Source: Herbiconiux oxytropis
GTDB lineage: Bacteria; Actinomycetota; Actinomycetes; Actinomycetales; Microbacteriaceae
Assembly: GCF_024979315.1 (NCBI RefSeq)
Contig: NZ_JANLCK010000010.1
Coordinates: forward strand, 1 to 64,000
DNA: 64,000 nt
Direction: 5' to 3'
Shown here: in pieces, positions 1 to 64,000 of the stretch
Position numbering within the stretch: position 1 is the first letter of the stretch
Layout: each line of letters opens with the position of its first letter
Notes under the pieces: generated by a model
The model's database searches: none
Seen by the model: only the letters and a program-made list of their open reading frames with translations
Told to the model about the DNA's origin: nothing
Made by a program: the position numbers and the translations under genes

Positions 1-399
1 GCCGAGCTTGTTGGCCGCTTCGGGCTCCGCGTCGAAGTGCTGCTTGTAGGCGAGCCACACGAACACGGCACCGATGATCGCGCCGATCAGCTGCGCGCCG
101 ATGTAGGCGAGCACCGAGAGGGCGTTCACGTCGACCGCGGTGGCCTCCGACCCGAACGAGGTGGCGCCGTTGGCCAGGAGGCCGAGCGTGACCGCGGGAT
201 TGAGGTGCGCGCCGGAGGCGTAGGAGACGATGACGCCGGCGAAGACCGCGAGGCCCCAGCCGATGTTGACCATCAGGAAGCCGCCGTTGAAGCCCTTGGT
301 GCGCACGAGCGCCACGTTGGCGACGACGCCGCAACCGAGGAGCACGAGCATGGCCGTGCCCACGAGTTCCGAGAGGAAATCGATACCGAGATTGTCCAC
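1..399 (-). CDS. Aquaporin / glycerol facilitator (MIP family), C-terminus outside window
   Basis: Membrane channel for water or glycerol. 133 residues are visible. They contain a hydrophobic first helix and the first NPA box (residues 67-69, in the context AHLNPAVTLG) typical of MIP channels. The second NPA half lies beyond the window edge. The GTG start at 399 follows a GAAGGAAGG ribosome site. The gene is divergent from dhaKLM, and the two share a 174-bp intergenic region, which suggests a role in glycerol or dihydroxyacetone uptake. Choosing between an aquaporin and a GlpF-type facilitator needs the missing C-terminal half. Confidence 0.85.
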   Translation of the reverse strand, partial: MDNLGIDFLSELVGTAMLVLLGCGVVANVALVRTKGFNGGFLMVNIGWGLAVFAGVIVSYASGAHLNPAVTLGLLANGATSFGSEATAVDVNALSVLAYIGAQLIGAIIGAVFVWLAYKQHFDAEPEAANKLG

Positions 400-573
400 G
401 TTGACCTTCCTTCGCACTGACTGGCCGCGAGTGCGGCCCCCGAGGTGGTCGGGTACTTCACAATATCCCCAGCGTCTTGCCAGGTATACGGCGAAACGGC
501 GTAGATTTGCACCGGATGGCCAACCACTGGCTCCCGTCGCGGGCGACGAACGTCCGATCGGAGGGAATTTTCA

Positions 574-1575
574 ATGAAGAAGCTCATCAACGATCCGAAG
601 AACGTGGTCGACGAGGCGGTGGCCGGTTTCGAGGCCGCGCACGGCGACATCGTGACGGTCTCGCACGATCCGATCTACATCGCGCGGAAGGATGCCCCGG
701 TGGCCGGCAAGGTCGCCATCGTCTCGGGCGGCGGCAGCGGCCACGAGCCGCTGCACGGCGGATTCGTGGGGTACGGGATGCTCGACGCGGCCGTGCCGGG
801 GCCGGTCTTCACCTCGCCGACCCCCGACCCCATCCTCGCCGCCACGAAGGCCGTGGACTCCGGTGCGGGTGTGCTGCACATCGTCAAGAACTACACCGGC
901 GACGTGCTGAACTTCGAGACCGCCGCCGACCTCGCGGCAGCAGACGGGGTCGAGGTGCGCACGGTCGTGATCGACGACGACGTGGCCGTGAAGGACTCGC
1001 TCTATACCGCCGGCCGACGCGGCGTGGCGGGCACGGTGCTGGTGGAGAAGATCGCGGGTGCGGCCGCCGAGCGCGGCGACGACCTCGACGCGGTCGCCGC
1101 CGTGGCCGAGAAGGTCAACGGTCAGGTGCGCACGATGGGCGTGGCACTCACTCCGTGCGTCGTGCCGCACGCGGGGGAGCCGAGCTTCACGCTGGCCGAC
1201 GACGAGATCGAGATCGGCATCGGCATCCACGGGGAGCCAGGTCGTGAGCGCATCAAGCTGGCCCCCGCCGACGAGATCGTCGACCGCCTGCTCAAGCCCG
1301 TGCTGGAGGATCTTCCGTTCGCCTCGGGCGACAAGGTGCTGCTGCTCGTGAACGGCATGGGGGGAACGCCCCAGGTGGAGCTCTACGTGGTGTTCCGGCA
1401 CGCGGCCGAGGTGCTCGCGGGCAAGGGCATCGAGGTCACCAGGAGCCTCGTGGGCAACTACGTGACCTCGCTCGAGATGCAGGGCGTGTCGATCTCGGTG
1501 CTGAAGCTCGACGACGAGTTGACCGAACTCTGGGACGCCCCCGTGCAGACCGCCGCGCTGCGGTGGGGAAGGTAG
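574..1575 (+). CDS. dhaK: Dihydroxyacetone kinase subunit DhaK
   Basis: Substrate-binding subunit of the PEP-dependent dihydroxyacetone kinase, which binds dihydroxyacetone covalently as a hemiaminal. The 333-aa length is normal for the family. The glycine-rich segment [13 protein letters not shown] (about residues 51-63) and the substrate-binding histidine in GIGIHGEPG (H219) are present. The ATG start follows GGAGGG at 560-565. It is the first gene of dhaK-dhaL-dhaM, with dhaL 10 bp downstream. Confidence 0.95.
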
Positions 1576-1585
1576 GGTCGATCGG

Positions 1586-2239
1586 ATGACACTGGGCATC
1601 GACTGGACGACCGACTGGATCCGGCGGAGCGCTGCCGTCGTCTCGGAGCACCGGGGTGAACTCATCACCCTCGACCGGGAGATCGGCGACGGTGACCATG
1701 GAGAGAACCTCGACCGTGGCTTCACCGCCGTGCTCGCGAAGCTCGACGACCTGCCCGCCGACGCGTCGCCGGGCGATGCGCTGAAGCTGGTGGCGACGAC
1801 GCTGATCTCGACCGTGGGCGGCGCGTCGGGCCCTCTGCTCGGCACCGCCTACCTCAAGGCCGCCGGGGCCGTGGGCCAGGAGAAGGAGCTCGACGGCGCC
1901 GCACTCGTGGCGCTGCTGACCGCTGCCCGCGACGGCGTCGTGCTCCGAGGCAAGGCCGAGCCGGGCGACAAGACGATGATCGATGCGTGGACGCCGGCCG
2001 TCGACGCTGCGGCCGCAGCCGTCGCCGACGGCAAGGACGAGGTCGCCGTGCTCGAGGCCGCAGCGGCGGCCGCCGAACAGGGCGCCGAAGCGACCGAGCC
2101 GCTCGTGGCCCGCAAGGGTCGCGCGAGCTACCTGGGTGACCGCGCCATCGGGCACCGCGATCCCGGCGCCCAGTCGTCGTCGCTCCTGCTGCGCGCCGCT
2201 GCGGATGCCGCGGCAGGCGCCCCGTCGGCGGGGCAGTGA
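1586..2239 (+). CDS. dhaL: Dihydroxyacetone kinase ADP-binding subunit DhaL
   Basis: Carries tightly bound ADP, which is phosphorylated by DhaM and then passes its phosphate to dihydroxyacetone held by DhaK. The 217-aa protein has the Mg-ADP binding motif GDGDHGENL (about residues 33-41) and the second nucleotide-loop motif GGASGPLLGTAY (about 78-89). The C-terminal DPGAQSSSLLL segment also matches DhaL. It lies in tight tandem between dhaK and dhaM, with a single base between its stop and the dhaM GTG. Confidence 0.95.
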   Translation: MTLGIDWTTDWIRRSAAVVSEHRGELITLDREIGDGDHGENLDRGFTAVLAKLDDLPADASPGDALKLVATTLISTVGGASGPLLGTAYLKAAGAVGQEKELDGAALVALLTAARDGVVLRGKAEPGDKTMIDAWTPAVDAAAAAVADGKDEVAVLEAAAAAAEQGAEATEPLVARKGRASYLGDRAIGHRDPGAQSSSLLLRAAADAAAGAPSAGQ

Positions 2240-2240
2240 C

Positions 2241-2963
2241 GTGAGCGGGACTCCCGGCAGGGTCGGCGTCGTCTTCGTGTCGCACAGCTCCAAGATCGCG
2301 GAGGGGCTTGTCGAGCTCGCCGCGCAGATGGCGCAGCACACCACGCTCGTGGCGGCCGGCGGCACGGACGACGGCGGCATCGGGACGAGCTTCGACAAGG
2401 TCGGCCAGGCCATCGCCGAGGCCGACTCCGGGGCGGGAGTCGCCGTGCTCTGCGACCTCGGGTCGGCCATCCTGACCGCCGAGACCGCGCTCGACTTCCT
2501 CGACGACGACGTTCGGGACCGCGTGCGCATCGTGGACGCGCCGCTCGTGGAGGGCGGGGTCGCGGCGGCGGTTGCCGCCGAGTCGGGCGCCTCGCTCGCC
2601 GAGGTCGTGGCGGCGGGGCGGAGTGCTGCGGGCGGCAGGACCGAGAGCGACGGCGGTGCATCCGGTGGGTCGGCGGCGGGTGCCGCGGCATCCGGTGACG
2701 CGCAGACCGGCCACTCGCGCACGGTGACGATCGTGAACCGCGACGGCCTGCACGCCCGGCCCGCCGCCGAGTTCGTGAAGCTCGCGGGAACCTTCGACGT
2801 CAAGGTGACGGTCAATGGGAAGGACGCCAAGAGTCTGCTGGGCATCATGGCGCTCGGCCTCACGAAAGGCGCCCCCGTGGAGGTCGCGAGCGCGGATCCG
2901 GCCGGCCGTGAAGCGGTCGACGCCCTCGCCGATCTCATCGAGACCGGTTTCGGCGAGGCGTGA
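2241..2963 (+). CDS. dhaM: DhaM phosphotransferase subunit fused to an HPr domain
   Basis: Phosphocarrier that passes phosphate from PEP (through enzyme I) to the DhaL-bound ADP. The 240-aa protein has an EIIA-mannose-like domain (residues 1-130, phospho-His H15 in VSHSSKIAEG), a Gly/Ala/Ser linker (about 131-155) and an HPr domain (about 156-240, phospho-His H171 in DGLHARPAAEF). No enzyme I domain is attached, unlike E. coli DhaM, so a separate PtsI is needed. The GTG start at 2241 is set by the dhaL stop at 2237-2239; upstream extensions would overlap dhaL. Confidence 0.93.
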   Translation: MSGTPGRVGVVFVSHSSKIAEGLVELAAQMAQHTTLVAAGGTDDGGIGTSFDKVGQAIAEADSGAGVAVLCDLGSAILTAETALDFLDDDVRDRVRIVDAPLVEGGVAAAVAAESGASLAEVVAAGRSAAGGRTESDGGASGGSAAGAAASGDAQTGHSRTVTIVNRDGLHARPAAEFVKLAGTFDVKVTVNGKDAKSLLGIMALGLTKGAPVEVASADPAGREAVDALADLIETGFGEA

Positions 2964-2968
2964 CGAAT

Positions 2969-3020
2969 CTCGATTCCGTGAGAAAATCGAGGAACCGGGG
3001 TTTCGCACCGCGACCCCGGT
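2969..3020 (+). terminator. Two consecutive stem-loops after dhaM
   Basis: Two short inverted repeats follow the dhaM stop: CTCGATT (2969-2975) with AATCGAG (2985-2991), and ACCGGGG (2994-3000) with CCCCGGT (3014-3020). No T-run follows, so this is a candidate factor-assisted terminator or processing site only. Confidence 0.4.
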
Positions 3021-3044
3021 GATCGAGAGGAACCAGAGAACAGC

Positions 3045-3419
3045 ATGGCTAGCAGCGCAACGAAATGCCCCGTCTGCGGGAAGTCGGTCGCCGTCGGCCT
3101 CGTCTCCCAGACGATGATCCAGCACGAGGACAAGCACGGCGCGCGATGCAGGGGCACCGGCAAGCCGCCCGTCGTGTCGGCCCGGGCGGCCGCCGCGGCC
3201 GCCTCCGGAACCGCCGGTTCGTCGGCGACGCGGTCGACCAGGAAGACCTCGACGAGCCCCGCCGCCAAGGGCGGTGTGACCGTGCGTCGCGTGGAGGTCG
3301 ACCCCGAGGTGCTCCGCGAGCGCCAGGAGCGCTCCGAGCGGCTGCGGCAGGAACGTGCCGAGGCGGCGCGCGAGCGCAACGAGATCCACGTCTCGTACTT
3401 CGACGAGCCCAGGCACTGA
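3045..3419 (+). CDS. Small CxxC zinc-finger-like protein, function unknown
   Basis: A 124-aa protein I cannot name. The N-terminus has KCPVCGKSV (Cys8, Cys11), then IQHEDKH and a Cys near residue 35, a plausible Cys2-His-Cys zinc site. The middle is Ala/Ser/Thr rich and low complexity. The C-terminus is a charged helix with many Arg and Glu (about residues 88-118) that could form a coiled coil. The ATG start follows GAGAGGAACC. It stands alone between the dha genes and a DUF1801 gene. Confidence 0.7.
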   Translation: MASSATKCPVCGKSVAVGLVSQTMIQHEDKHGARCRGTGKPPVVSARAAAAAASGTAGSSATRSTRKTSTSPAAKGGVTVRRVEVDPEVLRERQERSERLRQERAEAARERNEIHVSYFDEPRH

Positions 3420-3485
3420 TCCGGGTCCAGCACGACCCTCGGGGCTGAGACAGGCGCCCGGGCGAGTTCGAGGAGAGGTGGGGCC

Positions 3486-3860
3486 GTGCCAGAGCAGGCT
3501 GCCGAATCGGTCGAGGAGTACATCGCCTCGTTCCCGCCGGAGGTGCGGCGGCGGCTCGAGGAGCTTCGCGCCCTCGTGCGCGGAGCTCTCCCGGGCGCGG
3601 AGGAGTCGATCGGCTACGGCATGCCGACCTACTCCTACGACGGCCGGCACCTCACCTTCTTCGCGGGTTGGAAGTCGCACCTCGCCCTGTACGCCGTCCA
3701 CTCCTTCGCCGGGGACGACGCGCGTCTGGAGGCGGACATCGCTCCGTACCGGTCGGGGAAGGACACGGTGAAGCTGCCGGTGAAGGACGAACTTCCCGGC
3801 GAACTCATCACGCGCGTGGTCGCGGCTCTCCGGGCGAAGCGGAACGCCCCTCGGGCGTGA
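3486..3860 (+). CDS. DUF1801-family protein (YdhG-like)
   Basis: A 124-aa protein with the DUF1801 layout: an N-terminal helix with SVEEYIASFPPEVR, then ESIGYGMPTYSYDG (about residues 39-52), the strand LTFFAGWKSHLALY, and a C-terminal KDTVKLPVKDELP segment. Family members are annotated as iron chaperones or of unknown function, and nothing here narrows that. The GTG start is 6 bp after a GGTGG site. Its stop overlaps the GTG of the next gene by 4 bp (GTGA), so the two are probably translated together. Confidence 0.85.
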   Translation: MPEQAAESVEEYIASFPPEVRRRLEELRALVRGALPGAEESIGYGMPTYSYDGRHLTFFAGWKSHLALYAVHSFAGDDARLEADIAPYRSGKDTVKLPVKDELPGELITRVVAALRAKRNAPRA

Positions 3861-4612
3861 AGCGGCGCGCGGGCGGCCGGGTCGATCCGCCGTACTTCGA
3901 TTCGGTGCGCGCCCGACGCGATGCACGCCTCGCGGCTCTGACCGCATCCGAGGAACTGCGCGGATTCGTGGACCCCTTCGTCGATGGCGGGGCGGCCGCG
4001 CTGGCGGTGCTGCAGCGGTTCCCGGATGCGTCGGTGACGCTCGCGAGCACCGACGAGGAGCTCGTGGCCACCTGGGAAGCGGTGCGCGACGAGCCAGAGG
4101 CGGTCATCCGTTCGATGCGGGGACTGGTGGGCGGGCATGGGCCCGCGCAGTTCGCGGCGGTTCGCGCCGATGCCGCGTCGGCGGGTGCGGAGCGGGCGGC
4201 GCGCTTCATCTACCTGCGCGGTGCGGCGGCTCCGGATGCGCGTGGCCGGCCACCCGTGGATGTCGCCTCGGCGACGATGGGTCGGGGTGACGTGGTCTTC
4301 GATGAGGCGAACCTGCGGGCGGTCTCGGCGCTCGTCGCCCGCTCGGACGTAGCCTTCGAGCGGTTGTCGCCGTTCGCGCTCCTGCCGCGGGTGCAGGAGG
4401 ACGACCTCGTGTACCTGGACACGGATTCGGCGGGAGCGGTGTCGGCGGGGCCGCGGGAGCTGCGAAGCCTCGTGGGTGCGATCACCGCGCGGGGCGGGCA
4501 GGTGCTGGCCACGGCGGAGCTCACGGGGCTCACCGTGGTGGCCGACGGGCTGTGGGGGAGCGGCAACCTGCGGCGTGCGCTCGCCAGGGAGGGTGCCGAC
4601 GGTCGTTCGTAG
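3857..4612 (+). CDS. Degenerate D12-class (Dam-like) adenine methyltransferase homologue, probable pseudoenzyme
   Basis: The 251-aa protein follows the order of Dam/D12 N6-adenine methyltransferases. FVDPFVDGGAAALAVLQRFP (about residues 36-55) stands for motif I (FVEPFVGGG). LASTDEELVATWEAVRDEPE stands for the DLNPELI..YRVIRDDPE helix. RFIYLRGAA stands for RFIYLNKTCFNG, and FDEANLRAVSALVARSDVAF for the DEENLRAAS segment. DDLVYLDTDSAG replaces the catalytic DDFVYLDPPY. Both the SAM-loop glycines and DPPY are altered, so methylation activity is unlikely. It is coupled to the DUF1801 gene by a GTGA overlap. The homology is my reading by eye. Confidence 0.65.
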   Translation: MKRRAGGRVDPPYFDSVRARRDARLAALTASEELRGFVDPFVDGGAAALAVLQRFPDASVTLASTDEELVATWEAVRDEPEAVIRSMRGLVGGHGPAQFAAVRADAASAGAERAARFIYLRGAAAPDARGRPPVDVASATMGRGDVVFDEANLRAVSALVARSDVAFERLSPFALLPRVQEDDLVYLDTDSAGAVSAGPRELRSLVGAITARGGQVLATAELTGLTVVADGLWGSGNLRRALAREGADGRS

Positions 4613-4662
4613 GAGCCCCGCGACCTGTTGCCTCCCCCGGGCGGCGGTGCCAGGGTGGCGGC

Positions 4663-5241
4663 ATGCAGATCGAGGTGCGGCCGGCGACCGTCTTCGCCGA
4701 TGTGGCGACGATGGTGGGTCCCAAGCGCCCGGACGCGAACGTGTGCTGGTGCCTGAGCTACCGCATCCCGTCGAAGCAGAACCAGGAGCTCGTGGGTCTC
4801 CGGCGGGGTGAGCTCGTGAAGCAGCTCGTCCAGGAGGATCCGCCTCCCGGTGTTCTGGCGTACGACGGCGACGAGGTGGTCGGCTGGGCGGGCGTGCATC
4901 CGAGGGCCGACACGACGTTCGCTCGGAACCGCCGCATCCCCTCGCTGGACGAGCGGGAGGTGTGGTCGGTGTGGTGTCTGCGGGTCCGGCCTGGTCATCG
5001 AGGCGAGGGCATCTCGCATCCGCTGCTCGCCGGGGCGGTCGCCTTCGCGTTCGAGCGGGGTGCGGAGGTGGTGGAGGGCTACCCGGTCGACAACCGGGGC
5101 GAGAAGGTCGATCTCACCATGGCGTACGTGGGGACGCGCGCGCTGTTCGAGGCGGCCGGCTTCACAAAGGCGGCCGAGACGACATCGGTGCTCAACGGGT
5201 TTCCGAGGCTGCTGATGCGCCTCGAGAGGCCGGCGCCCTGA
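4663..5241 (+). CDS. GNAT-family N-acetyltransferase
   Basis: A 192-aa acetyltransferase-fold protein. The central VWSVWCLRVRPGHRGEGISHPLLAGAVA region (about residues 105-132) carries the acetyl-CoA pyrophosphate loop (R-x-x-G-x-G/S type), preceded by the strand VVGWAGVHPRA. The C-terminal ALFEAAGFTKAAET is a typical GNAT ending. The N-terminus has a DANVCWCLSYRIP segment seen in a subgroup of actinobacterial GNATs. The ATG at 4663 is preferred over upstream in-frame starts because it begins the conserved domain. Substrate unknown. Confidence 0.82.
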   Translation: MQIEVRPATVFADVATMVGPKRPDANVCWCLSYRIPSKQNQELVGLRRGELVKQLVQEDPPPGVLAYDGDEVVGWAGVHPRADTTFARNRRIPSLDEREVWSVWCLRVRPGHRGEGISHPLLAGAVAFAFERGAEVVEGYPVDNRGEKVDLTMAYVGTRALFEAAGFTKAAETTSVLNGFPRLLMRLERPAP

Positions 5242-5257
5242 CGGCACCGGCCTCTCG
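5223..5257. terminator. 11-bp perfect inverted repeat between convergent genes
   Basis: CGAGAGGCCGG (5223-5233) pairs perfectly with CCGGCCTCTCG (5247-5257) around a 13-nt loop that contains the GNAT stop codon. It sits between convergent transcription units, where a bidirectional terminator is expected. No T-run follows. Confidence 0.6.
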
Positions 5258-5274
5258 AAATCGGTGGAGTGGGC

Positions 5275-5523
5275 TCAGGCGTGCTTGGCCCTGCCGGCGA
5301 TGGACTCCCGGATGGCTTCCTCGTCGACGTCGACCTCGCCCACGTCGTCGGGCCCGCCCTCCCCGGGCAGGGAGATGACCGCCCCCTCGTCGACCTCAGG
5401 GTCGTCGAGGTGCGCCGAACTGCGCGGTTCGTCCTGCGACTTCTCGGTCTCTCGCCCGCTGGAGGGGCTGTAGGAGACGTCCTTCTGGACGGTGTCGTCG
5501 TCGTTACCGCTCTGAATGGCCAT
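5275..5523 (-). CDS. Small acidic hypothetical protein
   Basis: An 82-aa protein rich in Asp, Glu and Ser without hydrophobic segments or recognised motif. It is predicted to be soluble and probably largely disordered. It ends with EAIRESIAGRAKHA. It lies alone between a terminator-like repeat and a membrane protein gene on the same strand. The composition and clean start favour a real gene, but no function can be given. Confidence 0.55.
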   Translation of the reverse strand: MAIQSGNDDDTVQKDVSYSPSSGRETEKSQDEPRSSAHLDDPEVDEGAVISLPGEGGPDDVGEVDVDEEAIRESIAGRAKHA

Positions 5524-5595
5524 GGCCTCGACGATACGACCCTCTGCGCTGCCCGCAACCCCCAGGCCTCCCTCAGCCGAGAGCGGCTCCGCGAA

Positions 5596-6285
5596 TCAGC
5601 GGGAGCGGCGGTCGTGGACGAGGGCCGGGAGGTGCTTGTCGAGGAGGGTGAGGATGGCTGCTATCGCGACCGCGACGAGGAGGATGACGGCGGAGTTGCG
5701 GAGGGAGTCGGCCAGGCCGATGAGGTCGACGTCGAGGAAGGGGTAGGGGTACCAGCCGGTGAGGGCGCCGCGCACGAAGGTGAGTACGAGCCAGGCCAGG
5801 GGCCAGAGGAAGGCGAGGGCCATCACCCGCCACGACATCCGGGGCCGCGGCCCGAAGATCAGCCAGCCCAGGAGCGTCGCCCAGGGGGAGATGTAGTGGA
5901 AGCCGATCGTGGCGGCGAGGGCCCATCCGGCGGGGTGCACGAGTCCGGCGAGCACGAAGTCGTAGACGAGCCCCGTGATGATGATGCCGAGCAGCGCGTC
6001 GAGCCTCACCACGCGCCACACCCGCCCGTCGCGGCCGATGCTCACGGCGAGCGCGATCGAGGTGCCGAGCACGAACAGGTTGCTCTGGATGGTGAAGTAG
6101 CTGAAGAGGTTGATCAGCCGTTCGCCGAGGCTCTGGCTCGTGGTGGGCTGGAAGGAGTTGACGTCCTGCCCGTTCGTGAAAACGAGCACGAGCTGGATGA
6201 CGAGCGCGGCGCCCACGACCACGGCGATGCCGCCGAACCAGATCCGCGCCGCCCGCGCCCGTGCGGTGGTCACGGCGGTGGTCAC
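5596..6285 (-). CDS. Pr6Pr-family multi-pass membrane protein
   Basis: A 229-aa integral membrane protein with about six hydrophobic segments. Landmarks are FSYFTIQSNLFVLGTS (about residues 52-67), the HPAGWALAATIGFHYISPW segment and GWYPYPFLDVD, which match the Pr6Pr/FAR-17a-like family of bacterial membrane proteins of unknown role. The GTG start at 6285 overlaps the upstream stop as GTGA, so it is co-translated with the DUF5996 gene. Longer in-frame extensions are shadows inside that gene. Confidence 0.82.
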   Translation of the reverse strand: MTTAVTTARARAARIWFGGIAVVVGAALVIQLVLVFTNGQDVNSFQPTTSQSLGERLINLFSYFTIQSNLFVLGTSIALAVSIGRDGRVWRVVRLDALLGIIITGLVYDFVLAGLVHPAGWALAATIGFHYISPWATLLGWLIFGPRPRMSWRVMALAFLWPLAWLVLTFVRGALTGWYPYPFLDVDLIGLADSLRNSAVILLVAVAIAAILTLLDKHLPALVHDRRSR

Positions 6286-7199
6286 GACCGCGCTCCCGGC
6301 AGTGCGTCGTCCCAGCGGGCCAGGGTGCGCGCGGCCTCGAAGGTGGCCTCGAGGAACTCGGCGACGAGCGCATCCGGATCGGCCGCGGTGCGCACCGCCT
6401 CGTACGGGAGAAGGAACTCGCCGAGCTCGGCACTGTAGTAGGCCGGCGCAGGGACCGGCGCCTCGGCGAAGCCCTCGGGCACCGGATACGCGTAGGAGTA
6501 GAACGCACCCTCGGTGCCGCCGCCGGGCCAGAAGCCGGCGCTGCTGATCTCGTGCGAGTAGCCCTCGAACATCACGTGGTCGGGGCAGTTGGGCACCCCT
6601 CCGGGGTGCGCGGGCGCTTCGCGGCCGGAGAAGCGGGTCACCGCGAGGTCGAGGGCGCCCCAGAACAGGTGCACCGGGCTGACCTTGCCGAGGAACGGTG
6701 CCCGGAACGCTGTGAGCACCCGCTCGGCCTGGATGAGCTGCCGCCAGAACAGCGTCACGGCACGGCTGTCGTAGCTGCAGTGCTCGGTGTCGTCGGCGAA
6801 CGGGATGGCGGGGTCGACCTCGTTGGGGCGGGCGTGGATGGCGACCTCGATGCCGAGACCTTCGAGCCCGGCGAGCACCTGCTCGTAGAACTCCGCGACC
6901 GACATCGGCTCGAGGGGGAGCTCGGTGATCCGGCCGTCGCTCCGGCGCAGTTCGAGCCGGTGCACGAGGAGGTCGAAGTCGATCTCGAAGAGGTCGGTGC
7001 CGTAGGGGATCGGCCCGGTCGTGAGACCACGGGCGGTCACGTAGAGCGGCACCTGCCACCAGTGGTTGACCATCGGCGCGAACGCCATGCGGATCTTGCC
7101 GACGATCTGCGTCCAGAGGTGGAACGTGGCGCGGGTGTCGGCCCAGTCGTCGACAGCGAGGGCGGGCCAACCGGTGGCGTGGGATTCCTTGGTGCTCAC
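6282..7199 (-). CDS. DUF5996-family protein
   Basis: A 305-aa cytoplasmic protein matching DUF5996: WPALAVDDWADTRATFHLW at residues 10-28, QIVGKIRMAFAPMVNHWWQV next, HLFWGALDLAVTRFSGR in the middle, and HEISSAGFWPGG late. The biochemical role of the family is unknown. It is the first gene of a two-gene unit with the Pr6Pr protein. It is divergent from the glycosyltransferase operon across 110 bp, so both promoters must lie there. Confidence 0.85.
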   Translation of the reverse strand: MSTKESHATGWPALAVDDWADTRATFHLWTQIVGKIRMAFAPMVNHWWQVPLYVTARGLTTGPIPYGTDLFEIDFDLLVHRLELRRSDGRITELPLEPMSVAEFYEQVLAGLEGLGIEVAIHARPNEVDPAIPFADDTEHCSYDSRAVTLFWRQLIQAERVLTAFRAPFLGKVSPVHLFWGALDLAVTRFSGREAPAHPGGVPNCPDHVMFEGYSHEISSAGFWPGGGTEGAFYSYAYPVPEGFAEAPVPAPAYYSAELGEFLLPYEAVRTAADPDALVAEFLEATFEAARTLARWDDALPGARS

Positions 7200-7309
7200 G
7201 GCTCCACGCTAGTGGTCCGCCCGATGGGATCGCCAGAAAACCGATCGTGTCAAGAGGGTTGCCGTGATCGGCGGAACACGTTGACTGGGAGCTGGGAGAG
7301 GAACATCGA

Positions 7310-8446
7310 ATGAGCAGTGTCATGTCCGGGATCAGAGCGCGAGGAGGCGACGAGGGGGATTCCCGCACCATTCGCGTGGCCTCGGTGCCGTCGTCGCACG
7401 TCTACGTGAAGCACCTGTCGTCGCCGCTCTCGAACGACGGTGTGACACGGCTGCCCGATCCGGACCCCGACGACCACCGACGCTCCGCGGTGTCGCGCTG
7501 GTGGCCTCCCGTGATGCTCGACCCGGCCTGGGTGCGCGAGCACGCGGCGGAGTTCGACGTCTTCCACCTGCAGTTCGGCTTCGACGCCCGCACTCCGGAG
7601 GAGCTCGCCGAGCTCGTCGCGGCCCTGCGGGAGACCGGCAAGCCCTTCGTCTACACGGTGCACGACCTGCGGAACCCCCACCACCTCGCGCGCGAGGCCC
7701 ACGACGCCCAGCTCGACGTGCTCATCCCGGCGGCGGATGCGCTCATCACCCTCACTCCGGGTGCCGCGGCCGAGATCGAGCGGCGCTGGGGGCGCACGGC
7801 GCTCGTGCTGCCGCACCCGCACGTCGTCGACATCGACACCATGGCGGCCGTGCAGGCACGCCGGGTCGGGAGCCCCGAGAGCGACGGGGGCTTCCGGGTG
7901 GGCGTGCACGTCAAGAGCCTGCGCGCGAGCATGGACCCGCTGCCCGTGATCCGTGCCGTGGCCACGGCGGTCGCCGAGATCCCCGGCGGCGTGCTGCAGG
8001 TCGACGGACACACGGACGTGCTGACGCCCTCGGGGGCGCGCCATGACGAGGCGCTCAGCGCCTACCTGCAGGAGGCGAGCGGGCGAGGTGAACTCGAACT
8101 GCGCATCCACGACTTCTTCACCGACGCCGAGCTGTGGGAGTATCTCGCGAGCCTCGATGCCTCCGTGCTGCCCTACCGCTTCGGCACCCATTCGGGCTGG
8201 CTCGAGGCGTGCCGCGACCTCGGCACGGCGGTGATCGCTCCCGACTGCGGCTACTACTCCGAGCAGGGGGCCGTGATCGGCTACCACAACGATGAGGACG
8301 GCCTCGACGTCTCGTCGCTGCACACGGCCGTGCACGTCGCCGCGCGCACCGCGTCCCCGCCGCCCGAGCCGATCCCCGAGCGCCGACGGCAGCGCGAGAT
8401 GATCTCCGCCGCTCACCTCGATCTGTACCGGGGTCTCGTCGGATGA
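7310..8446 (+). CDS. Glycosyltransferase (GT4-like), first gene of a four-gene operon
   Basis: A 378-aa protein with a GT-B appearance. The N-terminal domain has FDVFHLQFGFDARTPEEL and KPFVYTVHDLRNPHH (donor-acceptor cleft). The C-terminal domain has VGVHVKSLRASMDPLPVIRA and a YRFGTHSGWLEACRDLG segment in place of the usual EPFG..EAMA nucleotide-sugar motif. The start has a GAGAGGAAC ribosome site. The stop overlaps the next gene by 4 bp (ATGA). Sugar donor and acceptor are unknown. Confidence 0.78.
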   Translation: MSSVMSGIRARGGDEGDSRTIRVASVPSSHVYVKHLSSPLSNDGVTRLPDPDPDDHRRSAVSRWWPPVMLDPAWVREHAAEFDVFHLQFGFDARTPEELAELVAALRETGKPFVYTVHDLRNPHHLAREAHDAQLDVLIPAADALITLTPGAAAEIERRWGRTALVLPHPHVVDIDTMAAVQARRVGSPESDGGFRVGVHVKSLRASMDPLPVIRAVATAVAEIPGGVLQVDGHTDVLTPSGARHDEALSAYLQEASGRGELELRIHDFFTDAELWEYLASLDASVLPYRFGTHSGWLEACRDLGTAVIAPDCGYYSEQGAVIGYHNDEDGLDVSSLHTAVHVAARTASPPPEPIPERRRQREMISAAHLDLYRGLVG

Positions 8447-9528
8447 AGCGCCTTCGCATCTGCCTGATCGCCTCGAGCCGATTCCCCGTGGCCGAGCCGT
8501 TCGCGGGAGGACTCGAAGCCCAGACGCACACCCTCGCCGGGGCGCTGCGCGACCGTGGGCACGACGTGACGCTCTTCGCCGCGCCCGGATCGGACCCGGC
8601 GCTCGGGGCCACAGCGCTCGACGTGGCCGAGTTCGAGCCGTCGGATGAGGCGCGATCCGACGTGGGGGCCTCGCCGGAGCAGTGGATGCGCGAGCACCAC
8701 GCCTACCTCTCGCTCATGCTCGACCTCGCACGGACGGGGCACGATCGCTTCGACGTGGTGCACAACAACAGCCTGCACCACCTGCCCGTGGCCCTCGCCC
8801 CGACGCTGTCGGTCCCCATGGTCACGACGCTTCACACCCCGCCGACGCCTTGGCTCGAGTCGGCCATCCGGCTCACTCCGACCGCGCACGGCCCCTCGCG
8901 GTTCGTGGCGGTCAGTGGCGACACGGCCTCGCGGTGGGCCGGGAGCGTGCCGGCGGAGGTCATCCTGAACGGCATCGACACCGAGCGCTGGCGCTTCGGG
9001 CCCGGTGGAACGGACGCCGTGTGGTTCGGCCGGGTGGTCCCCGAGAAGGCTCCGCACGTGGCGATCGACGCCGCGAGGCTCGCCGGAGTGCCGCTCGTGC
9101 TCGCGGGGCCCGTGCACGACCACGGCTACTTCAGTCGCGAGATCGCACCGCGGCTCGGCGACGGCGTGCACTACGCCGGTCACCTGGCGAGCGAGGAGCT
9201 GATCGAGCTCGTGCGGCACTCGTCGGTGTCGATCGTGTCGCCCGACTGGCCGGAGCCCTACGGTCTCGTCGCCGCGGAGTCGATGGCGTGCGGCACTCCC
9301 GTCGCGGGTGTCGCGACGGGCGCGCTGCCGGAGATCGTGACGGCGGCCGGCGGGAGGCTGGCGGCGCCGGGAGACGTCCAGGGGCTCGCCGACGCGGTGC
9401 TCGGAGCGCTCGAGCTGCCGCGGAGGGGCGTGCGCCGCCACGCCGTCGAACGCTGCTCGGTGGAGACGATGGTGGACGAGTACGAACGATGCTTCACGGG
9501 GCTCCTCGGCGAGGCGCGGGCGGCGTGA
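8443..9528 (+). CDS. Glycosyltransferase family 4
   Basis: A 361-aa GT-B enzyme. The N-terminus LRICLIASSRFPVAEPFAGG is the acceptor-domain glycine loop, and GLEAQTHTLAGALRDRGHDV follows. The C-terminal domain contains VWFGRVVPEKAPHVAID and SPDWPEPYGLVAAESMACG (about residues 266-284), the E-x7-E type motif that contacts the nucleotide sugar. It is translationally coupled on both sides (ATGA upstream, GTGA downstream). It probably acts with its neighbours on one glycan. Confidence 0.9.
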   Translation: MKRLRICLIASSRFPVAEPFAGGLEAQTHTLAGALRDRGHDVTLFAAPGSDPALGATALDVAEFEPSDEARSDVGASPEQWMREHHAYLSLMLDLARTGHDRFDVVHNNSLHHLPVALAPTLSVPMVTTLHTPPTPWLESAIRLTPTAHGPSRFVAVSGDTASRWAGSVPAEVILNGIDTERWRFGPGGTDAVWFGRVVPEKAPHVAIDAARLAGVPLVLAGPVHDHGYFSREIAPRLGDGVHYAGHLASEELIELVRHSSVSIVSPDWPEPYGLVAAESMACGTPVAGVATGALPEIVTAAGGRLAAPGDVQGLADAVLGALELPRRGVRRHAVERCSVETMVDEYERCFTGLLGEARAA

Positions 9529-10589
9529 TCGGATACTACGTGCACCATCAGGGGCGAGGGCACGCCTCCCGGGCCGCGGCCGTCGCAGCCCGGCTGGGCC
9601 GCGAGGTCACGGGACTCTCGTCGTCGCCGCGACCGGACGGCTGGGCGGGGGAGTGGATCGAGCTGCCGCGCGACAACGGGCCCGCGGCCGATCCCGGTGC
9701 CGGTGGCGATGCTGCCGGTGGTGCCGGTGGTGCCGCATCCGATGCTCCGGATGCCGGCGGCGTGCTGCACTGGGCCCCGCTTCGGCACGAGGGCTTGCGG
9801 CGGCGGTCGGCGGCGATCTCGGAGTGGATCGAGCGGACCCGGCCCGCGGCGATGGTCGTGGATGTGTCCGTGGAGGTGGCTCTGCTGGCGCGGCTGCACG
9901 GGGTCCCGGTCGTGAGCGTCGTGCTCCCGGGGGAGCGCTCCGACGGGCCCCACCGCCTCGGGTTCGGCGTGTCGAGCGCGCTCATCGCTGCCTGGCCGCC
10001 GGCCGCGACGGGCATGGTGAGGGGTCTCACGGCATCCGATGCCGATCGGCTGGAGGAGGTGGGAGCGATCTCGCGGAAGCCGTCGTCGACGAGCGCCAGC
10101 ACGCTGGGCACGACGGCCCTGCGGGTGCTCGTGCTCGCCGGCGCGGGCGGAGGGGGTGCGGAAGCGCGGGTACTGGAGGAGGCGCGCGCCGACACTCCGG
10201 ACTGGCACTGGGACGTGGTGGGGGGAACGAGCGGGCGCTGGGTCGACGACCCGTGGCCGCTCATCGTGGCGGCGGATGTCGTGGTCGCGCACGCGGGGCA
10301 GAACGCGATCGCCGAGATCGCGGCCGCGCGGCGCCCGGCCGTGATCGTGCCCGAGGACCGTCCGCACGACGAGCAGCGGAGCACGGCGGCCGTGCTGCGC
10401 CGATCCGAGTGGCCGGCGGTCGTGCTCGATCGGTTCCCCTCCTCCGGGTGGCCCGCGCTGCTCGAGCGGGCCGCTGCCCAGGACGGCGCGCTGTGGCAGG
10501 GCTGGAACGACGGGCTGGGCGCCGAGCGCGCCGCGGCTGTCATCCGCCGCGTCGCCGATGCGGCCCGCGTGCCGACGGTGGTGTCGTGA
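9525..10589 (+). CDS. Glycosyltransferase, GT28/MurG-like fold
   Basis: A 354-aa protein. The N-terminus GYYVHHQGRGHASRAAAVAA is the glycine-rich loop of UDP-sugar transferases of the MurG/UGT type. The C-terminal domain has DVVVAHAGQNAIAEIAAARR (about residues 254-273), equivalent to the nucleotide-binding HAG.Nt..E segment, and VPEDRPHDEQ. An Ala/Gly-rich insert sits near residues 58-75. The GTG start at 9525 overlaps the previous stop. It is the third gene of the glycosyltransferase operon. Confidence 0.82.
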   Translation: MIGYYVHHQGRGHASRAAAVAARLGREVTGLSSSPRPDGWAGEWIELPRDNGPAADPGAGGDAAGGAGGAASDAPDAGGVLHWAPLRHEGLRRRSAAISEWIERTRPAAMVVDVSVEVALLARLHGVPVVSVVLPGERSDGPHRLGFGVSSALIAAWPPAATGMVRGLTASDADRLEEVGAISRKPSSTSASTLGTTALRVLVLAGAGGGGAEARVLEEARADTPDWHWDVVGGTSGRWVDDPWPLIVAADVVVAHAGQNAIAEIAAARRPAVIVPEDRPHDEQRSTAAVLRRSEWPAVVLDRFPSSGWPALLERAAAQDGALWQGWNDGLGAERAAAVIRRVADAARVPTVVS

Positions 10590-11410
10590 GCCGCACCGCC
10601 GTGATCACGATCGTGCACGGCCGCCGCGACCACCTCCTGCTGCAGCGACGAGCGCTCGACCGGGCGGGGGAGCGGCCGCATCTCCACATCGTGGTGGCAA
10701 TGGACGACGAGGACCTCGTGCGCTCGACGGCCCCCGAACTCGAGGGGGTGCACGTCGTGAGCCTCGGAAGCACCGATCACGGGCTGCCCTTAGCGCGGGC
10801 CCGCAACCTCGGCGCGGCGACGGCCCGCGCGCTCGGCGCTGACGTGCTCGCCTTCCTCGACGTCGACTGCGTGCCGGGCCAGGGGGCCGTGGCAGCCTAC
10901 GCCCGGGCGGCCGCCGATCCGGAGCTCGCCGATCGCCTGCTCTGCGGGCCCGTCACCTACCTCACCCCTGCACCCGACGGTGGCTACGACCTGGACAGGC
11001 TCGAGGAGGCGGATGCGCCGCATCCGGCGCGGCCGGCTCCCGCGCCGGGCGAGGTCTCACTCGGCGGGGCGCACGAGCTGTTCTGGTCGCTGTCGTTCGC
11101 GCTCACCGTGCCGACCTGGAGCCGTCTCGGCGGTTTCTCGGAGGAGTACGTGGGCTACGGCGGCGAGGACACCGACTTCGCCTACCGGGCTCGGGATGCC
11201 GGCGTCGAGCTGGCATGGATCGGATCGGCGCGCGCCTACCACCAGCACCACCCGGTGAGCAGCCCGCCCTTCGAGCACCTCGACGAGATCATCCGGAACG
11301 CGACGATCTTCCACCGGGTCTGGGGCACCTGGCCGATGACGGGATGGCTCGACCGCTTCGAGGAGCTGGGGCTCGTGGTGCGCTCGGAGGCGGGGCTCTT
11401 CCGCGCCTGA
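10586..11410 (+). CDS. Glycosyltransferase family 2 (GT27/galactosyltransferase-like C-domain)
   Basis: A 274-aa GT-A enzyme. It has the strand AVITIVHGRRDHL at the start, ADVLAFLDVDCVP (metal-binding DxD, about residues 85-97) and GGFSEEYVGYGGEDTDFAYR (about 184-203), the acceptor/catalytic motif of polypeptide-galactosaminyltransferase-like enzymes. The GTG start overlaps the preceding stop by 4 bp. It is the last of four coupled glycosyltransferases, giving three GT-B and one GT-A enzyme in the operon. Confidence 0.88.
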   Translation: MSRTAVITIVHGRRDHLLLQRRALDRAGERPHLHIVVAMDDEDLVRSTAPELEGVHVVSLGSTDHGLPLARARNLGAATARALGADVLAFLDVDCVPGQGAVAAYARAAADPELADRLLCGPVTYLTPAPDGGYDLDRLEEADAPHPARPAPAPGEVSLGGAHELFWSLSFALTVPTWSRLGGFSEEYVGYGGEDTDFAYRARDAGVELAWIGSARAYHQHHPVSSPPFEHLDEIIRNATIFHRVWGTWPMTGWLDRFEELGLVVRSEAGLFRA

Positions 11411-11445
11411 CGCCGTTAAGCTGCTGGAGGTGGGAGGGTGATGTC

Positions 11446-11811
11446 ATGAAGACCGTCAAATACGGAGTGGAGGCGTTCCAGACCTCCGACGCGGTGGCGA
11501 ACGCCTTGATGACCTTCGCGGCGTCGTTGAGATCGATGGACCACGGGCTGCTCGTCACGGTTCCGACGATCGAGGAGGACGGCCGGGAGGGTTCCATCTC
11601 GCTCGTGCTCGGACCGGGGATCCCGATCCTGTCGAGACCCAGCGTCTCGGCCGTGGCGGATCCGGATGCCGTCGCCCTGCTCGAGCAGATGTCCCAGGCC
11701 ACCCGCAAGCGCACGACGGCCAGCGCGGTGGTGCCGGGGGAGACCGGCCCCGACATCGCCGTGCACCTCAACCTCGCCGACGCCGAGCACCTCGAGCGGA
11801 ACGAGATCTGA
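11446..11811 (+). CDS. Hypothetical protein paired with the DUF7882 gene
   Basis: A 121-aa soluble protein without a family I recognise. It begins MKTVKYGVEAFQTSDAVANA and carries a long central strand/helix alternation with no membrane segment or cysteine. The ATG start follows GGAGGTGGGAGG. Its stop shares one base with the ATG of the next gene (TGATG), so the two are coupled. The conserved coupling suggests a two-protein unit, function unknown. Confidence 0.65.
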   Translation: MKTVKYGVEAFQTSDAVANALMTFAASLRSMDHGLLVTVPTIEEDGREGSISLVLGPGIPILSRPSVSAVADPDAVALLEQMSQATRKRTTASAVVPGETGPDIAVHLNLADAEHLERNEI

Positions 11812-12107
11812 TGGGGCGGCTCCTCTACGGTCCTCAGGAGCGCGAGATCGAGTTCGCCGACCGCGTGCTCGCGCATGTGCAGGTCGTCATCGTGAACAAG
11901 CTCCGTCGTTCGGAGTCGTTCACGCTGTCGTGGGCCGAGATCGGCGAGGACGGTCGCACGACGGTGTGGATGCATCCGGCGGTGCCGATCCAGTTCCAGT
12001 TCGATTCCTCGAAGTCGCCGCAGCTGAACAACGCGTGGCTGCGAGATCTGAATGCGGCCGCCGCCCGGGGCGATCTCCGTGTCTCGGAGGAGCCCGCCCC
12101 CGGCTGA
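11811..12107 (+). CDS. DUF7882-type small protein
   Basis: A 98-aa protein of a type common in Microbacteriaceae. It begins MGRLLYGPQEREIEFADR, then LAHVQVVIVNKLRRSESFTL, the strand WMHPAVPIQFQFDSS, and LNNAWLRDLNAAAARGDLRV. Homologues are sometimes annotated as DNA-ligase-associated, which I would not rely on. It is translationally coupled to the preceding 121-aa gene. The family name is from memory. Confidence 0.68.
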   Translation: MGRLLYGPQEREIEFADRVLAHVQVVIVNKLRRSESFTLSWAEIGEDGRTTVWMHPAVPIQFQFDSSKSPQLNNAWLRDLNAAAARGDLRVSEEPAPG

Positions 12108-12166
12108 CCGACGTCTGGCTGCCCGACCCGATGTTGACGGCGTCCACTTTCTGCTAGCGTGACCAC

Positions 12167-12841
12167 ATGGTCAAGCTCAGAGTGCACAACCTCGCCGTGT
12201 CGCTGGACGGTTTCGCGACGGGGGAGGGCCAGGCGCTCGAGACGCCGTTCGGGCACGCGGGCGGCAGGCTGATGGAGTGGTTCCTCCCCACCCAGGCGTT
12301 TGTGGAGATGTCCGGCCACGAGGACGAGGCCCTCGGAGCGGGGACGACCGGGGTCGACAACGCATTCGCGGCCGCCACCGGCCGGGGGATCGGTGCCGAG
12401 ATCATGGGGCGCCGCAAGTTCGGCCCCCAGCAGGGGCCATGGGAGGACGAGTCGTGGCGGGGCTGGTGGGGTGAGGAGCCGCCGTTCCACTCTCCGGTTG
12501 TGGTGCTCACCCATCACGAGCGGCCGGAGCTCGAGGTGGGTGAGACGACGTTCCTGTTCCGCTCGCTGCCTCCCGTCGAGGCGCTCGAGCTGGCGACCGA
12601 GCTGGCCGGCGGGCTCGACGTGCGCCTCGGCGGCGGCGCCACCGTCGTGCGCGATTTCCTCGCGGCCGATCTCGTCGACCACCTGCACATCGTGGTGGTG
12701 CCGATCGTGCTCGGCCGGGGCGTGCGGGTGTGGGACGGCCTCGAGGGTCTCGAGGAGCGCTTCGACGTGGAGGTGACGGCGTCGCCCTCCGGTGTCGTGC
12801 ACTACGTGTTCTCACGCAGCGGATCGCGGCCGGGCGCCTGA
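12167..12841 (+). CDS. Dihydrofolate reductase / RibD C-terminal-fold protein
   Basis: A 224-aa protein of the RibD C-terminal (DHFR-like) family. It has VHNLAVSLDGFATGEG at residues 6-21, AEIMGRRKFGPQQGPW in the middle, SPVVVLTHHERPELEV, and the NADPH-binding GLDVRLGGGATVVRDFLAAD (about 147-166). Such stand-alone proteins are annotated as dihydrofolate reductases but the substrates are mostly unknown. It directly precedes arr with 2 bp between the genes, so they form one operon. Confidence 0.87.
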   Translation: MVKLRVHNLAVSLDGFATGEGQALETPFGHAGGRLMEWFLPTQAFVEMSGHEDEALGAGTTGVDNAFAAATGRGIGAEIMGRRKFGPQQGPWEDESWRGWWGEEPPFHSPVVVLTHHERPELEVGETTFLFRSLPPVEALELATELAGGLDVRLGGGATVVRDFLAADLVDHLHIVVVPIVLGRGVRVWDGLEGLEERFDVEVTASPSGVVHYVFSRSGSRPGA

Positions 12842-12843
12842 TC

Positions 12844-13266
12844 GTGAACGCGGCGCACGAAACGGGGCCGTTCTTCCACGGCACCACGGCCGACCTCGAA
12901 CCGGGCGATTCGCTCTCGGCCGGCTTCCGCTCGAACTATCGGCCCGATGTCGTGATGAACCACATCTACTTCACGGCGCTCCGTGACGGCGCCGGCCTGG
13001 CGGCAGAACTCGCGGCCGAGCTCGCGCCCGACGAGCGTGCACCTCGGGTCTACCGCGTCGAACCGACGGGTGCCTTCGAGGACGACCCGAACGTCACGGA
13101 CAAGAAGTTCCCCGGCAACCCGACCCGCTCGTACCGCAGCACCAGCCCATTGCGCGTCGTGGAGGAGATCACCGACTGGCCGCGGCTCGCTCCCGAGGCG
13201 CTGCAGGTGTGGCGCGAACGCCTGACCGCTCGGCCCCCGGAGGAACGGGGCGAGATCCTCAACTGA
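12844..13266 (+). CDS. arr: Rifamycin ADP-ribosyltransferase
   Basis: Inactivates rifamycins by transferring ADP-ribose from NAD. The 140-aa length is normal for Arr. Diagnostic segments are GPFFHGTTADLEPGDSL (residues 9-25), VMNHIYFTALRDGA, YRVEPTGAFEDDPNVTDKKF (about 75-94) and PGNPTRSYRSTSPLRVVEEI. The GTG start at 12844 lies 2 bp after the RibD-fold gene and fits Arr N-termini. It is probably an intrinsic resistance gene, since it lies in chromosome-like context left of the junction at 13.72 kb. Confidence 0.93.
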   Translation: MNAAHETGPFFHGTTADLEPGDSLSAGFRSNYRPDVVMNHIYFTALRDGAGLAAELAAELAPDERAPRVYRVEPTGAFEDDPNVTDKKFPGNPTRSYRSTSPLRVVEEITDWPRLAPEALQVWRERLTARPPEERGEILN

Positions 13267-13370
13267 GGCGAGCCGTTCACGCGGTATCCACTCGACCTCC
13301 CGGTGGCAGCTCCCGTGTGCGGGGCCAGACAGGGCGTGAGCGACCATCGCGGCCGCGGGAGGACGGAACG

Positions 13371-13736
13371 ATGGATGTGCTCATCACCGTGATCCTGGTA
13401 ATCCTGGTGATCGTGGTGGCCCTGGTGTTCGACTTCACGAACGGATTCCACGACACGGCCAACGCGATGGCCACCTCGGTCGCCACGGGAGCCCTGAAGC
13501 CCCGCGTAGCCGTCGGCATCTCTGCGGTCCTCAATCTGGTCGGGGCATTCCTGTCGACCGAGGTGGCGAAGACCGTCTCGGACGGCATCATCAACGAGGG
13601 CGAAAACGGTGTGGAGATCACCCCCACGCTCATCTTCGCCGGACTGGTCGGTGCCGTGCTCCGGAACCTCACGACCTGGTACCTCGGCCTGCCCTCCAGC
13701 TCGACCCACGCCCTGTCCGGAAGTCGACAACGCTGA
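13371..13736 (+). pseudogene. Truncated PiT-family inorganic phosphate transporter
   Basis: Only the first part of a PiT transporter remains (121 aa; full-length members have about 330 or more). It keeps FDFTNGFHDTANAMATSVAT (about residues 21-40), the PiT signature, and LTTWYLGLPSSSTHALSG. In intact proteins the latter continues into a glycine-rich second half (GGLIGA type). Here the frame leaves homology after ALSG (about 13720) and ends with SRQR and a stop. The sequence beyond is unrelated and the C-terminal half is not in the window. This is a clear recombination or deletion junction. Confidence 0.85.
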
Positions 13737-13757
13737 TGTGTGCAATGGCATCTGATG

Positions 13758-13783
13758 TTGACTCAATCGCTATTGACTCAATC
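13758..13783 (+). repeat. 11-bp direct repeat next to the PiT junction
   Basis: TTGACTCAATC occurs at 13758-13768 and again at 13773-13783, so the copies are offset by 15 bp. They lie 40-60 bp after the point where PiT homology stops. They could be a regulator binding pair for the small hydrophobic protein gene downstream, or a trace of the recombination event. Confidence 0.6.
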
Positions 13784-13867
13784 ATGGTAGGCATGATCGA
13801 AGATGGCACGTCCGGGTTCTGAACGTCCCGGCGACCGGTCGTCATCCACAACAGAAGGAGAAAAACA

Positions 13868-14032
13868 GTGAACATCCTGCTTATCGCCATCGCGGTCATC
13901 GCGGTCATCCTGCTGTTCACGGGCGGCTTCGTCTCGTCGCTGAACTTCCTGCTCTGGGTGGGTCTCATCCTGCTCGTGCTCGCCGTGATCGTGTTCCTCG
14001 TCCGGATGCTCTCCGGCAACCGCCGCGTCTGA
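13868..14032 (+). CDS. 54-aa hydrophobic membrane peptide
   Basis: The GTG start at 13868 follows AGAAGGAGAAAAAC, a near-ideal ribosome site. The peptide runs NILLIAIAVIAVILLFTGG, then SLNFLLWVGLILLVLAVIVF, then VRMLSGNRRV, giving two membrane-spanning segments and a positively charged tail. Similar tiny hydrophobic proteins occur widely in actinobacteria near stress genes. No function can be assigned. It is first in a row with a PAP2 phosphatase and a DUF1206 gene. Confidence 0.72.
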   Translation: MNILLIAIAVIAVILLFTGGFVSSLNFLLWVGLILLVLAVIVFLVRMLSGNRRV

Positions 14033-14065
14033 CCTCACAACCCCGACCGAGAGGGTCCAGCACCG

Positions 14066-14170
14066 ATGGCCGAAGCGCGCCACACCGTCACGATGGAGGC
14101 ACGGATCGCCGCCGGCTGGACTCTCTCAATCGGTCCCGATCGCTTCGGCGCAGAAGCAGCGGAGCGATGA
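14066..14170 (+). CDS. Possible 34-aa leader-like ORF coupled to PAP2 gene
   Basis: ATG at 14066 opens a 34-codon frame (MAEARHTVTMEARIAAGWTL and on) whose TGA overlaps the PAP2 ATG as ATGA. The GAGAGGG upstream could serve as a ribosome site. The overlap suggests translational coupling, but a frame this short may arise by chance. Confidence 0.35.
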   Translation: MAEARHTVTMEARIAAGWTLSIGPDRFGAEAAER

Positions 14171-14937
14171 CCGCGACCCGCAGGGGACGCATCGCTCAGT
14201 GGCGCGACAAGTTCATCGTCGAAGAGCGGTACCTGCAACCAGCAGCCCGCCGGCGCCTCTACGTGACCAGCGGCATCCTCGTCGCAACCGGTGCGGTCGC
14301 CTTCGCGTTCCTGCTCGTCAGTGTGGTCACGCAGACCGGCTTCCATGAACTCGACGCGACTGTTGAGGCCTGGTTCAACGAGCGCGTCGACGGCACCGCG
14401 ACCGGCATCATGATCGTCCTGGCCGTCGCGTTCGGTCCGGTCGCTCTCCCGATCATCATCCTCGTCGTGCTCGTCATCTGGATCAGCGTGGCGCGGCACC
14501 TCTGGCGGCCCCTGCTCCTGGCCGGCGGCATGATCAGCGGGGTCGTGCTCGCGCAGACCATCGCCCCCCTCGTGCAGCACCCACGGCCACCGGTCGGGTT
14601 GATGCTGTTCGGCCCCGACCACTCCTTCTCCTTCCCCTCCGGGCACGTGCTCGGCACGTCGGACTTCCTCCTCATCACCGCCTATCTCCTGGCCAGTCGC
14701 ATTCAGCGCACCTGGTTCACCATCGCCGCCTTCAGCGTCGCGATCGCCTCGATCGGGATGCAGATCGTCAGCCGCCTCTACCTCGGCTACCACTGGATCA
14801 GTGACACGACCGCATCGATCGCGTTGTCGCTCGTCATCGTCGGCACGGTGATCGCCATCGACACCCACCGCACCGTCCGAGTCCCCGGTGAACCCATTCT
14901 CGGGCCGCTGTCGCAGCTGCAACGCGACGGCACCTGA
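14167..14937 (+). CDS. PAP2-family membrane phosphatase
   Basis: A 256-aa polytopic protein with about six membrane helices. The phosphatase signature is present in order: HPRPPVGLM (motif 1 tail, about residue 138), SFPSGHVLGTSDF (motif 2, about 156-168, catalytic SGH) and SRLYLGYHWISD (motif 3, about 201-212, catalytic His). It probably dephosphorylates a lipid phosphate or undecaprenyl pyrophosphate at the membrane. The long cytoplasmic N-terminus is Arg-rich. It is followed by the DUF1206 gene after 45 bp. Confidence 0.9.
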   Translation: MTATRRGRIAQWRDKFIVEERYLQPAARRRLYVTSGILVATGAVAFAFLLVSVVTQTGFHELDATVEAWFNERVDGTATGIMIVLAVAFGPVALPIIILVVLVIWISVARHLWRPLLLAGGMISGVVLAQTIAPLVQHPRPPVGLMLFGPDHSFSFPSGHVLGTSDFLLITAYLLASRIQRTWFTIAAFSVAIASIGMQIVSRLYLGYHWISDTTASIALSLVIVGTVIAIDTHRTVRVPGEPILGPLSQLQRDGT

Positions 14938-14982
14938 CCCATCCGCCGCATTCCCCACCCGCAGATCGAAGGGCCCCCACCC

Positions 14983-15792
14983 ATGAGCACACGCTCCACG
15001 GCACGCCGAGCAGCGAACACGGCCGGCAACAGCACCATCCTGAACGTGCTGGCCCGCGTCGGATACGCCGCCAGCGGCCTCGTGCATCTGCTGCTGGGTT
15101 ATCTCGCCATCCGCGTGGCCTTCAATCAGAGCGGCGAAACCGATCAAGCCGGCGCCCTCGCAGAGGTCGCGGAACTCCCTGGTGGCACCGTCCTGCTCTG
15201 GGTGATCGTCGTCGGCCTGATCGCACTGAGCCTGTGGCTGATCGTGCAGACCGTTCTCGGGGTCGGTTCGGCGTCGAAGAAGCGGTGGGTTCGAAGCCTC
15301 GTGGCCGCGGGTAAAGCAGCCGCCTACGTCGCCCTCGGTCTCACCGCGCTGACGTTCGCTCTCGGGCAGAGCGCCGACGGCAGCGACTCCGCACAGCAGG
15401 CGAGCGCGACCATCCTGGCCCTGCCCGGTGGTCAGTTTCTGCTCGGCGCCGTTGGAATGATCGCCCTGGCCATCGGCGGATACTTCATCTTCAAAGGCGT
15501 CACCCGGAAATTCGAAGAAGACCTCACCATCCCGAGCGGCACGCCCGGACGGGCAGTACGCATCCTGGGAGTCGTCGGATATGTCGCCAAGGGAATCGCC
15601 ACCGGCGTCGTGGGAATCCTCCTGGTCGTCGCCGCGGCCACCCTCGACCCCAAGAGCTCCACCGGCCTGGACGGCGCCTTGAAGTCACTGGCGGAACTGC
15701 CGTTCGGAGTGGTCGTTCTCGTTGCCGTCGGAATGGGCCTCACCGCTTACGGCATCTACACCTTCGTGCGCGCCCGCTACGCCCGTCTCTGA
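14983..15792 (+). CDS. DUF1206 membrane protein
   Basis: A 269-aa protein with six hydrophobic segments arranged as three repeats of two. Each repeat has an ARVGYAASGLVHLLLGYLAI-like unit: residues about 25-44, AAGKAAAYVALGLTALTF at about 108-125, and VVGYVAKGIATGVVGILLVV at about 196-215. This tandem pattern is the DUF1206 hallmark. Function unknown. The long Ser/Arg-rich N-terminus is cytoplasmic. It probably shares transcription with the PAP2 gene. Confidence 0.87.
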   Translation: MSTRSTARRAANTAGNSTILNVLARVGYAASGLVHLLLGYLAIRVAFNQSGETDQAGALAEVAELPGGTVLLWVIVVGLIALSLWLIVQTVLGVGSASKKRWVRSLVAAGKAAAYVALGLTALTFALGQSADGSDSAQQASATILALPGGQFLLGAVGMIALAIGGYFIFKGVTRKFEEDLTIPSGTPGRAVRILGVVGYVAKGIATGVVGILLVVAAATLDPKSSTGLDGALKSLAELPFGVVVLVAVGMGLTAYGIYTFVRARYARL

Positions 15793-15878
15793 CCGCAGAC
15801 AGCTTCGGGAACAGGAGCGGATCGTCTCGACGTCGGGCCAGTCCGTGCCGGCTATCGGCCGGATGGTCACGGTGCCTG

Positions 15879-16226
15879 TCAGGAGCGGAGGGCTTGGGCC
15901 GCCCGGTCGAGGGCGTCGGTGACCACGCGGTAGTAGGCCCACCGGCCGCGCTGCTCGCGCACGGCCAGGCCTGCGTCGACGAGTTGCTTCATGTGGTGCG
16001 ACACGGTCGGCTGCGACAGCCCCACGGGCTCGGTCAGGTCGCAGATGCACGCCTCCCCGCCCTCGCTCGCCGCGATCAGCGAGAGAAGGCGCACCCGCGT
16101 CGGGTCGCCTAGCGCTTTGAAGGTGCGGGCGATCCGCTCGGCCTCGTCGACCGCGAGCACCCCGCCGGTGACGGGGGTGCAGCAGGCCTCGGCATCCGTG
16201 GTCAGCAAGGGCAGTGCGATCGTCAT
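15879..16226 (-). CDS. arsR: ArsR-family metalloregulator
   Basis: A 115-aa winged-helix repressor. It has ALGDPTRVRLLSLIAASEGG (about residues 38-57), then EACICDLTEPVGLSQPTVSHHMKQLVDAGL with the recognition helix LSQPTVSHHMKQL, and the wing EQRGRWAYYRVV. Cys15 and Cys16 (ACCTP) and the two Cys-type residues in EACICD could sense As(III). It is divergent from the flavoprotein gene across 91 bp and probably controls both. The ATG start at 16226 gives the canonical length. Confidence 0.9.
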   Translation of the reverse strand: MTIALPLLTTDAEACCTPVTGGVLAVDEAERIARTFKALGDPTRVRLLSLIAASEGGEACICDLTEPVGLSQPTVSHHMKQLVDAGLAVREQRGRWAYYRVVTDALDRAAQALRS

Positions 16227-16248
16227 ACCTCGATTGTCGCATGTCATA

Positions 16249-16298
16249 TTGACATCTGTCGATGAATCGAGCAATGTCGATGCATTGAGTTTCATCGA
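16249..16298 (+). promoter_or_regulatory. Candidate promoter and ArsR operator
   Basis: TTGACA (16249-16254) and CAATGT (16272-16277) are 17 bp apart in the direction of the flavoprotein gene. An inverted repeat, TCGATG (16277-16282) with CATCGA (16293-16298), follows directly, a suitable position for a repressor. Confidence 0.45.
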
Positions 16299-16317
16299 TG
16301 TGTGAGGGAGTCGTACG

Positions 16318-17643
16318 GTGCAGAACGATCTACCCGTCGTCGTGATCGGTGCCGGTCCCCAGGGCCTGGCGGCGGCCGCGCACCTGGTCGAGCGCGAGCA
16401 GCCCGTGCTGGTGCTCGAGGCTGGCGAGAGCGCCGCATCCGCGGTGTCCGAGTGGGGCCATGTCCGCCTGTTCTCGGCGTGGAGCGAGCTGGTCGACGAG
16501 GCCGCGGCCCGCCTGCTCGAGCCCACCGGCTGGGAGGCTCCCGCCGCAGGATTCCCGACGGGCACTCAGTGGATCAGCAGCTACCTGGCGCCGCTCGCCG
16601 CTGCCCTGGGCGAGCGGATCCGCTACGACGCGCGCGTCGTCGGCGTCTCTCGCCGAGGGCGTGACCGACTGGTCGACGCGGGCCGTGCGGAGCAGCCCTT
16701 CACCGTCCACGTCGAATCGGCCGATGGCGCCGAGTACCGGGTGGATGCGCGCGCCGTGATCGACGCATCCGGCACCTGGTCTGCTCCGAAACCCGCCGGC
16801 GCCGACGGTCTTCCCGCGCTCGGTGAGCGCGCGGCCGCAGAGCTGCTCGAGTATCGCATCCCGGACTATCGGGCCCGCACCAAGTACGAGGGCACGCACA
16901 GCGTCGTCGTCGGCTCCGGTCACTCGGCCGTGACAGCCGTGATCGCACTCGGCAGGATCGCGCGACGCGATCCGTCGACCGAGGTCACGTGGGTGCTCCG
17001 CCGCGGCGCCGTCGGCAACACGTTCGGCGGGGGAGAAGCCGACGAGCTCCCGGCCCGCGGGCAGCTCGGCATCACCGCGAAGGAGTTCGTCGATGCCGGT
17101 CTGATCGACATCGTGACGGGCTTCCGGGTTGAGAGGATCGACCGTGACGGCGACCGTGTGGTCCTGACCAGCGAAGACGGCCGCACGCTCGGGCCCGCCG
17201 ATCACGTGGCGGTGCTGACCGGGTTCCGGCCCGACCTGTCGTTCCTGTCGGAGCTGCGGCTCGAGCTGGATCCGACGCTGCAGGCTCCGGTGCGGATCGC
17301 CGTCGAGGTCGACCCCAACGTGCACTCCTGCGGCTCCGTGGCCGCCACCGGAGCGAAGGATCTCGCCCACCCCGAGCCCGGCTTCTACCTCGTGGGTGCC
17401 AAGTCCTACGGCCGGGCCCCGACGTTCCTGGCGATGACGGGCTACGAGCAGGTGCGCTCCGTCGTCGCGGAGCTGGCCGGTGACCACGAAGCCGCAGCCC
17501 GGGTCGAGCTGGTGCTGCCTGATACAGGCGTGTGCGGGGGAGCGGGCCTGTTCGACTCGACCGGGACCGCGATCGGCGGCAGCTGCTGCGATCTGCCGGA
17601 GCAACCGCTCAGGCAGATCGGGCGAGTGCCCACCTCGATCTAG
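16318..17643 (+). CDS. ArsO-like FAD/NAD(P)-dependent flavoprotein
   Basis: A 441-aa two-dinucleotide-domain oxidoreductase. The FAD-binding VVVIGAGPQGLAAAAHL lies at about residues 7-23 and the NAD(P)-binding SVVVGSGHSAVTAVIALG at about 198-215. HVRLFSAWSELVDEAAARLL resembles flavin monooxygenase-like proteins found in ars clusters (ArsO group). The C-terminus carries CGGAGLF and GGSCCDLP, a Cys-rich tail that could bind a thiophilic metalloid. The GTG start is in the divergent region shared with arsR. Its stop overlaps the convergent arsC stop within CTAG (17640-17643). Confidence 0.8.
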   Translation: MQNDLPVVVIGAGPQGLAAAAHLVEREQPVLVLEAGESAASAVSEWGHVRLFSAWSELVDEAAARLLEPTGWEAPAAGFPTGTQWISSYLAPLAAALGERIRYDARVVGVSRRGRDRLVDAGRAEQPFTVHVESADGAEYRVDARAVIDASGTWSAPKPAGADGLPALGERAAAELLEYRIPDYRARTKYEGTHSVVVGSGHSAVTAVIALGRIARRDPSTEVTWVLRRGAVGNTFGGGEADELPARGQLGITAKEFVDAGLIDIVTGFRVERIDRDGDRVVLTSEDGRTLGPADHVAVLTGFRPDLSFLSELRLELDPTLQAPVRIAVEVDPNVHSCGSVAATGAKDLAHPEPGFYLVGAKSYGRAPTFLAMTGYEQVRSVVAELAGDHEAAARVELVLPDTGVCGGAGLFDSTGTAIGGSCCDLPEQPLRQIGRVPTSI

Positions 17644-18032
17644 CGGAGGATCTCCGCGCGGATCGTGGCGGCCACGGCCTCTCGCAGCGGCCGCACCGCC
17701 TCGGCGTCCCATGCCTCCGGGTTCGGGAACGACCACTCCAGCACCTCGCCGCGCGGCATCGACGGCAGAGCCAGCCCCGGCTTCATCAGCACCACGATGT
17801 CGGCCTCATCGAGGTCCGAGCTCGTGACCGCGCGCGGCACGTTGTGCGCGATGTCGATGCCCAGCTCGGCGACCGTCGCGGCAACGGCCGGGTTCACCCC
17901 ATCGGCGGGCGAGAGACCGGCCGAGATCGCCGTGAACCGGCCGCCGGCCAGATGGTCGAGCAGGGCTGCTCCGAGCTGGGAACGGCCGGCGTTGTGCTGG
18001 CAGATGAACAGGACGGTGGGCGTGGGGGGCAT
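17640..18032 (-). CDS. arsC: Arsenate reductase, low-molecular-weight phosphatase type
   Basis: A 130-aa LMW-PTP-fold enzyme. The catalytic P-loop CQHNAGRSQL (Cys11) and the late acidic motif WSFPNPEAWD (about residues 100-109) that supplies the general acid are both present. It reduces arsenate to arsenite using a thiol cofactor, mycothiol or thioredoxin in actinobacteria. It lies downstream of the ArsR-phosphatase fusion on the same strand with a 57-bp gap. No arsenite efflux gene (ArsB or Acr3) occurs in the window. Confidence 0.88.
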   Translation of the reverse strand: MPPTPTVLFICQHNAGRSQLGAALLDHLAGGRFTAISAGLSPADGVNPAVAATVAELGIDIAHNVPRAVTSSDLDEADIVVLMKPGLALPSMPRGEVLEWSFPNPEAWDAEAVRPLREAVAATIRAEILR

Positions 18033-18089
18033 GGATTGCTTTCCGTAGGGGTGCGGGATGGCTCGGGCGGAATCAGGGGTGCCCCGCGC

Positions 18090-18764
18090 TCAGGATGCGG
18101 CGAGCCGCGGGGCGAGATCCGAGATGCGACGTCGCAGTTCGGCGAAGGCGGTGTCGAAGGCGGCGGTGGTGCCGATTCGAACCGGGTCCGGGATCGACCA
18201 GTGGAGGTTCCCGGTGATGCCCGGCTCCTCGTGGGCGTTGTCGCAGACGGTGACGACGAAGTCGGTGTCGGTGAGCACATCGGCGAGGCTGCGCGGTCGC
18301 ACGTCCGCAAGCGCGAGGTGGTGGCGTTCGGCGGCGCGGATCGCGCCCGCATCGATCCGGTCGGCCGGGTGCGTGCCTGCGGATGCGGCAGGAATGCTCG
18401 ACTGCCGCTCCCAGAGCGCGGCCGCGAGCTGCGACCGTGCCGAGTTCGCGGTGCACACGAACACCACCCGCTCGGCCCGCCCCACGGCACCCGGGGTGAG
18501 CCCGACGAGCGCGGTGTCGGTCAGGTGCACGTAGGAGCGCCGCTTGTCCGCCTCCGACCGCGACCGCGTCACCATCCCGACCGCTTCCAATGCGTTCAGG
18601 TGATGGGTGACGAGGTTGGAGCGGATGCCGACCGCGACCTGGATCTCGGTGGGGGAGAGGTCACCCAGCGTGAGCAGATCGACGATGCGCAGCCGCGCCG
18701 GCTCGCTGAGCGCGGCGTGCTTCGCTGCGCGCCGTTCCAGATCGTCATTTCGTTCAGTATTCAT
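18090..18764 (-). CDS. ArsR-type regulator fused to arsenate-reductase-like phosphatase domain
   Basis: A 224-aa two-domain protein. Residues 1-90 are a winged helix (HAALSEPARLRIVDLLTLGD, then IRSNLVTHHLNALEAVGMVT). Residues about 95-224 are an LMW-phosphatase/ArsC domain with the P-loop CTANSARSQL and the acidic motif WSIPDPVRIG. Such fusions are known in actinobacterial ars loci. They may couple arsenate sensing or reduction to DNA binding. The gene is divergent from the FAD oxidoreductase, with a perfect dyad between them. Confidence 0.9.
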   Translation of the reverse strand: MNTERNDDLERRAAKHAALSEPARLRIVDLLTLGDLSPTEIQVAVGIRSNLVTHHLNALEAVGMVTRSRSEADKRRSYVHLTDTALVGLTPGAVGRAERVVFVCTANSARSQLAAALWERQSSIPAASAGTHPADRIDAGAIRAAERHHLALADVRPRSLADVLTDTDFVVTVCDNAHEEPGITGNLHWSIPDPVRIGTTAAFDTAFAELRRRISDLAPRLAAS

Positions 18765-18771
18765 TGTTTCA

Positions 18772-18804
18772 ATCTTGACTGAACTAGTGAGGTGGAGTCA
18801 AGAT
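18772..18804. promoter_or_regulatory. Perfect 9-bp dyad operator in the divergent ars region
   Basis: ATCTTGACT (18772-18780) and AGTCAAGAT (18796-18804) are perfect inverted repeats 15 bp apart. The left arm contains TTGACT and the right arm CAAGAT, which read rightward as a -35/-10 pair with 18-bp spacing. A bound ArsR-type dimer would therefore block the promoter of the 18849 gene. Confidence 0.65.
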
Positions 18805-18848
18805 GGGGCCGACAGAGAGATCCCGCACCCTCAGGAAAGGCACACTCC

Positions 18849-20237
18849 ATGCATCTGGTCGTGATCGGCGGAAACGACGCCGGAATCTCCACAGCGCTCC
18901 GCGCCCGCGAACTCGACCCGTCCGTCGACGTCACCGTCGTCGTCGCCGACTCGTACCCGAACTTCTCCATCTGCGGCATCCCGTACTACTTCTCCCGGGA
19001 GGTCGACCCGTGGCAGTCGCTGGCTCACCGCACTCACGCAGATCTCGAGGCGACGGGGATGCGGCTTCGCCTCGACACCCTCGCCACGGGCATCGATGTC
19101 GCCAGCCGGCAGCTCGCCGTGCGCGACGCCGGCGGCGTGGAGTCGACGATCGCCTACGACGAGCTCATGGTCGGCACCGGGGCCGCACCTTCGACCGCCG
19201 GCATCGTGGGAGTCGGGCCCGGCGGGCTCGGCCCTGACGACGGGGTGCATGTGCTGCATTCGATGGGCGACACCTTCGCGCTCGAGCGCTACCTCGACGA
19301 GCATCAGCCGGAGACGGCGATCATCGTGGGCGCGGGATACGTGGGCCTCGAGATGGCCGAGGCCCTCACTGTGCGGGGCCTCCACGTGACGCAACTGCAA
19401 CGTGGCCCCGAGGTGCTTTCGACCCTCGACCCGGAACTCGGCACTCTCGTGCACGACGAGCTCACCCGGAACGGTGTGGACGTCGTCACCGGCGCTCGAG
19501 TCGAGGGAGTCGCCCGCGCCGCCGGTGGTCGACTCACTGTGACCGGACGAGAGAACGGTGAAGGCTACGCCCGCACGGCGGATGTGGTGCTCCTGGTCAT
19601 CGGTGTGCGTCCCAACACCAGCCTGCTCACCGATGCCGGCGCGAGCGTCGCGGCCGGGGGAGCGGCCGTCGTCGACGAGCGGATGCGCACCGGCCTGCCC
19701 CATGTCTGGGCGGCGGGTGACGGCGTGGTCACCCATCATCGCCTGCTCGGCGTCACCTACCTGCCGCTCGGCACCACGTCGCACAAGCAGGGAAGGGTGG
19801 CGGGGGAGAACGCGATCGGCGGCAGCGCCCGATTCGCCGGGAGTCTCGGCACCCAGGTGGTGAAGGTCTTCGATCTCGTCGCCGCGCGCACGGGCCTCCG
19901 CGACCATGAAGCCGTCGCCGCCGGCCACACGCCCCTCAGCGGCACGGCTATCGCCGACGATCACAAGGCGTACTACCCGGGCGCGAAACCGCTGAGCATC
20001 CGGATCACCGGCGACACCGACAGCGGACTGCTGCTCGGAGCACAGCTCGTGGGAGCCCGCGGTGCCGAGATCGCAAAGCGGGTCGACACCTACGCCACCG
20101 CACTCCACCACGGCATGACGGTCGAGGCGATGAGCGATCTGGACCTCTCCTACACGCCTCCGCTCGGGTCGCCGTGGGATGCGGTGCAGGTCGCCACCCA
20201 GGCCTGGAGTCGACAGTCGGGGCACACGACCGTCTAG
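18849..20237 (+). CDS. CoA-disulfide-reductase-like FAD-dependent oxidoreductase
   Basis: A 462-aa pyridine nucleotide-disulfide family protein. It has the FAD-binding HLVVIGGNDAGISTALRARE at the N-terminus and PNFSICGIPYYFS, whose single Cys (about residue 43) is the redox cysteine of CoADR/NADH-oxidase relatives. The second dinucleotide fold is AIIVGAGYVGLEMAEAL (about 157-173) and the FAD-binding VWAAGDGVVTHHRL lies at about 287-300. The C-terminal dimerisation domain is present, with no rhodanese domain. Its control by the ars dyad suggests thiol redox repair under metalloid stress. Confidence 0.85.
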   Translation: MHLVVIGGNDAGISTALRARELDPSVDVTVVVADSYPNFSICGIPYYFSREVDPWQSLAHRTHADLEATGMRLRLDTLATGIDVASRQLAVRDAGGVESTIAYDELMVGTGAAPSTAGIVGVGPGGLGPDDGVHVLHSMGDTFALERYLDEHQPETAIIVGAGYVGLEMAEALTVRGLHVTQLQRGPEVLSTLDPELGTLVHDELTRNGVDVVTGARVEGVARAAGGRLTVTGRENGEGYARTADVVLLVIGVRPNTSLLTDAGASVAAGGAAVVDERMRTGLPHVWAAGDGVVTHHRLLGVTYLPLGTTSHKQGRVAGENAIGGSARFAGSLGTQVVKVFDLVAARTGLRDHEAVAAGHTPLSGTAIADDHKAYYPGAKPLSIRITGDTDSGLLLGAQLVGARGAEIAKRVDTYATALHHGMTVEAMSDLDLSYTPPLGSPWDAVQVATQAWSRQSGHTTV

Positions 20238-20294
20238 AGCACGTCGTCCAGGCCAGCGCCGTCTTCCGGCGTCGCCACTGCCCGTGGGTGGGGC

Positions 20295-21011
20295 TCAGGG
20301 GCGCAGGGATGCGGCGTCGATGACCTCCTGCGCCACGTCGGACAGGCGACGGCCGGTGCGGCGGGCCCGGTCGCGGAGGAGGGCGAACGCGTCGTGCATG
20401 TCAAGGCTCTCGGTGTGGGCCAGCACGCCTTTGGCCTGTTCGATGACGACCCGGCTGTTGAGCGCGTGCTGCAGCTGTTCGCGGGCGATGTCGGCTTCCC
20501 GAATGGCTCGTTCCTGCAGGATGCCGATCGTGGCGACGTCGGCCAGGGCCCGGGCGGTCGTGGTGTCCTTCGGGTCCAGCGGTCCGGTGCGATCGCTGAA
20601 GAGATTCAACGAGCCGATGGTCTCGTGCCGCAGCCGCATCGGGATCGCGTACATGGACTGATAGCCGAGGGTGGAGGCGTCGGTGGCGAACGTGGGCCAC
20701 CTGGCGTAGGTGGAGGCGATGTTGTCGACGGCCACGATCGTGCCCGAGGTGTACGCGTCGACGCAGGGCCCCTCGTGGGCGTCGAGTTGGAGGAGGCCGA
20801 TGAGGTGGCTTCGTTCGCTGGTCGAGGCGATGACCTCCAGCACGCCGTCGCCGTTGGGCAGGAGGATGCCGGCGTCGGCGGCATCGAGGATGTGCACCGT
20901 GCGCTCGACGAGCACGTGCAGGAGGTCGACGACGTCGAAATCCGCGACAAGGGTGTCGGCGAGATCGACGAAGGTCTCAGCGAGCTGTGCTTCTCGTGTC
21001 TGGCCGGTCAT
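20295..21011 (-). CDS. GAF-ANTAR regulatory protein
   Basis: A 238-aa putative RNA-binding antiterminator. The GAF sensor domain spans about residues 25-165 (LLHVLVERTVHILDAADAGI, then GPCVDAYTSGTIVAVDNIAS). The ANTAR three-helix domain spans about 170-232 (ALNSRVVIEQAKGVLAHTES, then AFALLRDRARRTGRRLSDVA), which binds paired hexaloop RNA hairpins. The input ligand is unknown. It stands alone, convergent with the oxidoreductase and divergent from the desaturase. Confidence 0.9.
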   Translation of the reverse strand: MTGQTREAQLAETFVDLADTLVADFDVVDLLHVLVERTVHILDAADAGILLPNGDGVLEVIASTSERSHLIGLLQLDAHEGPCVDAYTSGTIVAVDNIASTYARWPTFATDASTLGYQSMYAIPMRLRHETIGSLNLFSDRTGPLDPKDTTTARALADVATIGILQERAIREADIAREQLQHALNSRVVIEQAKGVLAHTESLDMHDAFALLRDRARRTGRRLSDVAQEVIDAASLRP

Positions 21012-21240
21012 GCCCTCAACCTACGCCACACCGGCGCGTGGCTCGAGTGTGGAGATCACGGCCCGGTCGACGTTGAGGCCGTCGACGAGCGGCTTGATGA
21101 GATCCGGTTGAGCGGATGCGGGACCTGATGTGACGGTGTCCTCAGGAACGTGCCCGGGCGTCGCTGCGATGACGCGGTCGGGGTAGCCTGAGCTCAGGTC
21201 GCCCCAGCCCCGGTCACCGCGTTCCGGATCGAGACCCGCT

Positions 21241-22344
21241 GTGAGCATCCATCCCGACCTTCCCGTGCCTCGTGGTGTGACGAGGACCAGACCGAGACGC
21301 CACGGCGTCAACCCGACGTCCGAGTACTCCGGTCTGCTCCGTCAAGTCCGCGACGCCGGTCTCCTCGGCCGACGCCGCGGTTTCTACCTGATGACTTTCG
21401 CGGTGATCACGATCGCCCTGGCGGCGGCGGTCACCGCCTTCGTGCTGCTCGGCGACTCGTGGTTCCAGCTCATCGTCGCCGGCTTCCTCGGCATCGTCTT
21501 CACCCAGTACGCGTTCCTGGCGCATGAGGCCTCCCACCGGCAGATCTTCACCTCCGGCCGGGCGAACGACATCGCGGGGCGCGCCTTGGCGAACTCCGTC
21601 GTGGGCATCAGCTACTCATGGTGGATGACGAAGCACAGCAGGCACCACGCCAATCCCAACGTGCTCGGCCGCGACCCCGACATCGCCCGGGACGTCGTCT
21701 CGTTCACCGAGGATGATGCCGCGCAGGCGGTCGGCATGCTCGCCTGGTTCACCCGTCGGCAGGGCTATCTGTTCTTCCCCATCCTGGTGCTCGAGGGCCT
21801 CAACCTGCACCTCCACGGCCTCCGCACCGTCTTCGGACCGGGCAAGGTCGACAAGCGCCCCGTCGAGATCGCGATGCTCACCACCCGGCTGGGGCTCTAC
21901 ATCACAGCCGTCTTCGTGTTTCTCTCGCCGGGTGTCGGCGCGGCTTTCATCGGGGTGCAGCTGGCCGTCTTCGGGGTGTACATGGGTGCGTCGTTCGCTC
22001 CGAACCACAAGGGGATGCCCGTTCTCGCCCACGACAGCAAGGTCGACTTCCTCCGCCGCCAGGTGCTCACCAGCCGGAACATCAGCGGCGGACCCCTCGT
22101 GCAGATCTTCATGGGCGGTCTGAACCACCAGGTCGAGCACCATCTCTTTCCGAACATGCCGCGACCGAACCTGCGGCGGGCCCAGACGATGGTCATGGCC
22201 TACTGCCAGGCGCACGACATCGCCTACACCGAGACCACCCTCGTCCAGTCGTACGCCATCGTGGTGCGCTACCTGAACTCGGTCGGAATGGTGGCCGGCG
22301 GCGACCCCTTCGACTGCCCCGCACGGTCAGCGTTCGGCAGATAG
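21241..22344 (+). CDS. Membrane fatty acid desaturase
   Basis: A 367-aa di-iron membrane desaturase. The three histidine boxes are HEASH (residues 95-99), HSRHH (132-136) and NHQVEHHLFP near residue 300, the HxxHH form of front-end/acyl-lipid desaturases. Membrane segments lie around 50-70, 78-95 and 215-250. It introduces a double bond into an acyl chain using electrons from an unidentified donor. The GTG start at 21241 precedes SIHPDLPVPRG; a shorter start is possible. Confidence 0.9.
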   Translation: MSIHPDLPVPRGVTRTRPRRHGVNPTSEYSGLLRQVRDAGLLGRRRGFYLMTFAVITIALAAAVTAFVLLGDSWFQLIVAGFLGIVFTQYAFLAHEASHRQIFTSGRANDIAGRALANSVVGISYSWWMTKHSRHHANPNVLGRDPDIARDVVSFTEDDAAQAVGMLAWFTRRQGYLFFPILVLEGLNLHLHGLRTVFGPGKVDKRPVEIAMLTTRLGLYITAVFVFLSPGVGAAFIGVQLAVFGVYMGASFAPNHKGMPVLAHDSKVDFLRRQVLTSRNISGGPLVQIFMGGLNHQVEHHLFPNMPRPNLRRAQTMVMAYCQAHDIAYTETTLVQSYAIVVRYLNSVGMVAGGDPFDCPARSAFGR

Positions 22345-22354
22345 CCCTCGAGAG

Positions 22355-22379
22355 GCGTCTCGCGTGTGGCACGAGACGC
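22355..22379 (+). terminator. 8-bp hairpin after desaturase
   Basis: GCGTCTCG (22355-22362) pairs with CGAGACGC (22372-22379) around a 9-nt loop, 11 bp after the desaturase stop. There is no T-run, so termination is plausible but unproven. Confidence 0.5.
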
Positions 22380-22526
22380 GGCAGTCCGCAACCCTCTGCG
22401 CGACGTCGCGCGGCAGGCTACTGTCAGGAATCGAAGCCCTTTGTCGTGGCGCCCCAGACCCTGGCGTATTGCGCTCGACAGCTTCCGGCGGTAATTCTTC
22501 CGCCCCATCATCAAGGAGACACTCCT

Positions 22527-22814
22527 ATGTCCAACACTTCGCAGGGCGCTGCCCGCACTCACAACACTGTCGTCCGACGCGTCTTCAGCGAGACGAAGTC
22601 GGCTTTCAAGACCACCGAGTTCTACATCTGGCTCATCGTCTCCGCAGCGATCCTGATCGCCGCCGCCGTCACCGACCAGGGCGACGACGGTCAGGGCTTC
22701 GGCGCCGACCACGCCTGGCAGTACGTCGCCGTCGTGACGGCGGCCTACATCATCAGCCGCGGCATCGCCAAGGCCGGTACCCGTGCGCGCGGCAACGACA
22801 ACGACAACGACTGA
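22527..22814 (+). CDS. Small membrane protein, function unknown
   Basis: A 95-aa protein with an AAGGAGAC ribosome site 7 bp before the ATG at 22527. A cytoplasmic N-terminus is followed by a membrane segment YIWLIVSAAILIAAAV (about residues 33-48), an acidic loop DQGDDGQGFGADH, and a second segment YVAVVTAAYIISRGIA (about 67-82). The tail is RGNDNDND. It is a type seen widely in actinobacteria with no known role. A strong terminator follows. Confidence 0.78.
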   Translation: MSNTSQGAARTHNTVVRRVFSETKSAFKTTEFYIWLIVSAAILIAAAVTDQGDDGQGFGADHAWQYVAVVTAAYIISRGIAKAGTRARGNDNDND

Positions 22815-22839
22815 CCTTCACCCCCCAAGGTGACGGAAG

Positions 22840-22865
22840 CCGCTCGGCCCTTCGGGGTCGGGCGG
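22840..22865 (+). terminator. Rho-independent-like terminator
   Basis: An 11-bp stem, CCGCTCGGCCC (22840-22850) with GGGTCGGGCGG (22855-22865), has two G-T pairs and a stable TTCG loop. It is followed by TTTCGTCT. It terminates the 95-aa membrane protein gene. Confidence 0.75.
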
Positions 22866-23189
22866 TTTCGTCTGTGCATCGGCTGTCGTATGCCGCGTCA
22901 CATATGACGGCGGCCGCGGCTTCCAAGCCTGACAAACAACCCAGGGTGCGTACGGCAGCCCAAAGGCCCAGTATGCAGCGCGAGCGCGGCGAACTCAGTC
23001 AAGAGCCCTGCTGCCAGTAGAAGCTGTCGAGAAGTGGCCGGGAACAGCGGAGGAATGGAGAGGGCAAGTGGCCCACCATGGCGCTGCTGGGAGAGCACAC
23101 GGGCGTCGCCTGCAATCGCGCCTCGACACATCATGCGCACGTTCTGGCGCATGAAGCTCAGTCACTTCCCTCTTGCCGCCATCAGGTTC
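22866..23189. other. 324-bp gene-free junction segment
   Basis: No frame here looks coding and no tRNA, inverted repeat pair or insertion-sequence end was recognised. It separates the left block, which ends in a terminator, from the catabolic island whose first gene ends at 23190. It is a likely left boundary of the acquired region. Confidence 0.5.
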
Positions 23190-23609
23190 CTACAGAAGGT
23201 CTTCGATACCCTCGTGGGAGAACTTTTCCAGAGCGTAGGCAGTGTCCGGGAACTCGTTGAGTTCGGCGACCTTGCCGTTCTCTGAGAAGCGGAAGTGGAC
23301 AGCGTAGAAGTTCTCGTAGTCGAGCCCCTTATTCGTGACGGCTCTGGTTGTCACCTTGAGCGCCACTTTGTAGCCTTCGACGATGACGTCCGTGATCTCG
23401 GGTGTGAGACCGTTCGGGTAGACGAACTTCGCCACCTTTGCAACATTTGCGAACCCTTCGTGCCCGAAGTACTCAGCGTGCCCGACTTTGTAGTAGGCGT
23501 CTGGTTCAACGAGATGCTCGTAAACTGCCGGGTCGAAGGTGCAGAAGTAGTCGTAGAACTGCATTGCGAGCTGTCGTGACTTCACGTCGATGTCGGTGAT
23601 TTCTGTCAT
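23190..23609 (-). CDS. SnoaL/NTF2-like small enzyme, paralogue 1
   Basis: A 139-aa protein of the NTF2-like/SnoaL fold. It has DPAVYEHLVEPDAYYKVGHA near residues 28-47, FGHEGFANVAKVAKF, TDVIVEGYKVALKVTTRA and YENFYAVHFRFSENGKVAEL. This cup-shaped fold often catalyses isomerisation, cyclisation or dehydration of small hydrophobic ligands. It is about three quarters identical by eye to the gene at 28386. It is the second gene of the leftward unit behind the decarboxylase-like gene. The ATG at 23609 follows a GAAAGGAACACC site. Confidence 0.8.
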   Translation of the reverse strand: MTEITDIDVKSRQLAMQFYDYFCTFDPAVYEHLVEPDAYYKVGHAEYFGHEGFANVAKVAKFVYPNGLTPEITDVIVEGYKVALKVTTRAVTNKGLDYENFYAVHFRFSENGKVAELNEFPDTAYALEKFSHEGIEDLL

Positions 23610-23731
23610 GGTGTTCCTTTCGTGGGGAGTTGCTTTCTGGTGGCCAAAGTGTTGCTGAGCGCTGGCGCCCATTGAGCGGTCAAGTAAGCGCGAATGTGAC
23701 TGACTGGAGCCGATGATCGCCGCTTCGGGAG

Positions 23732-24631
23732 TCAGATGGTGAGGGGAAGGCTTTCCACGACGAACATCGTGCTGATTGTCTCGTGTGCTACGTCTGCCAC
23801 GATCAGGCTGGCGCTCACAAACCGACCTACGTCTAGGTCGTCAAGAGACTCCGCCTCACTGGGCCAAAACTCGAGGTGAAGCGGCTTCGCCACAAACTGC
23901 TTTTTCAGCAGCTGGCCCTTGTTCGCGTTCACGTCGGTGGACACAATGCTGCGGTCAACAAAGCCCTTATAGTCGACCGTCGGGATCTCGCGCACCGCCA
24001 TTACCGGAACCGCCCCGACGAGCTTGGTTTCGTCCTCGGGAGCTGCGGCATTCAGGGGTCCAGCCACTTGCACTCGCAGACTTGCGATTCGGTGACTCTT
24101 TCGATCGACCGTGATCAGTACATCGTCGCCTTCTTCGACCGAGGACAGGTCGCCAGCTACTTCTGACCCGTTCAGATAGAACCGGATGTCTCCGAACTTC
24201 TTCAACATGCCATAGACCTGTCCGGAGAAGATCAGCATCTCCGGAACGGTTTTGTCGTGGGCAGGAGCCGCGCCGTCGACAAATTCCCAGCCGGCCTGCG
24301 CTTTCGTTCCTCTGTGGTCGACGGAGGACCAGAATGAGAACCCTGTGTATGGCGCGACACGACCGTCTCGTCCACGGAAATGTGGCGACGTGAACGCCAT
24401 GATCGTGCAGTATGCAGGCGCATCGAGATCCACTTCCAAGGGGGGCGGGGCGATGAGCTTCTGCAACGCCGTATGGGTCGTCTCGAATGTCAACTGCAAG
24501 CGGGTCATGTTGCTGTGCTGGGGTGCATCGTACCCGTGCATGGCGGCCGTTCCTGGCCGCGCTCCCAGCACATTCGATACTCCGGCGGGGTTCTGGTCTG
24601 TGCCATAATCCGCCCGGTCAATTCTCGACAT
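23732..24631 (-). CDS. Acetoacetate-decarboxylase-like protein, paralogue 1
   Basis: A 299-aa protein with the acetoacetate decarboxylase fold. The key region PEMLIFSGQVYGMLKKFGDI (about residues 133-152) parallels the family motif (GRExYGxPKKxG) that carries the Schiff-base lysine. CTIMAFTSPHFRGRDGR precedes it. Homologues act as decarboxylases, aldolase-dehydratases or cyclases, so the reaction is open. It is about 75 percent identical by eye to the divergent 25058 gene. The ATG at 24631 follows AAGGGGAG with 4-nt spacing. It starts 84 bp from operator A. Confidence 0.78.
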   Translation of the reverse strand: MSRIDRADYGTDQNPAGVSNVLGARPGTAAMHGYDAPQHSNMTRLQLTFETTHTALQKLIAPPPLEVDLDAPAYCTIMAFTSPHFRGRDGRVAPYTGFSFWSSVDHRGTKAQAGWEFVDGAAPAHDKTVPEMLIFSGQVYGMLKKFGDIRFYLNGSEVAGDLSSVEEGDDVLITVDRKSHRIASLRVQVAGPLNAAAPEDETKLVGAVPVMAVREIPTVDYKGFVDRSIVSTDVNANKGQLLKKQFVAKPLHLEFWPSEAESLDDLDVGRFVSASLIVADVAHETISTMFVVESLPLTI

Positions 24632-24714
24632 CTTGCTCCCCTTGCTTCGTGGATCGAACGACATTGTTCTGAAGCTCTCGTCACTTCGGAGCAGCGTCGC
24701 CCCTCGATCGGTGA

Positions 24715-24777
24715 TACGAATCGCGGTTCATACGAACCTTGATTCGTAAGCTATGACTGCGCCACAGAGCTTGTCAA
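24715..24777 (-). promoter_or_regulatory. Promoter with 34-bp dyad operator A
   Basis: Read leftward: a -35 TTGACA (24777-24772), an 18-bp spacer, a -10 TAGCTT (24753-24748), and a 34-bp dyad at 24715-24748 overlapping the -10 by one base. The dyad (+ strand) is TACGAAT-N5-TTCA-N2-CGAA-N5-ATTCGTA. It has the same layout as the modules at 24917 and 30757 and drives the leftward decarboxylase-like/SnoaL pair. Confidence 0.75.
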
Positions 24778-24916
24778 GTAGGGCTGCAAATCCCCGATGC
24801 GCGGGCGACCTGCGAGCTCGGGGCGTGCGGCTGCGCGTCGGCGTGACGGACAAGTCCAGAGCTCTCGAGGCTAACTGGGAAACAGCCCTAACGGAGCCTA
24901 TTGCGGTGAGTTCAAC

Positions 24917-24978
24917 TTGACAGTGAACGAGGGCCCGATTACGTTACGAATCACCGTTCGCGCGAATGACCATTCGTA
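24917..24978 (+). promoter_or_regulatory. Promoter with 34-bp dyad operator B
   Basis: TTGACA (24917-24922), a 17-bp spacer, TACGTT (24940-24945), and the dyad at 24945-24978 with form TACGAAT-N5-TTCG-N2-CGAA-N5-ATTCGTA, the cleanest copy (all four blocks perfect). It drives the rightward operon starting at 25058. The likely binder is the TetR protein encoded at 29905. Confidence 0.78.
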
Positions 24979-25057
24979 GTCGGCGGGAGTGAACACCTCA
25001 GGGTGGCACAACGCTTCAGACCAATGTCGTTCTACGCACCTAGTAAAGGGGAGCATG

Positions 25058-25954
25058 ATGTCAATAACCGATCGGGTGGACTACGGGACAGACAACAATC
25101 CCGCCGGCGTTTCCAATGTTCTAGGTGCCCGTCCCGGGACATCCGCAATGCATGGGTACGAAGCTCCTCAGCACGCCGACATGACGCGAGTCCAGTTCAC
25201 CTTCGAGACAACTCACGATGCTCTGCAGAAGCTCATCGTGCCCCCGCCCCTCCAGGTCGATCGGGACAGGCCAGCATTCTGCACCATCATGGCCTTCACA
25301 TCGCCGAATTTCCGCGGGCGAGACGGCCGGCTGGCTCCCTACACGGGCTTCGCCTTCTTCGCCGGCATCGACTACAAGGGGACCCCGGCTCAGGCGGGAT
25401 GGGAGTTTGTCGACGGAGCAGCTCCGGCACACGACAAGACCATCCCCGAGATGCTGATCTTCTCTGGCCAGGTCTACGGGATGCTGAAGAAGTTCGGCGA
25501 CATCCGGTTCTACCGCAACGGGCTCGAAGTCGCGGGAGATCTGTCGACAGTCGAAGAAGGCGACGACCTCCTGATTACCGTTGACCGGAAGAACCGGCGC
25601 ATCGCAAGCCTCGGAGTCAAAGTGGGCGCCGCCATCGGCGGAGCATCCACTCAGACAGCAGCGACGGTGGGGGCAGTGCCAGTTCTTGCCGTACGGGAAA
25701 TCCCTACGGTGGACTACAAGGGATACGTGGACCGCAGCATCGTGTCCAGCGATGTCAACGCGAACAGCTTCCAGGTGCCCACGAAAGAGTTCTCAGCCGA
25801 ACCGCTGCAGCTCGAATTCTGGCCGAGCGAATCAGAATCCCTCGATCAACTCGAGGTGGGCGAATTCATCGCCGCTCGAGTGATCGTCGCAGATTCTCCT
25901 CACGAGACCATCAGCAGCATGTTCGTCCTGGAACAGCTCCCACTGACTCTTTGA
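25058..25954 (+). CDS. Acetoacetate-decarboxylase-like protein, paralogue 2
   Basis: A 298-aa paralogue of the 23732-24631 product. It has the same PEMLIFSGQVYGMLKKFGDI lysine-containing motif, NPAGVSNVLGARPGTSAMHG near the N-terminus and VREIPTVDYKGYVDRSIVSS late. Two ATGs occur, at 25055 and 25058. The second is chosen because it keeps the same 4-nt distance to AAAGGGGAG as in the paralogue. It is the first gene of a rightward operon with a reductase, cupin, SDR and SnoaL gene. The substrate is unknown. Confidence 0.8.
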   Translation: MSITDRVDYGTDNNPAGVSNVLGARPGTSAMHGYEAPQHADMTRVQFTFETTHDALQKLIVPPPLQVDRDRPAFCTIMAFTSPNFRGRDGRLAPYTGFAFFAGIDYKGTPAQAGWEFVDGAAPAHDKTIPEMLIFSGQVYGMLKKFGDIRFYRNGLEVAGDLSTVEEGDDLLITVDRKNRRIASLGVKVGAAIGGASTQTAATVGAVPVLAVREIPTVDYKGYVDRSIVSSDVNANSFQVPTKEFSAEPLQLEFWPSESESLDQLEVGEFIAARVIVADSPHETISSMFVLEQLPLTL

Positions 25955-26023
25955 GACATCTACCGGATACCGAGCAACACCGCGCCGCCGTCGTCTCCGA
26001 CGCCTGAAGAAAAGTTGTTCCAA

Positions 26024-26989
26024 ATGGAAGCCTACGAAACCGAGTTCGAGAGCTTTGTGGTCACCCACGTCCGCGACATCGCGGACCGCGTGAAATCCCT
26101 CCGGTTCGAACCGACCCACCGCCGCCCAGTGGTCCCGTGGGCACCCGGCGCGCACCTCGACTTCCGCTTGGGATCAGGATTGGTGCGCCAATACTCCCTC
26201 TGCGGCGAACCATCCGATGACCGCGGCTACACAGTCGGAATCCTTCTTGATCCGGCCAGCCAGGGCGGATCAGAGGCCATGCACCGGCTCGCGGAGGGTG
26301 ACACCATCGAGATTCGAGGTCCGCGCAACAACTTCGAGCTCGTTCCGGCATCTCAATACCTGTTCTTCGCCGGTGGAATCGGCATCACGCCCATTCTTGC
26401 CATGGTGCGGAGCGCCGCGGAATCGGCGGTGCCTTGGCGTCTGGTCTACGGCGGTCGCAATCGCTCATCAATGGCGTTTCAAGACGAGCTGCGTGCAGCT
26501 CGCGGCGGAGAGCTCAGCATCATCCCCGAGGACACCGACGGCCGTGCAGACTTTGCGCGCGAACTGTCGCTCGCCATACCTGGAACGGCAATCTACGCGT
26601 GCGGTCCCGCGCCGATGCTCGACGCACTGGCCGCATCATGCTCGGCGCTCGGCCTCGAGGCACAACTCCATGTCGAGCGTTTCAAAAGCTCTGGTGAAGT
26701 GCACGCGCACCAGCCCGCGGATGGTTCCTTCGAGGTCGAGCTGGCGCGCACCGGAGAGGTCATTCCCGTGTCGGCGACTCAGTCGATCGTCGACGCCATC
26801 CTCCCAGCTCGCCCGAACCAGCCCTACTCGTGCCTCGAGGGCTACTGCGGTACGTGCGAGACCAAGCTGCTTCTGGGCGAACCCGATCACCGCGACGAAT
26901 ACCTGTCAGACGATCAAAAAGCTGCGAACGACACCGTCATGCTCTGCGTCAGCCGTGCAAAAGGCCGCCGTCTCGTTCTTGACCTGTAA
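26024..26989 (+). CDS. Phthalate-dioxygenase-reductase-type (FMN/2Fe-2S) oxidoreductase
   Basis: A 321-aa electron-transfer protein with three domains. The flavin domain has LVRQYSLCGEPSD (about residues 53-65). The NAD(P)H domain has YLFFAGGIGITPILAMVRSA (about 111-130) and TAIYACGPAPMLDAL. The C-terminal plant-type ferredoxin has YSCLEGYCGTCETKLL and a final Cys in VMLCVSR, giving C-x4-C-x2-C-x29-C. It normally feeds a Rieske oxygenase or a similar terminal enzyme, but none is encoded nearby. ATG 26024 is preferred; TTG 26015 is possible. Confidence 0.9.
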   Translation: MEAYETEFESFVVTHVRDIADRVKSLRFEPTHRRPVVPWAPGAHLDFRLGSGLVRQYSLCGEPSDDRGYTVGILLDPASQGGSEAMHRLAEGDTIEIRGPRNNFELVPASQYLFFAGGIGITPILAMVRSAAESAVPWRLVYGGRNRSSMAFQDELRAARGGELSIIPEDTDGRADFARELSLAIPGTAIYACGPAPMLDALAASCSALGLEAQLHVERFKSSGEVHAHQPADGSFEVELARTGEVIPVSATQSIVDAILPARPNQPYSCLEGYCGTCETKLLLGEPDHRDEYLSDDQKAANDTVMLCVSRAKGRRLVLDL

Positions 26990-27016
26990 CAACCATTCAA
27001 CGAAGAAAGGATCATC

Positions 27017-27586
27017 ATGACAACCGACACCCCCCCGGCCGCCCGGCCATCCATCCAACCCTTTACCTACGTAGACGCCCCGGAGCTCCTCGAATCCGGG
27101 GTCATGGAGTTCAAAGAGATTCCTGAGGCGTCTATCGTCAACGCGACTGACGACTCCATGGGAGTGGGCCTGTTTTCGAAGGTCCTTTTCCGCGACGTGC
27201 CCCCTGAAGGATCCGACCGCACCGACGGACTCAGCCTCGTCCACGCCTGGCTCGCTCCTCACTTCGAGCTCCCGCCCCACAGCCATGATGGTGACTGCCT
27301 GTACTACATCGCGTCTGGCACCCTGATCCTTGGGAAGCGCACACTGGGCGCCGGCGACGGGTTCTTCGTGCCGAAGGACTCGCCCTACCGATACACGGCA
27401 GGACCGGAAGGCGTTGAGGTAGTGGAGTTCCGCACCTCGATCAAGTTCGACTACAAGTTCGCGGACAGCAACGATGCTCGCTGGAAGGACCGCTACGCGT
27501 ACGCCACCAGCCACCGCGATGAGTGGGTCTCTGCGCGCGACGAATTCCTGAAGGACAAGACCTCTGAAACGGACGTGACCGCATGA
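27017..27586 (+). CDS. Cupin-domain protein
   Basis: A 189-aa single-cupin protein. Cupin motif 1 is APHFELPPHSHDGDCLYYIA (about residues 82-101), with metal-ligand candidates His91, His93 and a Glu/Asp after them. Motif 2 is GAGDGFFVPKDSPYRYTAGP (about 111-130), which lacks a clear second-motif His. It could be a metal-dependent isomerase or oxygenase, or a sensor of the substrate. RBS AAAGGA. The stop overlaps the next ATG (ATGA). Confidence 0.83.
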   Translation: MTTDTPPAARPSIQPFTYVDAPELLESGVMEFKEIPEASIVNATDDSMGVGLFSKVLFRDVPPEGSDRTDGLSLVHAWLAPHFELPPHSHDGDCLYYIASGTLILGKRTLGAGDGFFVPKDSPYRYTAGPEGVEVVEFRTSIKFDYKFADSNDARWKDRYAYATSHRDEWVSARDEFLKDKTSETDVTA

Positions 27587-28344
27587 GCCGCGCGGTAGTC
27601 GTCGGGGGGGCGTCCGGCATCGGATTCGCCACCGCACAGGCGCTGCACGACGACGGGTTCGACGTGACGATCGCGGACGTCAACCTCGAAGCGGCACAGG
27701 CTGCAGCAACAAAGATTGGTGGCGACACCTCGGCGATCACGATGGACGTGACCAATGAGGAATCCGTCGCGGCCGGCTTCGCCGGAATCACCGACCTGGC
27801 CGCGGTTGTCAGTTGTCCGGGCTTGACCTTCGTGGGGGCGCTCACCGAACTTTCGTTCACGGCGTGGCAGAAGACCGTCGACGTGTGCCTGACCGGAACG
27901 TTCCTGGTGCTCAAGCACGCCGGGCTGGCAATCGCTGAGGGTGGCAGCATCACCGTCATCTCGTCCCTCAACGCACGTCAGCCAGGTACCGGAATGGGTG
28001 CCTACTGCGCATCCAAGGCCGGAGCCACGATGCTCGTGGAAGTGGCTGCGCTCGAGCAGGGAGTACGCGGAGTCCGCGTCAACGCGATCCAGCCAGGCAG
28101 AGTCGAAACCCCGATGACGGCAGGTTCGGAGATGGTCCCCGGGCTGCTCGAGCAGTTCAACGACAACACCCCCCTCGGCCGCTCCGGTCAGCCGAAAGAG
28201 ATTGCCGACGTCGCAGCATTCCTCGCGTCGGACAAGGCGACCTGGATCACAGGAGCAACCTTCGACATCAACGGCGGCGCCCACCTGCAGAAGTACCCGG
28301 ACATGCTGGAACTCACCCGGCCGTTCGCCTCACAGCCGGCCTAG
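27583..28344 (+). CDS. Short-chain dehydrogenase/reductase
   Basis: A 253-aa classical SDR. The cofactor loop VVVGGASGIGFATAQAL is at residues 4-20, and the Asp in TIADVNLEAAQ after strand 2 indicates NAD preference. The catalytic Ser is in SITVISSLNARQ and the YxxxK in MGAYCASKAGATM. The C-terminal WITGATFDINGG is typical. VVSCPGLTF replaces the usual NNAG segment. It is coupled to the cupin gene by ATGA. It probably oxidises a hydroxyl or reduces a ketone of the island's substrate. Confidence 0.9.
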   Translation: MSRAVVVGGASGIGFATAQALHDDGFDVTIADVNLEAAQAAATKIGGDTSAITMDVTNEESVAAGFAGITDLAAVVSCPGLTFVGALTELSFTAWQKTVDVCLTGTFLVLKHAGLAIAEGGSITVISSLNARQPGTGMGAYCASKAGATMLVEVAALEQGVRGVRVNAIQPGRVETPMTAGSEMVPGLLEQFNDNTPLGRSGQPKEIADVAAFLASDKATWITGATFDINGGAHLQKYPDMLELTRPFASQPA

Positions 28345-28385
28345 TCACCTATCAGCCCCCTACAGACTTTGCAAAGGAAGACGTT

Positions 28386-28811
28386 ATGACTGACACGAAA
28401 GATATCGACGAGCGATCTCGCGAACTCGCCCTGCACTTCTACGATCACTACCTCACCCTCGATCCTGCAGTTTACGAGCCGATCGTCGAGCCGGACGCCT
28501 ATTACAAGGTCGGGCACACCGAGTACTTCGGCCACGAAGGCTTCGCAACGGTAGTGAAATCGATAAAGTTCCTCTACCCGAACGGCCTCACTCCCGAGAT
28601 CACCGACATCATCGTCGACGGCTACAAGGTTGCGCTCAAGGTCACCACGCGGGCGGTCACGAACGCGGGGCTGGACTACGAGAACTTCTACGCTGTCCAC
28701 TTTCGGTTCTCAGAGAACGGCAAGGTCGCCGAACTCTACGAGTTCCTGGACTCGGCATACGCAAACGAGAAGTTCTCGTACGAGGGCTTCGTGGAAGCGC
28801 TTTCCAGCTGA
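28386..28811 (+). CDS. SnoaL/NTF2-like small enzyme, paralogue 2
   Basis: A 141-aa paralogue of the 23190 product. It shares DPAVYEPIVEPDAYYKVGHT, EYFGHEGFATV, LTPEITDIIVDGYKVALKVT and LDYENFYAVHFRFSENGKVA. The differences lie mainly in the N-terminal helix and the C-terminus. It is the last member of the tightly packed run 25058-28811. A strong hairpin follows at 28842, so transcripts probably end or are processed there. Confidence 0.82.
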   Translation: MTDTKDIDERSRELALHFYDHYLTLDPAVYEPIVEPDAYYKVGHTEYFGHEGFATVVKSIKFLYPNGLTPEITDIIVDGYKVALKVTTRAVTNAGLDYENFYAVHFRFSENGKVAELYEFLDSAYANEKFSYEGFVEALSS

Positions 28812-28841
28812 TCCAGCGCCCACCCGGCAGGTCCACAACTC

Positions 28842-28906
28842 GGGTGCGGCGTCGCGAACCCTGGTCACTCTTCCTGATGACGAAACAGGGCCGCGACGCC
28901 GCACCC
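28842..28906 (+). terminator. Long hairpin with a perfect 15-bp outer stem
   Basis: GGGTGCGGCGTCGCG (28842-28856) pairs perfectly with CGCGACGCCGCACCC (28892-28906). Inside it, CCCTG (28859-28863) pairs with CAGGG (28886-28890) around a 22-nt loop. It sits between the SnoaL gene and the next SDR gene. No T-run follows. It may terminate, attenuate or stabilise the transcript. Confidence 0.6.
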
Positions 28907-28979
28907 CGCATTCATCACCGACCACCCGAACACGAAGCTGATCTGGCGCCCGCGGGCTGCTGGACATGAAGGGTAGAAC

Positions 28980-29729
28980 ATGTTCGTACTCGATGGAAAA
29001 GTCGCGCTCGTCACCGGCGCCGGCCAGAATGTCGGCGCAGGAATTGCCCGCACACTGGCAGCTCAGGGAGCCACCGTCATCGTCAACGACTTCCACCTAG
29101 ACCGCGCAGAGCGAACTGTCGCCGCGATCGTCGAAGCCGGAGGGGAGGCAAGAGCTCTACGTTTCGATGTCTCGGATTTTGCTGCGGTTGGTGAGGCGGT
29201 CGCTGACATCGCCTCGACCGAGGGACCCGTAGACATCCTCGTGAACAACGCCGGCACCGGGGGCCCCGAGCGGCTCATGCCTATGGAGCCATTCGCTGCC
29301 ACCTCGCCAGACGACTGGGCCACGATCTTGGCGCCGAACCTGTACGGCGTCTTGAATTGCTCCCGAGCCGTTCTGGGAGGCATGATCCAACGGCAACACG
29401 GCCGAATCATCACCGTGTCATCCAGTGCCGGTCAAGAGGGCCTTCCTATCGGTATCGCCTCATACTCCGCGGCCAAGGCTGGTCAGATCGGATTCATGAG
29501 AAGTATCGCCGCCGAGAACGCCAAGTACGGGATCACCTGCAACACCATCTCGCTCGGACTGGTCCTTGAAGACGCCAGCGCGCTCCAGCACTATGCAGAC
29601 GCAATTCCTCTTGGCCGAGTAGGCAAGCCGGAGGACCCGGCGTATTTGGCCGTGTATCTCTCATCAGACGAAGCCGACTGGATCACCGGTCAAACAATCG
29701 GAGTCAACGGCGGAAGTCTCATGATCTAG
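28980..29729 (+). CDS. Short-chain dehydrogenase/reductase
   Basis: A 249-aa classical SDR. It has the cofactor loop VALVTGAGQNVGAGIARTLA at about residues 8-27, DILVNNAGTGGPERL, the catalytic SSSAGQEG with Ser, and IASYSAAKAGQIGF as YxxxK (about 158-171). The C-terminus WITGQTIGVNGGSLMI is typical. DFHLDRAERT after strand 2 suggests NAD. It is separated from the SnoaL gene by 168 bp containing the hairpin. The ATG lies close behind ATGAAGGGTAGAAC, whose GAAGGG is the ribosome site. Confidence 0.9.
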   Translation: MFVLDGKVALVTGAGQNVGAGIARTLAAQGATVIVNDFHLDRAERTVAAIVEAGGEARALRFDVSDFAAVGEAVADIASTEGPVDILVNNAGTGGPERLMPMEPFAATSPDDWATILAPNLYGVLNCSRAVLGGMIQRQHGRIITVSSSAGQEGLPIGIASYSAAKAGQIGFMRSIAAENAKYGITCNTISLGLVLEDASALQHYADAIPLGRVGKPEDPAYLAVYLSSDEADWITGQTIGVNGGSLMI

Positions 29730-29904
29730 AAGGGGCCTCAGCCGCCACCGTCCAGTTGCTCCGGAACATCACGAGCGAGCCGCAGTGACGGTGCCCACGG
29801 CGCTACCAGACGAGGCGCTCACGTGAGGTGCTCTCGGTTCACACCGGCGTACCTCGCGAGGGGGACGGCCGGCCGGTAAACGACTTGACGGTAGGATTCT
29901 CGGC

Positions 29905-30582
29905 ATGTCCACTGCAAAAGTGACAGCCCAACGAAAAATCGGGTCCCGGCGAGCCGAAATTCAGGATGCTGCTGCAACGCTGTTCGCCCGGCAGGGGTAC
30001 AGCGGAACAGGGATGGAGCAGATCGCCGCCGCCGTAGGCCTCGTCCCTGCAAGCCTGTACAACCATTGGCCTTCGAAGCAAGCAATTCTGGCCGAGATCA
30101 TCGTGACCTACGAGGTCGAAACGCTTGAGGCGTTCAATCGTGCCATCAGGGACAAATTGACGGCAGGTGATGCGCTCTACGCTGCGGCAACGACCCGTCT
30201 GAGTTACCTCCTCCGGCATGGGCGGCAAGCTGCCATCACGGATCGCGAGAAGCTCTTGCTCGATGCGGAAAGCCTGACCAGGGTGCACGGACTCCAGAAC
30301 GCCCACTTCACAGGACTACGGGCTCTCGTGGAGCAGGGCCAACGACAAGGCGAGTTCGACCAAGACACAGACTCCCTGTTTGCAACAGTCGCGCTCCTGG
30401 AAATGGGAACCCGCCTAGCCACCTCATTTCTCCACCAAGCCGAGTACCCCTCGTGGGGCGAGGTCTCCGGCGCGGGGACGGTGCTTCAGATGTCAGACGG
30501 GGAAGTGCTGGCAAACATGGATGAAGCTTCAGCGCAGTACGCCACGATGGCGCTCCGCATGGTCTCTCACCACCCGGCCTAG
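29905..30582 (+). CDS. TetR-family regulator, probable controller of the three-operator regulon
   Basis: A 225-aa repressor. The helix-turn-helix spans about residues 14-60: RRAEIQDAAATLFARQGYSG, then TGMEQIAAAVGLVPASLYNH with recognition helix LVPASLYNHW. The rest is an all-helical ligand domain. It lies between operators B and C, each a 34-bp dyad fitting a TetR dimer or pair of dimers. No such dyad was found before its own gene. Assignment of the operators to this regulator is inference from proximity and site symmetry. Confidence 0.88.
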   Translation: MSTAKVTAQRKIGSRRAEIQDAAATLFARQGYSGTGMEQIAAAVGLVPASLYNHWPSKQAILAEIIVTYEVETLEAFNRAIRDKLTAGDALYAAATTRLSYLLRHGRQAAITDREKLLLDAESLTRVHGLQNAHFTGLRALVEQGQRQGEFDQDTDSLFATVALLEMGTRLATSFLHQAEYPSWGEVSGAGTVLQMSDGEVLANMDEASAQYATMALRMVSHHPA

Positions 30583-31073
30583 AACCTCGATGCCAAGACC
30601 GGTCCGCAGTTCAATTTGCGGCAGCGGCAATCGATAAAGCCGGCCTGATTCGGCGAGCATGCTTCCTGATGGGGCATCCGACGAGAGATGCTGCTCTCGC
30701 ACGACGACCAGGTCAGCTCGGATCGTGCCAAGTGAATCACGGGCTGAAAATCGCCCTTGACCAAGACGCTGAACGGCAGTAGCTTACGAATCAGCATTCG
30801 CACGAATCATCGTTCGTAGTGTCTGTCATAGCTCTATTCCAGTAACACGCACCCGGCCTACGCAGTAGCCCCGGTGCTGCAGCACAACAGACCCGAGAGC
30901 TCGCTTTTCCGTTGGTGACAAGACCAATCGGCAGACGAGCGTGTGCTGCAAATACCCGTCCAGTCACTCGCCTTCACCGCTGAAGAACCGACAGGACACC
31001 TCGTGGTCAAAGATGACCGGGAGAGACGCAACGCTTGCTCTCAGCGCATGCGTTGCCAGGACAGAGGCTTCCA
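30583..31073. other. 491-bp control region with long leader before the MFS gene
   Basis: It contains the promoter/operator module at 30757-30818. A leader of about 250 nt follows, with two notable structures: a perfect 12-bp palindrome GTGCTGCAGCAC (30874-30885) and a 7-bp stem GCAACGC (31028-31034)/GCGTTGC (31050-31056) just before the MFS ribosome site. No convincing small gene was seen. The second hairpin could influence translation. Confidence 0.55.
30757..30818 (+). promoter_or_regulatory. Promoter with 34-bp dyad operator C
   Basis: TTGACC (30757-30762), a 17-bp spacer, TAGCTT (30780-30785), and the dyad at 30785-30818, TACGAAT-N5-TTCG-N2-CGAA-N5-GTTCGTA. It has the same order and overlap as modules A and B. 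It drives the MFS-SDR-hydrolase genes at 31074-34557. Confidence 0.75.
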
Positions 31074-32543
31074 ATGACACAAGACAGCCAGCCCAAACCG
31101 CCCGCCGAGAAGCGACGGCCAAAACCAGGGCTATTGATAGCTACACTTGCGCTCTCCGTGATGTTGAGCGCGTTCGAGAGCTCGATGGTCTACGTCGCTC
31201 TGCCCTCCTTGATCGGAGTCTTCGACGTCGGTGCGGACCAGATCGCCTGGACCGTCACCGTGTATCTGCTCGTATCCGCCTCCTCAGCCGCACTCGGCGG
31301 TCGACTTGGCGACCTGTACGGCCGACGACGCGTGCTCATCATCGTGTGCATACTCGCCGGTGTGGGATCGATCGTCAGCGTGGTTGGAGGCGGGCTCGCG
31401 ATGCTCATCCTCGGTCGAGCCATCCAGGGCACGGCGGGGGCCGTCTTCGGACTGGCTTTCGGTCTCGCCCGCGAACACCTGCCCTCCAAGCGGGTCCCCG
31501 TTGCCGTCTCCCTGATTGGCGGGTCTGCACTTCTCGCCGGAGCCGCCGGTGGGCTGATCGCCGGCTCCTTGCTGCAATTCTTCGGCTGGGCATCGATCTT
31601 CTTCTTCGCCGCCCTCTTCGCTGTCGTGACCGTCATCGTCAGCCTCATCGTCCTGCCACGGGACACAGGGGCACGGAAGCGAGGGCCACTCGACCTCATC
31701 GGCGCCGTCGTCATGCCTGTCGCCATCAGTGCGATCCTGCTCGCCATAACCCTGGTTCAGACCGTAGGAGCTGCGAGCATCACGTTCATCGGCCTTCTCG
31801 CTTTCGGAATCGCAGCGCTCATCGGATGGGTGATCTGGGAACTACGGGTCAAACACCCCATCGTGAATGTGCGGCTCTTCAAGAGTCGCTCGGTGGCCGT
31901 ACCAATGGGCTCAGCCTTCCTTCTCGCGCTCGGGCCCGCCGGCGGATCCGTGATCGTCCTTCAGATCATCCAGCAGTACCCATTGGGCACAGACGGGGGA
32001 CTGGGACTCTCTCCGGCGACCGCAGGTGGCCTCGGCGCCATCGCAGCAGTACTGGCATTTGCGCTGAGCCCAGTTGGCGGAATGATCGCGCGTCGGCATG
32101 GTGCTCGCAGCGTCTTCATCCTCGCTGCTGCCCTGCAGACATTTCCGCTACTGCTCGTGATCTTCTTCCTTGGCAACTTCTGGTGCACGATGGCTGCCGT
32201 GCTCTGCGTCACGATCGGGAGCGCGCTGAACGTGGGTGCAATTGCGAATGTCCTGTTCGATGCGGTCTCCGCCGCGAACTCGAGCGAGATCACGGGAACC
32301 AGCACCACCGTGACAAGCATCGGACTGTCCGCGGCAACCGCAATCGCCGGAGTTGTGCTGGCCCTGTTCGCTGCTCCGGAAACGGGTCTCATCTCCGGGA
32401 CCGGCTTCCTCGTCAGCCTCGGGTACATGACGGTGATCGGTACCTTGAGCGTCTTGCTGGGGTTCTTCATTCCGAAACGGAAAGCATCAGAGCACCCGGC
32501 CGAGGGCGAGGAACTCGTCACCACTCTGCCAGGCGCAGCGTGA
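31074..32543 (+). CDS. MFS transporter, DHA2/EmrB-like
   Basis: A 489-aa transporter with about 13-14 hydrophobic helices, as in the 14-TM DHA2 branch of the major facilitator superfamily. The loop 2-3 signature GGRLGDLYGRRRVLI is at about residues 77-91, and the N-terminus is charged (KPPAEKRRPKPG). It could import the island's substrate or export a toxic intermediate. The ATG at 31074 follows AGAGG. It is first in the operon from operator C; an SDR and a hydrolase follow. Confidence 0.88.
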   Translation: MTQDSQPKPPAEKRRPKPGLLIATLALSVMLSAFESSMVYVALPSLIGVFDVGADQIAWTVTVYLLVSASSAALGGRLGDLYGRRRVLIIVCILAGVGSIVSVVGGGLAMLILGRAIQGTAGAVFGLAFGLAREHLPSKRVPVAVSLIGGSALLAGAAGGLIAGSLLQFFGWASIFFFAALFAVVTVIVSLIVLPRDTGARKRGPLDLIGAVVMPVAISAILLAITLVQTVGAASITFIGLLAFGIAALIGWVIWELRVKHPIVNVRLFKSRSVAVPMGSAFLLALGPAGGSVIVLQIIQQYPLGTDGGLGLSPATAGGLGAIAAVLAFALSPVGGMIARRHGARSVFILAAALQTFPLLLVIFFLGNFWCTMAAVLCVTIGSALNVGAIANVLFDAVSAANSSEITGTSTTVTSIGLSAATAIAGVVLALFAAPETGLISGTGFLVSLGYMTVIGTLSVLLGFFIPKRKASEHPAEGEELVTTLPGAA

Positions 32544-32629
32544 AAGAGGGTACGGGCACCGCGCGAAAGGCCCTTTGGGTCGACCTGGCCAGCAACAAGT
32601 CCACAGAAGGCGCGAACCGAAAGGAACTG

Positions 32630-33406
32630 ATGTCCTACACACACCCCAAGTCGCTCGAAGGCAAAGCAGTAGTGGTCACGGGAAGCGCCCGTGGGATTGG
32701 GCGAGGGATTGCTCGTACCCTCGCACGCAATGGGGCTCGGCTGCTGGTCACCGACATCCTGGCCGACGATCTCGAGACCCTACGCGAGGACATGACAAGC
32801 CACGGTACCGACGTGCACAGCATCGCGGCAGACCTCCGAGAACCTGATGCGGCCGAACGGATCATCGAAGAGGCTTATCGCAAATTTGGAGCCGTCCATG
32901 GTCTCGTCAACAACGCAATGGCCATCAAGCCGCCGTCACCGTTGGAATGTCAGACATTGGCTGATTTCGACCTCGCTATAAGCACCGGTCCTCGAGCAAC
33001 GTTCGCTCTCATGAAGGCGGCCTACCCGCATCTTGTCAGCGCAGGCGGGGGCTCCATAGTGAACTTCGGATCCGGCGCCGGCGCTGCAGGAGAACCCGGT
33101 TTCGCCTCGTACGGTGCTGCCAAGGAGTCGATTCGTGGACTGTCTCGAGTGGCCGCGCTCGAGTGGGGTGCCGACAACATTCGAGTCAATGTCGTCCTTC
33201 CTTTCGCGCGGACCGAGGGAACGGACTATTGGGAGCAGACTGACCCAGAAGCATTCAATGCGGCCGTCAACGCCGTACCCCTCAAGCGAATCGGGGACAG
33301 CGAGAAGGACGTCGGTGCGCTGGTTTCGTTCCTGCTGAGCGATGATTCGACCTACCTCACCGCACAGTCAATCTTTGTTGCGGGTGGATCAGGCGTTTCG
33401 AGGTAG
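32630..33406 (+). CDS. Short-chain dehydrogenase, paralogue of the 35372 gene
   Basis: A 258-aa SDR. It has VVVTGSARGIGRGIARTLAR at about residues 14-33, an Asp in LLVTDILADDLE, GLVNNAMAIKPPSPL replacing NNAG, and the catalytic pair IVNFGSGAGAA (Ser) and FASYGAAKESIRG (YxxxK). The C-terminus has FLLSDDSTYLTAQSIFVAGG. It closely resembles the oppositely oriented 258-aa SDR at 35372-36148, so the pair arose by duplication. ATG at 32630 follows AAAGGAACTG. Confidence 0.9.
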   Translation: MSYTHPKSLEGKAVVVTGSARGIGRGIARTLARNGARLLVTDILADDLETLREDMTSHGTDVHSIAADLREPDAAERIIEEAYRKFGAVHGLVNNAMAIKPPSPLECQTLADFDLAISTGPRATFALMKAAYPHLVSAGGGSIVNFGSGAGAAGEPGFASYGAAKESIRGLSRVAALEWGADNIRVNVVLPFARTEGTDYWEQTDPEAFNAAVNAVPLKRIGDSEKDVGALVSFLLSDDSTYLTAQSIFVAGGSGVSR

Positions 33407-33546
33407 TCGTGTAGCGGGGGAGGCAACGTGTCGTCCAGCTTCCCGACTCGCTCGTCGCTGAGCCCTTCCACCTCAATCAGGCCGAGGTCAGCCGGCGAGT
33501 ATTCCCGACCAGATGCCACAGCGACGCAGCTAAACCAGGAGAAATC

Positions 33547-34557
33547 ATGACCCACCACGATCGGCACGTCTTTCAATCATCAGCGCATAACAGACTCGGT
33601 TTTCCTCCGGTGCCAACAAGTGTCAGCGAGCAGGCGCAGGGAGCGCTATCTGTTCCCACCAGTGGAGTTGACCCGCGCTATCCCGATCTTGCGGACGCGG
33701 CAGGTTGGATGGGCTACGTGCAAGCCATGGGTGCTCTCGTCCGACCGTATTTCGAGGCTACCCTCCCGTCTCGCGAGTCTTTCGACGTGAGTACCGAGAC
33801 GATCAACGGAGTCGTGACTTATGTCCTCCGGCCGACGGCTGTCGGTGACAGCCCGGAAGGACCTCTGTTCATCGAGATCCATGGCGGTTCGTTCTACTTG
33901 GGTGGTGGAGACCTTGCGTGGATGGCTGGAGCCGCTCATGCCGTCGGCCGAAGCGGAGTTACATGGGTGCCCGATTATCGGATGCCTCCTTCGCACCCGT
34001 TCCCTGCCGCACTCGATGACCTCATTTCTGTGTATCGGGCGGCCCTGAAAGCTGTTGGCCCGCATCGAGTCATCGTCAGCGGCACCTCTGCCGGAGGAAA
34101 CCTCGCCGCCGCGCTGCTGGTTCGTGCCAATGATGAAGGTCTCCCGATGCCAGCCGGACTCGTCCTGATCACTCCTGAGGTCGACCTCACCGAATCTGGG
34201 GACAGCTTCGTCACGAATGATGGGATCGATACGGTGCTTGCGTCACAGATGACGCCGAACCTGTTGTACGCAGGCGGCCAAGATCTCGCGCACCCGTATC
34301 TTTCGCCATTGTTCGCTGACCTGTCCGAGTTTCCGCCGACGTTCCTGCAAAGCGGCACGCGTGATCTATTCCTTTCCAATGTCGTCAGGATGCACCGGGC
34401 CTTACGTCGTGCAGGTGTCACTGCGGAGCTGCATGTATTTGAGGCCATGCCACACGGCGGGTTTGGCGGGGCTGCACCGGAAGACGTAGAGCTCCGTGCA
34501 GAAGCCCGCCGGTTCGAATCTGCGCAGCTCGCGCGGACGGCTTCACGGCCGCAGTAA
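33547..34557 (+). CDS. Alpha/beta hydrolase, hormone-sensitive-lipase type
   Basis: A 336-aa esterase of the HSL family. The oxyanion-hole motif FIEIHGGSFYLGG is at about residues 109-121 and the nucleophile motif VSGTSAGGNLAAALL (Ser at about 180). The acid is in LQSGTRDLFLSN and the catalytic His in EAMPHGGFGG. It hydrolyses a small ester or acyl group, in keeping with a role on an acylated plant-type metabolite. It is the last gene of the rightward block from operator C, facing the leftward glycosidase operon. Confidence 0.9.
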   Translation: MTHHDRHVFQSSAHNRLGFPPVPTSVSEQAQGALSVPTSGVDPRYPDLADAAGWMGYVQAMGALVRPYFEATLPSRESFDVSTETINGVVTYVLRPTAVGDSPEGPLFIEIHGGSFYLGGGDLAWMAGAAHAVGRSGVTWVPDYRMPPSHPFPAALDDLISVYRAALKAVGPHRVIVSGTSAGGNLAAALLVRANDEGLPMPAGLVLITPEVDLTESGDSFVTNDGIDTVLASQMTPNLLYAGGQDLAHPYLSPLFADLSEFPPTFLQSGTRDLFLSNVVRMHRALRRAGVTAELHVFEAMPHGGFGGAAPEDVELRAEARRFESAQLARTASRPQ

Positions 34558-34737
34558 GCGGTCCGACGTGGGGGCGCAGTTGAGGTAGGGGCGACGTCCG
34601 CTGCCGCTCTTCCGATGATCATGTTCCCAGACCTGCCCCGGCCGGCGCGCCTCGGCAGCCTCGTCCTCGCGCTCGCCCTGATCGCGGGCGGCGGCTGGCC
34701 TGCGACCGGGTTGTTGCCGAAGGATTGTCGCGGGTCG

Positions 34738-35346
34738 CTAGGGCTTCGTGGAGGGTAGGAGAGGGCGGAGCACGTCGGTCCAAACGCGGTAGCCGGCCCC
34801 GTTGAGATGAAGCCCGTCCACGGTGAGGGCGCCCCGCAGAGAGTCCCTGTCGGCAAAGGTCGGCCAGAGGTTGAGGTACTCGGCACTCGGAGTGCTTCCG
34901 GCGATCCGCCGGTAGTTCGCGTTCACGTCTTCGATGCGGGTGCGGTACTTGGCTTGGCGGGGCATGACGCTTTGCAGCACGATTCGTGCATCCGGTGCGT
35001 GGGTGCGAACGGCCCGGAGGATCCCCTCAACGTCGGCGACGATCTCGTCGGTCTTGCGGCCACGGCCGATGTCGTTCGTTCCGATCAAGAGGAAGACGGC
35101 CGCCGGAGCGTGACGAACTGCTACAGCAATGCGCTTTCTAACTCCTGCGGACGTGTCGGCGCTTATGCCACGGTTGATGACACGATGTTCCGGGAACCAC
35201 TCATGCCAAGCGCCGCCCTCGGTGATGCTGTCGCCGATGAAAGCGATTGCCCCGGTGGGCGGATCGAGTTCCACGAACTGCGACACCTTCATCCGGTGGG
35301 CGGGCTCGAAGAATTTGCGATCAATGAACTTTCCAATGAAAGACAC
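34738..35346 (-). CDS. GDSL/SGNH-type esterase
   Basis: A 202-aa SGNH hydrolase. Block I is AIAFIGDSITEGG with the catalytic Ser (about residue 37). Block II glycine is in INRGISADTSAG, block III is LLIGTNDIGRGR (Asn) and block V is TVDGLHLNGAGY with the Asp-x-x-His pair. The GTG start at 35346 is chosen because AAAGGAC lies 8 nt upstream. Longer starts run into the SDR gene. It is the last gene of the six-gene leftward operon. Likely substrates are acetyl or other acyl esters on sugars or aglycones. Confidence 0.85.
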   Translation of the reverse strand: MSFIGKFIDRKFFEPAHRMKVSQFVELDPPTGAIAFIGDSITEGGAWHEWFPEHRVINRGISADTSAGVRKRIAVAVRHAPAAVFLLIGTNDIGRGRKTDEIVADVEGILRAVRTHAPDARIVLQSVMPRQAKYRTRIEDVNANYRRIAGSTPSAEYLNLWPTFADRDSLRGALTVDGLHLNGAGYRVWTDVLRPLLPSTKP

Positions 35347-35371
35347 GGAGAATTGTCCTTTCAGCTCGGGG

Positions 35372-36148
35372 TTACCGGTGAATACCTGCTCCGCCGGCCA
35401 CGTGGATCGATTGAGCGGTGAGGAAGGTGGCATCGTCGCTGAGGAGGAATGACACCAGGGCGCCGACGTCCTTTTCGACGTCGCCGATCCGCTTGAGAGG
35501 AACGCTGTTCATCGCGGCGTTGTAACTGGCTGGGTCCTGCTGCTCCCAGATGCGTGCGCCTTCGCTGTTGGCGAAGGGTAAAACGACGTTCACGCGAATG
35601 TTGTCTGGTCCCCATTCCACCGCCGCGACGCGAGTGAGTCCTCGGATGGATTCCTTCGCTGCGCCATAGGCGGCGAATCCGATCTCTCCTGCTGACCCTG
35701 CGCCCGAACCGAAATTGACGATGGAGCCACCTCCGGCTGCCACGAGGTGGGGGTGTGCAGCCTTCATGAGCTGGAAGGTTGCTCGCGGGCCGGTGTCAGA
35801 AGCTAGGTCGAAGTCGTCCGTTGTTTGCGAGGTGAATGGCGAGGCGGGATTGATGGCGATCGCGTTGTTGACCAGTCCGTCGAGACGTCCGAACCGGTCG
35901 ATTGCAGTGCCGACGATCTGTTCGGCCGCATCAGGCTCGCGCAGATCGATGGCGATGCTGTCCACATCTGCTCCGAGCGCTGCGAGTTCCTCGCGAGCCT
36001 CGGCGACAGCATCGTCGAGGATGTCGGTGAGGATCAGCTGTGCGCCATTGCGGGCGAGGGTGCGCGCGATTCCACGTCCGACTCCTCGCCCGCTGCCGGT
36101 GATGATGACGGCTTTACCGGCGAGTGATTCTGAGTGGGTGTACGACAT
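35372..36148 (-). CDS. Short-chain dehydrogenase, paralogue of the 32630 gene
   Basis: A 258-aa SDR with VIITGSGRGVGRGIARTLAR near residues 14-33, LVNNAIAINPASPF in place of NNAG, IVNFGSGAGSAGE (Ser) and FAAYGAAKESIRGL (YxxxK). It is nearly collinear with the 32630 product, and the unusual NNA-hydrophobic segment is shared. It is in the leftward operon between GH1 and the esterase. Presence of one paralogue under each regulator suggests related substrates or parallel induction. Confidence 0.9.
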   Translation of the reverse strand: MSYTHSESLAGKAVIITGSGRGVGRGIARTLARNGAQLILTDILDDAVAEAREELAALGADVDSIAIDLREPDAAEQIVGTAIDRFGRLDGLVNNAIAINPASPFTSQTTDDFDLASDTGPRATFQLMKAAHPHLVAAGGGSIVNFGSGAGSAGEIGFAAYGAAKESIRGLTRVAAVEWGPDNIRVNVVLPFANSEGARIWEQQDPASYNAAMNSVPLKRIGDVEKDVGALVSFLLSDDATFLTAQSIHVAGGAGIHR

Positions 36149-36243
36149 CGAGAAACTCCTTGGGATGAATCGACGGATTGTCTAGCGGGATCGAATGGTT
36201 TCGGTGGACACGTCCCCCGGCATCCATCACCCCGTGAGGCTGT

Positions 36244-37470
36244 CTACTTCGAAGTGTCAGACAGCGACGTACCCTGTGTGCGGGCGACTTGACCGAGCCA
36301 GGAAAGGCTGGGCTTGGGTTTGCGCTCGAAGGTTTCGCGGTCGACGGCGATGAGGCCGAACGTAGGGTGCCAGTGGCCCCACTCGTAGTTGTCGAGCAGA
36401 CTCCAATGAAGGTAGCCGCGGACGTCGGCCCCCTCGCCGATGGCGGCGATCATGCCCTGCAACGCTCCGGTCGTGTACTCGATTCGGCGATTGTCATCGG
36501 CCGTGGGTATTCCGTTCTCGGTGACGAGGATGGGGAGGCCTGTGACCTCCCATGTGTGACGGATAGCCATGCCGAGCGCGTCGGGACGGTAGGCGGCGCC
36601 GGTCTGAGTGTTGTCGGGGTGTTCGGGGTGGGGGACGATGCCGTTGGCGTCGACCTGCTGGCTGGAGTAGGACTGCACGCCGACCCAGTCGTCTCCGCGG
36701 GAGCCTTCGAGGTAAAGGTCTTCCTGGTCGTAACGAATGTGGGTGAGCTTGTCCTCGTTGCCGGGCGTCGAGGTCAGGGCAGCATTGGCGATCGTCCAAC
36801 CGATCTTCGCGTCGGTGTGCTCGCGCAGGATACGGCGGGCTGCGTGGTGGATCTCGACCATTCGGTGCCCGATTCGAGGTTCGGGCGTGGGGAGGTTCGC
36901 GGCGATCCGTTCGCGCTGAGCTTCTCCGTCGACGGTCGGGCTCTGCCATTCACTGATGAGGCCGGATGTCATCGCTTCGCGGATCATCACTGTCATCGCC
37001 TGCATGTTGGGTTCGTTCATCGTGGCGACCCATGTGACCCCGTCGAGGATCTGGGTCGCGGCAGTGACGAAGAAGCTGAACCGCTCGACGGCGGTGTCGC
37101 TCATCCACCCTCCCTCGTTCGCGAACCACGCCGGAGCGGTGAAGTGCTGAAGGGTGATCACCGGTTCCAGACCGAGTTCGAAGGCGGTTTCGATCATCCG
37201 GCGGTAGTGAGCCAGCTCGGCTCGCGAGATCTGACCGGGGCGCGGCTCGATGCGAGCCCACTCGATGCCGAAACGGTAGGCGTTGAAGCCCGCTGCCGCG
37301 AGCAGTTCCATGTCTTCGCGGTAGCGGTGGTAGCTGTCGACGGCGTCTCCGCTGAATTCCATTCCAGCCGCGGCCTCCAGCGCCCACCAGTCGCTGTTGA
37401 TGTTGTTGCCCTCGATCTGGTGCGGCGCGGTTGAGGCACCCCACAGGAAAGTGGAAGGAAGATCGGTCAT
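36244..37470 (-). CDS. Glycoside hydrolase family 1 (beta-glucosidase-like)
   Basis: A 408-aa GH1 enzyme, slightly shorter than the usual 440-480. It has the N-terminal FLWGASTAPHQIEGNN (residues 8-23), the acid/base Glu153 in ATMNEPN and the nucleophile Glu318 in LVTENG. Sugar-subsite residues are seen in HWSLLDNYEWG. It lacks a signal peptide, so it acts in the cytoplasm on imported glycosides. ATG 37470 follows AAAGGATCCTGAA. It is in the operon with GH3 and an MFS transporter. Confidence 0.93.
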   Translation of the reverse strand: MTDLPSTFLWGASTAPHQIEGNNINSDWWALEAAAGMEFSGDAVDSYHRYREDMELLAAAGFNAYRFGIEWARIEPRPGQISRAELAHYRRMIETAFELGLEPVITLQHFTAPAWFANEGGWMSDTAVERFSFFVTAATQILDGVTWVATMNEPNMQAMTVMIREAMTSGLISEWQSPTVDGEAQRERIAANLPTPEPRIGHRMVEIHHAARRILREHTDAKIGWTIANAALTSTPGNEDKLTHIRYDQEDLYLEGSRGDDWVGVQSYSSQQVDANGIVPHPEHPDNTQTGAAYRPDALGMAIRHTWEVTGLPILVTENGIPTADDNRRIEYTTGALQGMIAAIGEGADVRGYLHWSLLDNYEWGHWHPTFGLIAVDRETFERKPKPSLSWLGQVARTQGTSLSDTSK

Positions 37471-37561
37471 TTCAGGATCCTTTCGAGATCGAAACCGCCG
37501 CGGCCGAGGTCGCCCGGGGGTGTTGTTGTCGCGGGTTGAGTTGGATGAGGAAGTCGTACGG

Positions 37562-38581
37562 TCAGCCGGCGGCTGATCGTGTGGAGTCTTTGACAGACTG
37601 TTCGGCGATCCACGTGAGATCAGGGATGTGGCCGATCTCGAGGGCTTTGAGGAAGAGCCTCTCTTCGCGTGGCTGGCTTTGTTCGAAGACGTCGAGTAGC
37701 TCACCGGACGGCGCGGTCTCTCCCATGATCTGGTCCCAGTTGGCGACAACGTCTTCGCTGGTCAGGTCCGGGTTGAAGTACCCGCGGGTGCCCGCCAGGA
37801 AGACGCGGGCGATGCGCCCGCCTCCAGCGGTGAAGGCTTCTCCTGTCGTGGGCGCGTTCTCGTGGAGAAGTGGGGCTATCGCCGTGGCGACTTTGTCGGG
37901 TTGAAGGGTGCTGCGCATGAAGGTGATGAGTTCGGTTTCCTCTCCTCCTCCGCTCGCTCCGACTGTCTCGGTGAATGCCCACGGCATCAGGGTGTTCGCG
38001 ATGATCCCGTGCTCTTTTCCGGCTGCGGCGACCTGACGGGCTGCGGCGAAGACCGCCAGCTTGGACACGGCGTAGTCGAGTTCGTATCCCGTTGGCCCGT
38101 ACCAGAATCCCGTTCCGACTGCAGAGGAGGTGAACAGGATGCGGCCGTAGTTCTGTTCGACCATGTGCGGCCACGCGGCCCGGTTGAGTTGCAACGACCC
38201 ACGCACGTTGATGTCGAAGTACATATCCAGCCCCGGACTCGGCGCGTTGTGGACCAGTTCCGAGCCATCCATGACCTTGCCGGCTGGGACACCGGCGTTG
38301 TGGATGACAATGTCCAGGCGTCCGAATTCCTCGATCGTGCGGGCCACGAGAGCTATCGCGTCGTCGTCGTCACCGATTCTGCCGCCGACGGCTATTGCTG
38401 TGCCGCCCAGAGCGCGGATCTCGTCCCGGACGTTCTCAGCGCGCTGCACATTGGCAGGAAGCTCGTTGACGACCACCGTCGCACCCCGGCTTGCAAGATA
38501 GCGGGCGTGGGCTGCACCGATCCCTATTCCCGCCCCTGTCACGATCGCCACACGACCATCGAATCGAAGCTGCTCTGTCAT
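37562..38581 (-). CDS. Short-chain dehydrogenase with C-terminal extension
   Basis: A 339-aa SDR, longer than the classical 250. It has VAIVTGAGIGIGAAHARYLA at about residues 11-30, DIVIHNAGVPAGKVM, FTSSAVGTGFWYG (Ser) and ELDYAVSKLAVFAAA as YxxxK. About 85 extra residues follow the Rossmann fold, including PTTGEAFTAGGGRIARVFLA, as in the dehydrogenase part of multifunctional-enzyme-2-like proteins. It probably acts on a larger hydrophobic or acyl substrate. It lies between GH3 and GH1. Confidence 0.87.
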   Translation of the reverse strand: MTEQLRFDGRVAIVTGAGIGIGAAHARYLASRGATVVVNELPANVQRAENVRDEIRALGGTAIAVGGRIGDDDDAIALVARTIEEFGRLDIVIHNAGVPAGKVMDGSELVHNAPSPGLDMYFDINVRGSLQLNRAAWPHMVEQNYGRILFTSSAVGTGFWYGPTGYELDYAVSKLAVFAAARQVAAAGKEHGIIANTLMPWAFTETVGASGGGEETELITFMRSTLQPDKVATAIAPLLHENAPTTGEAFTAGGGRIARVFLAGTRGYFNPDLTSEDVVANWDQIMGETAPSGELLDVFEQSQPREERLFLKALEIGHIPDLTWIAEQSVKDSTRSAAG

Positions 38582-38630
38582 CGGTCCTTCTCCTTCATGT
38601 TCTGTGCTGGCGTGTTCATCAGTGAGCTGG

Positions 38631-41093
38631 TCAACGTCGAAACTTCGGGTCTGGGGTGGGATTCAGTTGCGTTGTCGATGCCTTGCTGAGGTACGAGCGC
38701 TGGCCTTCCAGGTCCACAGTGTCGCCCGTGAGCGTGAACGGTACGGCCGCCATGACCTGATCCGAGCTGGACCCGACGCGGACGGCGGCCGGCCCCGGTT
38801 CGACGACGAAACGACCGTCGATGCCGGTGAACCCGAGCTGTGAGGCCTGCACCGTGCACGAGAAGGAACCGGTCTCCTGAGGGGCGAGCATTGCTCGGGC
38901 GAATCCGACGAGCTGCAGTTCTGGCCTGGTGATTCCGATCACAGCCTGGGAGATATAGAACTGGACGATCTCCGAACCTGCCCGCTCCCCCGTGTTGGTC
39001 ACCTGGACCGTGATCGTGACGGCGCCGCCGTCTGTGGGCACCGTGTCGGCGCTGACCGTCGCGTTCGAGTACTCGAATGAGGTGAAGCTCGCGCCGTGCC
39101 CGAAGGGGTAGAGCGGACTGTTCTCGAGGTCGATGTAGCTGCGGAACATGTCACCGTCGCTGCGGCGGTAGCCGCTGCCGCGCTTCTGGCTGTAGTACAG
39201 CGGCACCTGCCCGGTCGCGCGGGGGATCGTGTAGGGCAGCTTCCCGCTCGGGTTCGCGTCACCGAACAGCACTGACGCGACGGCCTGCGATCCGTACGGT
39301 CCGGGGTAGTAGGCGACGAGGGAGGCGGCGAGCAGCTCGTCGACGTCCGCGATCGCGTAGGGGCGACCTTGGTAGTACACGCCCACCAGGGGGGTACCGG
39401 TCGCGGAGACGGCCCGCACCAGTTCGACCTGATGCGGGGGAAGCTCGATCTTTGCGGCGTCTGTGCCCTCGCCCTCGGTGATTCGCGTACCGAACCACCC
39501 CCCGCGGCCGCCGATAGCGAGAACGACGATGTCCGCTGCTGCGGCTGCCTCAACAGCTGCCGCGACGTCCTGAGGATCGTCGGGCCGGATGTTCACGCCG
39601 ATCGTGCTGGTGACTTCGCTGGTCGGTGAGACGGTGCGCAGAGCTTCCGCGAGATCCATGGCGCCGTAGGAGTGGCGAACGAGGGCGTCTGTGTCGATGC
39701 TCATCAGCTGCGCGTACTGCTCGGCACGTTTCACCGCCTCCTCGGGACTGATCTCCGGTGAGGAGTCCGACATCGTACTCACCCCGGCCATCCGGGATTC
39801 CCCGGTCATGATCCCCTTCGTCATGTCCAAGCTGGAGGGGTAGGTGTAGGCAGCGAAGTTGACCATGGCGGAGTCGGCATTGGGGCCGATCACGGCGATG
39901 CGCACCCCTCGCTGGAGTGGCAGTGTGCCGTCGTTCTTCAGAAGAGTGATCGACTCCTCGGCCAGCGACCGGGACAGGTCCTGCCCCTCGGCAGCGATCC
40001 GGTTCAGCTCGATAGGGTCTTCGTTCACGTAGGGGTTCTCGAACAGGTCGAGTGCGAACTTGTCGACCAAGACGCGACGAACGGCCTCATCGAGCACGCT
40101 CTCGTCGAGGCGGCCGTCTTCGACAGCGTGCACGAGGTGTCCGCCGTAGCCGACGACGGAGGGAAGCTCCACATCGAGACCTGCGGTGAGCGCGAGCAAT
40201 CCTGCGTCTGCAGCCGTCGGCGCGATGAACTGGCGGGTCGCGAGCCATTCAACGGTGCTGTAGTCCGAGACGACGCTACCCGTGAATCCCATGCGATCGC
40301 GGAGGAGCTCGGTGAGAATCGCGTGGCTGGCACCCACCGGGACGCCGTCGATCTCAGAGTAGGAGTTCATGACGCTGCCGAGGCCGGCGAGCTTGATGGC
40401 TGCTTCGAACGGCGTCGCGTACACGTCGTACAACTCCCGCTCGCCCAGCTGCGTCGCCGCCATGTTCTGGCCCGCCTCAGTCATCGCGTAGCCGAGGAAG
40501 TGCTTCGCCGTGGCAAGCACTCCTTCGCGAAGGTCGTCGCCTTGGAGCCCGCGCACGAAGCCGACTCCCATGGCGGTGGTGAGGTAGACGTCCTCGCCGT
40601 AGGTTTCGTGCACACGGCCCCACCGCGCGTCACGAGCGATGTCCAGCACAGGCGAGAGAGCATGAAGGGACCCGACGGAACGCATCTGTCGGCTGATCAC
40701 TCGCGCCATCTCCTCGACGGCATCCGGGTTCCATGTTGCGGCCAGCCCGATGGCTGTGGGGAAGGACGTGTATCCGGGTGCGAGAAAGCCGTTCAGCGCT
40801 TCGGCGTGGAACATGGCGGGGATTCCCAAGCGAGTGTTCTCTCGCAGATAGTGCTGCACCTTGTTGGTGATGGTCGCAAGGTTGTGGGGAGATGCGGCCC
40901 CCATCATGGCAAGGTTCGAAACGTGCCCGATGCCGTCCTTCATGATCTCGTCGAGGACTTTGTCGTCAGGGCCGTCTGGCCCCAGCAGGGCGGTCGGCAT
41001 GATCGCGGACACCTGCTGAGCTTTCTCTCTCAGGGTCATGCGACCGAGCAGGTCGTTGGCCTGTTCCAGGGGAGACAGGGACGATTCAGGCAT
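38631..41093 (-). CDS. Glycoside hydrolase family 3 (beta-glucosidase-like)
   Basis: An 820-aa GH3 enzyme with the full three-domain layout. The TIM-barrel domain (about 1-370) contains the KHF motif (198-200) and nucleophile Asp277 in VVSDYSTVEW. The alpha/beta sandwich (about 400-620) has SITLLKNDGTLPLQRG and VLAIGGRGGWFG. The C-terminal fibronectin-III-like domain (about 690-790) has VTITVQVTNTGERAGSEIVQ. No signal peptide is seen, so it is cytoplasmic. ATG 41093 follows GGAG at 7 nt; upstream in-frame codons lack conservation. Confidence 0.94.
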   Translation of the reverse strand: MPESSLSPLEQANDLLGRMTLREKAQQVSAIMPTALLGPDGPDDKVLDEIMKDGIGHVSNLAMMGAASPHNLATITNKVQHYLRENTRLGIPAMFHAEALNGFLAPGYTSFPTAIGLAATWNPDAVEEMARVISRQMRSVGSLHALSPVLDIARDARWGRVHETYGEDVYLTTAMGVGFVRGLQGDDLREGVLATAKHFLGYAMTEAGQNMAATQLGERELYDVYATPFEAAIKLAGLGSVMNSYSEIDGVPVGASHAILTELLRDRMGFTGSVVSDYSTVEWLATRQFIAPTAADAGLLALTAGLDVELPSVVGYGGHLVHAVEDGRLDESVLDEAVRRVLVDKFALDLFENPYVNEDPIELNRIAAEGQDLSRSLAEESITLLKNDGTLPLQRGVRIAVIGPNADSAMVNFAAYTYPSSLDMTKGIMTGESRMAGVSTMSDSSPEISPEEAVKRAEQYAQLMSIDTDALVRHSYGAMDLAEALRTVSPTSEVTSTIGVNIRPDDPQDVAAAVEAAAAADIVVLAIGGRGGWFGTRITEGEGTDAAKIELPPHQVELVRAVSATGTPLVGVYYQGRPYAIADVDELLAASLVAYYPGPYGSQAVASVLFGDANPSGKLPYTIPRATGQVPLYYSQKRGSGYRRSDGDMFRSYIDLENSPLYPFGHGASFTSFEYSNATVSADTVPTDGGAVTITVQVTNTGERAGSEIVQFYISQAVIGITRPELQLVGFARAMLAPQETGSFSCTVQASQLGFTGIDGRFVVEPGPAAVRVGSSSDQVMAAVPFTLTGDTVDLEGQRSYLSKASTTQLNPTPDPKFRR

Positions 41094-41195
41094 GTAGGGC
41101 TCCGTTGAGTGGTGTATCCGTACCGAGAGAGCGGCCGCGTCGGCCGACGAGGGTGTGAAGCGGCTCCGCATAGCTAGCGGGCCGCCTCACACTCG

Positions 41196-42578
41196 TCACA
41201 TGGTTCGGATGCTGGTGGTGGACAGGCTTGCGCGCTTTCCGACGCTGATGGGGATGATGGCGAGGGCGCCGAGAGCGGCGAACGCCGCGCCCACGAAGTA
41301 CACCCAGGAGTAGTCACCGCCGGCCAACGAAAGCACGGCTGCGGCAAGGAACGGGCCGATGGCCTGGGGGACGCCATTCGCGAGGAAGAAGATGGAGAGG
41401 TAGCGCCCGTTCTCGTTGCCTTCACTCGGCAGGACGTCAAGGAGCAGAGCCTGATCGACCGACCCGTAGACCCCTAGGCCGAGAGAGGTGAGCAGACTCC
41501 CAATGACGAACTGCGGGATGCTGGTTGACGTGGCCACGGTCAGAGCGCTTGCTGCAAGGAGCCCTGCGGCGATGACGAGGAACGGCTTGCGTGACTTCAG
41601 CTTGTCCGACAGGAACCCGCCACCGAGCGCCCCGAGGGCTGCGAGAGCGACACCCATCAGGCTGATCAGCGCGGTCAGCGACGCGACTTCCGCTGTGCCG
41701 AGCTCGAACCGCGCCATCAGCAAGTAGACGGTGTACAGGGTGGTGAGGGCGATGAAGCCGTACACGAGGACTTTGCTGACGATCACCCAGCCGAAGTTCG
41801 AGTGCTTGCGGGGATTGAAGTAGAACCCCTTTGCCAGAGCCGAGAACCGGAGCTCCGGCACCGTGCCCTCGAACTTGGGATCCTTCATCGCCAAGACGAA
41901 CCACACCGCCCCGAGCACGGCAATTCCGGCGGGGACGAGGAACATCAAGCTGACGTTCGAGGTGAACATGCCTGCCAGCACGATGCCCAGAATCGGGCCG
42001 ATCTGAGTGAGGGCGCCATTGATGCCCATCACCTTTCCTCGCTGGCTCCTCGGAAGACGGTCCCCCAGGAACGTGACCAACGTCTGGTTGGCCAAGGAGT
42101 AGCCGCCCAGTCCGATGCACCATCCGATGATCACGAGTGTCGTCGATTCGGAGAACGCGATGACGATGCTTCCCACCGTTCCAAGCAGAACGCCTCCGAC
42201 GAACCAGGGCCGGCGTCGCCCGAAACGGGATCGCGTGCGGTCGCTCAACACACCGAAGACCGGGTTCGTGAAGAGCACCAGCGTGCTGGCGATACCGAGC
42301 GCCAAAGCCAGCACGGTGTTCTGGTTCTCCGGGTCGATGGAGCCAACCTTGACCGCCAGCGAGAACCCGATCGGGACGACCAGTGCCATGAAGAGCGTCA
42401 GCTGTCCGACAAGAACAGCCGCTAGCTCTCCACCTCTGATCTTTGGACGATCGTCCGGGCCGTCACTCGATGCAACGTTCATCTCCTCCGCCCCTTGCAC
42501 GGTGGCTCCGGCGAAGCCCATGGGCGGTGTCGTCTCAGCCAGAGGTATTGAGTCCCCGGGGTGGTCGGTGTTTGTCAA
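41196..42578 (-). CDS. MFS sugar/glycoside transporter
   Basis: A 460-aa transporter with about 12 membrane helices. The loop 2-3 signature FGVLSDRTRSRFGRRRPWFV resembles the glycoside-pentoside-hexuronide and related cation symporters. The start is a TTG at 42578 with AAAGGAG 5 nt upstream; no better site exists among the in-frame ATG/GTG codons. It is first in the operon with GH3, SDR, GH1, SDR and GDSL esterase, so it probably brings in the glycoside they degrade. Confidence 0.87.
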   Translation of the reverse strand: MTNTDHPGDSIPLAETTPPMGFAGATVQGAEEMNVASSDGPDDRPKIRGGELAAVLVGQLTLFMALVVPIGFSLAVKVGSIDPENQNTVLALALGIASTLVLFTNPVFGVLSDRTRSRFGRRRPWFVGGVLLGTVGSIVIAFSESTTLVIIGWCIGLGGYSLANQTLVTFLGDRLPRSQRGKVMGINGALTQIGPILGIVLAGMFTSNVSLMFLVPAGIAVLGAVWFVLAMKDPKFEGTVPELRFSALAKGFYFNPRKHSNFGWVIVSKVLVYGFIALTTLYTVYLLMARFELGTAEVASLTALISLMGVALAALGALGGGFLSDKLKSRKPFLVIAAGLLAASALTVATSTSIPQFVIGSLLTSLGLGVYGSVDQALLLDVLPSEGNENGRYLSIFFLANGVPQAIGPFLAAAVLSLAGGDYSWVYFVGAAFAALGALAIIPISVGKRASLSTTSIRTM

Positions 42579-42709
42579 CAGAACTCCTTTGTTCAACGGT
42601 GTCAGCACGAAGTGATGCGCCTGCGAACTCGCCAACCACTGAGGCGGGTCATTTAGGCAGCAGGTAGAAGCAATGTCGAATCACGCTTCGGGTTTCAATT
42701 CCGATAAGA

Positions 42710-42733
42710 TAACACGAATCTCGAATTGCGTTA
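42710..42733. promoter_or_regulatory. Imperfect 24-bp dyad, candidate operator of the second TetR
   Basis: TAACACGAATCT and CGAATTGCGTTA form a dyad in which 17 of 24 positions obey twofold symmetry, with perfect TAAC/GTTA ends. It is centred between the MFS operon start (42578, leftward) and the TetR gene (42804, rightward), in the only AT-rich stretch there. It differs from the 34-bp operators A-C. Confidence 0.5.
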
Positions 42734-42803
42734 CGACTTTTTCGGATAGGGTCGATCAGGGTCGCCGCCGGAGACCTGGCCAAATCGACGGACAGGAGCA
42801 TTC

Positions 42804-43427
42804 GTGACAACAACCGTTCGGGCTACACCTCCGCGACGGAGCTACGCCAAGAGTGCTGCCATCCGACAGAAGATCCTCGATGCGTGCATCGAGGAATTTG
42901 GTCAGGTGGGCTTCTACGGCGCCACCATGAAGGACATCGCTGCCCGCGCCGGGATGAGTCATACCGGCCTGCTCCATCATTTCCAGAACAAGGAGTCGCT
43001 CCTGGTCGCGGTTCTTGAATACCGTGATGAACGGAGCACGGCTCTTACTCGCGCGGCAGCGGAGCGTCTCGGCAACACCCCTGAGGGTGCGGTTCGCTCG
43101 ATGCTCGAAGCGGTCGTCGCTAACGAGCTTGAACCGGGGCTTGCCGCCCTACATGCCTCGCTTTCGGCCGAAGCGACCTCCTCAGCTCATCCCGCCCACG
43201 AATACTTCAAAACGCGCTACCGCATGTTCCGTGGCTACTACGAGCAGCGCTTCATAGAAATGGCCGCCGAGGGGCTTCTCAACACCTCGATGACACCGCG
43301 CGCTCTCGCTTTCACCTTCGTAGCAATCCTCGACGGCCTTGAGATCCAGTGGTTATACGACAAGGAAGAATTCCGAATGGAGGACGTTTTCGAAGAATTC
43401 TTGTCCTCGATCAGTCCCAGCCAGTGA
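42804..43427 (+). CDS. TetR-family regulator of the glycosidase operon
   Basis: A 207-aa repressor. The N-terminal helix-turn-helix includes IRQKILDACIEEFGQVGFYG (about residues 18-37), TMKDIAARAGMSHTGLLHHF and NKESLLVAVLEYRDE. The C-terminal ligand domain has EPGLAALHASLSAEATSSAH, seen in regulators annotated as TetR_C_6-like. It is divergent from the MFS/GH3/GH1 operon and probably represses it until a glycoside or its breakdown product binds. GTG start after GGACAGGAG. Confidence 0.88.
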   Translation: MTTTVRATPPRRSYAKSAAIRQKILDACIEEFGQVGFYGATMKDIAARAGMSHTGLLHHFQNKESLLVAVLEYRDERSTALTRAAAERLGNTPEGAVRSMLEAVVANELEPGLAALHASLSAEATSSAHPAHEYFKTRYRMFRGYYEQRFIEMAAEGLLNTSMTPRALAFTFVAILDGLEIQWLYDKEEFRMEDVFEEFLSSISPSQ

Positions 43428-43515
43428 ACTAATCCAAGTAGCACACTGCGAAACTTGGCCATTCAGCGCTGCGGTTCAAAAAGAGAGGCGAGTGGTGGAT
43501 TTTCCCGCCCCGGGT

Positions 43516-43543
43516 GTCTCGTGAATCTCTAGATTCTCGAGAC
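43516..43543. repeat. 28-bp near-perfect palindrome
   Basis: GTCTCGTGAATCT (43516-43528) and AGATTCTCGAGAC (43531-43543) are inverted repeats with one mismatch and a 2-bp centre. It is non-coding, 89 bp after the second TetR stop and 72 bp before the ThiF fragment. It could be a terminator, a binding site or a recombination site at the island edge. Confidence 0.6.
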
Positions 43544-43614
43544 GAGAGTCCCTGGTCGTCCGTCAGCCTGATCGTGGAAGGGGGGCGCGGCAGGCGGCAC
43601 CACTCCCAGACGGT

Positions 43615-44214
43615 TTATCCGACGGTGCGGTTGATCGCCCGCTGCACGAATTCCTCCAGCTTGCCGAGGGCACGAAGCCGGAGCGGGCGCTTCTTTGCCG
43701 CGCGGGTGGCGACGGTGGTGCGCCAGTCGTCGCGGTGTTCGGCGATGGGTGTACGCCGGTCGCCGGTCGTGGTTGCGTTCTCGTAGGGGCAGTAGGGCCC
43801 GGAGATCGCGGGGGAGTGTTCGAGGAGGTGGGTGGAGAGGATGTAGCGCAGCGGTGCCGGCACGCCGCGGCGGCCGGGGTGGGCGGTGAGGCTGACGAAC
43901 TGTGCCAGCAGCGCGCTGCTGACGCTCGCCGACAGCGCTGCGACGTTCTGTCGGGAAGGCGCCTCCCGGTTGGCGCCCATGATGTACTCGAAGTCGTCGA
44001 GGAGTTCGAGTTTGTCGAGGGCGACGTCCCCGGGCACGAGTTGGCCGATGCAGGCCATGCAGGGCCGGCCGGGGACGAGGGTGTGGGCGCGCCAGATCCC
44101 GTTGCGCATCCGCCCATCGTCGAAGGTGTCCAGGGTGATGCCGCCGTCGATGACGGGGATGAGGTCGGCGTAGGCGATCGTGTCGCTCGTTCCGAAGGTC
44201 CACCAAGGCGGCAT
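43615..44214 (-). pseudogene. ThiF-like (E1 superfamily) gene fragment, N-terminus missing
   Basis: A 199-aa frame matching only the second half of an actinobacterial ThiF-type adenylyltransferase. It has AYADLIPVIDGGI (about residues 14-26), RNGIWRAHTLVPGRPCMACI with a zinc-type CxxC, and QLVPGDVALDKLELLDDFEY. The Rossmann ATP-binding half (GxGxxG) that should precede it is absent; the upstream sequence in the same frame is unrelated. It is therefore a truncated remnant. Confidence 0.6.
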
Positions 44215-44378
44215 CCATCACATTCTTCGGGTCGAGATCAAGCTCGTCGGCACGCCGGCCTTCGATGCGCGGCTGGGTGAATTCGACTCTGGAGCTGACG
44301 CTGACGCGCTGGGGGGAGTTCCTTCGCGTCCTCGCTGACCGGCCGTCGTGCTGGTAGCGAGCAAGATTCGATCTGGAG

Positions 44379-45703
44379 CTATTCCCGCCGGCTGGCGTAG
44401 GTGGCGAACTCGACGGCGTTCTCGTTGGCGTGTTTCGTGGTGACTTGGTCGCTATAGGCGAAGAGGTCAGCGACGAGTGGTGCGGGCTTGGTGGTGACGA
44501 GGTCGTCGAGGGCTCGGTTTCGGTTGGCGAGTGGGTTCAGGCCGAGTTCGCGGATCTGGGTGAGCAGATAGCTGTGGGTGATGTGGTGGCCGGCCTTGCC
44601 TCCGGGGAAGAGCCAGGGGAGTGGCCGGTGCTTCTCGTTGGCCGGTGAGCGGTCGGCGAGGTGCTGTTCGATCAGGGTGGCGAAGAGCGCCGGGAGTTCG
44701 ACCGGCTGAGCGTCGACGATGATGATCATGCCGTTCTGCTCCCTTTGGACGGCGGTGGTCGTGAGTGAGCAGACGCGTGAGAGCGGTTGCGCGAAGAGCG
44801 GAAGGAGCAGGGCCGCAACTCGCGTCGAGACCGGGATAGTTGTGTTGTCGAGACAGTTCCGGATCTCTGGGTGCAGGTGGCAAGCGTGTGATTGGCGTCG
44901 TCCTTGAGCCAGGTGAGGAAGGTGATTGCTGCGGTGATCTCTTGTTTCGCGTTGTGGGTTGCGTCCTGGCTGGTGGTGCCCGCGGACGATCGTTTCCGAA
45001 TGCTGCGGAGGTGATGCCAGCGGGCGAACAGTTCGATCGGGCGGCGCATTGTGGCGTCGGTGATCGGAGCGAGTTTGTCGTCGAGCCAGCGTTCGAAGCG
45101 GGCGAGGGCATCGTCTCGGGGCGGCAGTTGCCCGGTGTCGACGAGGATGGCGCGAATGTGCTCGATGTGGCGGCCGGGACGGAGGGCGTCGAGGGCTTTG
45201 TGGGTGGGGGCGAGGGTGCCGTTACCGAGCTGTGTGAGGACGTCGATCACGCCGAGGTGTCGCATCCAGGTGATGATGCTCTCGGGGCGGTCGGCAGTGA
45301 CGAGCGCTTCCAAGAGCGCGGTCCCGGTCGACTTCGCGGTGCCCTCGGGCGTGAGGAGATCTTCGAGGTCGACGCGGAGGCTGCAGCGGGCGCAGGTTCC
45401 TCTGCGCTAGCGGGGTCGTTCTTCGTGACAGGTCTCGCAGTGGAACTGGGCGGGAATGCCGGCGCAGTCAACGCAGATGCTCCGACGCTGCGTGTCGAGT
45501 CCGGGCATCATCCGGTCGGCGCCGCATCCGGGACAGGCTCCGCGGGTGTGGGTGGCGGTGGCGAAGCAGATCCCGCAGAGATCCCCGTCGGGCCAGCGGG
45601 CGGCGATCCTGTTGCGGCCGCGGCCGCAACGGTCGCAGTGCAGGTTCCCGGTCGAGCGGGGTCGGCCTCGTCGTTCGACCGGCCTTGGCTGCTGGTTAGT
45701 CAT
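44379..45703 (-). pseudogene. Recombinase-like gene broken by a TAG codon and a frameshift
   Basis: Three consecutive pieces read as one protein. The first (45703-45410) has several CxxC pairs (HCDRCG, LCGICF, CPGCG, CVDC, HCETC) and ends at TAG 45409-45407. The same frame continues with RRGTCARCSLRVDLEDLL through LARFERWLDDKLAPITDATM to about 44870. Homology then moves one frame over (LHPEIRNCLDNTT, then STRVAALLLPLFAQPLSRV) and runs into the 44729-44379 piece (ELPALFATLIEQHLA, then PWLFPGGKAGHHITHSYLLT). The C-terminus lacks a recombinase catalytic Tyr, which is typical of this accessory family. Confidence 0.65.
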
Positions 45704-45763
45704 CGCGGACGACGCGTGCCCGTCGTGGGCGGGCCTGGGTGTTGAGGTCGATGACGTCGGAGT

Positions 45764-46024
45764 TCACGATCTTCTTAGCGGCTTCGCGTTCTCTGCCGCG
45801 ACGGTGATGAGTTCGGCGGGGGTGCAGTGGAAGATGTCGCAGAGCGCCGAGAGGATCGGTAGCGAGATGCGTTCGGGTCGGTTGGTGACGAGGCGATAAA
45901 CCTGCGAGGCCGACAAGGTGATTCCGCGTTCGGTGAGGTGGGAAGCGAGGTCGGTGGTGTTGTGCATGGCGTTGCGGGCCATGAGTTCAGCGAGGTGCCA
46001 CTGGTAGTCGACGGCGCGGGTCAT
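45764..46024 (-). CDS. XRE-family helix-turn-helix protein of the recombinase module
   Basis: An 86-aa single-domain regulator. The HTH has MHNTTDLASHLTERG, recognition helix LSASQVYRLVTNRP, and LPILSALCDIFHCTPAEL. It is intact, unlike its neighbours. Its ATG overlaps the stop of the tyrosine recombinase fragment (ATGA). It is followed by the broken recombinase-like gene. The order recombinase - XRE - zinc-finger recombinase-like is a recurrent actinobacterial arrangement (from memory). Confidence 0.8.
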   Translation of the reverse strand: MTRAVDYQWHLAELMARNAMHNTTDLASHLTERGITLSASQVYRLVTNRPERISLPILSALCDIFHCTPAELITVAAENAKPLRRS

Positions 46025-46314
46025 GGTGTGGGGGCCTTCCGGTTGAGGGCGTCGGTGATGGTCTGGTCGAGCACGCGGCGGAGTGTGCGGGTGCGGTAGT
46101 CGCTGGAGACGGAGGTGTAGAGGCCAGTGGTCGAGGCGTATTCGTGGCCGACTTGCCGCTGGACGAAGAGGGCGTCGTAGCCGTCCTCGATCAGATGCGT
46201 GACGTAGGAGCGGCGCAGCGAGTGGAAGTCGAGGCCGGGGGAGAGGGCGAGCTCGTCACGGTAGCGGCGGAACCTCGCGCTCAGCGCGGCCTCGACAACC
46301 ATCATCACCGCCAA
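46021..46314 (-). pseudogene. Tyrosine recombinase, C-terminal catalytic fragment
   Basis: 97 residues of an integrase catalytic domain. It has DFHSLRRSYVTHLIEDGYDA (HxxR box), VGHEYASTTGLYT (the second His and the nucleophilic Tyr) and the C-terminal helix. The N-terminal DNA-binding domain and the first catalytic Arg are missing: homology stops near 46300 and the AT-rich sequence beyond is unrelated. It cannot be active alone. It probably derives from the element that brought in or flanked the island. Confidence 0.75.
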
Positions 46315-46361
46315 AATTCGTGTATCAGTTGCAAGATATTTGCATTAAACGCATGATTAGA

Positions 46362-46724
46362 TCAGTGGGTGTGTAATCGACAATCTCGACCACGATGGGG
46401 AGACGCACGAAACTCTGAGTTCAGAGTGGCCCTGTGTGAACGGCATCGATCGACGCTGCCTCGATCGCGCTGACCAGAGGCATCGACCGCGGCAGGAGTG
46501 CCTTGCTCCGTCCAATTCAGGGACGAGACCTCCGAGAATCGGATCGTGCCGAGACGACTGTAAAAATGCTCACCCTGGCGCGGAGGAAGCAGTTCGGGGT
46601 GATCCCGGGCAAACACGAGATCGATGTCGATCTCGAGCGAGCCCGGTCGCGCGAGGATCGCAAGCACCCAGCGTTCCTCCAACACAAAGTGCTGCAGGGT
46701 AGGTAGGGCCGTGTAATCAGGCAT
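46362..46724 (-). CDS. Hypothetical protein, possibly frameshifted at its C-terminus
   Basis: A 120-aa frame. Residues 1-85 look like a genuine domain (LQHFVLEERWVLAILARPGS, then HPELLPPRQGEHFYSRLGTI and RFSEVSSLNWTEQG). After about residue 88 the composition changes to Arg/His/Ser-rich, suggesting a frameshift or truncation. No good ribosome site precedes the ATG. It lies in the decayed segment between the recombinase fragment and the GyrI-like gene. I do not recognise a family. Confidence 0.4.
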   Translation of the reverse strand: MPDYTALPTLQHFVLEERWVLAILARPGSLEIDIDLVFARDHPELLPPRQGEHFYSRLGTIRFSEVSSLNWTEQGTPAAVDASGQRDRGSVDRCRSHRATLNSEFRASPHRGRDCRLHTH

Positions 46725-46792
46725 GTCCGAAGGCTATCGGCGGGATAAGGCCGGGGCGTGCATCAGATGCGATATTGCTCGTTTCACTTGAC

Positions 46793-46806
46793 ATAATGTG
46801 CATTAT
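46793..46806. repeat. Short palindrome at the right island edge
   Basis: ATAATG-TG-CATTAT (46793-46806) follows TTGAC in an AT-rich patch between the graveyard and the GyrI-like gene, overlapping that gene's stop codon. It may mark the right end of the variable region or act as a small terminator. The evidence is symmetry only. Confidence 0.4.
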
Positions 46807-47432
46807 CAGCGCGTCACCGGCTGGCGGAGAAGGGTGCGGAGGCGGGCTGGTTCGACGCGGCGGGCGTCACTGAGGTAGATCTCGTGGTGGAGGCCGCGCA
46901 TCCGGTAGCCGAGGCCTGGGATGACCTCGTCGTGGAGCTGCTGGAGGATGGCGGCCTCGTCGTCGTAGCTCCCGACGTGCAGGGTCTGCACGCAGGTCTG
47001 TTCCTGCAGCGTCTGCAATCGCAACAGCTCCGCTGCCCGCCCCACCGCTGCCGAAGAAGCTGTTGACATAATGACGTCGCGGGCTTCGTCGAGCATCGAC
47101 TGCGTGATCCAGTCCGGTACCATCATCAGCAGGGTCCATGCCCAGGCCGACTTGTCCCGAGCCGTGGTGAACGTCGTCATGTCGTCGGCTGTCCAGAGGC
47201 CTTCCAGCGGCATGACCACATAGTCGCGATCAAGCTGAGCTCTGCTCATGAACTTGAGCTTGTAAGCCAGCGGATAGAGGGCCTCGAGGGCTGAAGCGTA
47301 CTCCGGCGCGCAATTGGGATCGCCGTAGCCGTCGATGGCTAGGTAGGTGAGTTCGGGCACCTCGAGTACCCGGAACGCCCCGGGCTTGCCCGGCCGGTAG
47401 CAGTCGAGAGATTTCTTGAAATCGGTCTTCAT
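46806..47432 (-). CDS. GyrI-like small-molecule-binding protein
   Basis: A 208-aa protein of the GyrI-like/AraC effector-binding fold. It begins MKTDFKKSLDCYRPGKPG, then FRVLEVPELTYLAIDGYGDP, FMSRAQLDRDYVVMPLEGLW and, near the end, YRMRGLHHEIYLSDARRVEP, matching stand-alone GyrI-like proteins. These bind small organic molecules or act as hydrolases of reactive compounds; no catalytic role can be named here. It is on the same strand as the ABC operon but downstream of it by 26 bp. Confidence 0.85.
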   Translation of the reverse strand: MKTDFKKSLDCYRPGKPGAFRVLEVPELTYLAIDGYGDPNCAPEYASALEALYPLAYKLKFMSRAQLDRDYVVMPLEGLWTADDMTTFTTARDKSAWAWTLLMMVPDWITQSMLDEARDVIMSTASSAAVGRAAELLRLQTLQEQTCVQTLHVGSYDDEAAILQQLHDEVIPGLGYRMRGLHHEIYLSDARRVEPARLRTLLRQPVTR

Positions 47433-47458
47433 GGCTCACCCCGGCATCAGAGTAGCGC

Positions 47459-48742
47459 TCACGACGAGCGCAGGGCATCGGCGGGCTCTGTGCGCGCGGC
47501 CTTCGCGGCGGGATAAGCGCCCGCGGTGAGGCCCACCACCGCGCCCAGCCCCGCGCAGCCGAAGGCCAGCGGGAGGTCGAGCACCGGTGTCCAGCCTCGG
47601 AGCGCCGAGACCGCCACGATCGCGAGCACCGCCAGCGCCACCCCGATGACTCCCCCGAGTGCGCCCACGACCACGGATTCCAGCACGAACTGCGCCCCGA
47701 TCTGCCGGCGCGTGGCCCCGAGAGCACGGCGCAGGCCGATCTCGCCCGTGCGTTCGGAGACGCTCAGCGTGGTCACGTTCGCTATGCCGAGACCGCCGGC
47801 CAGCAGGGTGATGAGGCCGATGGCGAGGAAGACGATGTCGAGGTCGTCTCCCACCTCGTTCTGCAGGGCGGTCGGACGGCTGGGCGCCGCGACGGTGAAG
47901 ACGTCGGGCTCGTTCGGGTCGAGGGCGATGGGTGCCTGCCGCGAGACGAGCTCGCCGGCGGCGCTGTCGAGGTGCAGAGCGACGAGATCGGGAGGGACGG
48001 AGGGGAAATCGCGGCGGGCCGCACCCGTGGGGATGACCACGGCTCCTGCGAGGTGCGCCTCGGTGACCGACTCCCCCAGGATGCCGATGACCGTGTAGCT
48101 GCGGTCGCCGAGAAAGACGGAGGGCTGCGCCTCCAGGCGCCGGATGCCGAGGGTCGCCGCAGCATCGGAGCCCAGGATCGCCACCCGGTCACCTCGCGCG
48201 TCGTGGCCCGCGTCGAACGCGCGACCCGCCACGAGATGGGCCCCGATCGCCTCGACCAGCTCGCCCGAGCTGGCGTAGACCGGCGGCGGGGTCGTCTCGG
48301 GCTCCGAAGGATCGTGGACGGGGACGGCGCTCACCCGGAGGCCCTCCGTGGGGAGCGCGGTGAGGGTGGCCGCCGCGAGCACCCCCGCCAGCCGCCGCAC
48401 CCGATCGGCCGAGTCGTCGGGCAGCGCTGCGGCAGCGCGCTCCTCGCCGTCGGCGCCCTGCTTCTTCTGCGGGGTGATCTCGGCATGCTCGGCCGCCACG
48501 CGGTCGAAGTGCGCGTCGAGCTGACCCCCGGCGGTCTGCCCGAGGCCCACCGTGAGCACGAGCGCGCCGATGCCCACGACGGTGCCGAGAAGGCTCACGA
48601 ACAGCCGAAGCGGCCGGGCGCCCACGCCCTCGAGCACTTCGGCGGCCAGATCCCGGAGGTCGAACCGGGCTGCCCTCGACGATGCCGCCCCGCCGGATAG
48701 CCGTGGGCCGATCCGCAGATCATGCCTCCTCCTGGCCGTCAT
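47459..48742 (-). CDS. MacB/FtsX-type ABC transporter permease
   Basis: A 427-aa permease. An Arg-rich cytoplasmic start leads to the first helix (RLFVSLLGTVVGIGALVLTV, about residues 46-65), then a large periplasmic-type MacB domain (about 75-290). Three C-terminal helices of the FtsX domain follow, with ERTGEIGLRRALGATRRQIG (about 335-354) between them. The ATG at 48742 overlaps the ATPase stop by 4 bp. It works with the ATPase and the HlyD-like protein in export or envelope stress defence. Confidence 0.9.
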   Translation of the reverse strand: MTARRRHDLRIGPRLSGGAASSRAARFDLRDLAAEVLEGVGARPLRLFVSLLGTVVGIGALVLTVGLGQTAGGQLDAHFDRVAAEHAEITPQKKQGADGEERAAAALPDDSADRVRRLAGVLAAATLTALPTEGLRVSAVPVHDPSEPETTPPPVYASSGELVEAIGAHLVAGRAFDAGHDARGDRVAILGSDAAATLGIRRLEAQPSVFLGDRSYTVIGILGESVTEAHLAGAVVIPTGAARRDFPSVPPDLVALHLDSAAGELVSRQAPIALDPNEPDVFTVAAPSRPTALQNEVGDDLDIVFLAIGLITLLAGGLGIANVTTLSVSERTGEIGLRRALGATRRQIGAQFVLESVVVGALGGVIGVALAVLAIVAVSALRGWTPVLDLPLAFGCAGLGAVVGLTAGAYPAAKAARTEPADALRSS

Positions 48743-49446
48743 CGGGCGATCTCGCTGAGCCGGCCGTCTGTGATGACCACGCGGCGCCGGGCACGCGAAG
48801 CCACCTCGGGGTCGTGGGTGATCACGACGATGGTGAGGCCGTCGGCGTGGAGGTCGTCGAAGAGCGCCAGGACGGCGTCGGCGTTGGCGCGGTCGAGGTT
48901 GCCCGTGGGTTCGTCGGCGAGCAGCAGCCGCGGATCGGTGCAGACGGCTCGGGCGATCGCCACGCGTTGCCGCTCGCCACCCGAGAGCGTGGCCGGGAAC
49001 GCCTCGAGACGATGCCCGAGCCCCACCCGCTCGAGCGCGGTCCTGGCTCGGATCGAGCGCTCGTGCCGCGGGATTCCGCCGTAGGTGAAGGCGAGCATCA
49101 CGTTCTCCCGCACCGTGCGCGTGGGCAGCAGATGGAACGACTGGAACACGAAGCCGATCCCCGAACCGCGCAGCCCCGACCTCCGCCTGTCGTCGAGAGC
49201 TGCGGTCGGCAGGCCGTCGAACAGGTACTCCCCCGTGCTCGGCCGATCGAGGAGCCCCAGGATGTTGAGGGCCGTCGACTTCCCCGCCCCGGACGGTCCC
49301 GTGATGGCCACGTAGTCTCCGGAGGGCAGCTGCAGGTCGATGCCGCTGAGGGCCGTGACCGCACGGCCGGAGCCGAACGAGCGGCCCACACCTCGCAGCT
49401 CCACCAGCGGTGCCGCCTGGTCGGCCCGTGCCTCGACGATCGTCAT
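48739..49446 (-). CDS. MacB/LolD-type ABC transporter ATPase
   Basis: A 235-aa ATPase. It has Walker A AITGPSGAGKSTALNILGLL (about residues 51-70), a Q-loop in FVFQSFHLLPTRTVRENVML, the signature LSGGERQRVAIARAV (about 143-157), Walker B LLLADEPTGNLD and the H-loop VVITHDPEVA. The sequence is of the MacB/LolD/DevA branch that powers mechanotransmission rather than substrate import. Overlaps of 4 bp with both neighbours place it in one operon. Confidence 0.94.
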   Translation of the reverse strand: MTIVEARADQAAPLVELRGVGRSFGSGRAVTALSGIDLQLPSGDYVAITGPSGAGKSTALNILGLLDRPSTGEYLFDGLPTAALDDRRRSGLRGSGIGFVFQSFHLLPTRTVRENVMLAFTYGGIPRHERSIRARTALERVGLGHRLEAFPATLSGGERQRVAIARAVCTDPRLLLADEPTGNLDRANADAVLALFDDLHADGLTIVVITHDPEVASRARRRVVITDGRLSEIAR

Positions 49447-51134
49447 CGGCCGACCACCACCCTCGCGCCCGCGCGCACCCGCGGGTCGGGCGAGCGGATC
49501 TCGACGAACCCGCCCGCGGAGAGACCCGCCTCCACCTCGACGAGAGCGGATCCGCTCCCACCGCTGCCGGCGCTCGCGGGAGAATCGCCGGATCCGTCTT
49601 CGTCCGGCACGAGCTCGATCCGCGCCTCTCCCCCGGGCCCCGCGGTGAGCGCCACGACGGGCACCGCGAGAACCTCGCCGTCGGTCGACTGCACCGGGAT
49701 GCCCACGCGCACGTTGCTGCCCTTCAGGGACTCGCGTTCCTGATCCGTCAGCTCGCCCGGCGTGAGGACCACGTCGAAGCGCTTGCCGCCGGCCGCACTC
49801 TCTGCCGAGTCGTCTGCTCCGCTCCCCTCCTTCTGAGCCGCGACGGAGGCGACGGTGGCCGGATGCTCGACCCCGTCGGCACCCTCGAAGGTCGCCGCCG
49901 CACCGGGGGCGAGCAGTTCGGCGTCGGCGGCGGACGCCGAGCCCTGAAGCACGAGCTCCGCACCGGAGACCGAGAGCGCCGCACCCGTCGTGACGCTCCC
50001 CCGCTCCGCAGTCACGGCATCCACTCTGCGTGGAAGGGACGTGAGGTAGACGACCTCCGCCGAGGGCAGGCCGGTGAGCGCCTCCTCCTCGGCGCGGACG
50101 AGGGCGGCCCTGGCGTCGTCGAGCTGCTCCTCGGCCGCTGCCAGACTCGCCTGTTCGGCACTCGTCCGGGGTGGTTCCAGGAGCTCGTCGCGTCGTGCGA
50201 AGGCGAGCGCGAGCTCGTCTTCGAGTCGCGCGACCAGGGAGTCTTCCCGCGGGACGGCGTCCACGGCCGCGGCCAGCGCCCGCTGAGCCTCGCGCACCTG
50301 GTTGTCGGCCTCGACCCGAGCCGCCATGGATGGCCCTGCGGCGGCCGTCGACACCGCCGCGCCGGCCTGCTCCACGGCGGCCTCGGCGCTGCGCACCGCC
50401 GACCGGGCACCGGCGAGCTGCTGCTCCACCTCAGGGCCCGATCCGGGCGGCGGATAGCCCGCCCGCCGGTAGAGCTCGCCGACGGCCGCGGCGGTCGCGG
50501 CGTCGTAGGCATCCGACGTCGTGTCTCCGGCATCGAGGCCGACGCCGGCGAGGGCGGCCTTGAGCTGGAGCACGTCCGGCCCCGAGAGCCCGGCCCGCAG
50601 CGAACGGTACGCCGGCAGCGCTCCGGGCAGCACGAGGAGCGGCCGCCCGGCCACCTCGAGTGCAACCGATCCGGCGTCGAGCGTGCTGCCGACCTCAGGC
50701 ACGCGCCCGGTCACGACCGCCGGACCGCTGAGGCCCGTGGTGTCGACTTTCACGTCGACCGCGTCGGCGTACGCGACGTCGGCCCGTGTGGTGACCGTGT
50801 TCTGGATGACCCGGCGTTCGATCGGCGCCGTCACGGGCCCCGCTTCCGGCGGCCTGGCCGCGGCCGCCAGCTCGGCGGGAGACACCACGAACCGGCTGAG
50901 CGCGACCCCGGCCCCGAGAGCCACCACGGCCACGACAGCGATCACCGCCACGAGCCGGGGCCCGCGCAGCCGGCTTCCGGGAGCCGACGGTCTCGGGCGC
51001 TCCGCTCTGGGCTGCTCCGCTCGCGACCTCTCCGCTCGCGACCTCTCCGCTCGCGACCTCTCCGCTCGAGGACTCCCCGCTCCAGATCGATGTGGCCTCG
51101 GCCGCTCAGGATCCGAGCCGCGCGACGAGCGCAT
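49443..51134 (-). CDS. HlyD/MacA-like fusion protein with peptidoglycan-binding domain
   Basis: A 563-aa protein. A repeat-rich cytoplasmic N-terminus (several RAERS units) leads to one membrane helix (LVAVIAVVAVVALGAGVALS, about residues 61-80). A peptidoglycan-binding-1-like motif follows (GLSGPDVLQLKAALAGVGLD, about 184-203). A long coiled-coil hairpin rich in Ala/Glu spans about 235-345, and beta-barrel segments run to the C-terminus (LKGSNVRVGIPV). It links the ABC permease to the cell wall. Its start overlaps the lipoprotein gene by 29 bp. Confidence 0.88.
   Translation of the reverse strand: MRSSRGSDPERPRPHRSGAGSPRAERSRAERSRAERSRAEQPRAERPRPSAPGSRLRGPRLVAVIAVVAVVALGAGVALSRFVVSPAELAAAARPPEAGPVTAPIERRVIQNTVTTRADVAYADAVDVKVDTTGLSGPAVVTGRVPEVGSTLDAGSVALEVAGRPLLVLPGALPAYRSLRAGLSGPDVLQLKAALAGVGLDAGDTTSDAYDAATAAAVGELYRRAGYPPPGSGPEVEQQLAGARSAVRSAEAAVEQAGAAVSTAAAGPSMAARVEADNQVREAQRALAAAVDAVPREDSLVARLEDELALAFARRDELLEPPRTSAEQASLAAAEEQLDDARAALVRAEEEALTGLPSAEVVYLTSLPRRVDAVTAERGSVTTGAALSVSGAELVLQGSASAADAELLAPGAAATFEGADGVEHPATVASVAAQKEGSGADDSAESAAGGKRFDVVLTPGELTDQERESLKGSNVRVGIPVQSTDGEVLAVPVVALTAGPGGEARIELVPDEDGSGDSPASAGSGGSGSALVEVEAGLSAGGFVEIRSPDPRVRAGARVVVGR
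51016..51075 (-). repeat. 15-bp tandem repeat encoding RAERS units
   Basis: The unit TCCGCTCGCGACCTC (+ strand) occurs three times perfectly (51016-51060) with a degenerate fourth copy to 51075. It encodes repeats in the cytoplasmic tail of the HlyD-like protein. Its length is a multiple of three, so copy number can vary without frameshift. Confidence 0.85.
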
Positions 51135-52092
51135 CGAGTTCCTCCCGGTGGGTGTCCACGAACACCTGCTCCACCTTGAGCTGCTCGGCGGCCAGCGCTT
51201 CGGCGTATCCGTCGTCGCGGGAGCACTCGAAGTCGGCGGTCGCCACGGCGATCTCCTCAGACTGCAGCGCGTCGAGTGCGGCGGGGTCGGGTTCCTCCCC
51301 GTCCGGGCCGAGCAGCTCGCCGTACCGATGGTCGAAGTCGCTGGCGGCCTCGTCCCTCCTTTCGTACTCGGCGTGCCCGGCCTCCGCCATGCAGTCCGAC
51401 CAGGCCTCCTCGGCCGCGAGAACGGCCGGAGCCGCCTCGGCCTTGTCGTACTCGCGCTCGAGGAGCATCAGCAGGGACTGGAGCTGGGGGTCGTCCGGCT
51501 CCGGTCCTGATCCGAGTTCGTGGTCGGCGGCGCCCATGCAGCCACCCTCCGACCATTCGTACTGGTGGGACTCGTCGGCGGAATCCCCGCCGGAGGCGAC
51601 CTCCGCCCCCGAGCCCTGCGGGAGGCCCCAGAGTGCCTCGTCGTACGCCGATCGCTCCTCCTCGCTGAGCGACTCCACGTACGCCTGGTTGGGATCGGCA
51701 CTCGCGCCGGGATCGGTGAACTGGAATGCGCCGCTCGAGATGCCGTAGCCGTAGGTGCGGGCGAACTCCTCGGTACCGAAGGGGATGGCGAGCTCGCCAC
51801 CCGCCGTGGAGCGGAAGTCAGGTTGGTACTCGAACCCCTCCTTCTTCATGCACGCCGCTGCGGCGTTCTGCAGGGCGACGTCTCGTGCTTCCTTCTCCTC
51901 CTCCGACTCACGTCCGTAGAAGACGGAGAAGTACGGATCGAGCGGCCCCGCATCGGCGGACGCAGACGCGGACGCACGCGTAGGCGTAGGCGCCGACGCC
52001 GGCGGGGCGCCGCCCGGGTCGGTGCAGCCGCAGAGGATCGGTACGAGGAGCAGTGGGATCGCCGCGAGCCGGCTCGCAGTCATGACGCGCAT
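51106..52092 (-). CDS. Lipoprotein of the ABC export operon, paralogue A
   Basis: A 328-aa secreted lipoprotein. The signal peptide ends in the lipobox ILCGC (Cys at about 22), followed by a Pro/Ala/Ser linker. The mature part has NAAAACMKKEGFEYQPDF, EEFARTYGYGISSGAF, GGCMGAADHEL and AAEEAWSDCMAEAGHAEYE with four conserved Cys. It is acidic and soluble on the outer face. It is paralogous to the 52096 product. I know no function for this family; the location suggests substrate sensing for the ABC system. Confidence 0.83.
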   Translation of the reverse strand: MRVMTASRLAAIPLLLVPILCGCTDPGGAPPASAPTPTRASASASADAGPLDPYFSVFYGRESEEEKEARDVALQNAAAACMKKEGFEYQPDFRSTAGGELAIPFGTEEFARTYGYGISSGAFQFTDPGASADPNQAYVESLSEEERSAYDEALWGLPQGSGAEVASGGDSADESHQYEWSEGGCMGAADHELGSGPEPDDPQLQSLLMLLEREYDKAEAAPAVLAAEEAWSDCMAEAGHAEYERRDEAASDFDHRYGELLGPDGEEPDPAALDALQSEEIAVATADFECSRDDGYAEALAAEQLKVEQVFVDTHREELDALVARLGS

Positions 52093-52095
52093 CCG

Positions 52096-53130
52096 TCACT
52101 CACCGCCGTGACGGGCCAGGAGGGCGTCGAGGGCTTCGCGGTGCTCATCGACGAAAGCCTGTTCGCGGGCCAGCTGCTCTGTCTCGATGGTGTCGGTGTA
52201 GCCCGTCGACTCTCCGCACGCGAAGTCGGCCGTGGCTGTCGCGATCTCCTCGTTCTTCAGTTCGTCGAGCGCGACCGGGTCGGGGGCCCCGTCATCGTCG
52301 GCCGAGCCCGAGCCCGAGCCCGAGCCCGAGTCCTCGGGCGACCCGGCTTCCTGCAGCTCGTTGAAGCGCTCGTTGAAGTCGTTGACCGGATCGTCCTTCT
52401 TCTCGTAGCCGGGGAAGCCGGCCGAGGCCAGGCAGTCCGACCACGCCTTCTCCGCCGCGATCACGGCGGGGATCTCGCGCGCCTCCATCCAGATCGCGCC
52501 CATCTCCTCTACGAGCGATGCGAACTCCGGATCCATCGAACCGGTGTCGCCGAACTCGTGCTGAGCCGCCCCCATGCAGCCCGCCTGCTTCCAGTCGTAG
52601 TCGGCGGAGACATCGACCGAGGGTTCATCGGTCGAGCCGGTCGAGCCGGCGGAATCGAGCGCCTCGGGCGGGGCACCCCACAGCGCCGTGCCGTAGGCGG
52701 CCTGCTCCCCCGGGCTCAAGGAGTCGATGTAGTCCTGGTTCGGGTCCTCGTACTCCCCCGATCCGCTCATCTCGTCGAACGCGCCTGTCGAGACCCCGTA
52801 CCCGTAGGTCGTCGCGAACTCCTCGCTCCCCCACGGGATCTCCATGTCCTCCGTGCTGAACGACGCCGAACCCAGGGACGGGTCTGGCGTGTAGGAGAAG
52901 CCCTCTTCCTTCATGCACGCGGCCACCGCATCCTGGATCGCGGCGTTCTGCGCCGCCTGCTCCTCCTCCGAGCCGCTGCCGTAGAGCGCCGAGTAGTAGG
53001 GCTCGAGCGGGCTCGGCGGCGATGACGACGACGGCGCCGCCCCCGGCTCCCCCGCGCACCCCGCGAGGAGCGCGACGACGACCAACGGGATCGCGACACC
53101 CGCGACCCGCCACGATGATGCTGATGACAT
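52096..53130 (-). CDS. Lipoprotein of the ABC export operon, paralogue B
   Basis: A 344-aa lipoprotein with lipobox LLAGC (Cys at about 25). It shares with paralogue A the segments AVAACMKEEGFSYTPDP, EEFATTYGYGVSTGAF, AGCMGAAQHEFGDTG and AAEKAWSDCLASAGFPGYE, with the same four Cys. A GS-repeat linker (GSGSGSGSA) sits near residue 280. ATG 53130 fits the signal peptide. It is first gene of the operon lipoprotein B - A - HlyD - ATPase - permease. It ends 3 bp before paralogue A starts. Confidence 0.83.
   Translation of the reverse strand: MSSASSWRVAGVAIPLVVVALLAGCAGEPGAAPSSSSPPSPLEPYYSALYGSGSEEEQAAQNAAIQDAVAACMKEEGFSYTPDPSLGSASFSTEDMEIPWGSEEFATTYGYGVSTGAFDEMSGSGEYEDPNQDYIDSLSPGEQAAYGTALWGAPPEALDSAGSTGSTDEPSVDVSADYDWKQAGCMGAAQHEFGDTGSMDPEFASLVEEMGAIWMEAREIPAVIAAEKAWSDCLASAGFPGYEKKDDPVNDFNERFNELQEAGSPEDSGSGSGSGSADDDGAPDPVALDELKNEEIATATADFACGESTGYTDTIETEQLAREQAFVDEHREALDALLARHGGE
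52304..52330 (-). repeat. 6-bp tandem repeat in lipoprotein B
   Basis: GAGCCC is repeated four times and then degenerates, encoding a Gly-Ser linker. It is a simple-sequence tract, in frame. Confidence 0.75.
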
Positions 53131-53273
53131 GACTGCTTTCTGCCCGCACCCCCGAAGGTGACGATTGCTCGACTCAGGATATGTGCGGCGCCCGACATCG
53201 CCAGGCGCCCGCAACATGCTCCCGGCACTTTCCCACCGCGCTCATAAGTGGCGCTAGATTGTCTGCGACAGAC

Positions 53274-53292
53274 CGCCTCGCCGTGAGGCGGC
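53274..53292 (+). promoter_or_regulatory. Leader hairpin before the HdeD-like gene
   Basis: CCGCCTC (53274-53280) and GAGGCGG (53286-53292) form a perfect 7-bp hairpin 6 nt before the AAGGGGG ribosome site. A TAGATT (-10-like) element lies at about 53256. The hairpin is in the expected 5' leader and may modulate translation. Confidence 0.4.
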
Positions 53293-53310
53293 TCGCAAGG
53301 GGGCAACACC

Positions 53311-53913
53311 ATGACCACACCCACGATCAACCCGACGGGCTTCTGGCTCTTCGAGGGCGACATCACCGCCGCCGCCGGCCGTTGGCTCAAAGCCGGGCTG
53401 TGGATCCGCGCGATCCTCTCACTCGTGCTCGGCATCGTCGTGCTCGTGCTGTCGTTCAACAACCCGGATGCGATCGTGTTCACGATCGCCCTGTTCTTCG
53501 CGATCTACTTCTGGATCGTGGGACTCGTGCGCGTCGTCGCCGGCATCGTGAACAAGGGCGTCTCGGGCGGCATGCGTGCGCTCAACATCATCCTCGGCGT
53601 GCTGCTCATCGTCGCGGGCGTCGTCGCCATCCGCAACGAGGTCGTCGCGCTCGTCGCCCTGGCGCTCGTGATCGGCTTCTCCTGGATCCTCGAGGGCGTG
53701 CTCGCTGTGATCGAGACCGCCAAGGACTCCTCGCAGTGGTTCGGCACGATCCTCGGTGTGATCTCGGTGGTCGCCGGCATCATCGTGATCTTCCTGCCGC
53801 TCGAGTCGATCGGCATCCTGGTGCTCTTCACCGGCATCATGCTCATCGTCACGGGCATCATGGCGGCCATCACGGCGATCATGCTCGGGCGCACCAAGAA
53901 GTCCGTCGCCTAG
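53311..53913 (+). CDS. HdeD-family (DUF308) membrane protein
   Basis: A 200-aa protein with six predicted membrane helices in three DUF308 repeats. Each repeat has a LGIVVLVLSFNNPDAIVFTI-like unit (about residues 46-65); related segments are LGVLLIVAGVVAIRNEVVAL and ISVVAGIIVIFLPLESIGIL. Homologues include HdeD, an acid-stress membrane protein of E. coli; the role in actinobacteria is unknown. ATG 53311 follows AAGGGGGCAACACC. It is divergent from the lipoprotein operon. Confidence 0.9.
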   Translation: MTTPTINPTGFWLFEGDITAAAGRWLKAGLWIRAILSLVLGIVVLVLSFNNPDAIVFTIALFFAIYFWIVGLVRVVAGIVNKGVSGGMRALNIILGVLLIVAGVVAIRNEVVALVALALVIGFSWILEGVLAVIETAKDSSQWFGTILGVISVVAGIIVIFLPLESIGILVLFTGIMLIVTGIMAAITAIMLGRTKKSVA

Positions 53914-53938
53914 CGGCAGGCGAGCGACCTGCGACAGC

Positions 53939-54415
53939 TCAGAGCGACTGCGCGAGCAGCTCCGCCAGAACGGCCGGCTCCACGGAGTCGGCCGTTCCGC
54001 GGATCGCCGAGAGGCTCCACCACCGCCACTCGAGCACGTCGACCCGTTCGTCGTCGGTCCAGTTGGTGTCGACGGGGTCGAACCGGTCGACCACGAGCCG
54101 GTACCACTCCTCGTGGTAGTCGCGCTGCACTCCGGGTGCCGGCGATGCCGTGAAGTCGCGCGACCAGAACGGCGTGCCGAGCGACGACGGCGGCACCGTG
54201 AGTCCCGTCTCCTCGAAGAGCTCGCGCACGGCCGCATCGAGATGGTCCTCCCCCGGGTCGAGGTGACCGCCGGGCGTCAGCCACCGGGTGGGGTTCGACG
54301 GCACGTCGGCGCGCGTGAAGAACAGCAGCGCGTGCCCGTCGCGGTCGAGCAGCAGCACGCGCGACTTCAGGATGATGGCGCCGTCCGGCGTCGCCGCATC
54401 CGCTTCACCGCTCAC
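53939..54415 (-). CDS. NUDIX hydrolase
   Basis: A 158-aa enzyme of the NUDIX fold. The Nudix box GHLDPGEDHLDAAVRELFEE, then TGL (about residues 49-71), has all metal-binding glutamates (REL.EE). The N-terminus has SRVLLLDRDGHALLFF, and RDYHEEWYRLVVDRFD is in the second half. It hydrolyses a nucleoside-diphosphate-linked compound, identity unknown. It is adjacent to an SDR gene on the same strand, 14 bp apart. Confidence 0.92.
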   Translation of the reverse strand: MSGEADAATPDGAIILKSRVLLLDRDGHALLFFTRADVPSNPTRWLTPGGHLDPGEDHLDAAVRELFEETGLTVPPSSLGTPFWSRDFTASPAPGVQRDYHEEWYRLVVDRFDPVDTNWTDDERVDVLEWRWWSLSAIRGTADSVEPAVLAELLAQSL

Positions 54416-54429
54416 GGACCGGGCTCCGG

Positions 54430-55215
54430 CTACTCGCCGGGGACGGGCGTGAAGCCCGAGACGTCGCCGACGTAGCGGGTGTGGTTCGCCGGGATGGGGT
54501 CGACCGCGGCGGCCGCGACCTCGGCCGCGAACTCGCTCACGTTGTAGAGCCGGCCGGCCGCCTCCTTGCGGGCGCCGATCGCGCCCGGGTTGGCGCGCTC
54601 GAGGAGCGTGGCCGTGATGGTGCCCTCGATCATGTCGCCCGAGACCACGACGAAACCGATGCCAGCCTCCTCGAGACGCGGGGTCATGGCCCGCAGTGCG
54701 TCCTCACCTGCGCGCTTGGAGAGCGCGACGGGCTCGTACTCCGGCATCGTGGGCGTGGTGGCGATGAAGTGCGCCTGGTGGCTCGTGACGAACACGACAC
54801 GCGAACCAGGTGCGAGCAGCGGCAGGGCCGCGGTCAGCACGTCGACCTGGGCATCGCGGTTGAGCTTCATGGCGTAGTCCTCGGCCATACCGCTCTCCAT
54901 GCCGCCCGAGGCGTTCATGACGAGGATGTCGAGTCCGTCGAGCTCGGCCTGCACGGTGTCGAACATCGCGGCGACCGAGTCGCTGTCGGTGAGGTCGGCG
55001 CCCACGACGATCGCGTTCCCGCCGGCTTCTCGGATGGAGTTCGCGAGCTTCGCCGCCCGCGCCTCCTTGTTGCGGTAGTTGATCACGACGGAGGCGCCGG
55101 CCTCGGCGAGGTACCCGACCGTGTCGGCGCCGATGCCGCGCGAGGAGCCCGTGACCAGGGCGCGCTTGCCGCTCAGCGAACCGGCGGCGAGGGGGGTGGC
55201 TGATGAAGTGGACAC
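54430..55215 (-). CDS. Short-chain dehydrogenase/reductase
   Basis: A 261-aa SDR. It has ALVTGSSRGIGADTVGYLAE near residues 18-37. INYRNKEARAAKL (Arg rather than Asp after strand 2) suggests NADPH use. It also has DILVMNASGGMESGM in place of NNAG, RVVFVTSHQAHF with Ser, and EYEPVALSKRAGEDAL, where the usual YxxxK Tyr is not in the standard context. The GTG start at 55215 has AGGAG 6 nt upstream. It probably shares an operon with the NUDIX gene. Confidence 0.85.
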   Translation of the reverse strand: MSTSSATPLAAGSLSGKRALVTGSSRGIGADTVGYLAEAGASVVINYRNKEARAAKLANSIREAGGNAIVVGADLTDSDSVAAMFDTVQAELDGLDILVMNASGGMESGMAEDYAMKLNRDAQVDVLTAALPLLAPGSRVVFVTSHQAHFIATTPTMPEYEPVALSKRAGEDALRAMTPRLEEAGIGFVVVSGDMIEGTITATLLERANPGAIGARKEAAGRLYNVSEFAAEVAAAAVDPIPANHTRYVGDVSGFTPVPGE

Positions 55216-55337
55216 AGAGAGCTCCTCGTGGATCGGATGACCACCCGAGACTACCAAGTAGCCGTTGCTCCCTCCGGCACGGTGCCGAACCCTGCTAGCG
55301 TCGAGGCACGCCGATCGAATGCGAGAGGAGACCGACG

Positions 55338-55835
55338 ATGCTCGAATTCCTCGACTCGTACGCCTGGATCTTCTGGCTGGGGCTGATCCTGCTGTTCGTG
55401 GTGATCGAGATGCTGACGCTCGAGTTCACCTTCCTGATGATCGCCATCGGGAGCCTCGGCGGCCTCATCGCCGGAGCCTTCGGAGCGCCCTGGTACGTGC
55501 AGGTGGTGGTCGCCGCGATCCTGTCGCTGCTGCTCATCCTCACCCTGCGGCCGCCGCTGCTGAAGCTGCTGAAGCGGGGTGGAGACCCGGCGAAGAGCAA
55601 CGTCGACGCCCTCCTCGGCCTCGAGGGCCTCGTGATCGACCAGGTCACCGGATCGGCCGGCCACGTGAAGCTCTCCAACGGCGACACCTGGACCGCCAGG
55701 GTCTCGCCGCACACCGAACGCCGAGACCTGCAGCGCGGTGAGCGCGTGCTCGTCACCGCCATCGACGGAGCCACGGCACTGGTCGTGCCCGCCGCCGTCC
55801 CCCTCACCGAAACCCCGACCAAGGAGGCACCGTGA
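55338..55835 (+). CDS. NfeD-family membrane protein
   Basis: A 165-aa short NfeD. It has two or three N-terminal helices (YAWIFWLGLILLFVVIEMLT, about residues 8-27, and LIAGAFGAPWYVQVVVAAIL). A C-terminal OB-fold domain follows, with LLGLEGLVIDQVTG and LSNGDTWTARVSPH. NfeD proteins partner with SPFH proteins in membrane microdomains. This one is coupled to an SPFH gene by a GTGA overlap. ATG 55338 follows GAGAGGAG. Confidence 0.92.
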   Translation: MLEFLDSYAWIFWLGLILLFVVIEMLTLEFTFLMIAIGSLGGLIAGAFGAPWYVQVVVAAILSLLLILTLRPPLLKLLKRGGDPAKSNVDALLGLEGLVIDQVTGSAGHVKLSNGDTWTARVSPHTERRDLQRGERVLVTAIDGATALVVPAAVPLTETPTKEAP

Positions 55836-56761
55836 ACGACACCGTGGGCCAGGTCATCCTGGTGATCGTCGTGATCATCATCGTCATCTTCGTGCTGGTG
55901 GTGGTCGCCCGATCCGTGCGGATCATCCCGCAGGCACGCGCCGGCGTGGTCGAGCGGCTGGGCCGCTACCACAAGACGCTCATGCCGGGCCTGAACATCC
56001 TCGTGCCCTTCATCGACCGCCTGCGCCCGCTCATCGACATGCGCGAGCAGGTCGTCTCGTTCCCGCCGCAGCCGGTCATCACCGAGGACAACCTGGTGGT
56101 CTCGATCGACACCGTCGTCTTCTTCCAGGTCACGGATGCGCGGGCGGCGACGTACGAGATCTCCAACTACCTCGGCGCTGTCGAGCAGCTCGCCACCACG
56201 ACCCTCCGCAACGTGGTGGGTGGCCTCAACCTCGAGGAGGCTCTGACGAGCCGCGACGAGATCAACGGCCAGCTCCGGATCGTGCTCGACGAGGCCACGG
56301 GCAAGTGGGGCATCCGCGTGTCGCGGGTCGAGCTCAAGGCCATCGACCCGCCCGCGTCGATCCAGGACTCGATGGAGAAGCAGATGCGCGCCGAGCGCGA
56401 GCGCCGTGCCGTCATCCTCACCGCCGAGGGCACGAAGCAGTCGGCGATCCTCGAGGCCGAGGGGCACCGGCAGGGCGAGATCCTCCGCGCCGAGGGAGAT
56501 GCGCAGGCCCAGGTGCTGCGCGCCCAGGGCGAGGCGGAGGCCATCACGACCGTGTTCAGCGCCATCCACAAGGGTGAGCCCGACAGCATGCTGCTGGCCT
56601 ACCAGTACCTGCAGACGCTGCCGAAGATCGCGGAGGGTTCGGCGAACAAGCTCTGGGTCATCCCGAGCGAGCTCACCGAGGCGCTGAAGGGCATCGGACA
56701 GGCGTTCGGCGATCGGGGCACCCCGAAGGCGGGCGAGAGTGGCACGACGCCGCAGGGCTGA
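55832..56761 (+). CDS. SPFH/band-7 protein (stomatin/QmcA-like)
   Basis: A 309-aa protein with an N-terminal membrane helix (VILVIVVIIIVIFVLVVVAR, about residues 7-26). The SPFH domain follows (GVVERLGRYHKTLMPGLNIL, then IDMREQVVSFPPQPVITEDN), and a C-terminal coiled coil rich in EAEGHRQGEILRAEGDAQAQ. It forms membrane-bound oligomers with NfeD and is associated with protease control and membrane organisation. The GTG start overlaps the nfeD stop, with AAGGAGG as ribosome site. Confidence 0.93.
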   Translation: MNDTVGQVILVIVVIIIVIFVLVVVARSVRIIPQARAGVVERLGRYHKTLMPGLNILVPFIDRLRPLIDMREQVVSFPPQPVITEDNLVVSIDTVVFFQVTDARAATYEISNYLGAVEQLATTTLRNVVGGLNLEEALTSRDEINGQLRIVLDEATGKWGIRVSRVELKAIDPPASIQDSMEKQMRAERERRAVILTAEGTKQSAILEAEGHRQGEILRAEGDAQAQVLRAQGEAEAITTVFSAIHKGEPDSMLLAYQYLQTLPKIAEGSANKLWVIPSELTEALKGIGQAFGDRGTPKAGESGTTPQG

Positions 56762-57572
56762 CCCGGGCGAGTCGGCGGGGAGGGCCGGCGGCGGCTGGTT
56801 CGCTCCGGCGACTCCGCGCATCCTCGCCCATCGGGGACTGGCGCTCGAGGTGCCGGAGAACACGATCGCGGCGTTCGAGAAGGCCATCTCCGCGGGTGCC
56901 GCCTACATCGAGACCGATGTCAACGCCACGGCCGACGGCATCGCCGTGGCGGTGCACGATCCCACTCTCGACCGGGTGGCCGGCCGATCCGACCGCATCG
57001 CCGACCTCACGCTCGCCGAGCTCCGCGAGGTCGACCTGGGCGGGGGCGGGCGGTTCGCGACCCTCGCCGAGGTGCTCTCGGCGCATCCGGAGACCCGATT
57101 CAACATCGACATCAAGGCGGAGGATGCGGCCGCGCCGGCCGCGGCGGCCATCCTCGCCGCGGGAGCGCTCGATCGGGTGCTCATCACGTCGTTCTCGACG
57201 AAGCGGCGCCGGGCAACCGTCGACCTGCTCGAGCAACGACCGCTGGGCAGCCGGATCTCCGAGAAGCAGGTCGCAGCGTCCGCCTCGGCCCGGGAGTTCG
57301 TGCCGGCCCTCCTCGCGGCGAAGATCGGGCTCGTGCCCCTCGCCCGGCTCCTGCTGCGGCACGTCGACGCGGTGCAGATCCCGCAGCGGATCTGGCGCAT
57401 CCGCACCACCACTCCCCGCACCGTGCGGAGGCTGCACGCGGCGGGCGTCGAGGTGCACGTCTGGACGATCAACGACCCGGACGAGGCCCGTCACCTGCTC
57501 GAGAACGGCGCCGACGGCATCGTCACCGACCGCGTCGACCTGATGCTCGAGCTCGTGCGCACACCCCCCTGA
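56739..57572 (+). CDS. Glycerophosphodiester phosphodiesterase
   Basis: A 277-aa GDPD TIM-barrel enzyme. It has ILAHRGLALEVPENTIAAFE (about residues 28-47), EtD-type metal site ETDVNATADGIAVAVHDPTL (about 60-79), RFNIDIKAEDA and VHVWTINDPDEARHLLENGA near the C-terminus. It hydrolyses glycerophosphodiesters to glycerol-3-phosphate and an alcohol. The GTG at 56739 overlaps the SPFH gene by 23 bp; a later start is possible. No signal peptide, so cytoplasmic. Confidence 0.92.
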   Translation: MARRRRADPGESAGRAGGGWFAPATPRILAHRGLALEVPENTIAAFEKAISAGAAYIETDVNATADGIAVAVHDPTLDRVAGRSDRIADLTLAELREVDLGGGGRFATLAEVLSAHPETRFNIDIKAEDAAAPAAAAILAAGALDRVLITSFSTKRRRATVDLLEQRPLGSRISEKQVAASASAREFVPALLAAKIGLVPLARLLLRHVDAVQIPQRIWRIRTTTPRTVRRLHAAGVEVHVWTINDPDEARHLLENGADGIVTDRVDLMLELVRTPP

Positions 57573-57647
57573 TTGGGGCTGGCGCCGATCGCTGGGAGAC
57601 TACTGGCAATAGCACGGATCGGAAAGGAATGCACCCACCGGACGGTT

Positions 57648-57653
57648 TATAAC
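57648..57653 (+). promoter_or_regulatory. Probable -10 box of rbpA
   Basis: TATAAC at 57648-57653 lies 31 bp before the rbpA start codon. GGAAT at 57626-57630, 17 bp upstream, may serve as -35. The GGAAT/GTT spacing does not fit an ECF (SigR/SigE) promoter, so a housekeeping-type promoter is more likely. Confidence 0.5.
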
Positions 57654-57683
57654 GTTGGAAGCAACGCGAGAGGAGACCACACA

Positions 57684-58049
57684 ATGGCAGATCGCAGTTT
57701 GCGCGGAATGCGTCTGGGCGCACAAAGCCTTCAGAGCGAGGAGGGCGTCGTTTTTTCGCCCCGAACCACGTACACGTACCGATGCGCGACTTGTGGCCGT
57801 GACACCGAGATGGTGTTCTCGGCCGAGGCCGAAGCCCCCGAGATCTGGGAATGCAAGTTCTGCAGTCGGGAGGCGACGTTGATGGTGGGTTCGGAGCCCA
57901 TGACCGTCGACCGTGCCGACGCGAAGACACCGCGCAGCCACTGGGACATGCTGCTCGAACGGCGCACGCGCGCCGAGCTCGAGGAGCTGCTCGAGGAGCG
58001 CCTGACCTACCTGCGCGCCCGTCGCGGCACACAGAAGATCGGCGCCTGA
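57684..58049 (+). CDS. rbpA: RNA polymerase-binding protein RbpA
   Basis: A 121-aa transcription factor that binds RNA polymerase and sigma to stabilise open complexes. It has RSLRGMRLGAQSLQSEEGVV at the N-terminus, TYRCATCGRDTEMVF and IWECKFCSREATLM (two CxxC pairs, so zinc-binding as in streptomycete RbpA), then KTPRSHWDMLLERRTRAELE (sigma-interaction region). ATG 57684 follows GAGAGGAG. It is monocistronic with its own promoter. Confidence 0.97.
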   Translation: MADRSLRGMRLGAQSLQSEEGVVFSPRTTYTYRCATCGRDTEMVFSAEAEAPEIWECKFCSREATLMVGSEPMTVDRADAKTPRSHWDMLLERRTRAELEELLEERLTYLRARRGTQKIGA

Positions 58050-58067
58050 GCACCGGTCCACGGCGCG

Positions 58068-59666
58068 TCAGGAGCGCCGTTCCGCCTTCGGGCGGGGCGG
58101 CGCTCTCGTCGTGAGGGCCACCGCGAGGCCGATCAGCCCGAAGCCCGCGACCAGCCACTCGATCTGGAAGCCCGCGATCGCCGCCGGAGTCTGCAGGGTG
58201 GCCAGGGGCACATCCGCCACCATCGAGCCGGCCTCGTAGGCCGGGATCCCGACGATCCGGCTGCCGTCGGGCGCGATGATCTCGCTCGTGCCCACCGTGG
58301 AGATGTTCACCACCGACCGGCCGAACTCGACCGCCCGCAGTCGCGCGATCGCGAGCTGCTGGAGGTTCTCGTCTGTCTGCCCGAAGTCGGCGTTGTTGGT
58401 CTGCGCGAGCACGACCTGGGCGCCCTCGGCCGCCATGGCGCGCATGACGGCGTCGTCGGTGATGTCGAAGCAGATCGAGATGCCGGCGATCAGCCCGTCG
58501 ATGTCGAAGGTGAGGTCGGTGGTGCCGAAGCTGTAGTCGCGGCTCACCAGGTCGATCAGGTCCGGTGCGAACGGGCGGAAGAACTCCCGGTTGGGCATCC
58601 ACTCGGCGAACGGCACAGGGTGGCGCTTGTCGTAGAAGTCGGCGATCCCGCCGTCCTCCCAGAGCAGCGACGTGTTGAAGACCTCATCGCCCCTGGCCTG
58701 GATGGTGCCGGCCACGACCGGCACGCCTCCCAGCAGCTCGCTCACGGCATCGAGCGACTCCGCGGCGAGCGGCGACCGCGCCGGATCGAGATCCGAGGCG
58801 TTCTCGGGCCACACCACGACGTCGAGGCCCTGCTCCGACGCCAGTGGCATCGAGGCCGAGACGTGGTCGCTCAGGATGTCGCCCGGGGCGTGCACGGCGA
58901 AGAGCCCGGCATCCGAGTTGCCCTGCACGGCGGCGATGCGCGAGGTGCCCTCGGTGAGCGCGGGCCAGGCGGGGACGCCGAGGGTGGCGGCCACCGCGAT
59001 GCCGGCGGTGAAAGCGCGGGTGGAGCGGGGCAGACCGTGCTCGCGGACGAGCTGGATGAGGAAGGCGACGAGCCAGACGAGCACGAAGCTGAGGCCCGCC
59101 ATGCCGACCCAGGCCACGAGGTCGGTGAACGGGCTCTGCGACTGCGACATCGCGACCCTCCCCCAGGAGAAGCCGCCGTAGGGGAAGATCGCGTTCAGCC
59201 CCTCGCGGAGGGTCCAGAGTCCGGCGACGACGAGCGGGACCACGAGCAGGCGGCCCGTGCGGCTCGGCCAGGCGCGGTCGGCTCGCCGGTACACGAGCGC
59301 GATGAGCAGGGCGCCGAGGGCGAAGTACACGGCCTCGAAGCCCGTCAGCCCGATCCAGGGCAGGGGGCCGAGGTAGAGGGTGAGCCAGATGATGTGGGTG
59401 CCCCAGAAGGTCGAGCCGGCCACGAAGCCCACGAGCAGGGCGCTCCCGGCGCGCCGACCGATCAGCGCGACGAGCACGATGCCGGTGCCGAGCAGGGTGA
59501 GCGGCCACCAGCCCTTGTCGGGGAACCCGGCGTCGAAGGCGAGGCCGGCCCCGACGGCAGCGAGCACCGCGAGCCAGAGCGGGAGCAGCGGGCGCACGAA
59601 GGCGCCGGCGGCCCGAGGGAGCCGAGGCGCAGAAAGGGCCCGGAAGGCGGGATCGCTCACGCTCAC
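58068..59666 (-). CDS. lnt: Apolipoprotein N-acyltransferase
   Basis: A 532-aa membrane enzyme that adds the third acyl chain to lipoproteins. Eight or so N-terminal helices precede a nitrilase-fold domain. The catalytic triad is visible: Glu in VVWPENASDL (about 288), Lys in FYDKRHPVPF (about 344) and Cys in AGISICFDIT (about 395). The ATG at 59666 overlaps the helicase stop by 4 bp. It is the last gene of the pafC-tat-helY operon. No Ppm1/DPM domain is fused. Confidence 0.94.
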   Translation of the reverse strand: MSVSDPAFRALSAPRLPRAAGAFVRPLLPLWLAVLAAVGAGLAFDAGFPDKGWWPLTLLGTGIVLVALIGRRAGSALLVGFVAGSTFWGTHIIWLTLYLGPLPWIGLTGFEAVYFALGALLIALVYRRADRAWPSRTGRLLVVPLVVAGLWTLREGLNAIFPYGGFSWGRVAMSQSQSPFTDLVAWVGMAGLSFVLVWLVAFLIQLVREHGLPRSTRAFTAGIAVAATLGVPAWPALTEGTSRIAAVQGNSDAGLFAVHAPGDILSDHVSASMPLASEQGLDVVVWPENASDLDPARSPLAAESLDAVSELLGGVPVVAGTIQARGDEVFNTSLLWEDGGIADFYDKRHPVPFAEWMPNREFFRPFAPDLIDLVSRDYSFGTTDLTFDIDGLIAGISICFDITDDAVMRAMAAEGAQVVLAQTNNADFGQTDENLQQLAIARLRAVEFGRSVVNISTVGTSEIIAPDGSRIVGIPAYEAGSMVADVPLATLQTPAAIAGFQIEWLVAGFGLIGLAVALTTRAPPRPKAERRS

Positions 59667-62179
59667 GCCACCGACGAGTAGGCCACGATGCCGCGCCGCA
59701 CCACGTCGATGGCCGCGCGGGCCGTCGTGGCGAGGTGCGCATCCGGAGTGCCCTGCAGCTGGTCGAGCAGGTCGATGGTCTGCTTCGTCCAGCGCACGAA
59801 GTCGCCCGCCGCCATGTCGGCGAGCATCAGCACCTCATCGAGTCCAGCGCCCTGCGCCCAGCGGTGCATGGCCGTCGCCAGGCCGGTCGAGACCGGCTCG
59901 GAGCCCGGGAGCCGGTGGTCGCGCTCGACGTCGTCGATCGTGGCCCAGAGCGTCTGGGTCTCGTCGAGCGCCTTGCGGAAGGCGCCGCGGGGCAGGTAGC
60001 GATCCGAGGAGTCGCCGTCGTCTCGGCGGGGCTCGTAGACGAGAGTGCAGGCGATCGCCGCGAGCGAGGCGGCGTCGAGCTCGTGCCAGACCTTGCGGCG
60101 GATGCACTCGGCCACGAGGAGGTCTCGTTCGCCGTAGATGCGCTTGAGGGTGTGGCCCTGGCGGGTGAGGGTCGTGACGCCGTGCTCGTCGTTCTGCAGG
60201 TAGTCGAGGCCGAGCAGCACGTCGGTGACGCGGTCGAAGACCTTCGCGATGACGTTCGTGCGGGTCTGGATCTGCTGCGTGAGCTTGTCGGTCCCGCGCT
60301 TGAGCGTAAACCATCGCTCGGCCCAGCGGGCGTGCGCCTCGCGATCCTTGCAGCCGTGCACCGGATGGGAGCGGAGCTGGCGCCGGAGCGAGGCGATCTG
60401 CCGCTGCCGCTTCTCGCGTTCGCCGCGCGGCGTCACGTCGGCACGACCGGCGCCGGAGCGCTCGAGGTCGGTGAGCTCGCGACGGATGCGCGCGTACTCG
60501 CGGAAGTCGCCGAGGTGGCAGGTCATCGCCTTCTCGAAGCCCGCGAGCGACTCCTCCTGCTGGCGAACCTTGCGCGCCAGGTCGACCACGGCGCGGTCGG
60601 CCTGGAACTGCGCGAACGACGACTCCAGGATCTCGCGGGCCCGTGACCGCCCGAACTGGTCGATCAGGTTGACGGCCATGTTGTAGGTGGGCCGGAAGCT
60701 CGAGTTGAGGGGGTAGGTGCGGCGCGAGGCCAGCGACGCGACCTCCTGGGGGTCGAGCCCCTCGCGCCACTGGATGACGGAATGGCCCTCGACGTCGATG
60801 CCCCGCCGGCCGGCGCGCCCGGTGAGCTGGGTGTACTCCCCCGCCGTGATGGGCACGCGCGCCTCGCCGTTGAACTTCTCGAGCTTCTCGAGCACGACCG
60901 TGCGGGCGGGCATGTTGATGCCGAGGGCGAGGGTCTCGGTGGCGAAGACGACCTTCACGAGCTTCTTCTGGTAGAGCTCCTCCACGACCTCCTTGAAGGC
61001 GGGGAGCATGCCGGCATGGTGGGCGGCGACACCCCGCTGCAGCCCTTCGGTCCACTCCCAGTAGCCGAGCACGGCGAGATCCTCGTCGAGCAGGGTGCGG
61101 CACCGGTCGTCGACGATGCGGCGGATCTCGTCGCGTTCCTCGGCGGTCGTCAGGCGCACTCCGGCGCGCAGCACCTGCTTGACGGCCTGGTCGCAGCCGA
61201 CCCGGCTGAACACGAAGAAGATGGCGGGCAGCAGCCGATGCTCGTCGAGCAGGGCCACCACGTCGGGGCGGTCCATCCGCTCGAAGCCGTCGTGCCCTCC
61301 ACGGTGGTAGCCGCCTCGACCGCCCCCGCCCCCGCGACCGCCGTTCCGACCTCGACCGCCGCCACCGACCCCACGCCCGCCGCTGTAGCCGCCGCGGTTG
61401 CGGTCGGCCCCGAGCGAGGCCCCGCCTCGCACGAGCTGGGCGAGCTCGGGATTCACCCGGTTCGTGGCCGCGCGGCCCGTGGAGTCGAACAGGTCGATGA
61501 GCTTCGTCTTCACGAGCGCGTGCTGGTCGAGCGGTACGGGCCGCTCCTCGGAGACGATCACCTCGGTGTCGCCGCGCACGGCCTGCAGCCAGTCGCCGAA
61601 CTCCTCGGCGTTCGACACGGTGGCCGAGAGCGAGACGAGCTTGACGCTCTGCGGGAGGTGGATGATGACCTCCTCCCAGACCGCGCCGCGGAAGCGGTCG
61701 GCGAGGTAGTGCACCTCGTCCATCACGACGAAACGCAGGTTCCTCAGCAGATCGGAGTCGGCGTAGAGCATGTTGCGCAGCACCTCGGTGGTCATCACCA
61801 CGATGCGGGCGTCGGCGTTCACGTTCGTGTCGCCCGTGAGCAGGCCCACCTCGTCCGGGCCGTATTCGGCCACGAACTCGTTGTATTTCTGGTTCGAGAG
61901 CGCCTTCATCGGAGCCGTGTAGAACACCTTGTCGCGCGCCGACTGCATGGCCAGGTGCACCGCGAACTCGGCCACGACGGTCTTTCCCGCTCCGGTCGGA
62001 GCCGCCACGAGCACGCTGCGGCCGTCCTCCAGCGCCCCGGCGGCCTCGATCTGGAAGGGATCGAGGTCGAACGCCTGGGCGCTGCGGAAGATCTCGACCT
62101 GCGGGTGCCCAGCGCGCTTGCGGCTGGCGGCGAACCGTTCAGCGGGGCTCAGCATCTCGTCCGTCTCTCCGGCGGCCAT
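59663..62179 (-). CDS. helY: Ski2/Mtr4-like DEAD/DEAH RNA helicase HelY
   Basis: An 838-aa superfamily-2 helicase. Motif I is VAAPTGAGKTVVAEF (about residues 58-72), motif II FVVMDEVHYLAD, motif III SLSATVSNAEEF, and motif VI QLTGRAGRRGIDVEGH (about 470-485). A DSHCT domain ends the protein. Between the RecA-like domains there is a Gly/Arg-rich insert (about 256-297) with RGG-like repeats. ATG 62179 shares one base with the tatC stop. It acts in RNA processing or decay. Confidence 0.95.
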   Translation of the reverse strand: MAAGETDEMLSPAERFAASRKRAGHPQVEIFRSAQAFDLDPFQIEAAGALEDGRSVLVAAPTGAGKTVVAEFAVHLAMQSARDKVFYTAPMKALSNQKYNEFVAEYGPDEVGLLTGDTNVNADARIVVMTTEVLRNMLYADSDLLRNLRFVVMDEVHYLADRFRGAVWEEVIIHLPQSVKLVSLSATVSNAEEFGDWLQAVRGDTEVIVSEERPVPLDQHALVKTKLIDLFDSTGRAATNRVNPELAQLVRGGASLGADRNRGGYSGGRGVGGGGRGRNGGRGGGGGRGGYHRGGHDGFERMDRPDVVALLDEHRLLPAIFFVFSRVGCDQAVKQVLRAGVRLTTAEERDEIRRIVDDRCRTLLDEDLAVLGYWEWTEGLQRGVAAHHAGMLPAFKEVVEELYQKKLVKVVFATETLALGINMPARTVVLEKLEKFNGEARVPITAGEYTQLTGRAGRRGIDVEGHSVIQWREGLDPQEVASLASRRTYPLNSSFRPTYNMAVNLIDQFGRSRAREILESSFAQFQADRAVVDLARKVRQQEESLAGFEKAMTCHLGDFREYARIRRELTDLERSGAGRADVTPRGEREKRQRQIASLRRQLRSHPVHGCKDREAHARWAERWFTLKRGTDKLTQQIQTRTNVIAKVFDRVTDVLLGLDYLQNDEHGVTTLTRQGHTLKRIYGERDLLVAECIRRKVWHELDAASLAAIACTLVYEPRRDDGDSSDRYLPRGAFRKALDETQTLWATIDDVERDHRLPGSEPVSTGLATAMHRWAQGAGLDEVLMLADMAAGDFVRWTKQTIDLLDQLQGTPDAHLATTARAAIDVVRRGIVAYSSVA

Positions 62180-62976
62180 CAGACGGCCAGCTCGAGGTCG
62201 ATGCGGGCGGCGATCCGGGCGGCCCGCCGGTCGTGCAGCCAGGCGATGCCGGCGGCTGCGAAGTAGAGGCCGATCATGGGGATGGCGAGGAGGAACATCG
62301 ACATCACGTCGGCGGCGGGCGTGGCGATGGCGGTGAAGAGCGTGACCGCGAGGATGGCGATGCGCCACGACTTCAGGATGGCCTTCGCGGTGAGCACCCC
62401 GGCGAAGTTCAGCAGCACGAGGAACACGGGCAGCACGAACGCGATGCCGATGGCCAGCACGAGCTTGAGCACGAAGTCGAAGTAGGAGCGTGCCGTGAGC
62501 AGGGCCGTGGTGCCCTCGGGAGCGAAGCCCGTGAGCAGGGTCACCATGTGCGGCAGCACGAACCAGCCCGCCGCGCAGCCGGCGAGGAAGAGGGGGACGG
62601 CGGCGGCCACGAAGCCGATCGCATAGCGCTTCTCGTTCTTCTTCAGGCCCGGCATCACGAACGCCCAGAGCTGGTACAGCCAGACCGGCGACGAGATGAC
62701 GACGCCCACGGTGAAGGCGATCTGGATGCGCAGGTCGAACGCCGACGAGACGTCGGTGAAGTTGAGGCTCGCGTTGCGGTCCTGCTCGGCCGCGAGTTCG
62801 GAGATCGGCCGGATCATGGCCGCGAGCACGACGTCGGAGACGACGAAGCCCGCGATGCTGCCGAGGACGATCGCCAGTGCGGCGAGGAAGAGGCGCTTGC
62901 GCAGCTCGATCAGGTGTGCGCCGAGCGACATCCTGCCTTCACGGGAGCGCTCGGGCCGCGGTGGCTTGACGGCCAC
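62179..62976 (-). CDS. tatC: Sec-independent protein translocase TatC
   Basis: A 265-aa six-helix membrane protein, receptor for twin-arginine signal peptides. The N-terminal MSLGAHLIELRKRLFLAALA (about residues 15-34) and the acidic first loop, FTDVSSAFDLRIQIAFTVGV, and PVWLYQLWAFVMPGLKKNEK are TatC hallmarks. It follows tatA by 6 bp and is coupled to helY through TGATG. No tatB is adjacent, as usual in actinobacteria. Confidence 0.97.
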   Translation of the reverse strand: MAVKPPRPERSREGRMSLGAHLIELRKRLFLAALAIVLGSIAGFVVSDVVLAAMIRPISELAAEQDRNASLNFTDVSSAFDLRIQIAFTVGVVISSPVWLYQLWAFVMPGLKKNEKRYAIGFVAAAVPLFLAGCAAGWFVLPHMVTLLTGFAPEGTTALLTARSYFDFVLKLVLAIGIAFVLPVFLVLLNFAGVLTAKAILKSWRIAILAVTLFTAIATPAADVMSMFLLAIPMIGLYFAAAGIAWLHDRRAARIAARIDLELAV

Positions 62977-62982
62977 GTGGCC

Positions 62983-63243
62983 CTACGACTTCGAGGTGTC
63001 CGAGGTGCTTCCCGGAGCCGGGGTCGTGCCCGGTGCCTGGCCCTCGGCCGTGTTCGTGACCACGCCGGTCTCCGCCGCCTTCTCGGCAGCGCTCTCCTCT
63101 TTCATGGCCTTGGTCTCGTTGCGGAAGATGCGCATCGACTGGCCGAGGCTCTTGGAGAGGGCGGGAAGACGGGTCGCGCCGAACAGAAGCAGGATGACGA
63201 CCAGGACGATGACCAGGTGCCACCCGTTGAGGTTAGCGAACAT
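62983..63243 (-). CDS. tatA: Sec-independent protein translocase TatA
   Basis: An 86-aa pore-forming Tat subunit. One membrane helix (WHLVIVLVVILLLFGATRLP, about residues 8-27) ends in the conserved FG hinge, followed by the amphipathic helix ALSKSLGQSMRIFRNETKAM and an acidic unstructured tail. It lies between a small membrane protein gene (5 bp upstream) and tatC. Confidence 0.96.
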   Translation of the reverse strand: MFANLNGWHLVIVLVVILLLFGATRLPALSKSLGQSMRIFRNETKAMKEESAAEKAAETGVVTNTAEGQAPGTTPAPGSTSDTSKS

Positions 63244-63248
63244 GGGAT

Positions 63249-63587
63249 CTACTTCCTTAGCGTCGGGATCGTCGGCGGATTGATGAGTAGTTTACCCCGC
63301 GCGAGTCGGGCTTCCCTGCGTGCCTCCCGCAGACGCACCCTGCGCTCCTGGTGAAGGTCATGGCGGCGGGCCATCTCGGGATAGCCGAGTGCGATCGCCC
63401 TCTCGGGCCGCTCGAGCGCGAGCTCCTCGACGTTCTCATTCAACTGCGCGACCTTGTCGCCGAGCTCCTCGAGGGCGCGGAACACCGCGGCACCCTTCTT
63501 GAACAGCCGCCAGCCGAGCCAGGCGAGCATGCCGAGAAGGCCGAGGACCAGGACGGTCCAGATGATCAGCCACGCCCACCACGCCAT
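63249..63587 (-). CDS. Small membrane protein between pafC and tatA
   Basis: A 112-aa protein. An N-terminal membrane helix (AWWAWLIIWTVLVLGLLGML, about residues 2-21) is followed by a charged helix with ALEELGDKVAQLNENVEELA (coiled-coil-like), then an Arg-rich tail. The layout resembles TatB-like or DivIVA-less accessory proteins, but no conserved family was recognised. It starts 10 bp after pafC and ends 5 bp before tatA, so it is part of the tat operon and may assist Tat function. Confidence 0.8.
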   Translation of the reverse strand: MAWWAWLIIWTVLVLGLLGMLAWLGWRLFKKGAAVFRALEELGDKVAQLNENVEELALERPERAIALGYPEMARRHDLHQERRVRLREARREARLARGKLLINPPTIPTLRK

Positions 63588-63597
63588 GTCGTCCAGC

Positions 63598-64000
63598 CTA
63601 GAGGGAGTTGTCGGCGGTGTAGCGCTCGAGCGCTCGGCTCGCCCACTCGACCACGGCGGCGCGGGCCTCGGGTGGGTCGACGACGGTGACGGCAGACGGT
63701 CTCGCGGCGGCCAGCCGGGTGAGTCCGTTGAGGTGTGCCACCCGGATGCGCGCGCGCACGCGGTCCCCCACCGGTTCGAGCCGGCGGGTGTCGACACCGG
63801 CCATGAACTCGCCGAGCAGCGCCATGGCGTCCGGATCGACGTCGACGGTCACCACGAGATCGTCGTCGCCGCCCTGGAACAGGCTGTCGCCGAGCGGCAG
63901 GTCGCCGTGCTCCTGGTCGACGGGACGGTCGGTCACGGTGACCTCGGTCATCCGGTCGAGCCGGAAGGTGCGGACCGCCTGGCGGAGGTGGTCCCAGGCG
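63598..64000 (-). CDS. pafC: WYL-domain regulator PafC, C-terminal part
   Basis: 134 residues of the C-terminus are visible; the gene enters from the right edge. The visible part begins WDHLRQAVRTFRLDRMTEVT, the end of a WYL domain (FRLDRM), followed by a WCX-type C-terminal domain (VVTVDVDPDAMALLGEFMAG, later EARAAVVEWASRALERY). PafBC activate the mycobacterial DNA-damage response. The call rests on this domain and on the pafC-tatA-tatC-helY order. Confidence 0.8.
   Translation of the reverse strand, partial: AWDHLRQAVRTFRLDRMTEVTVTDRPVDQEHGDLPLGDSLFQGGDDDLVVTVDVDPDAMALLGEFMAGVDTRRLEPVGDRVRARIRVAHLNGLTRLAAARPSAVTVVDPPEARAAVVEWASRALERYTADNSL

Follow-up and report, generated by a model that had tools for sequence, protein, structure and literature searches.

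The window analysed here is a stretch of 64,000 nucleotides from Herbiconiux oxytropis (contig NZ_JANLCK010000010.1, positions 1 to 64,000). Between positions 23190 and 33406 it carries the following genes, predicted promoters and putative operators, some of which have a counterpart in Agromyces albus.

23190-23609, minus strand: snoaL1, SnoaL-like copy 1, behind adc1 (PF12680, 2.4e-7; open frame to 23672)
23732-24631, minus strand: adc1, ADC-family copy 1, first behind operator 1 (PF06314, 1.1e-15; open frame to 24664)
24715-24748, minus strand: dyad operator 1, 34 bp, two abutting 16-bp palindromes
24748-24777, minus strand: promoter 1, that of adc1, read leftward, TTGACA (24777-24772), 18-bp spacer, TAGCTT (24753-24748)
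24917-24945, plus strand: promoter 2, TTGACA (24917-24922), 17 bp, TACGTT (24940-24945)
24945-24978, plus strand: dyad operator 2, 34 bp, two abutting 16-bp palindromes
25058-25954, plus strand: adc2, ADC-family copy 2, first behind operator 2 (PF06314, 2.1e-17; A. albus orthologue 83%)
26015-26989, plus strand: flavin/2Fe-2S oxygenase-reductase-like protein (PF00175, PF00111; probable ATG at 26024)
27017-27586, plus strand: cupin-like protein (PF07883, 24.2 bits, under the cutoff of 27.2)
27583-28344, plus strand: SDR1, short-chain dehydrogenase (PF13561)
28386-28811, plus strand: snoaL2, SnoaL-like copy 2 (PF12680, 1.3e-6)
28980-29729, plus strand: SDR2, short-chain dehydrogenase, intact in the window; in A. 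albus only a remnant left by deletion at the corresponding position
29905-30582, plus strand: tetR, regulator of the TetR family, presumably the repressor acting at the three dyads (PF00440, PF17932; A. albus 70%)
30757-30785, plus strand: promoter 3, TTGACC (30757-30762), 17 bp, TAGCTT (30780-30785)
30785-30818, plus strand: dyad operator 3, 34 bp, two abutting 16-bp palindromes
31074-32543, plus strand: MFS transporter, first behind operator 3 (PF07690, 3.5e-30; A. albus 81%)
32630-33406, plus strand: SDR3, short-chain dehydrogenase, after the MFS gene (domain match, A. albus comparison)

The two ADC-family copies are 75% identical. The mechanical frame 30941-33406 follows the reading frame of SDR3 but not that of the MFS gene, and is real only in its SDR3 half. 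The whole cluster is a lower-GC, probably acquired catabolic stretch, whose neighbours include GH1 and GH3 genes besides the SDR genes; no tRNA gene able to mark an island end was found in the window, and a terminator scan (7 finds, 8.0 in shuffles) was uninformative on the operon ends. The ADC protein had no match among solved structures at E ≤ 0.01. It was found in its own genome only among 16 genomes of the genus, in its own genome and as one fragment (E 8e-4) among 398 genomes of the family, and as one relative of 33% identity among plasmid records. Since A. albus evidently lies outside the sampled genomes, these tallies are sample counts. Among the titles retrieved from the literature, none describes this cluster or operator, and a search for the pathway was without useful result.

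Three modules of this region have the same parts in the same order, namely a -35 hexamer, a spacer of 17-18 bp, a -10 hexamer and a 34-bp dyad. When re-read from the sequence, they were found at the positions given in the initial annotation, including the proposed overlap with the -10: in 3/3 modules a single T both ends the -10 and begins the dyad. A palindromic operator overlapping the target promoter, as in a TetR-type circuit, is thus present. The -10 hexamers match TATAAT at 3/6 positions only, under the 4-of-6 rule of the promoter tool, which lists none of the modules; its 3 finds in 23000-35500 (2.4 in shuffles) sit elsewhere. Because of this partial match and the missing tool call, the -35/-10 reading is based on the recurrence of this arrangement in the window and in A. 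albus, and not on a consensus score.

To describe the dyad itself, we compared the four known copies, three from the window and one from A. albus. The conserved blocks noted initially are indeed present, but the positions between them, initially described as variable, are partly constrained: N2 is pyrimidine-purine in 4/4 dyads, and N5 is composed of N4 and a constrained R/Y position. The unit is consequently RCGAAY-N4-RTTCGY, which occurs twice in each 34-bp dyad as two abutting 16-bp palindromes with four half-sites. All 16 half-sites fit R(C/T)GAAY and 15/16 fit RCGAAY, an agreement partly fixed by the search pattern. When the four promoters are compared two by two (six pairings), 22-29 of 32 bases are kept in the dyad, 2-8 in the 17 bases before the -10 and 6-11 in the 32 bases downstream.

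A scan of the window with the dyad pattern at ≤3 mismatches gave 3 places (6 strand matches), while 100 shuffles of the window gave 0 matches. The motif scan was then extended to the whole 4.13-Mb genome, a check suggested with the initial annotation, and the same 3 places only were recovered at ≤3 mismatches, with 0 for the reversed-pattern control. These three genome sites surround tetR, as had been claimed for the gene at 29905. Together with the conserved A. albus counterpart, they make the predicted compact regulon of three promoters with the operator fused to the -10 well supported. Among viral contigs, 8 stretches carry an RCGAAY tandem, and by eye none has this promoter arrangement.

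The one close relative of the 29905 regulator that was found (70%) belongs to A. albus and is accompanied by an orthologous operon. The A. albus draft genome contains exactly one dyad at ≤2 mismatches, and this dyad is fused to the -10 box of the promoter orthologous to promoter 2. This promoter, TTGACA-17-TACGTT, has the same hexamers, spacing and dyad register as promoter 2, and the bases kept between the two amount to 29/32 in the dyad, 7/17 in the spacer and 10/32 in the downstream flank. A. albus provides here just one comparison, with an orthologous operon, and not an independent regulon. The A. albus dyad heads a co-linear adc-reductase-cupin-sdr1-snoaL-(sdr2 remnant)-mfs-sdr3 array. 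In the window, tetR lies between the intact sdr2 and mfs, and both mfs and the second adc-snoaL unit have their own promoter with a same-register operator. One could imagine, rather doubtfully, that the operators followed an operon as it broke up, by gain here or by loss in A. albus; as the spacer and downstream sequences of these promoters are unlike, the double operator would then have been rebuilt, or retained under selection, independently of the promoter around it.

The 29905 protein is composed of an N-terminal TetR_N helix-turn-helix (PF00440, 56.0 bits, cutoff 24, 3.4e-15) and a variable ligand-binding C-terminal domain (PF17932, 36.7 bits, cutoff 26.4, 5.8e-9). It is the one intact regulator seen in both clusters, and its HTH region (positions 34-59) is identical to that of the A. 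albus relative in 26/26 residues. In the usual TetR-family arrangement, as described in PMC3511530, the regulator gene is divergent to its target. The tetR gene is not divergent to a target, both neighbours sharing its direction, and a dyad at its own promoter is absent in both species (≤3 mismatches in the window); autoregulation and divergent placement, common and not obligatory in a TetR-type circuit, are thus not observed. Among 199 family genomes, the best TetR matches are about 34% identical over half of the protein, and a two-sequence TetR profile detected only its own genome among 386 phylum genomes at E ≤ 1e-25. Plasmid matches were obtained in 76 records, all below 60% identity, the 30 listed ones being at 25-35%. 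In 29 loci around TetR homologues of 25-35% identity, the 16-bp palindrome was present in 1/29 and a 14-bp form in 3/29, so the distant relatives give no support. Judging from the sequence, the 29905 TetR appears to be the best choice for the protein that binds the dyads.

Other regulators could be considered. The operators might belong to a second TetR, encoded at 42804, while the 29905 protein would regulate something else. This gene is located in the same low-GC stretch, adjoins an MFS gene and has related sequences in A. albus: a cluster remnant, two fragments of the C-terminal part (68%) where contigs begin, and elsewhere an intact homologue (44%). However, the A. albus cluster aligns with it over 58 C-terminal residues only, without the DNA-binding part, and its own divergent intergenic region (42636-42803) is devoid of the dyad at ≤3 mismatches, which is equally true of tetR 29905. 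The inverted repeats between tetR2 and mfs2 amount to one weak overlapping palindrome. We consider this assignment unlikely. Binding by an unlinked regulator encoded elsewhere also seems unlikely to us. Operators need not adjoin their regulator gene, and in A. albus an IclR gene is situated directly upstream of the adc promoter, but this IclR lacks a counterpart in the window, where it was searched for (best tblastn E 0.49), and the gathering of the only three genome sites around tetR speaks against a distant binder. The dyads could also work at the RNA level, as hairpins in 5' leaders, since they would be transcribed. Indeed, in the adc1 leader the entire dyad can pair into a single hairpin (z -1.82; 7/200 shuffles as good), whereas the other three leaders gave z values of 0.22, -1.41 and -0.32 with structures that all differ. 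With three of four leaders folding no better than shuffles and the adc1 leader somewhat better, we rejected the RNA hairpin, whose probability is close to negligible.

The most instructive rival is LexA, of a protein family unrelated to TetR: the dyads would be tandem SOS boxes, and the genes would be under DNA-damage control. The Streptomyces LexA box, as presented in PMC9380542, is a 16-bp imperfect palindrome, tCGAAC-N4-GNNCGa. Furthermore, the lexA promoter in four other family genomes has two boxes, i.e. two CGAAY-N4-RTTCG palindromes in the identical 16-bp register, some with CGAAT halves. On the other hand, these tandems have T/C before the half-site core in 15/16 cases (A in one) and an AT junction in 4/4, whereas the dyads here have A/G before the core in 16/16 and a pyrimidine-purine junction in 4/4. 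Compared with the SOS half-site TCGAAC and the box TCGAAC-N4-GTTCGA, a purine thus replaces T in every half-site. SOS-like tandems with an outer A and an AT junction were seen in four other class genomes; this outer A is present because the pattern asked for it, so the outer base by itself is not enough to tell LexA boxes from the dyads. In this genome CGAAC-N4-GTTCG occurs at 14 places (control 1), and among 4 inspected surroundings one is named, imuA', the one SOS gene identified, whose box is TCGAACATATGTTCGA. The targets behind the dyads are catabolic (ADC-family, SnoaL-like, SDR and MFS genes) and do not include DNA-damage repair. LexA is disfavoured by the base preceding the core, by the junction and by the kind of target genes; it fits less well than TetR, and we regard it as very improbable.

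We estimate a probability of about 0.7 that the three dyads serve as operators for a single local repressor, which would most likely be the 29905 TetR, as predicted from sequence. The initial guess that each dyad has room for two dimers is strengthened, since each half is itself a palindrome; the occupancy stays predicted. Two dimers on one operator have parallels within the TetR family. According to PMC4150764, CprB dimers bind opposite sides of a 22-bp site and QacR places two dimers on one operator, and DarR binds overlapping palindromes as a dimer of dimers (PMC10636190). Two-dimer binding, established in these accounts, is inferred for the dyads, and whereas CprB and DarR use short or overlapping sites, the dyads consist of two 16-bp palindromes that abut without overlap. 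HlyIIR of Bacillus cereus, cited in PMC6657595 as a TetR-family protein of which two dimers occupy a long, perfect inverted repeat, is likened here by description and not by sequence, with another target in another organism. A TetR with a 27-bp operator is described in PMC5895659. The likeness of solved TetR-family structures to the 29905 protein is partial, mostly at the DNA-binding end. The best sequence match among them is Mce3R of Mycobacterium tuberculosis, over residues 8-73 only; unlike the present system, it carries a double TetR motif within a single chain and binds a non-palindromic site (PMC11667970).

The predicted switch would be a local, inducible TetR repression, rather than activation, of two ADC-family units and one MFS/SDR unit. 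The palindrome centres are 16 bp apart, about 1.5 turns, so two dimers could lie almost on opposite sides of the helix. With a transcription start about 7 bases beyond the -10, the two palindromes would extend over roughly -6 to +10 and +11 to +26, respectively, and a bound repressor would thus prevent promoter opening or promoter escape by the polymerase. A substrate or intermediate of the pathway would release the repressor and jointly switch on the putative operons adc1-snoaL1, adc2-reductase-cupin-sdr1-snoaL2 (perhaps with sdr2) and mfs-sdr3.

The use of the same spaced double palindrome by lexA promoters of the same family calls for caution against naming CGAAY-N4-RTTCG an SOS box on sight. 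The system adds a new, local case to a familiar class of bacterial switches. It amounts to a predicted regulon, complete in itself and located in a catabolic cluster, in which three promoters share a defined operator and a candidate repressor is at hand. By leading to the inducer, such a switch could help to identify the substrate of the pathway.

All three promoter-dyad modules claimed in the initial annotation, with the same parts in the same order, are present at their proposed places (3/3), and in each the dyad indeed overlaps the last base of the -10 hexamer. As read from the sequence, the modules and the units behind them are arranged as follows:

24777-24715, leftward (module 1): TTGACA 24777-24772, 18 bp, TAGCTT, dyad 24748-24715 (operator 1); behind it, adc1 (ADC-family) and snoaL1 (SnoaL-like)
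24917-24978, rightward (module 2): TTGACA 24917-24922, 17 bp, TACGTT, dyad 24945-24978 (operator 2); behind it, adc2, flavin/2Fe-2S reductase, cupin-like protein, sdr1 (short-chain dehydrogenase) and snoaL2; farther downstream, sdr2 (gap of 168 bp) and tetR (gap of 175 bp), which may belong to the same unit
30757-30818, rightward (module 3): TTGACC 30757-30762, 17 bp, TAGCTT, dyad 30785-30818 (operator 3); behind it, the MFS transporter gene mfs and sdr3

With ≤3 mismatches, the dyad pattern occurs at 3 places in the window versus 0 in 100 shuffles, and the genome-wide motif scan that had been called for found these and no others in 4,127,253 bases (control matches, 0). Since the -10 hexamers agree with TATAAT in only 3/6 bases and a promoter tool run had none of the three module promoters among its finds, it is the recurrence of the arrangement that supports reading these modules as promoters.

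The 34-bp dyad resolves into a pair of 16-bp palindromes, RCGAAY-N4-RTTCGY, that abut each other. Among the 16 half-sites of four dyads (three from the window, one from Agromyces albus), the first base is A or G in 16/16, the second C in 15/16, GAA follows in 16/16 and the final base is T or C in 16/16. The junction between palindromes is pyrimidine-purine in 4/4. All these counts describe the motif rather than test it independently, because the search pattern predetermined part of them and the four dyads include one orthologous pair. A looser search, for a single palindrome, ACGAAY-N4-RTTCG, gave 11 strand matches genome-wide, 7 of them inside the dyads (reversed-pattern control, 2). Since the palindrome centres are spaced by 16 bp, or ~1.5 turns of DNA, one dyad would accommodate two dimers on nearly opposite faces.

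A scan of genome_contigs, reaching close relatives only, confirmed one relative of the TetR encoded at 29905-30582 (+) in A. albus DSM 15934 (70% identical). That genome carries one dyad at ≤2 mismatches, upstream of the ADC orthologue and in the same register behind TTGACA-17-TACGTT. Between the orthologous promoters, 29/32 bases of the dyad and 6/6 of the -10 are kept, versus 7/17 of the spacer and 10/32 of the downstream flank; over all six promoter pairs, the ranges are 22-29/32 for the dyad, 2-8 for the 17 bases before the -10 and 6-11/32 for the flank. The gene order behind the single A. albus dyad is adc-reductase-cupin-sdr1-snoaL-sdr2-mfs-sdr3, with the middle of sdr2 deleted, and tetR lies ~7.5 kb off, on the other side. 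The operon is thus rearranged between the two species: in the window, sdr2 is intact and followed by tetR, and a separate dyad stands ahead of mfs. The internal deletion in A. albus sdr2 (6326-6453 of its stretch L053) leaves the first codons and the last 30.

The most likely binder of the dyads, judging from sequence, is TetR 29905, assigned to its family by domain. It is the only intact regulator noticed in both clusters, the A. albus IclR having no counterpart in the window, and positions 34-59, within the HTH region, are 26/26 identical to A. albus, versus 71% overall. Against this assignment, the tetR promoter itself is without a dyad, the gene is not divergent to any target, in contrast to the arrangement common for TetR-family genes (PMC3511530), and a second TetR gene, tetR2 (42804), sits in the same stretch. 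TAGGAT stands 7 bases ahead of the tetR ATG (window 29891-29907; 6 bases in A. albus) and resembles the -10 box of a leaderless transcript. Operation of the dyads by TetR2 is rather unlikely. Its A. albus relatives comprise a remnant within the cluster, two fragments (68%) at the starts of contigs and, outside the cluster, an intact homologue (44%); the tetR2/mfs2 intergenic region (42636-42803) of the window has no dyad. The same region contains CGAAT half-sites, with one near-palindrome at 42677 (one mismatch).

It is very improbable that the dyads are LexA (SOS) boxes, even though the two share a geometry. A double palindrome search (≤1 mismatch) matched 6 of 199 Microbacteriaceae genomes, namely the own genome, one further (G066) and four at promoters of lexA, identified by Pfam and NCBIfam, whose two SOS boxes follow the 16-bp register of the dyads (stretches L005, L007, L008 and L009). 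However, these lexA tandems have T or C immediately before the core in 15/16 half-sites and A in one, versus a purine in 16/16 for the dyads, and their junction is AT in 4/4, versus pyrimidine-purine in 4/4. Dyads and lexA tandems thus have a common geometry and different letters. A longer pattern matched 5 of 394 class genomes; besides the own genome these are four in which the junction reads GTTCG-AT-CGAAC. The Streptomyces LexA consensus, quoted in PMC9380542 as tCGAAC-N4-GNNCGa, is fitted by the imuA' box of H. oxytropis. An exact tandem of RCGAAY-N4-RTTCGY also occurs in eight viral-contig stretches (L069-L076), none of which shows the promoter arrangement of the dyads when inspected by eye; CGAAC halves occur throughout in 6/8, and these are possibly phage repressor or SOS-like sites.

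Between ~22 and 44 kb of the window, GC drops from 0.68-0.69 to 0.60-0.65, and many genes of this stretch have A. albus counterparts; there, a conjugative coupling-protein gene lies ~1.7 kb past sdr3. The two ADC copies are 75% identical, and ADC protein searches found the own genome only among 16 genus genomes and, besides the own copies, one weak fragment among 398 family genomes. These features fit a rare, probably acquired stretch of catabolic DNA. The adjoining glycosidase and additional SDR genes are without dyads in the window scan. GH1, GH3 and another SDR gene, which lie beside the regulon at 36244-41171 and also have A. albus counterparts, hint at a glycoside as the pathway substrate.

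HlyIIR, going by a cited title, is reportedly a TetR-family repressor that binds as two dimers. CprB, QacR and DarR are known to bind in this way, and RefZ probably does as well, as its authors infer (PMC6657595). The dyad system most likely works in the same mode as these repressors. If TetR 29905 binds the dyads, it would be another TetR-family repressor of the two-dimer kind.
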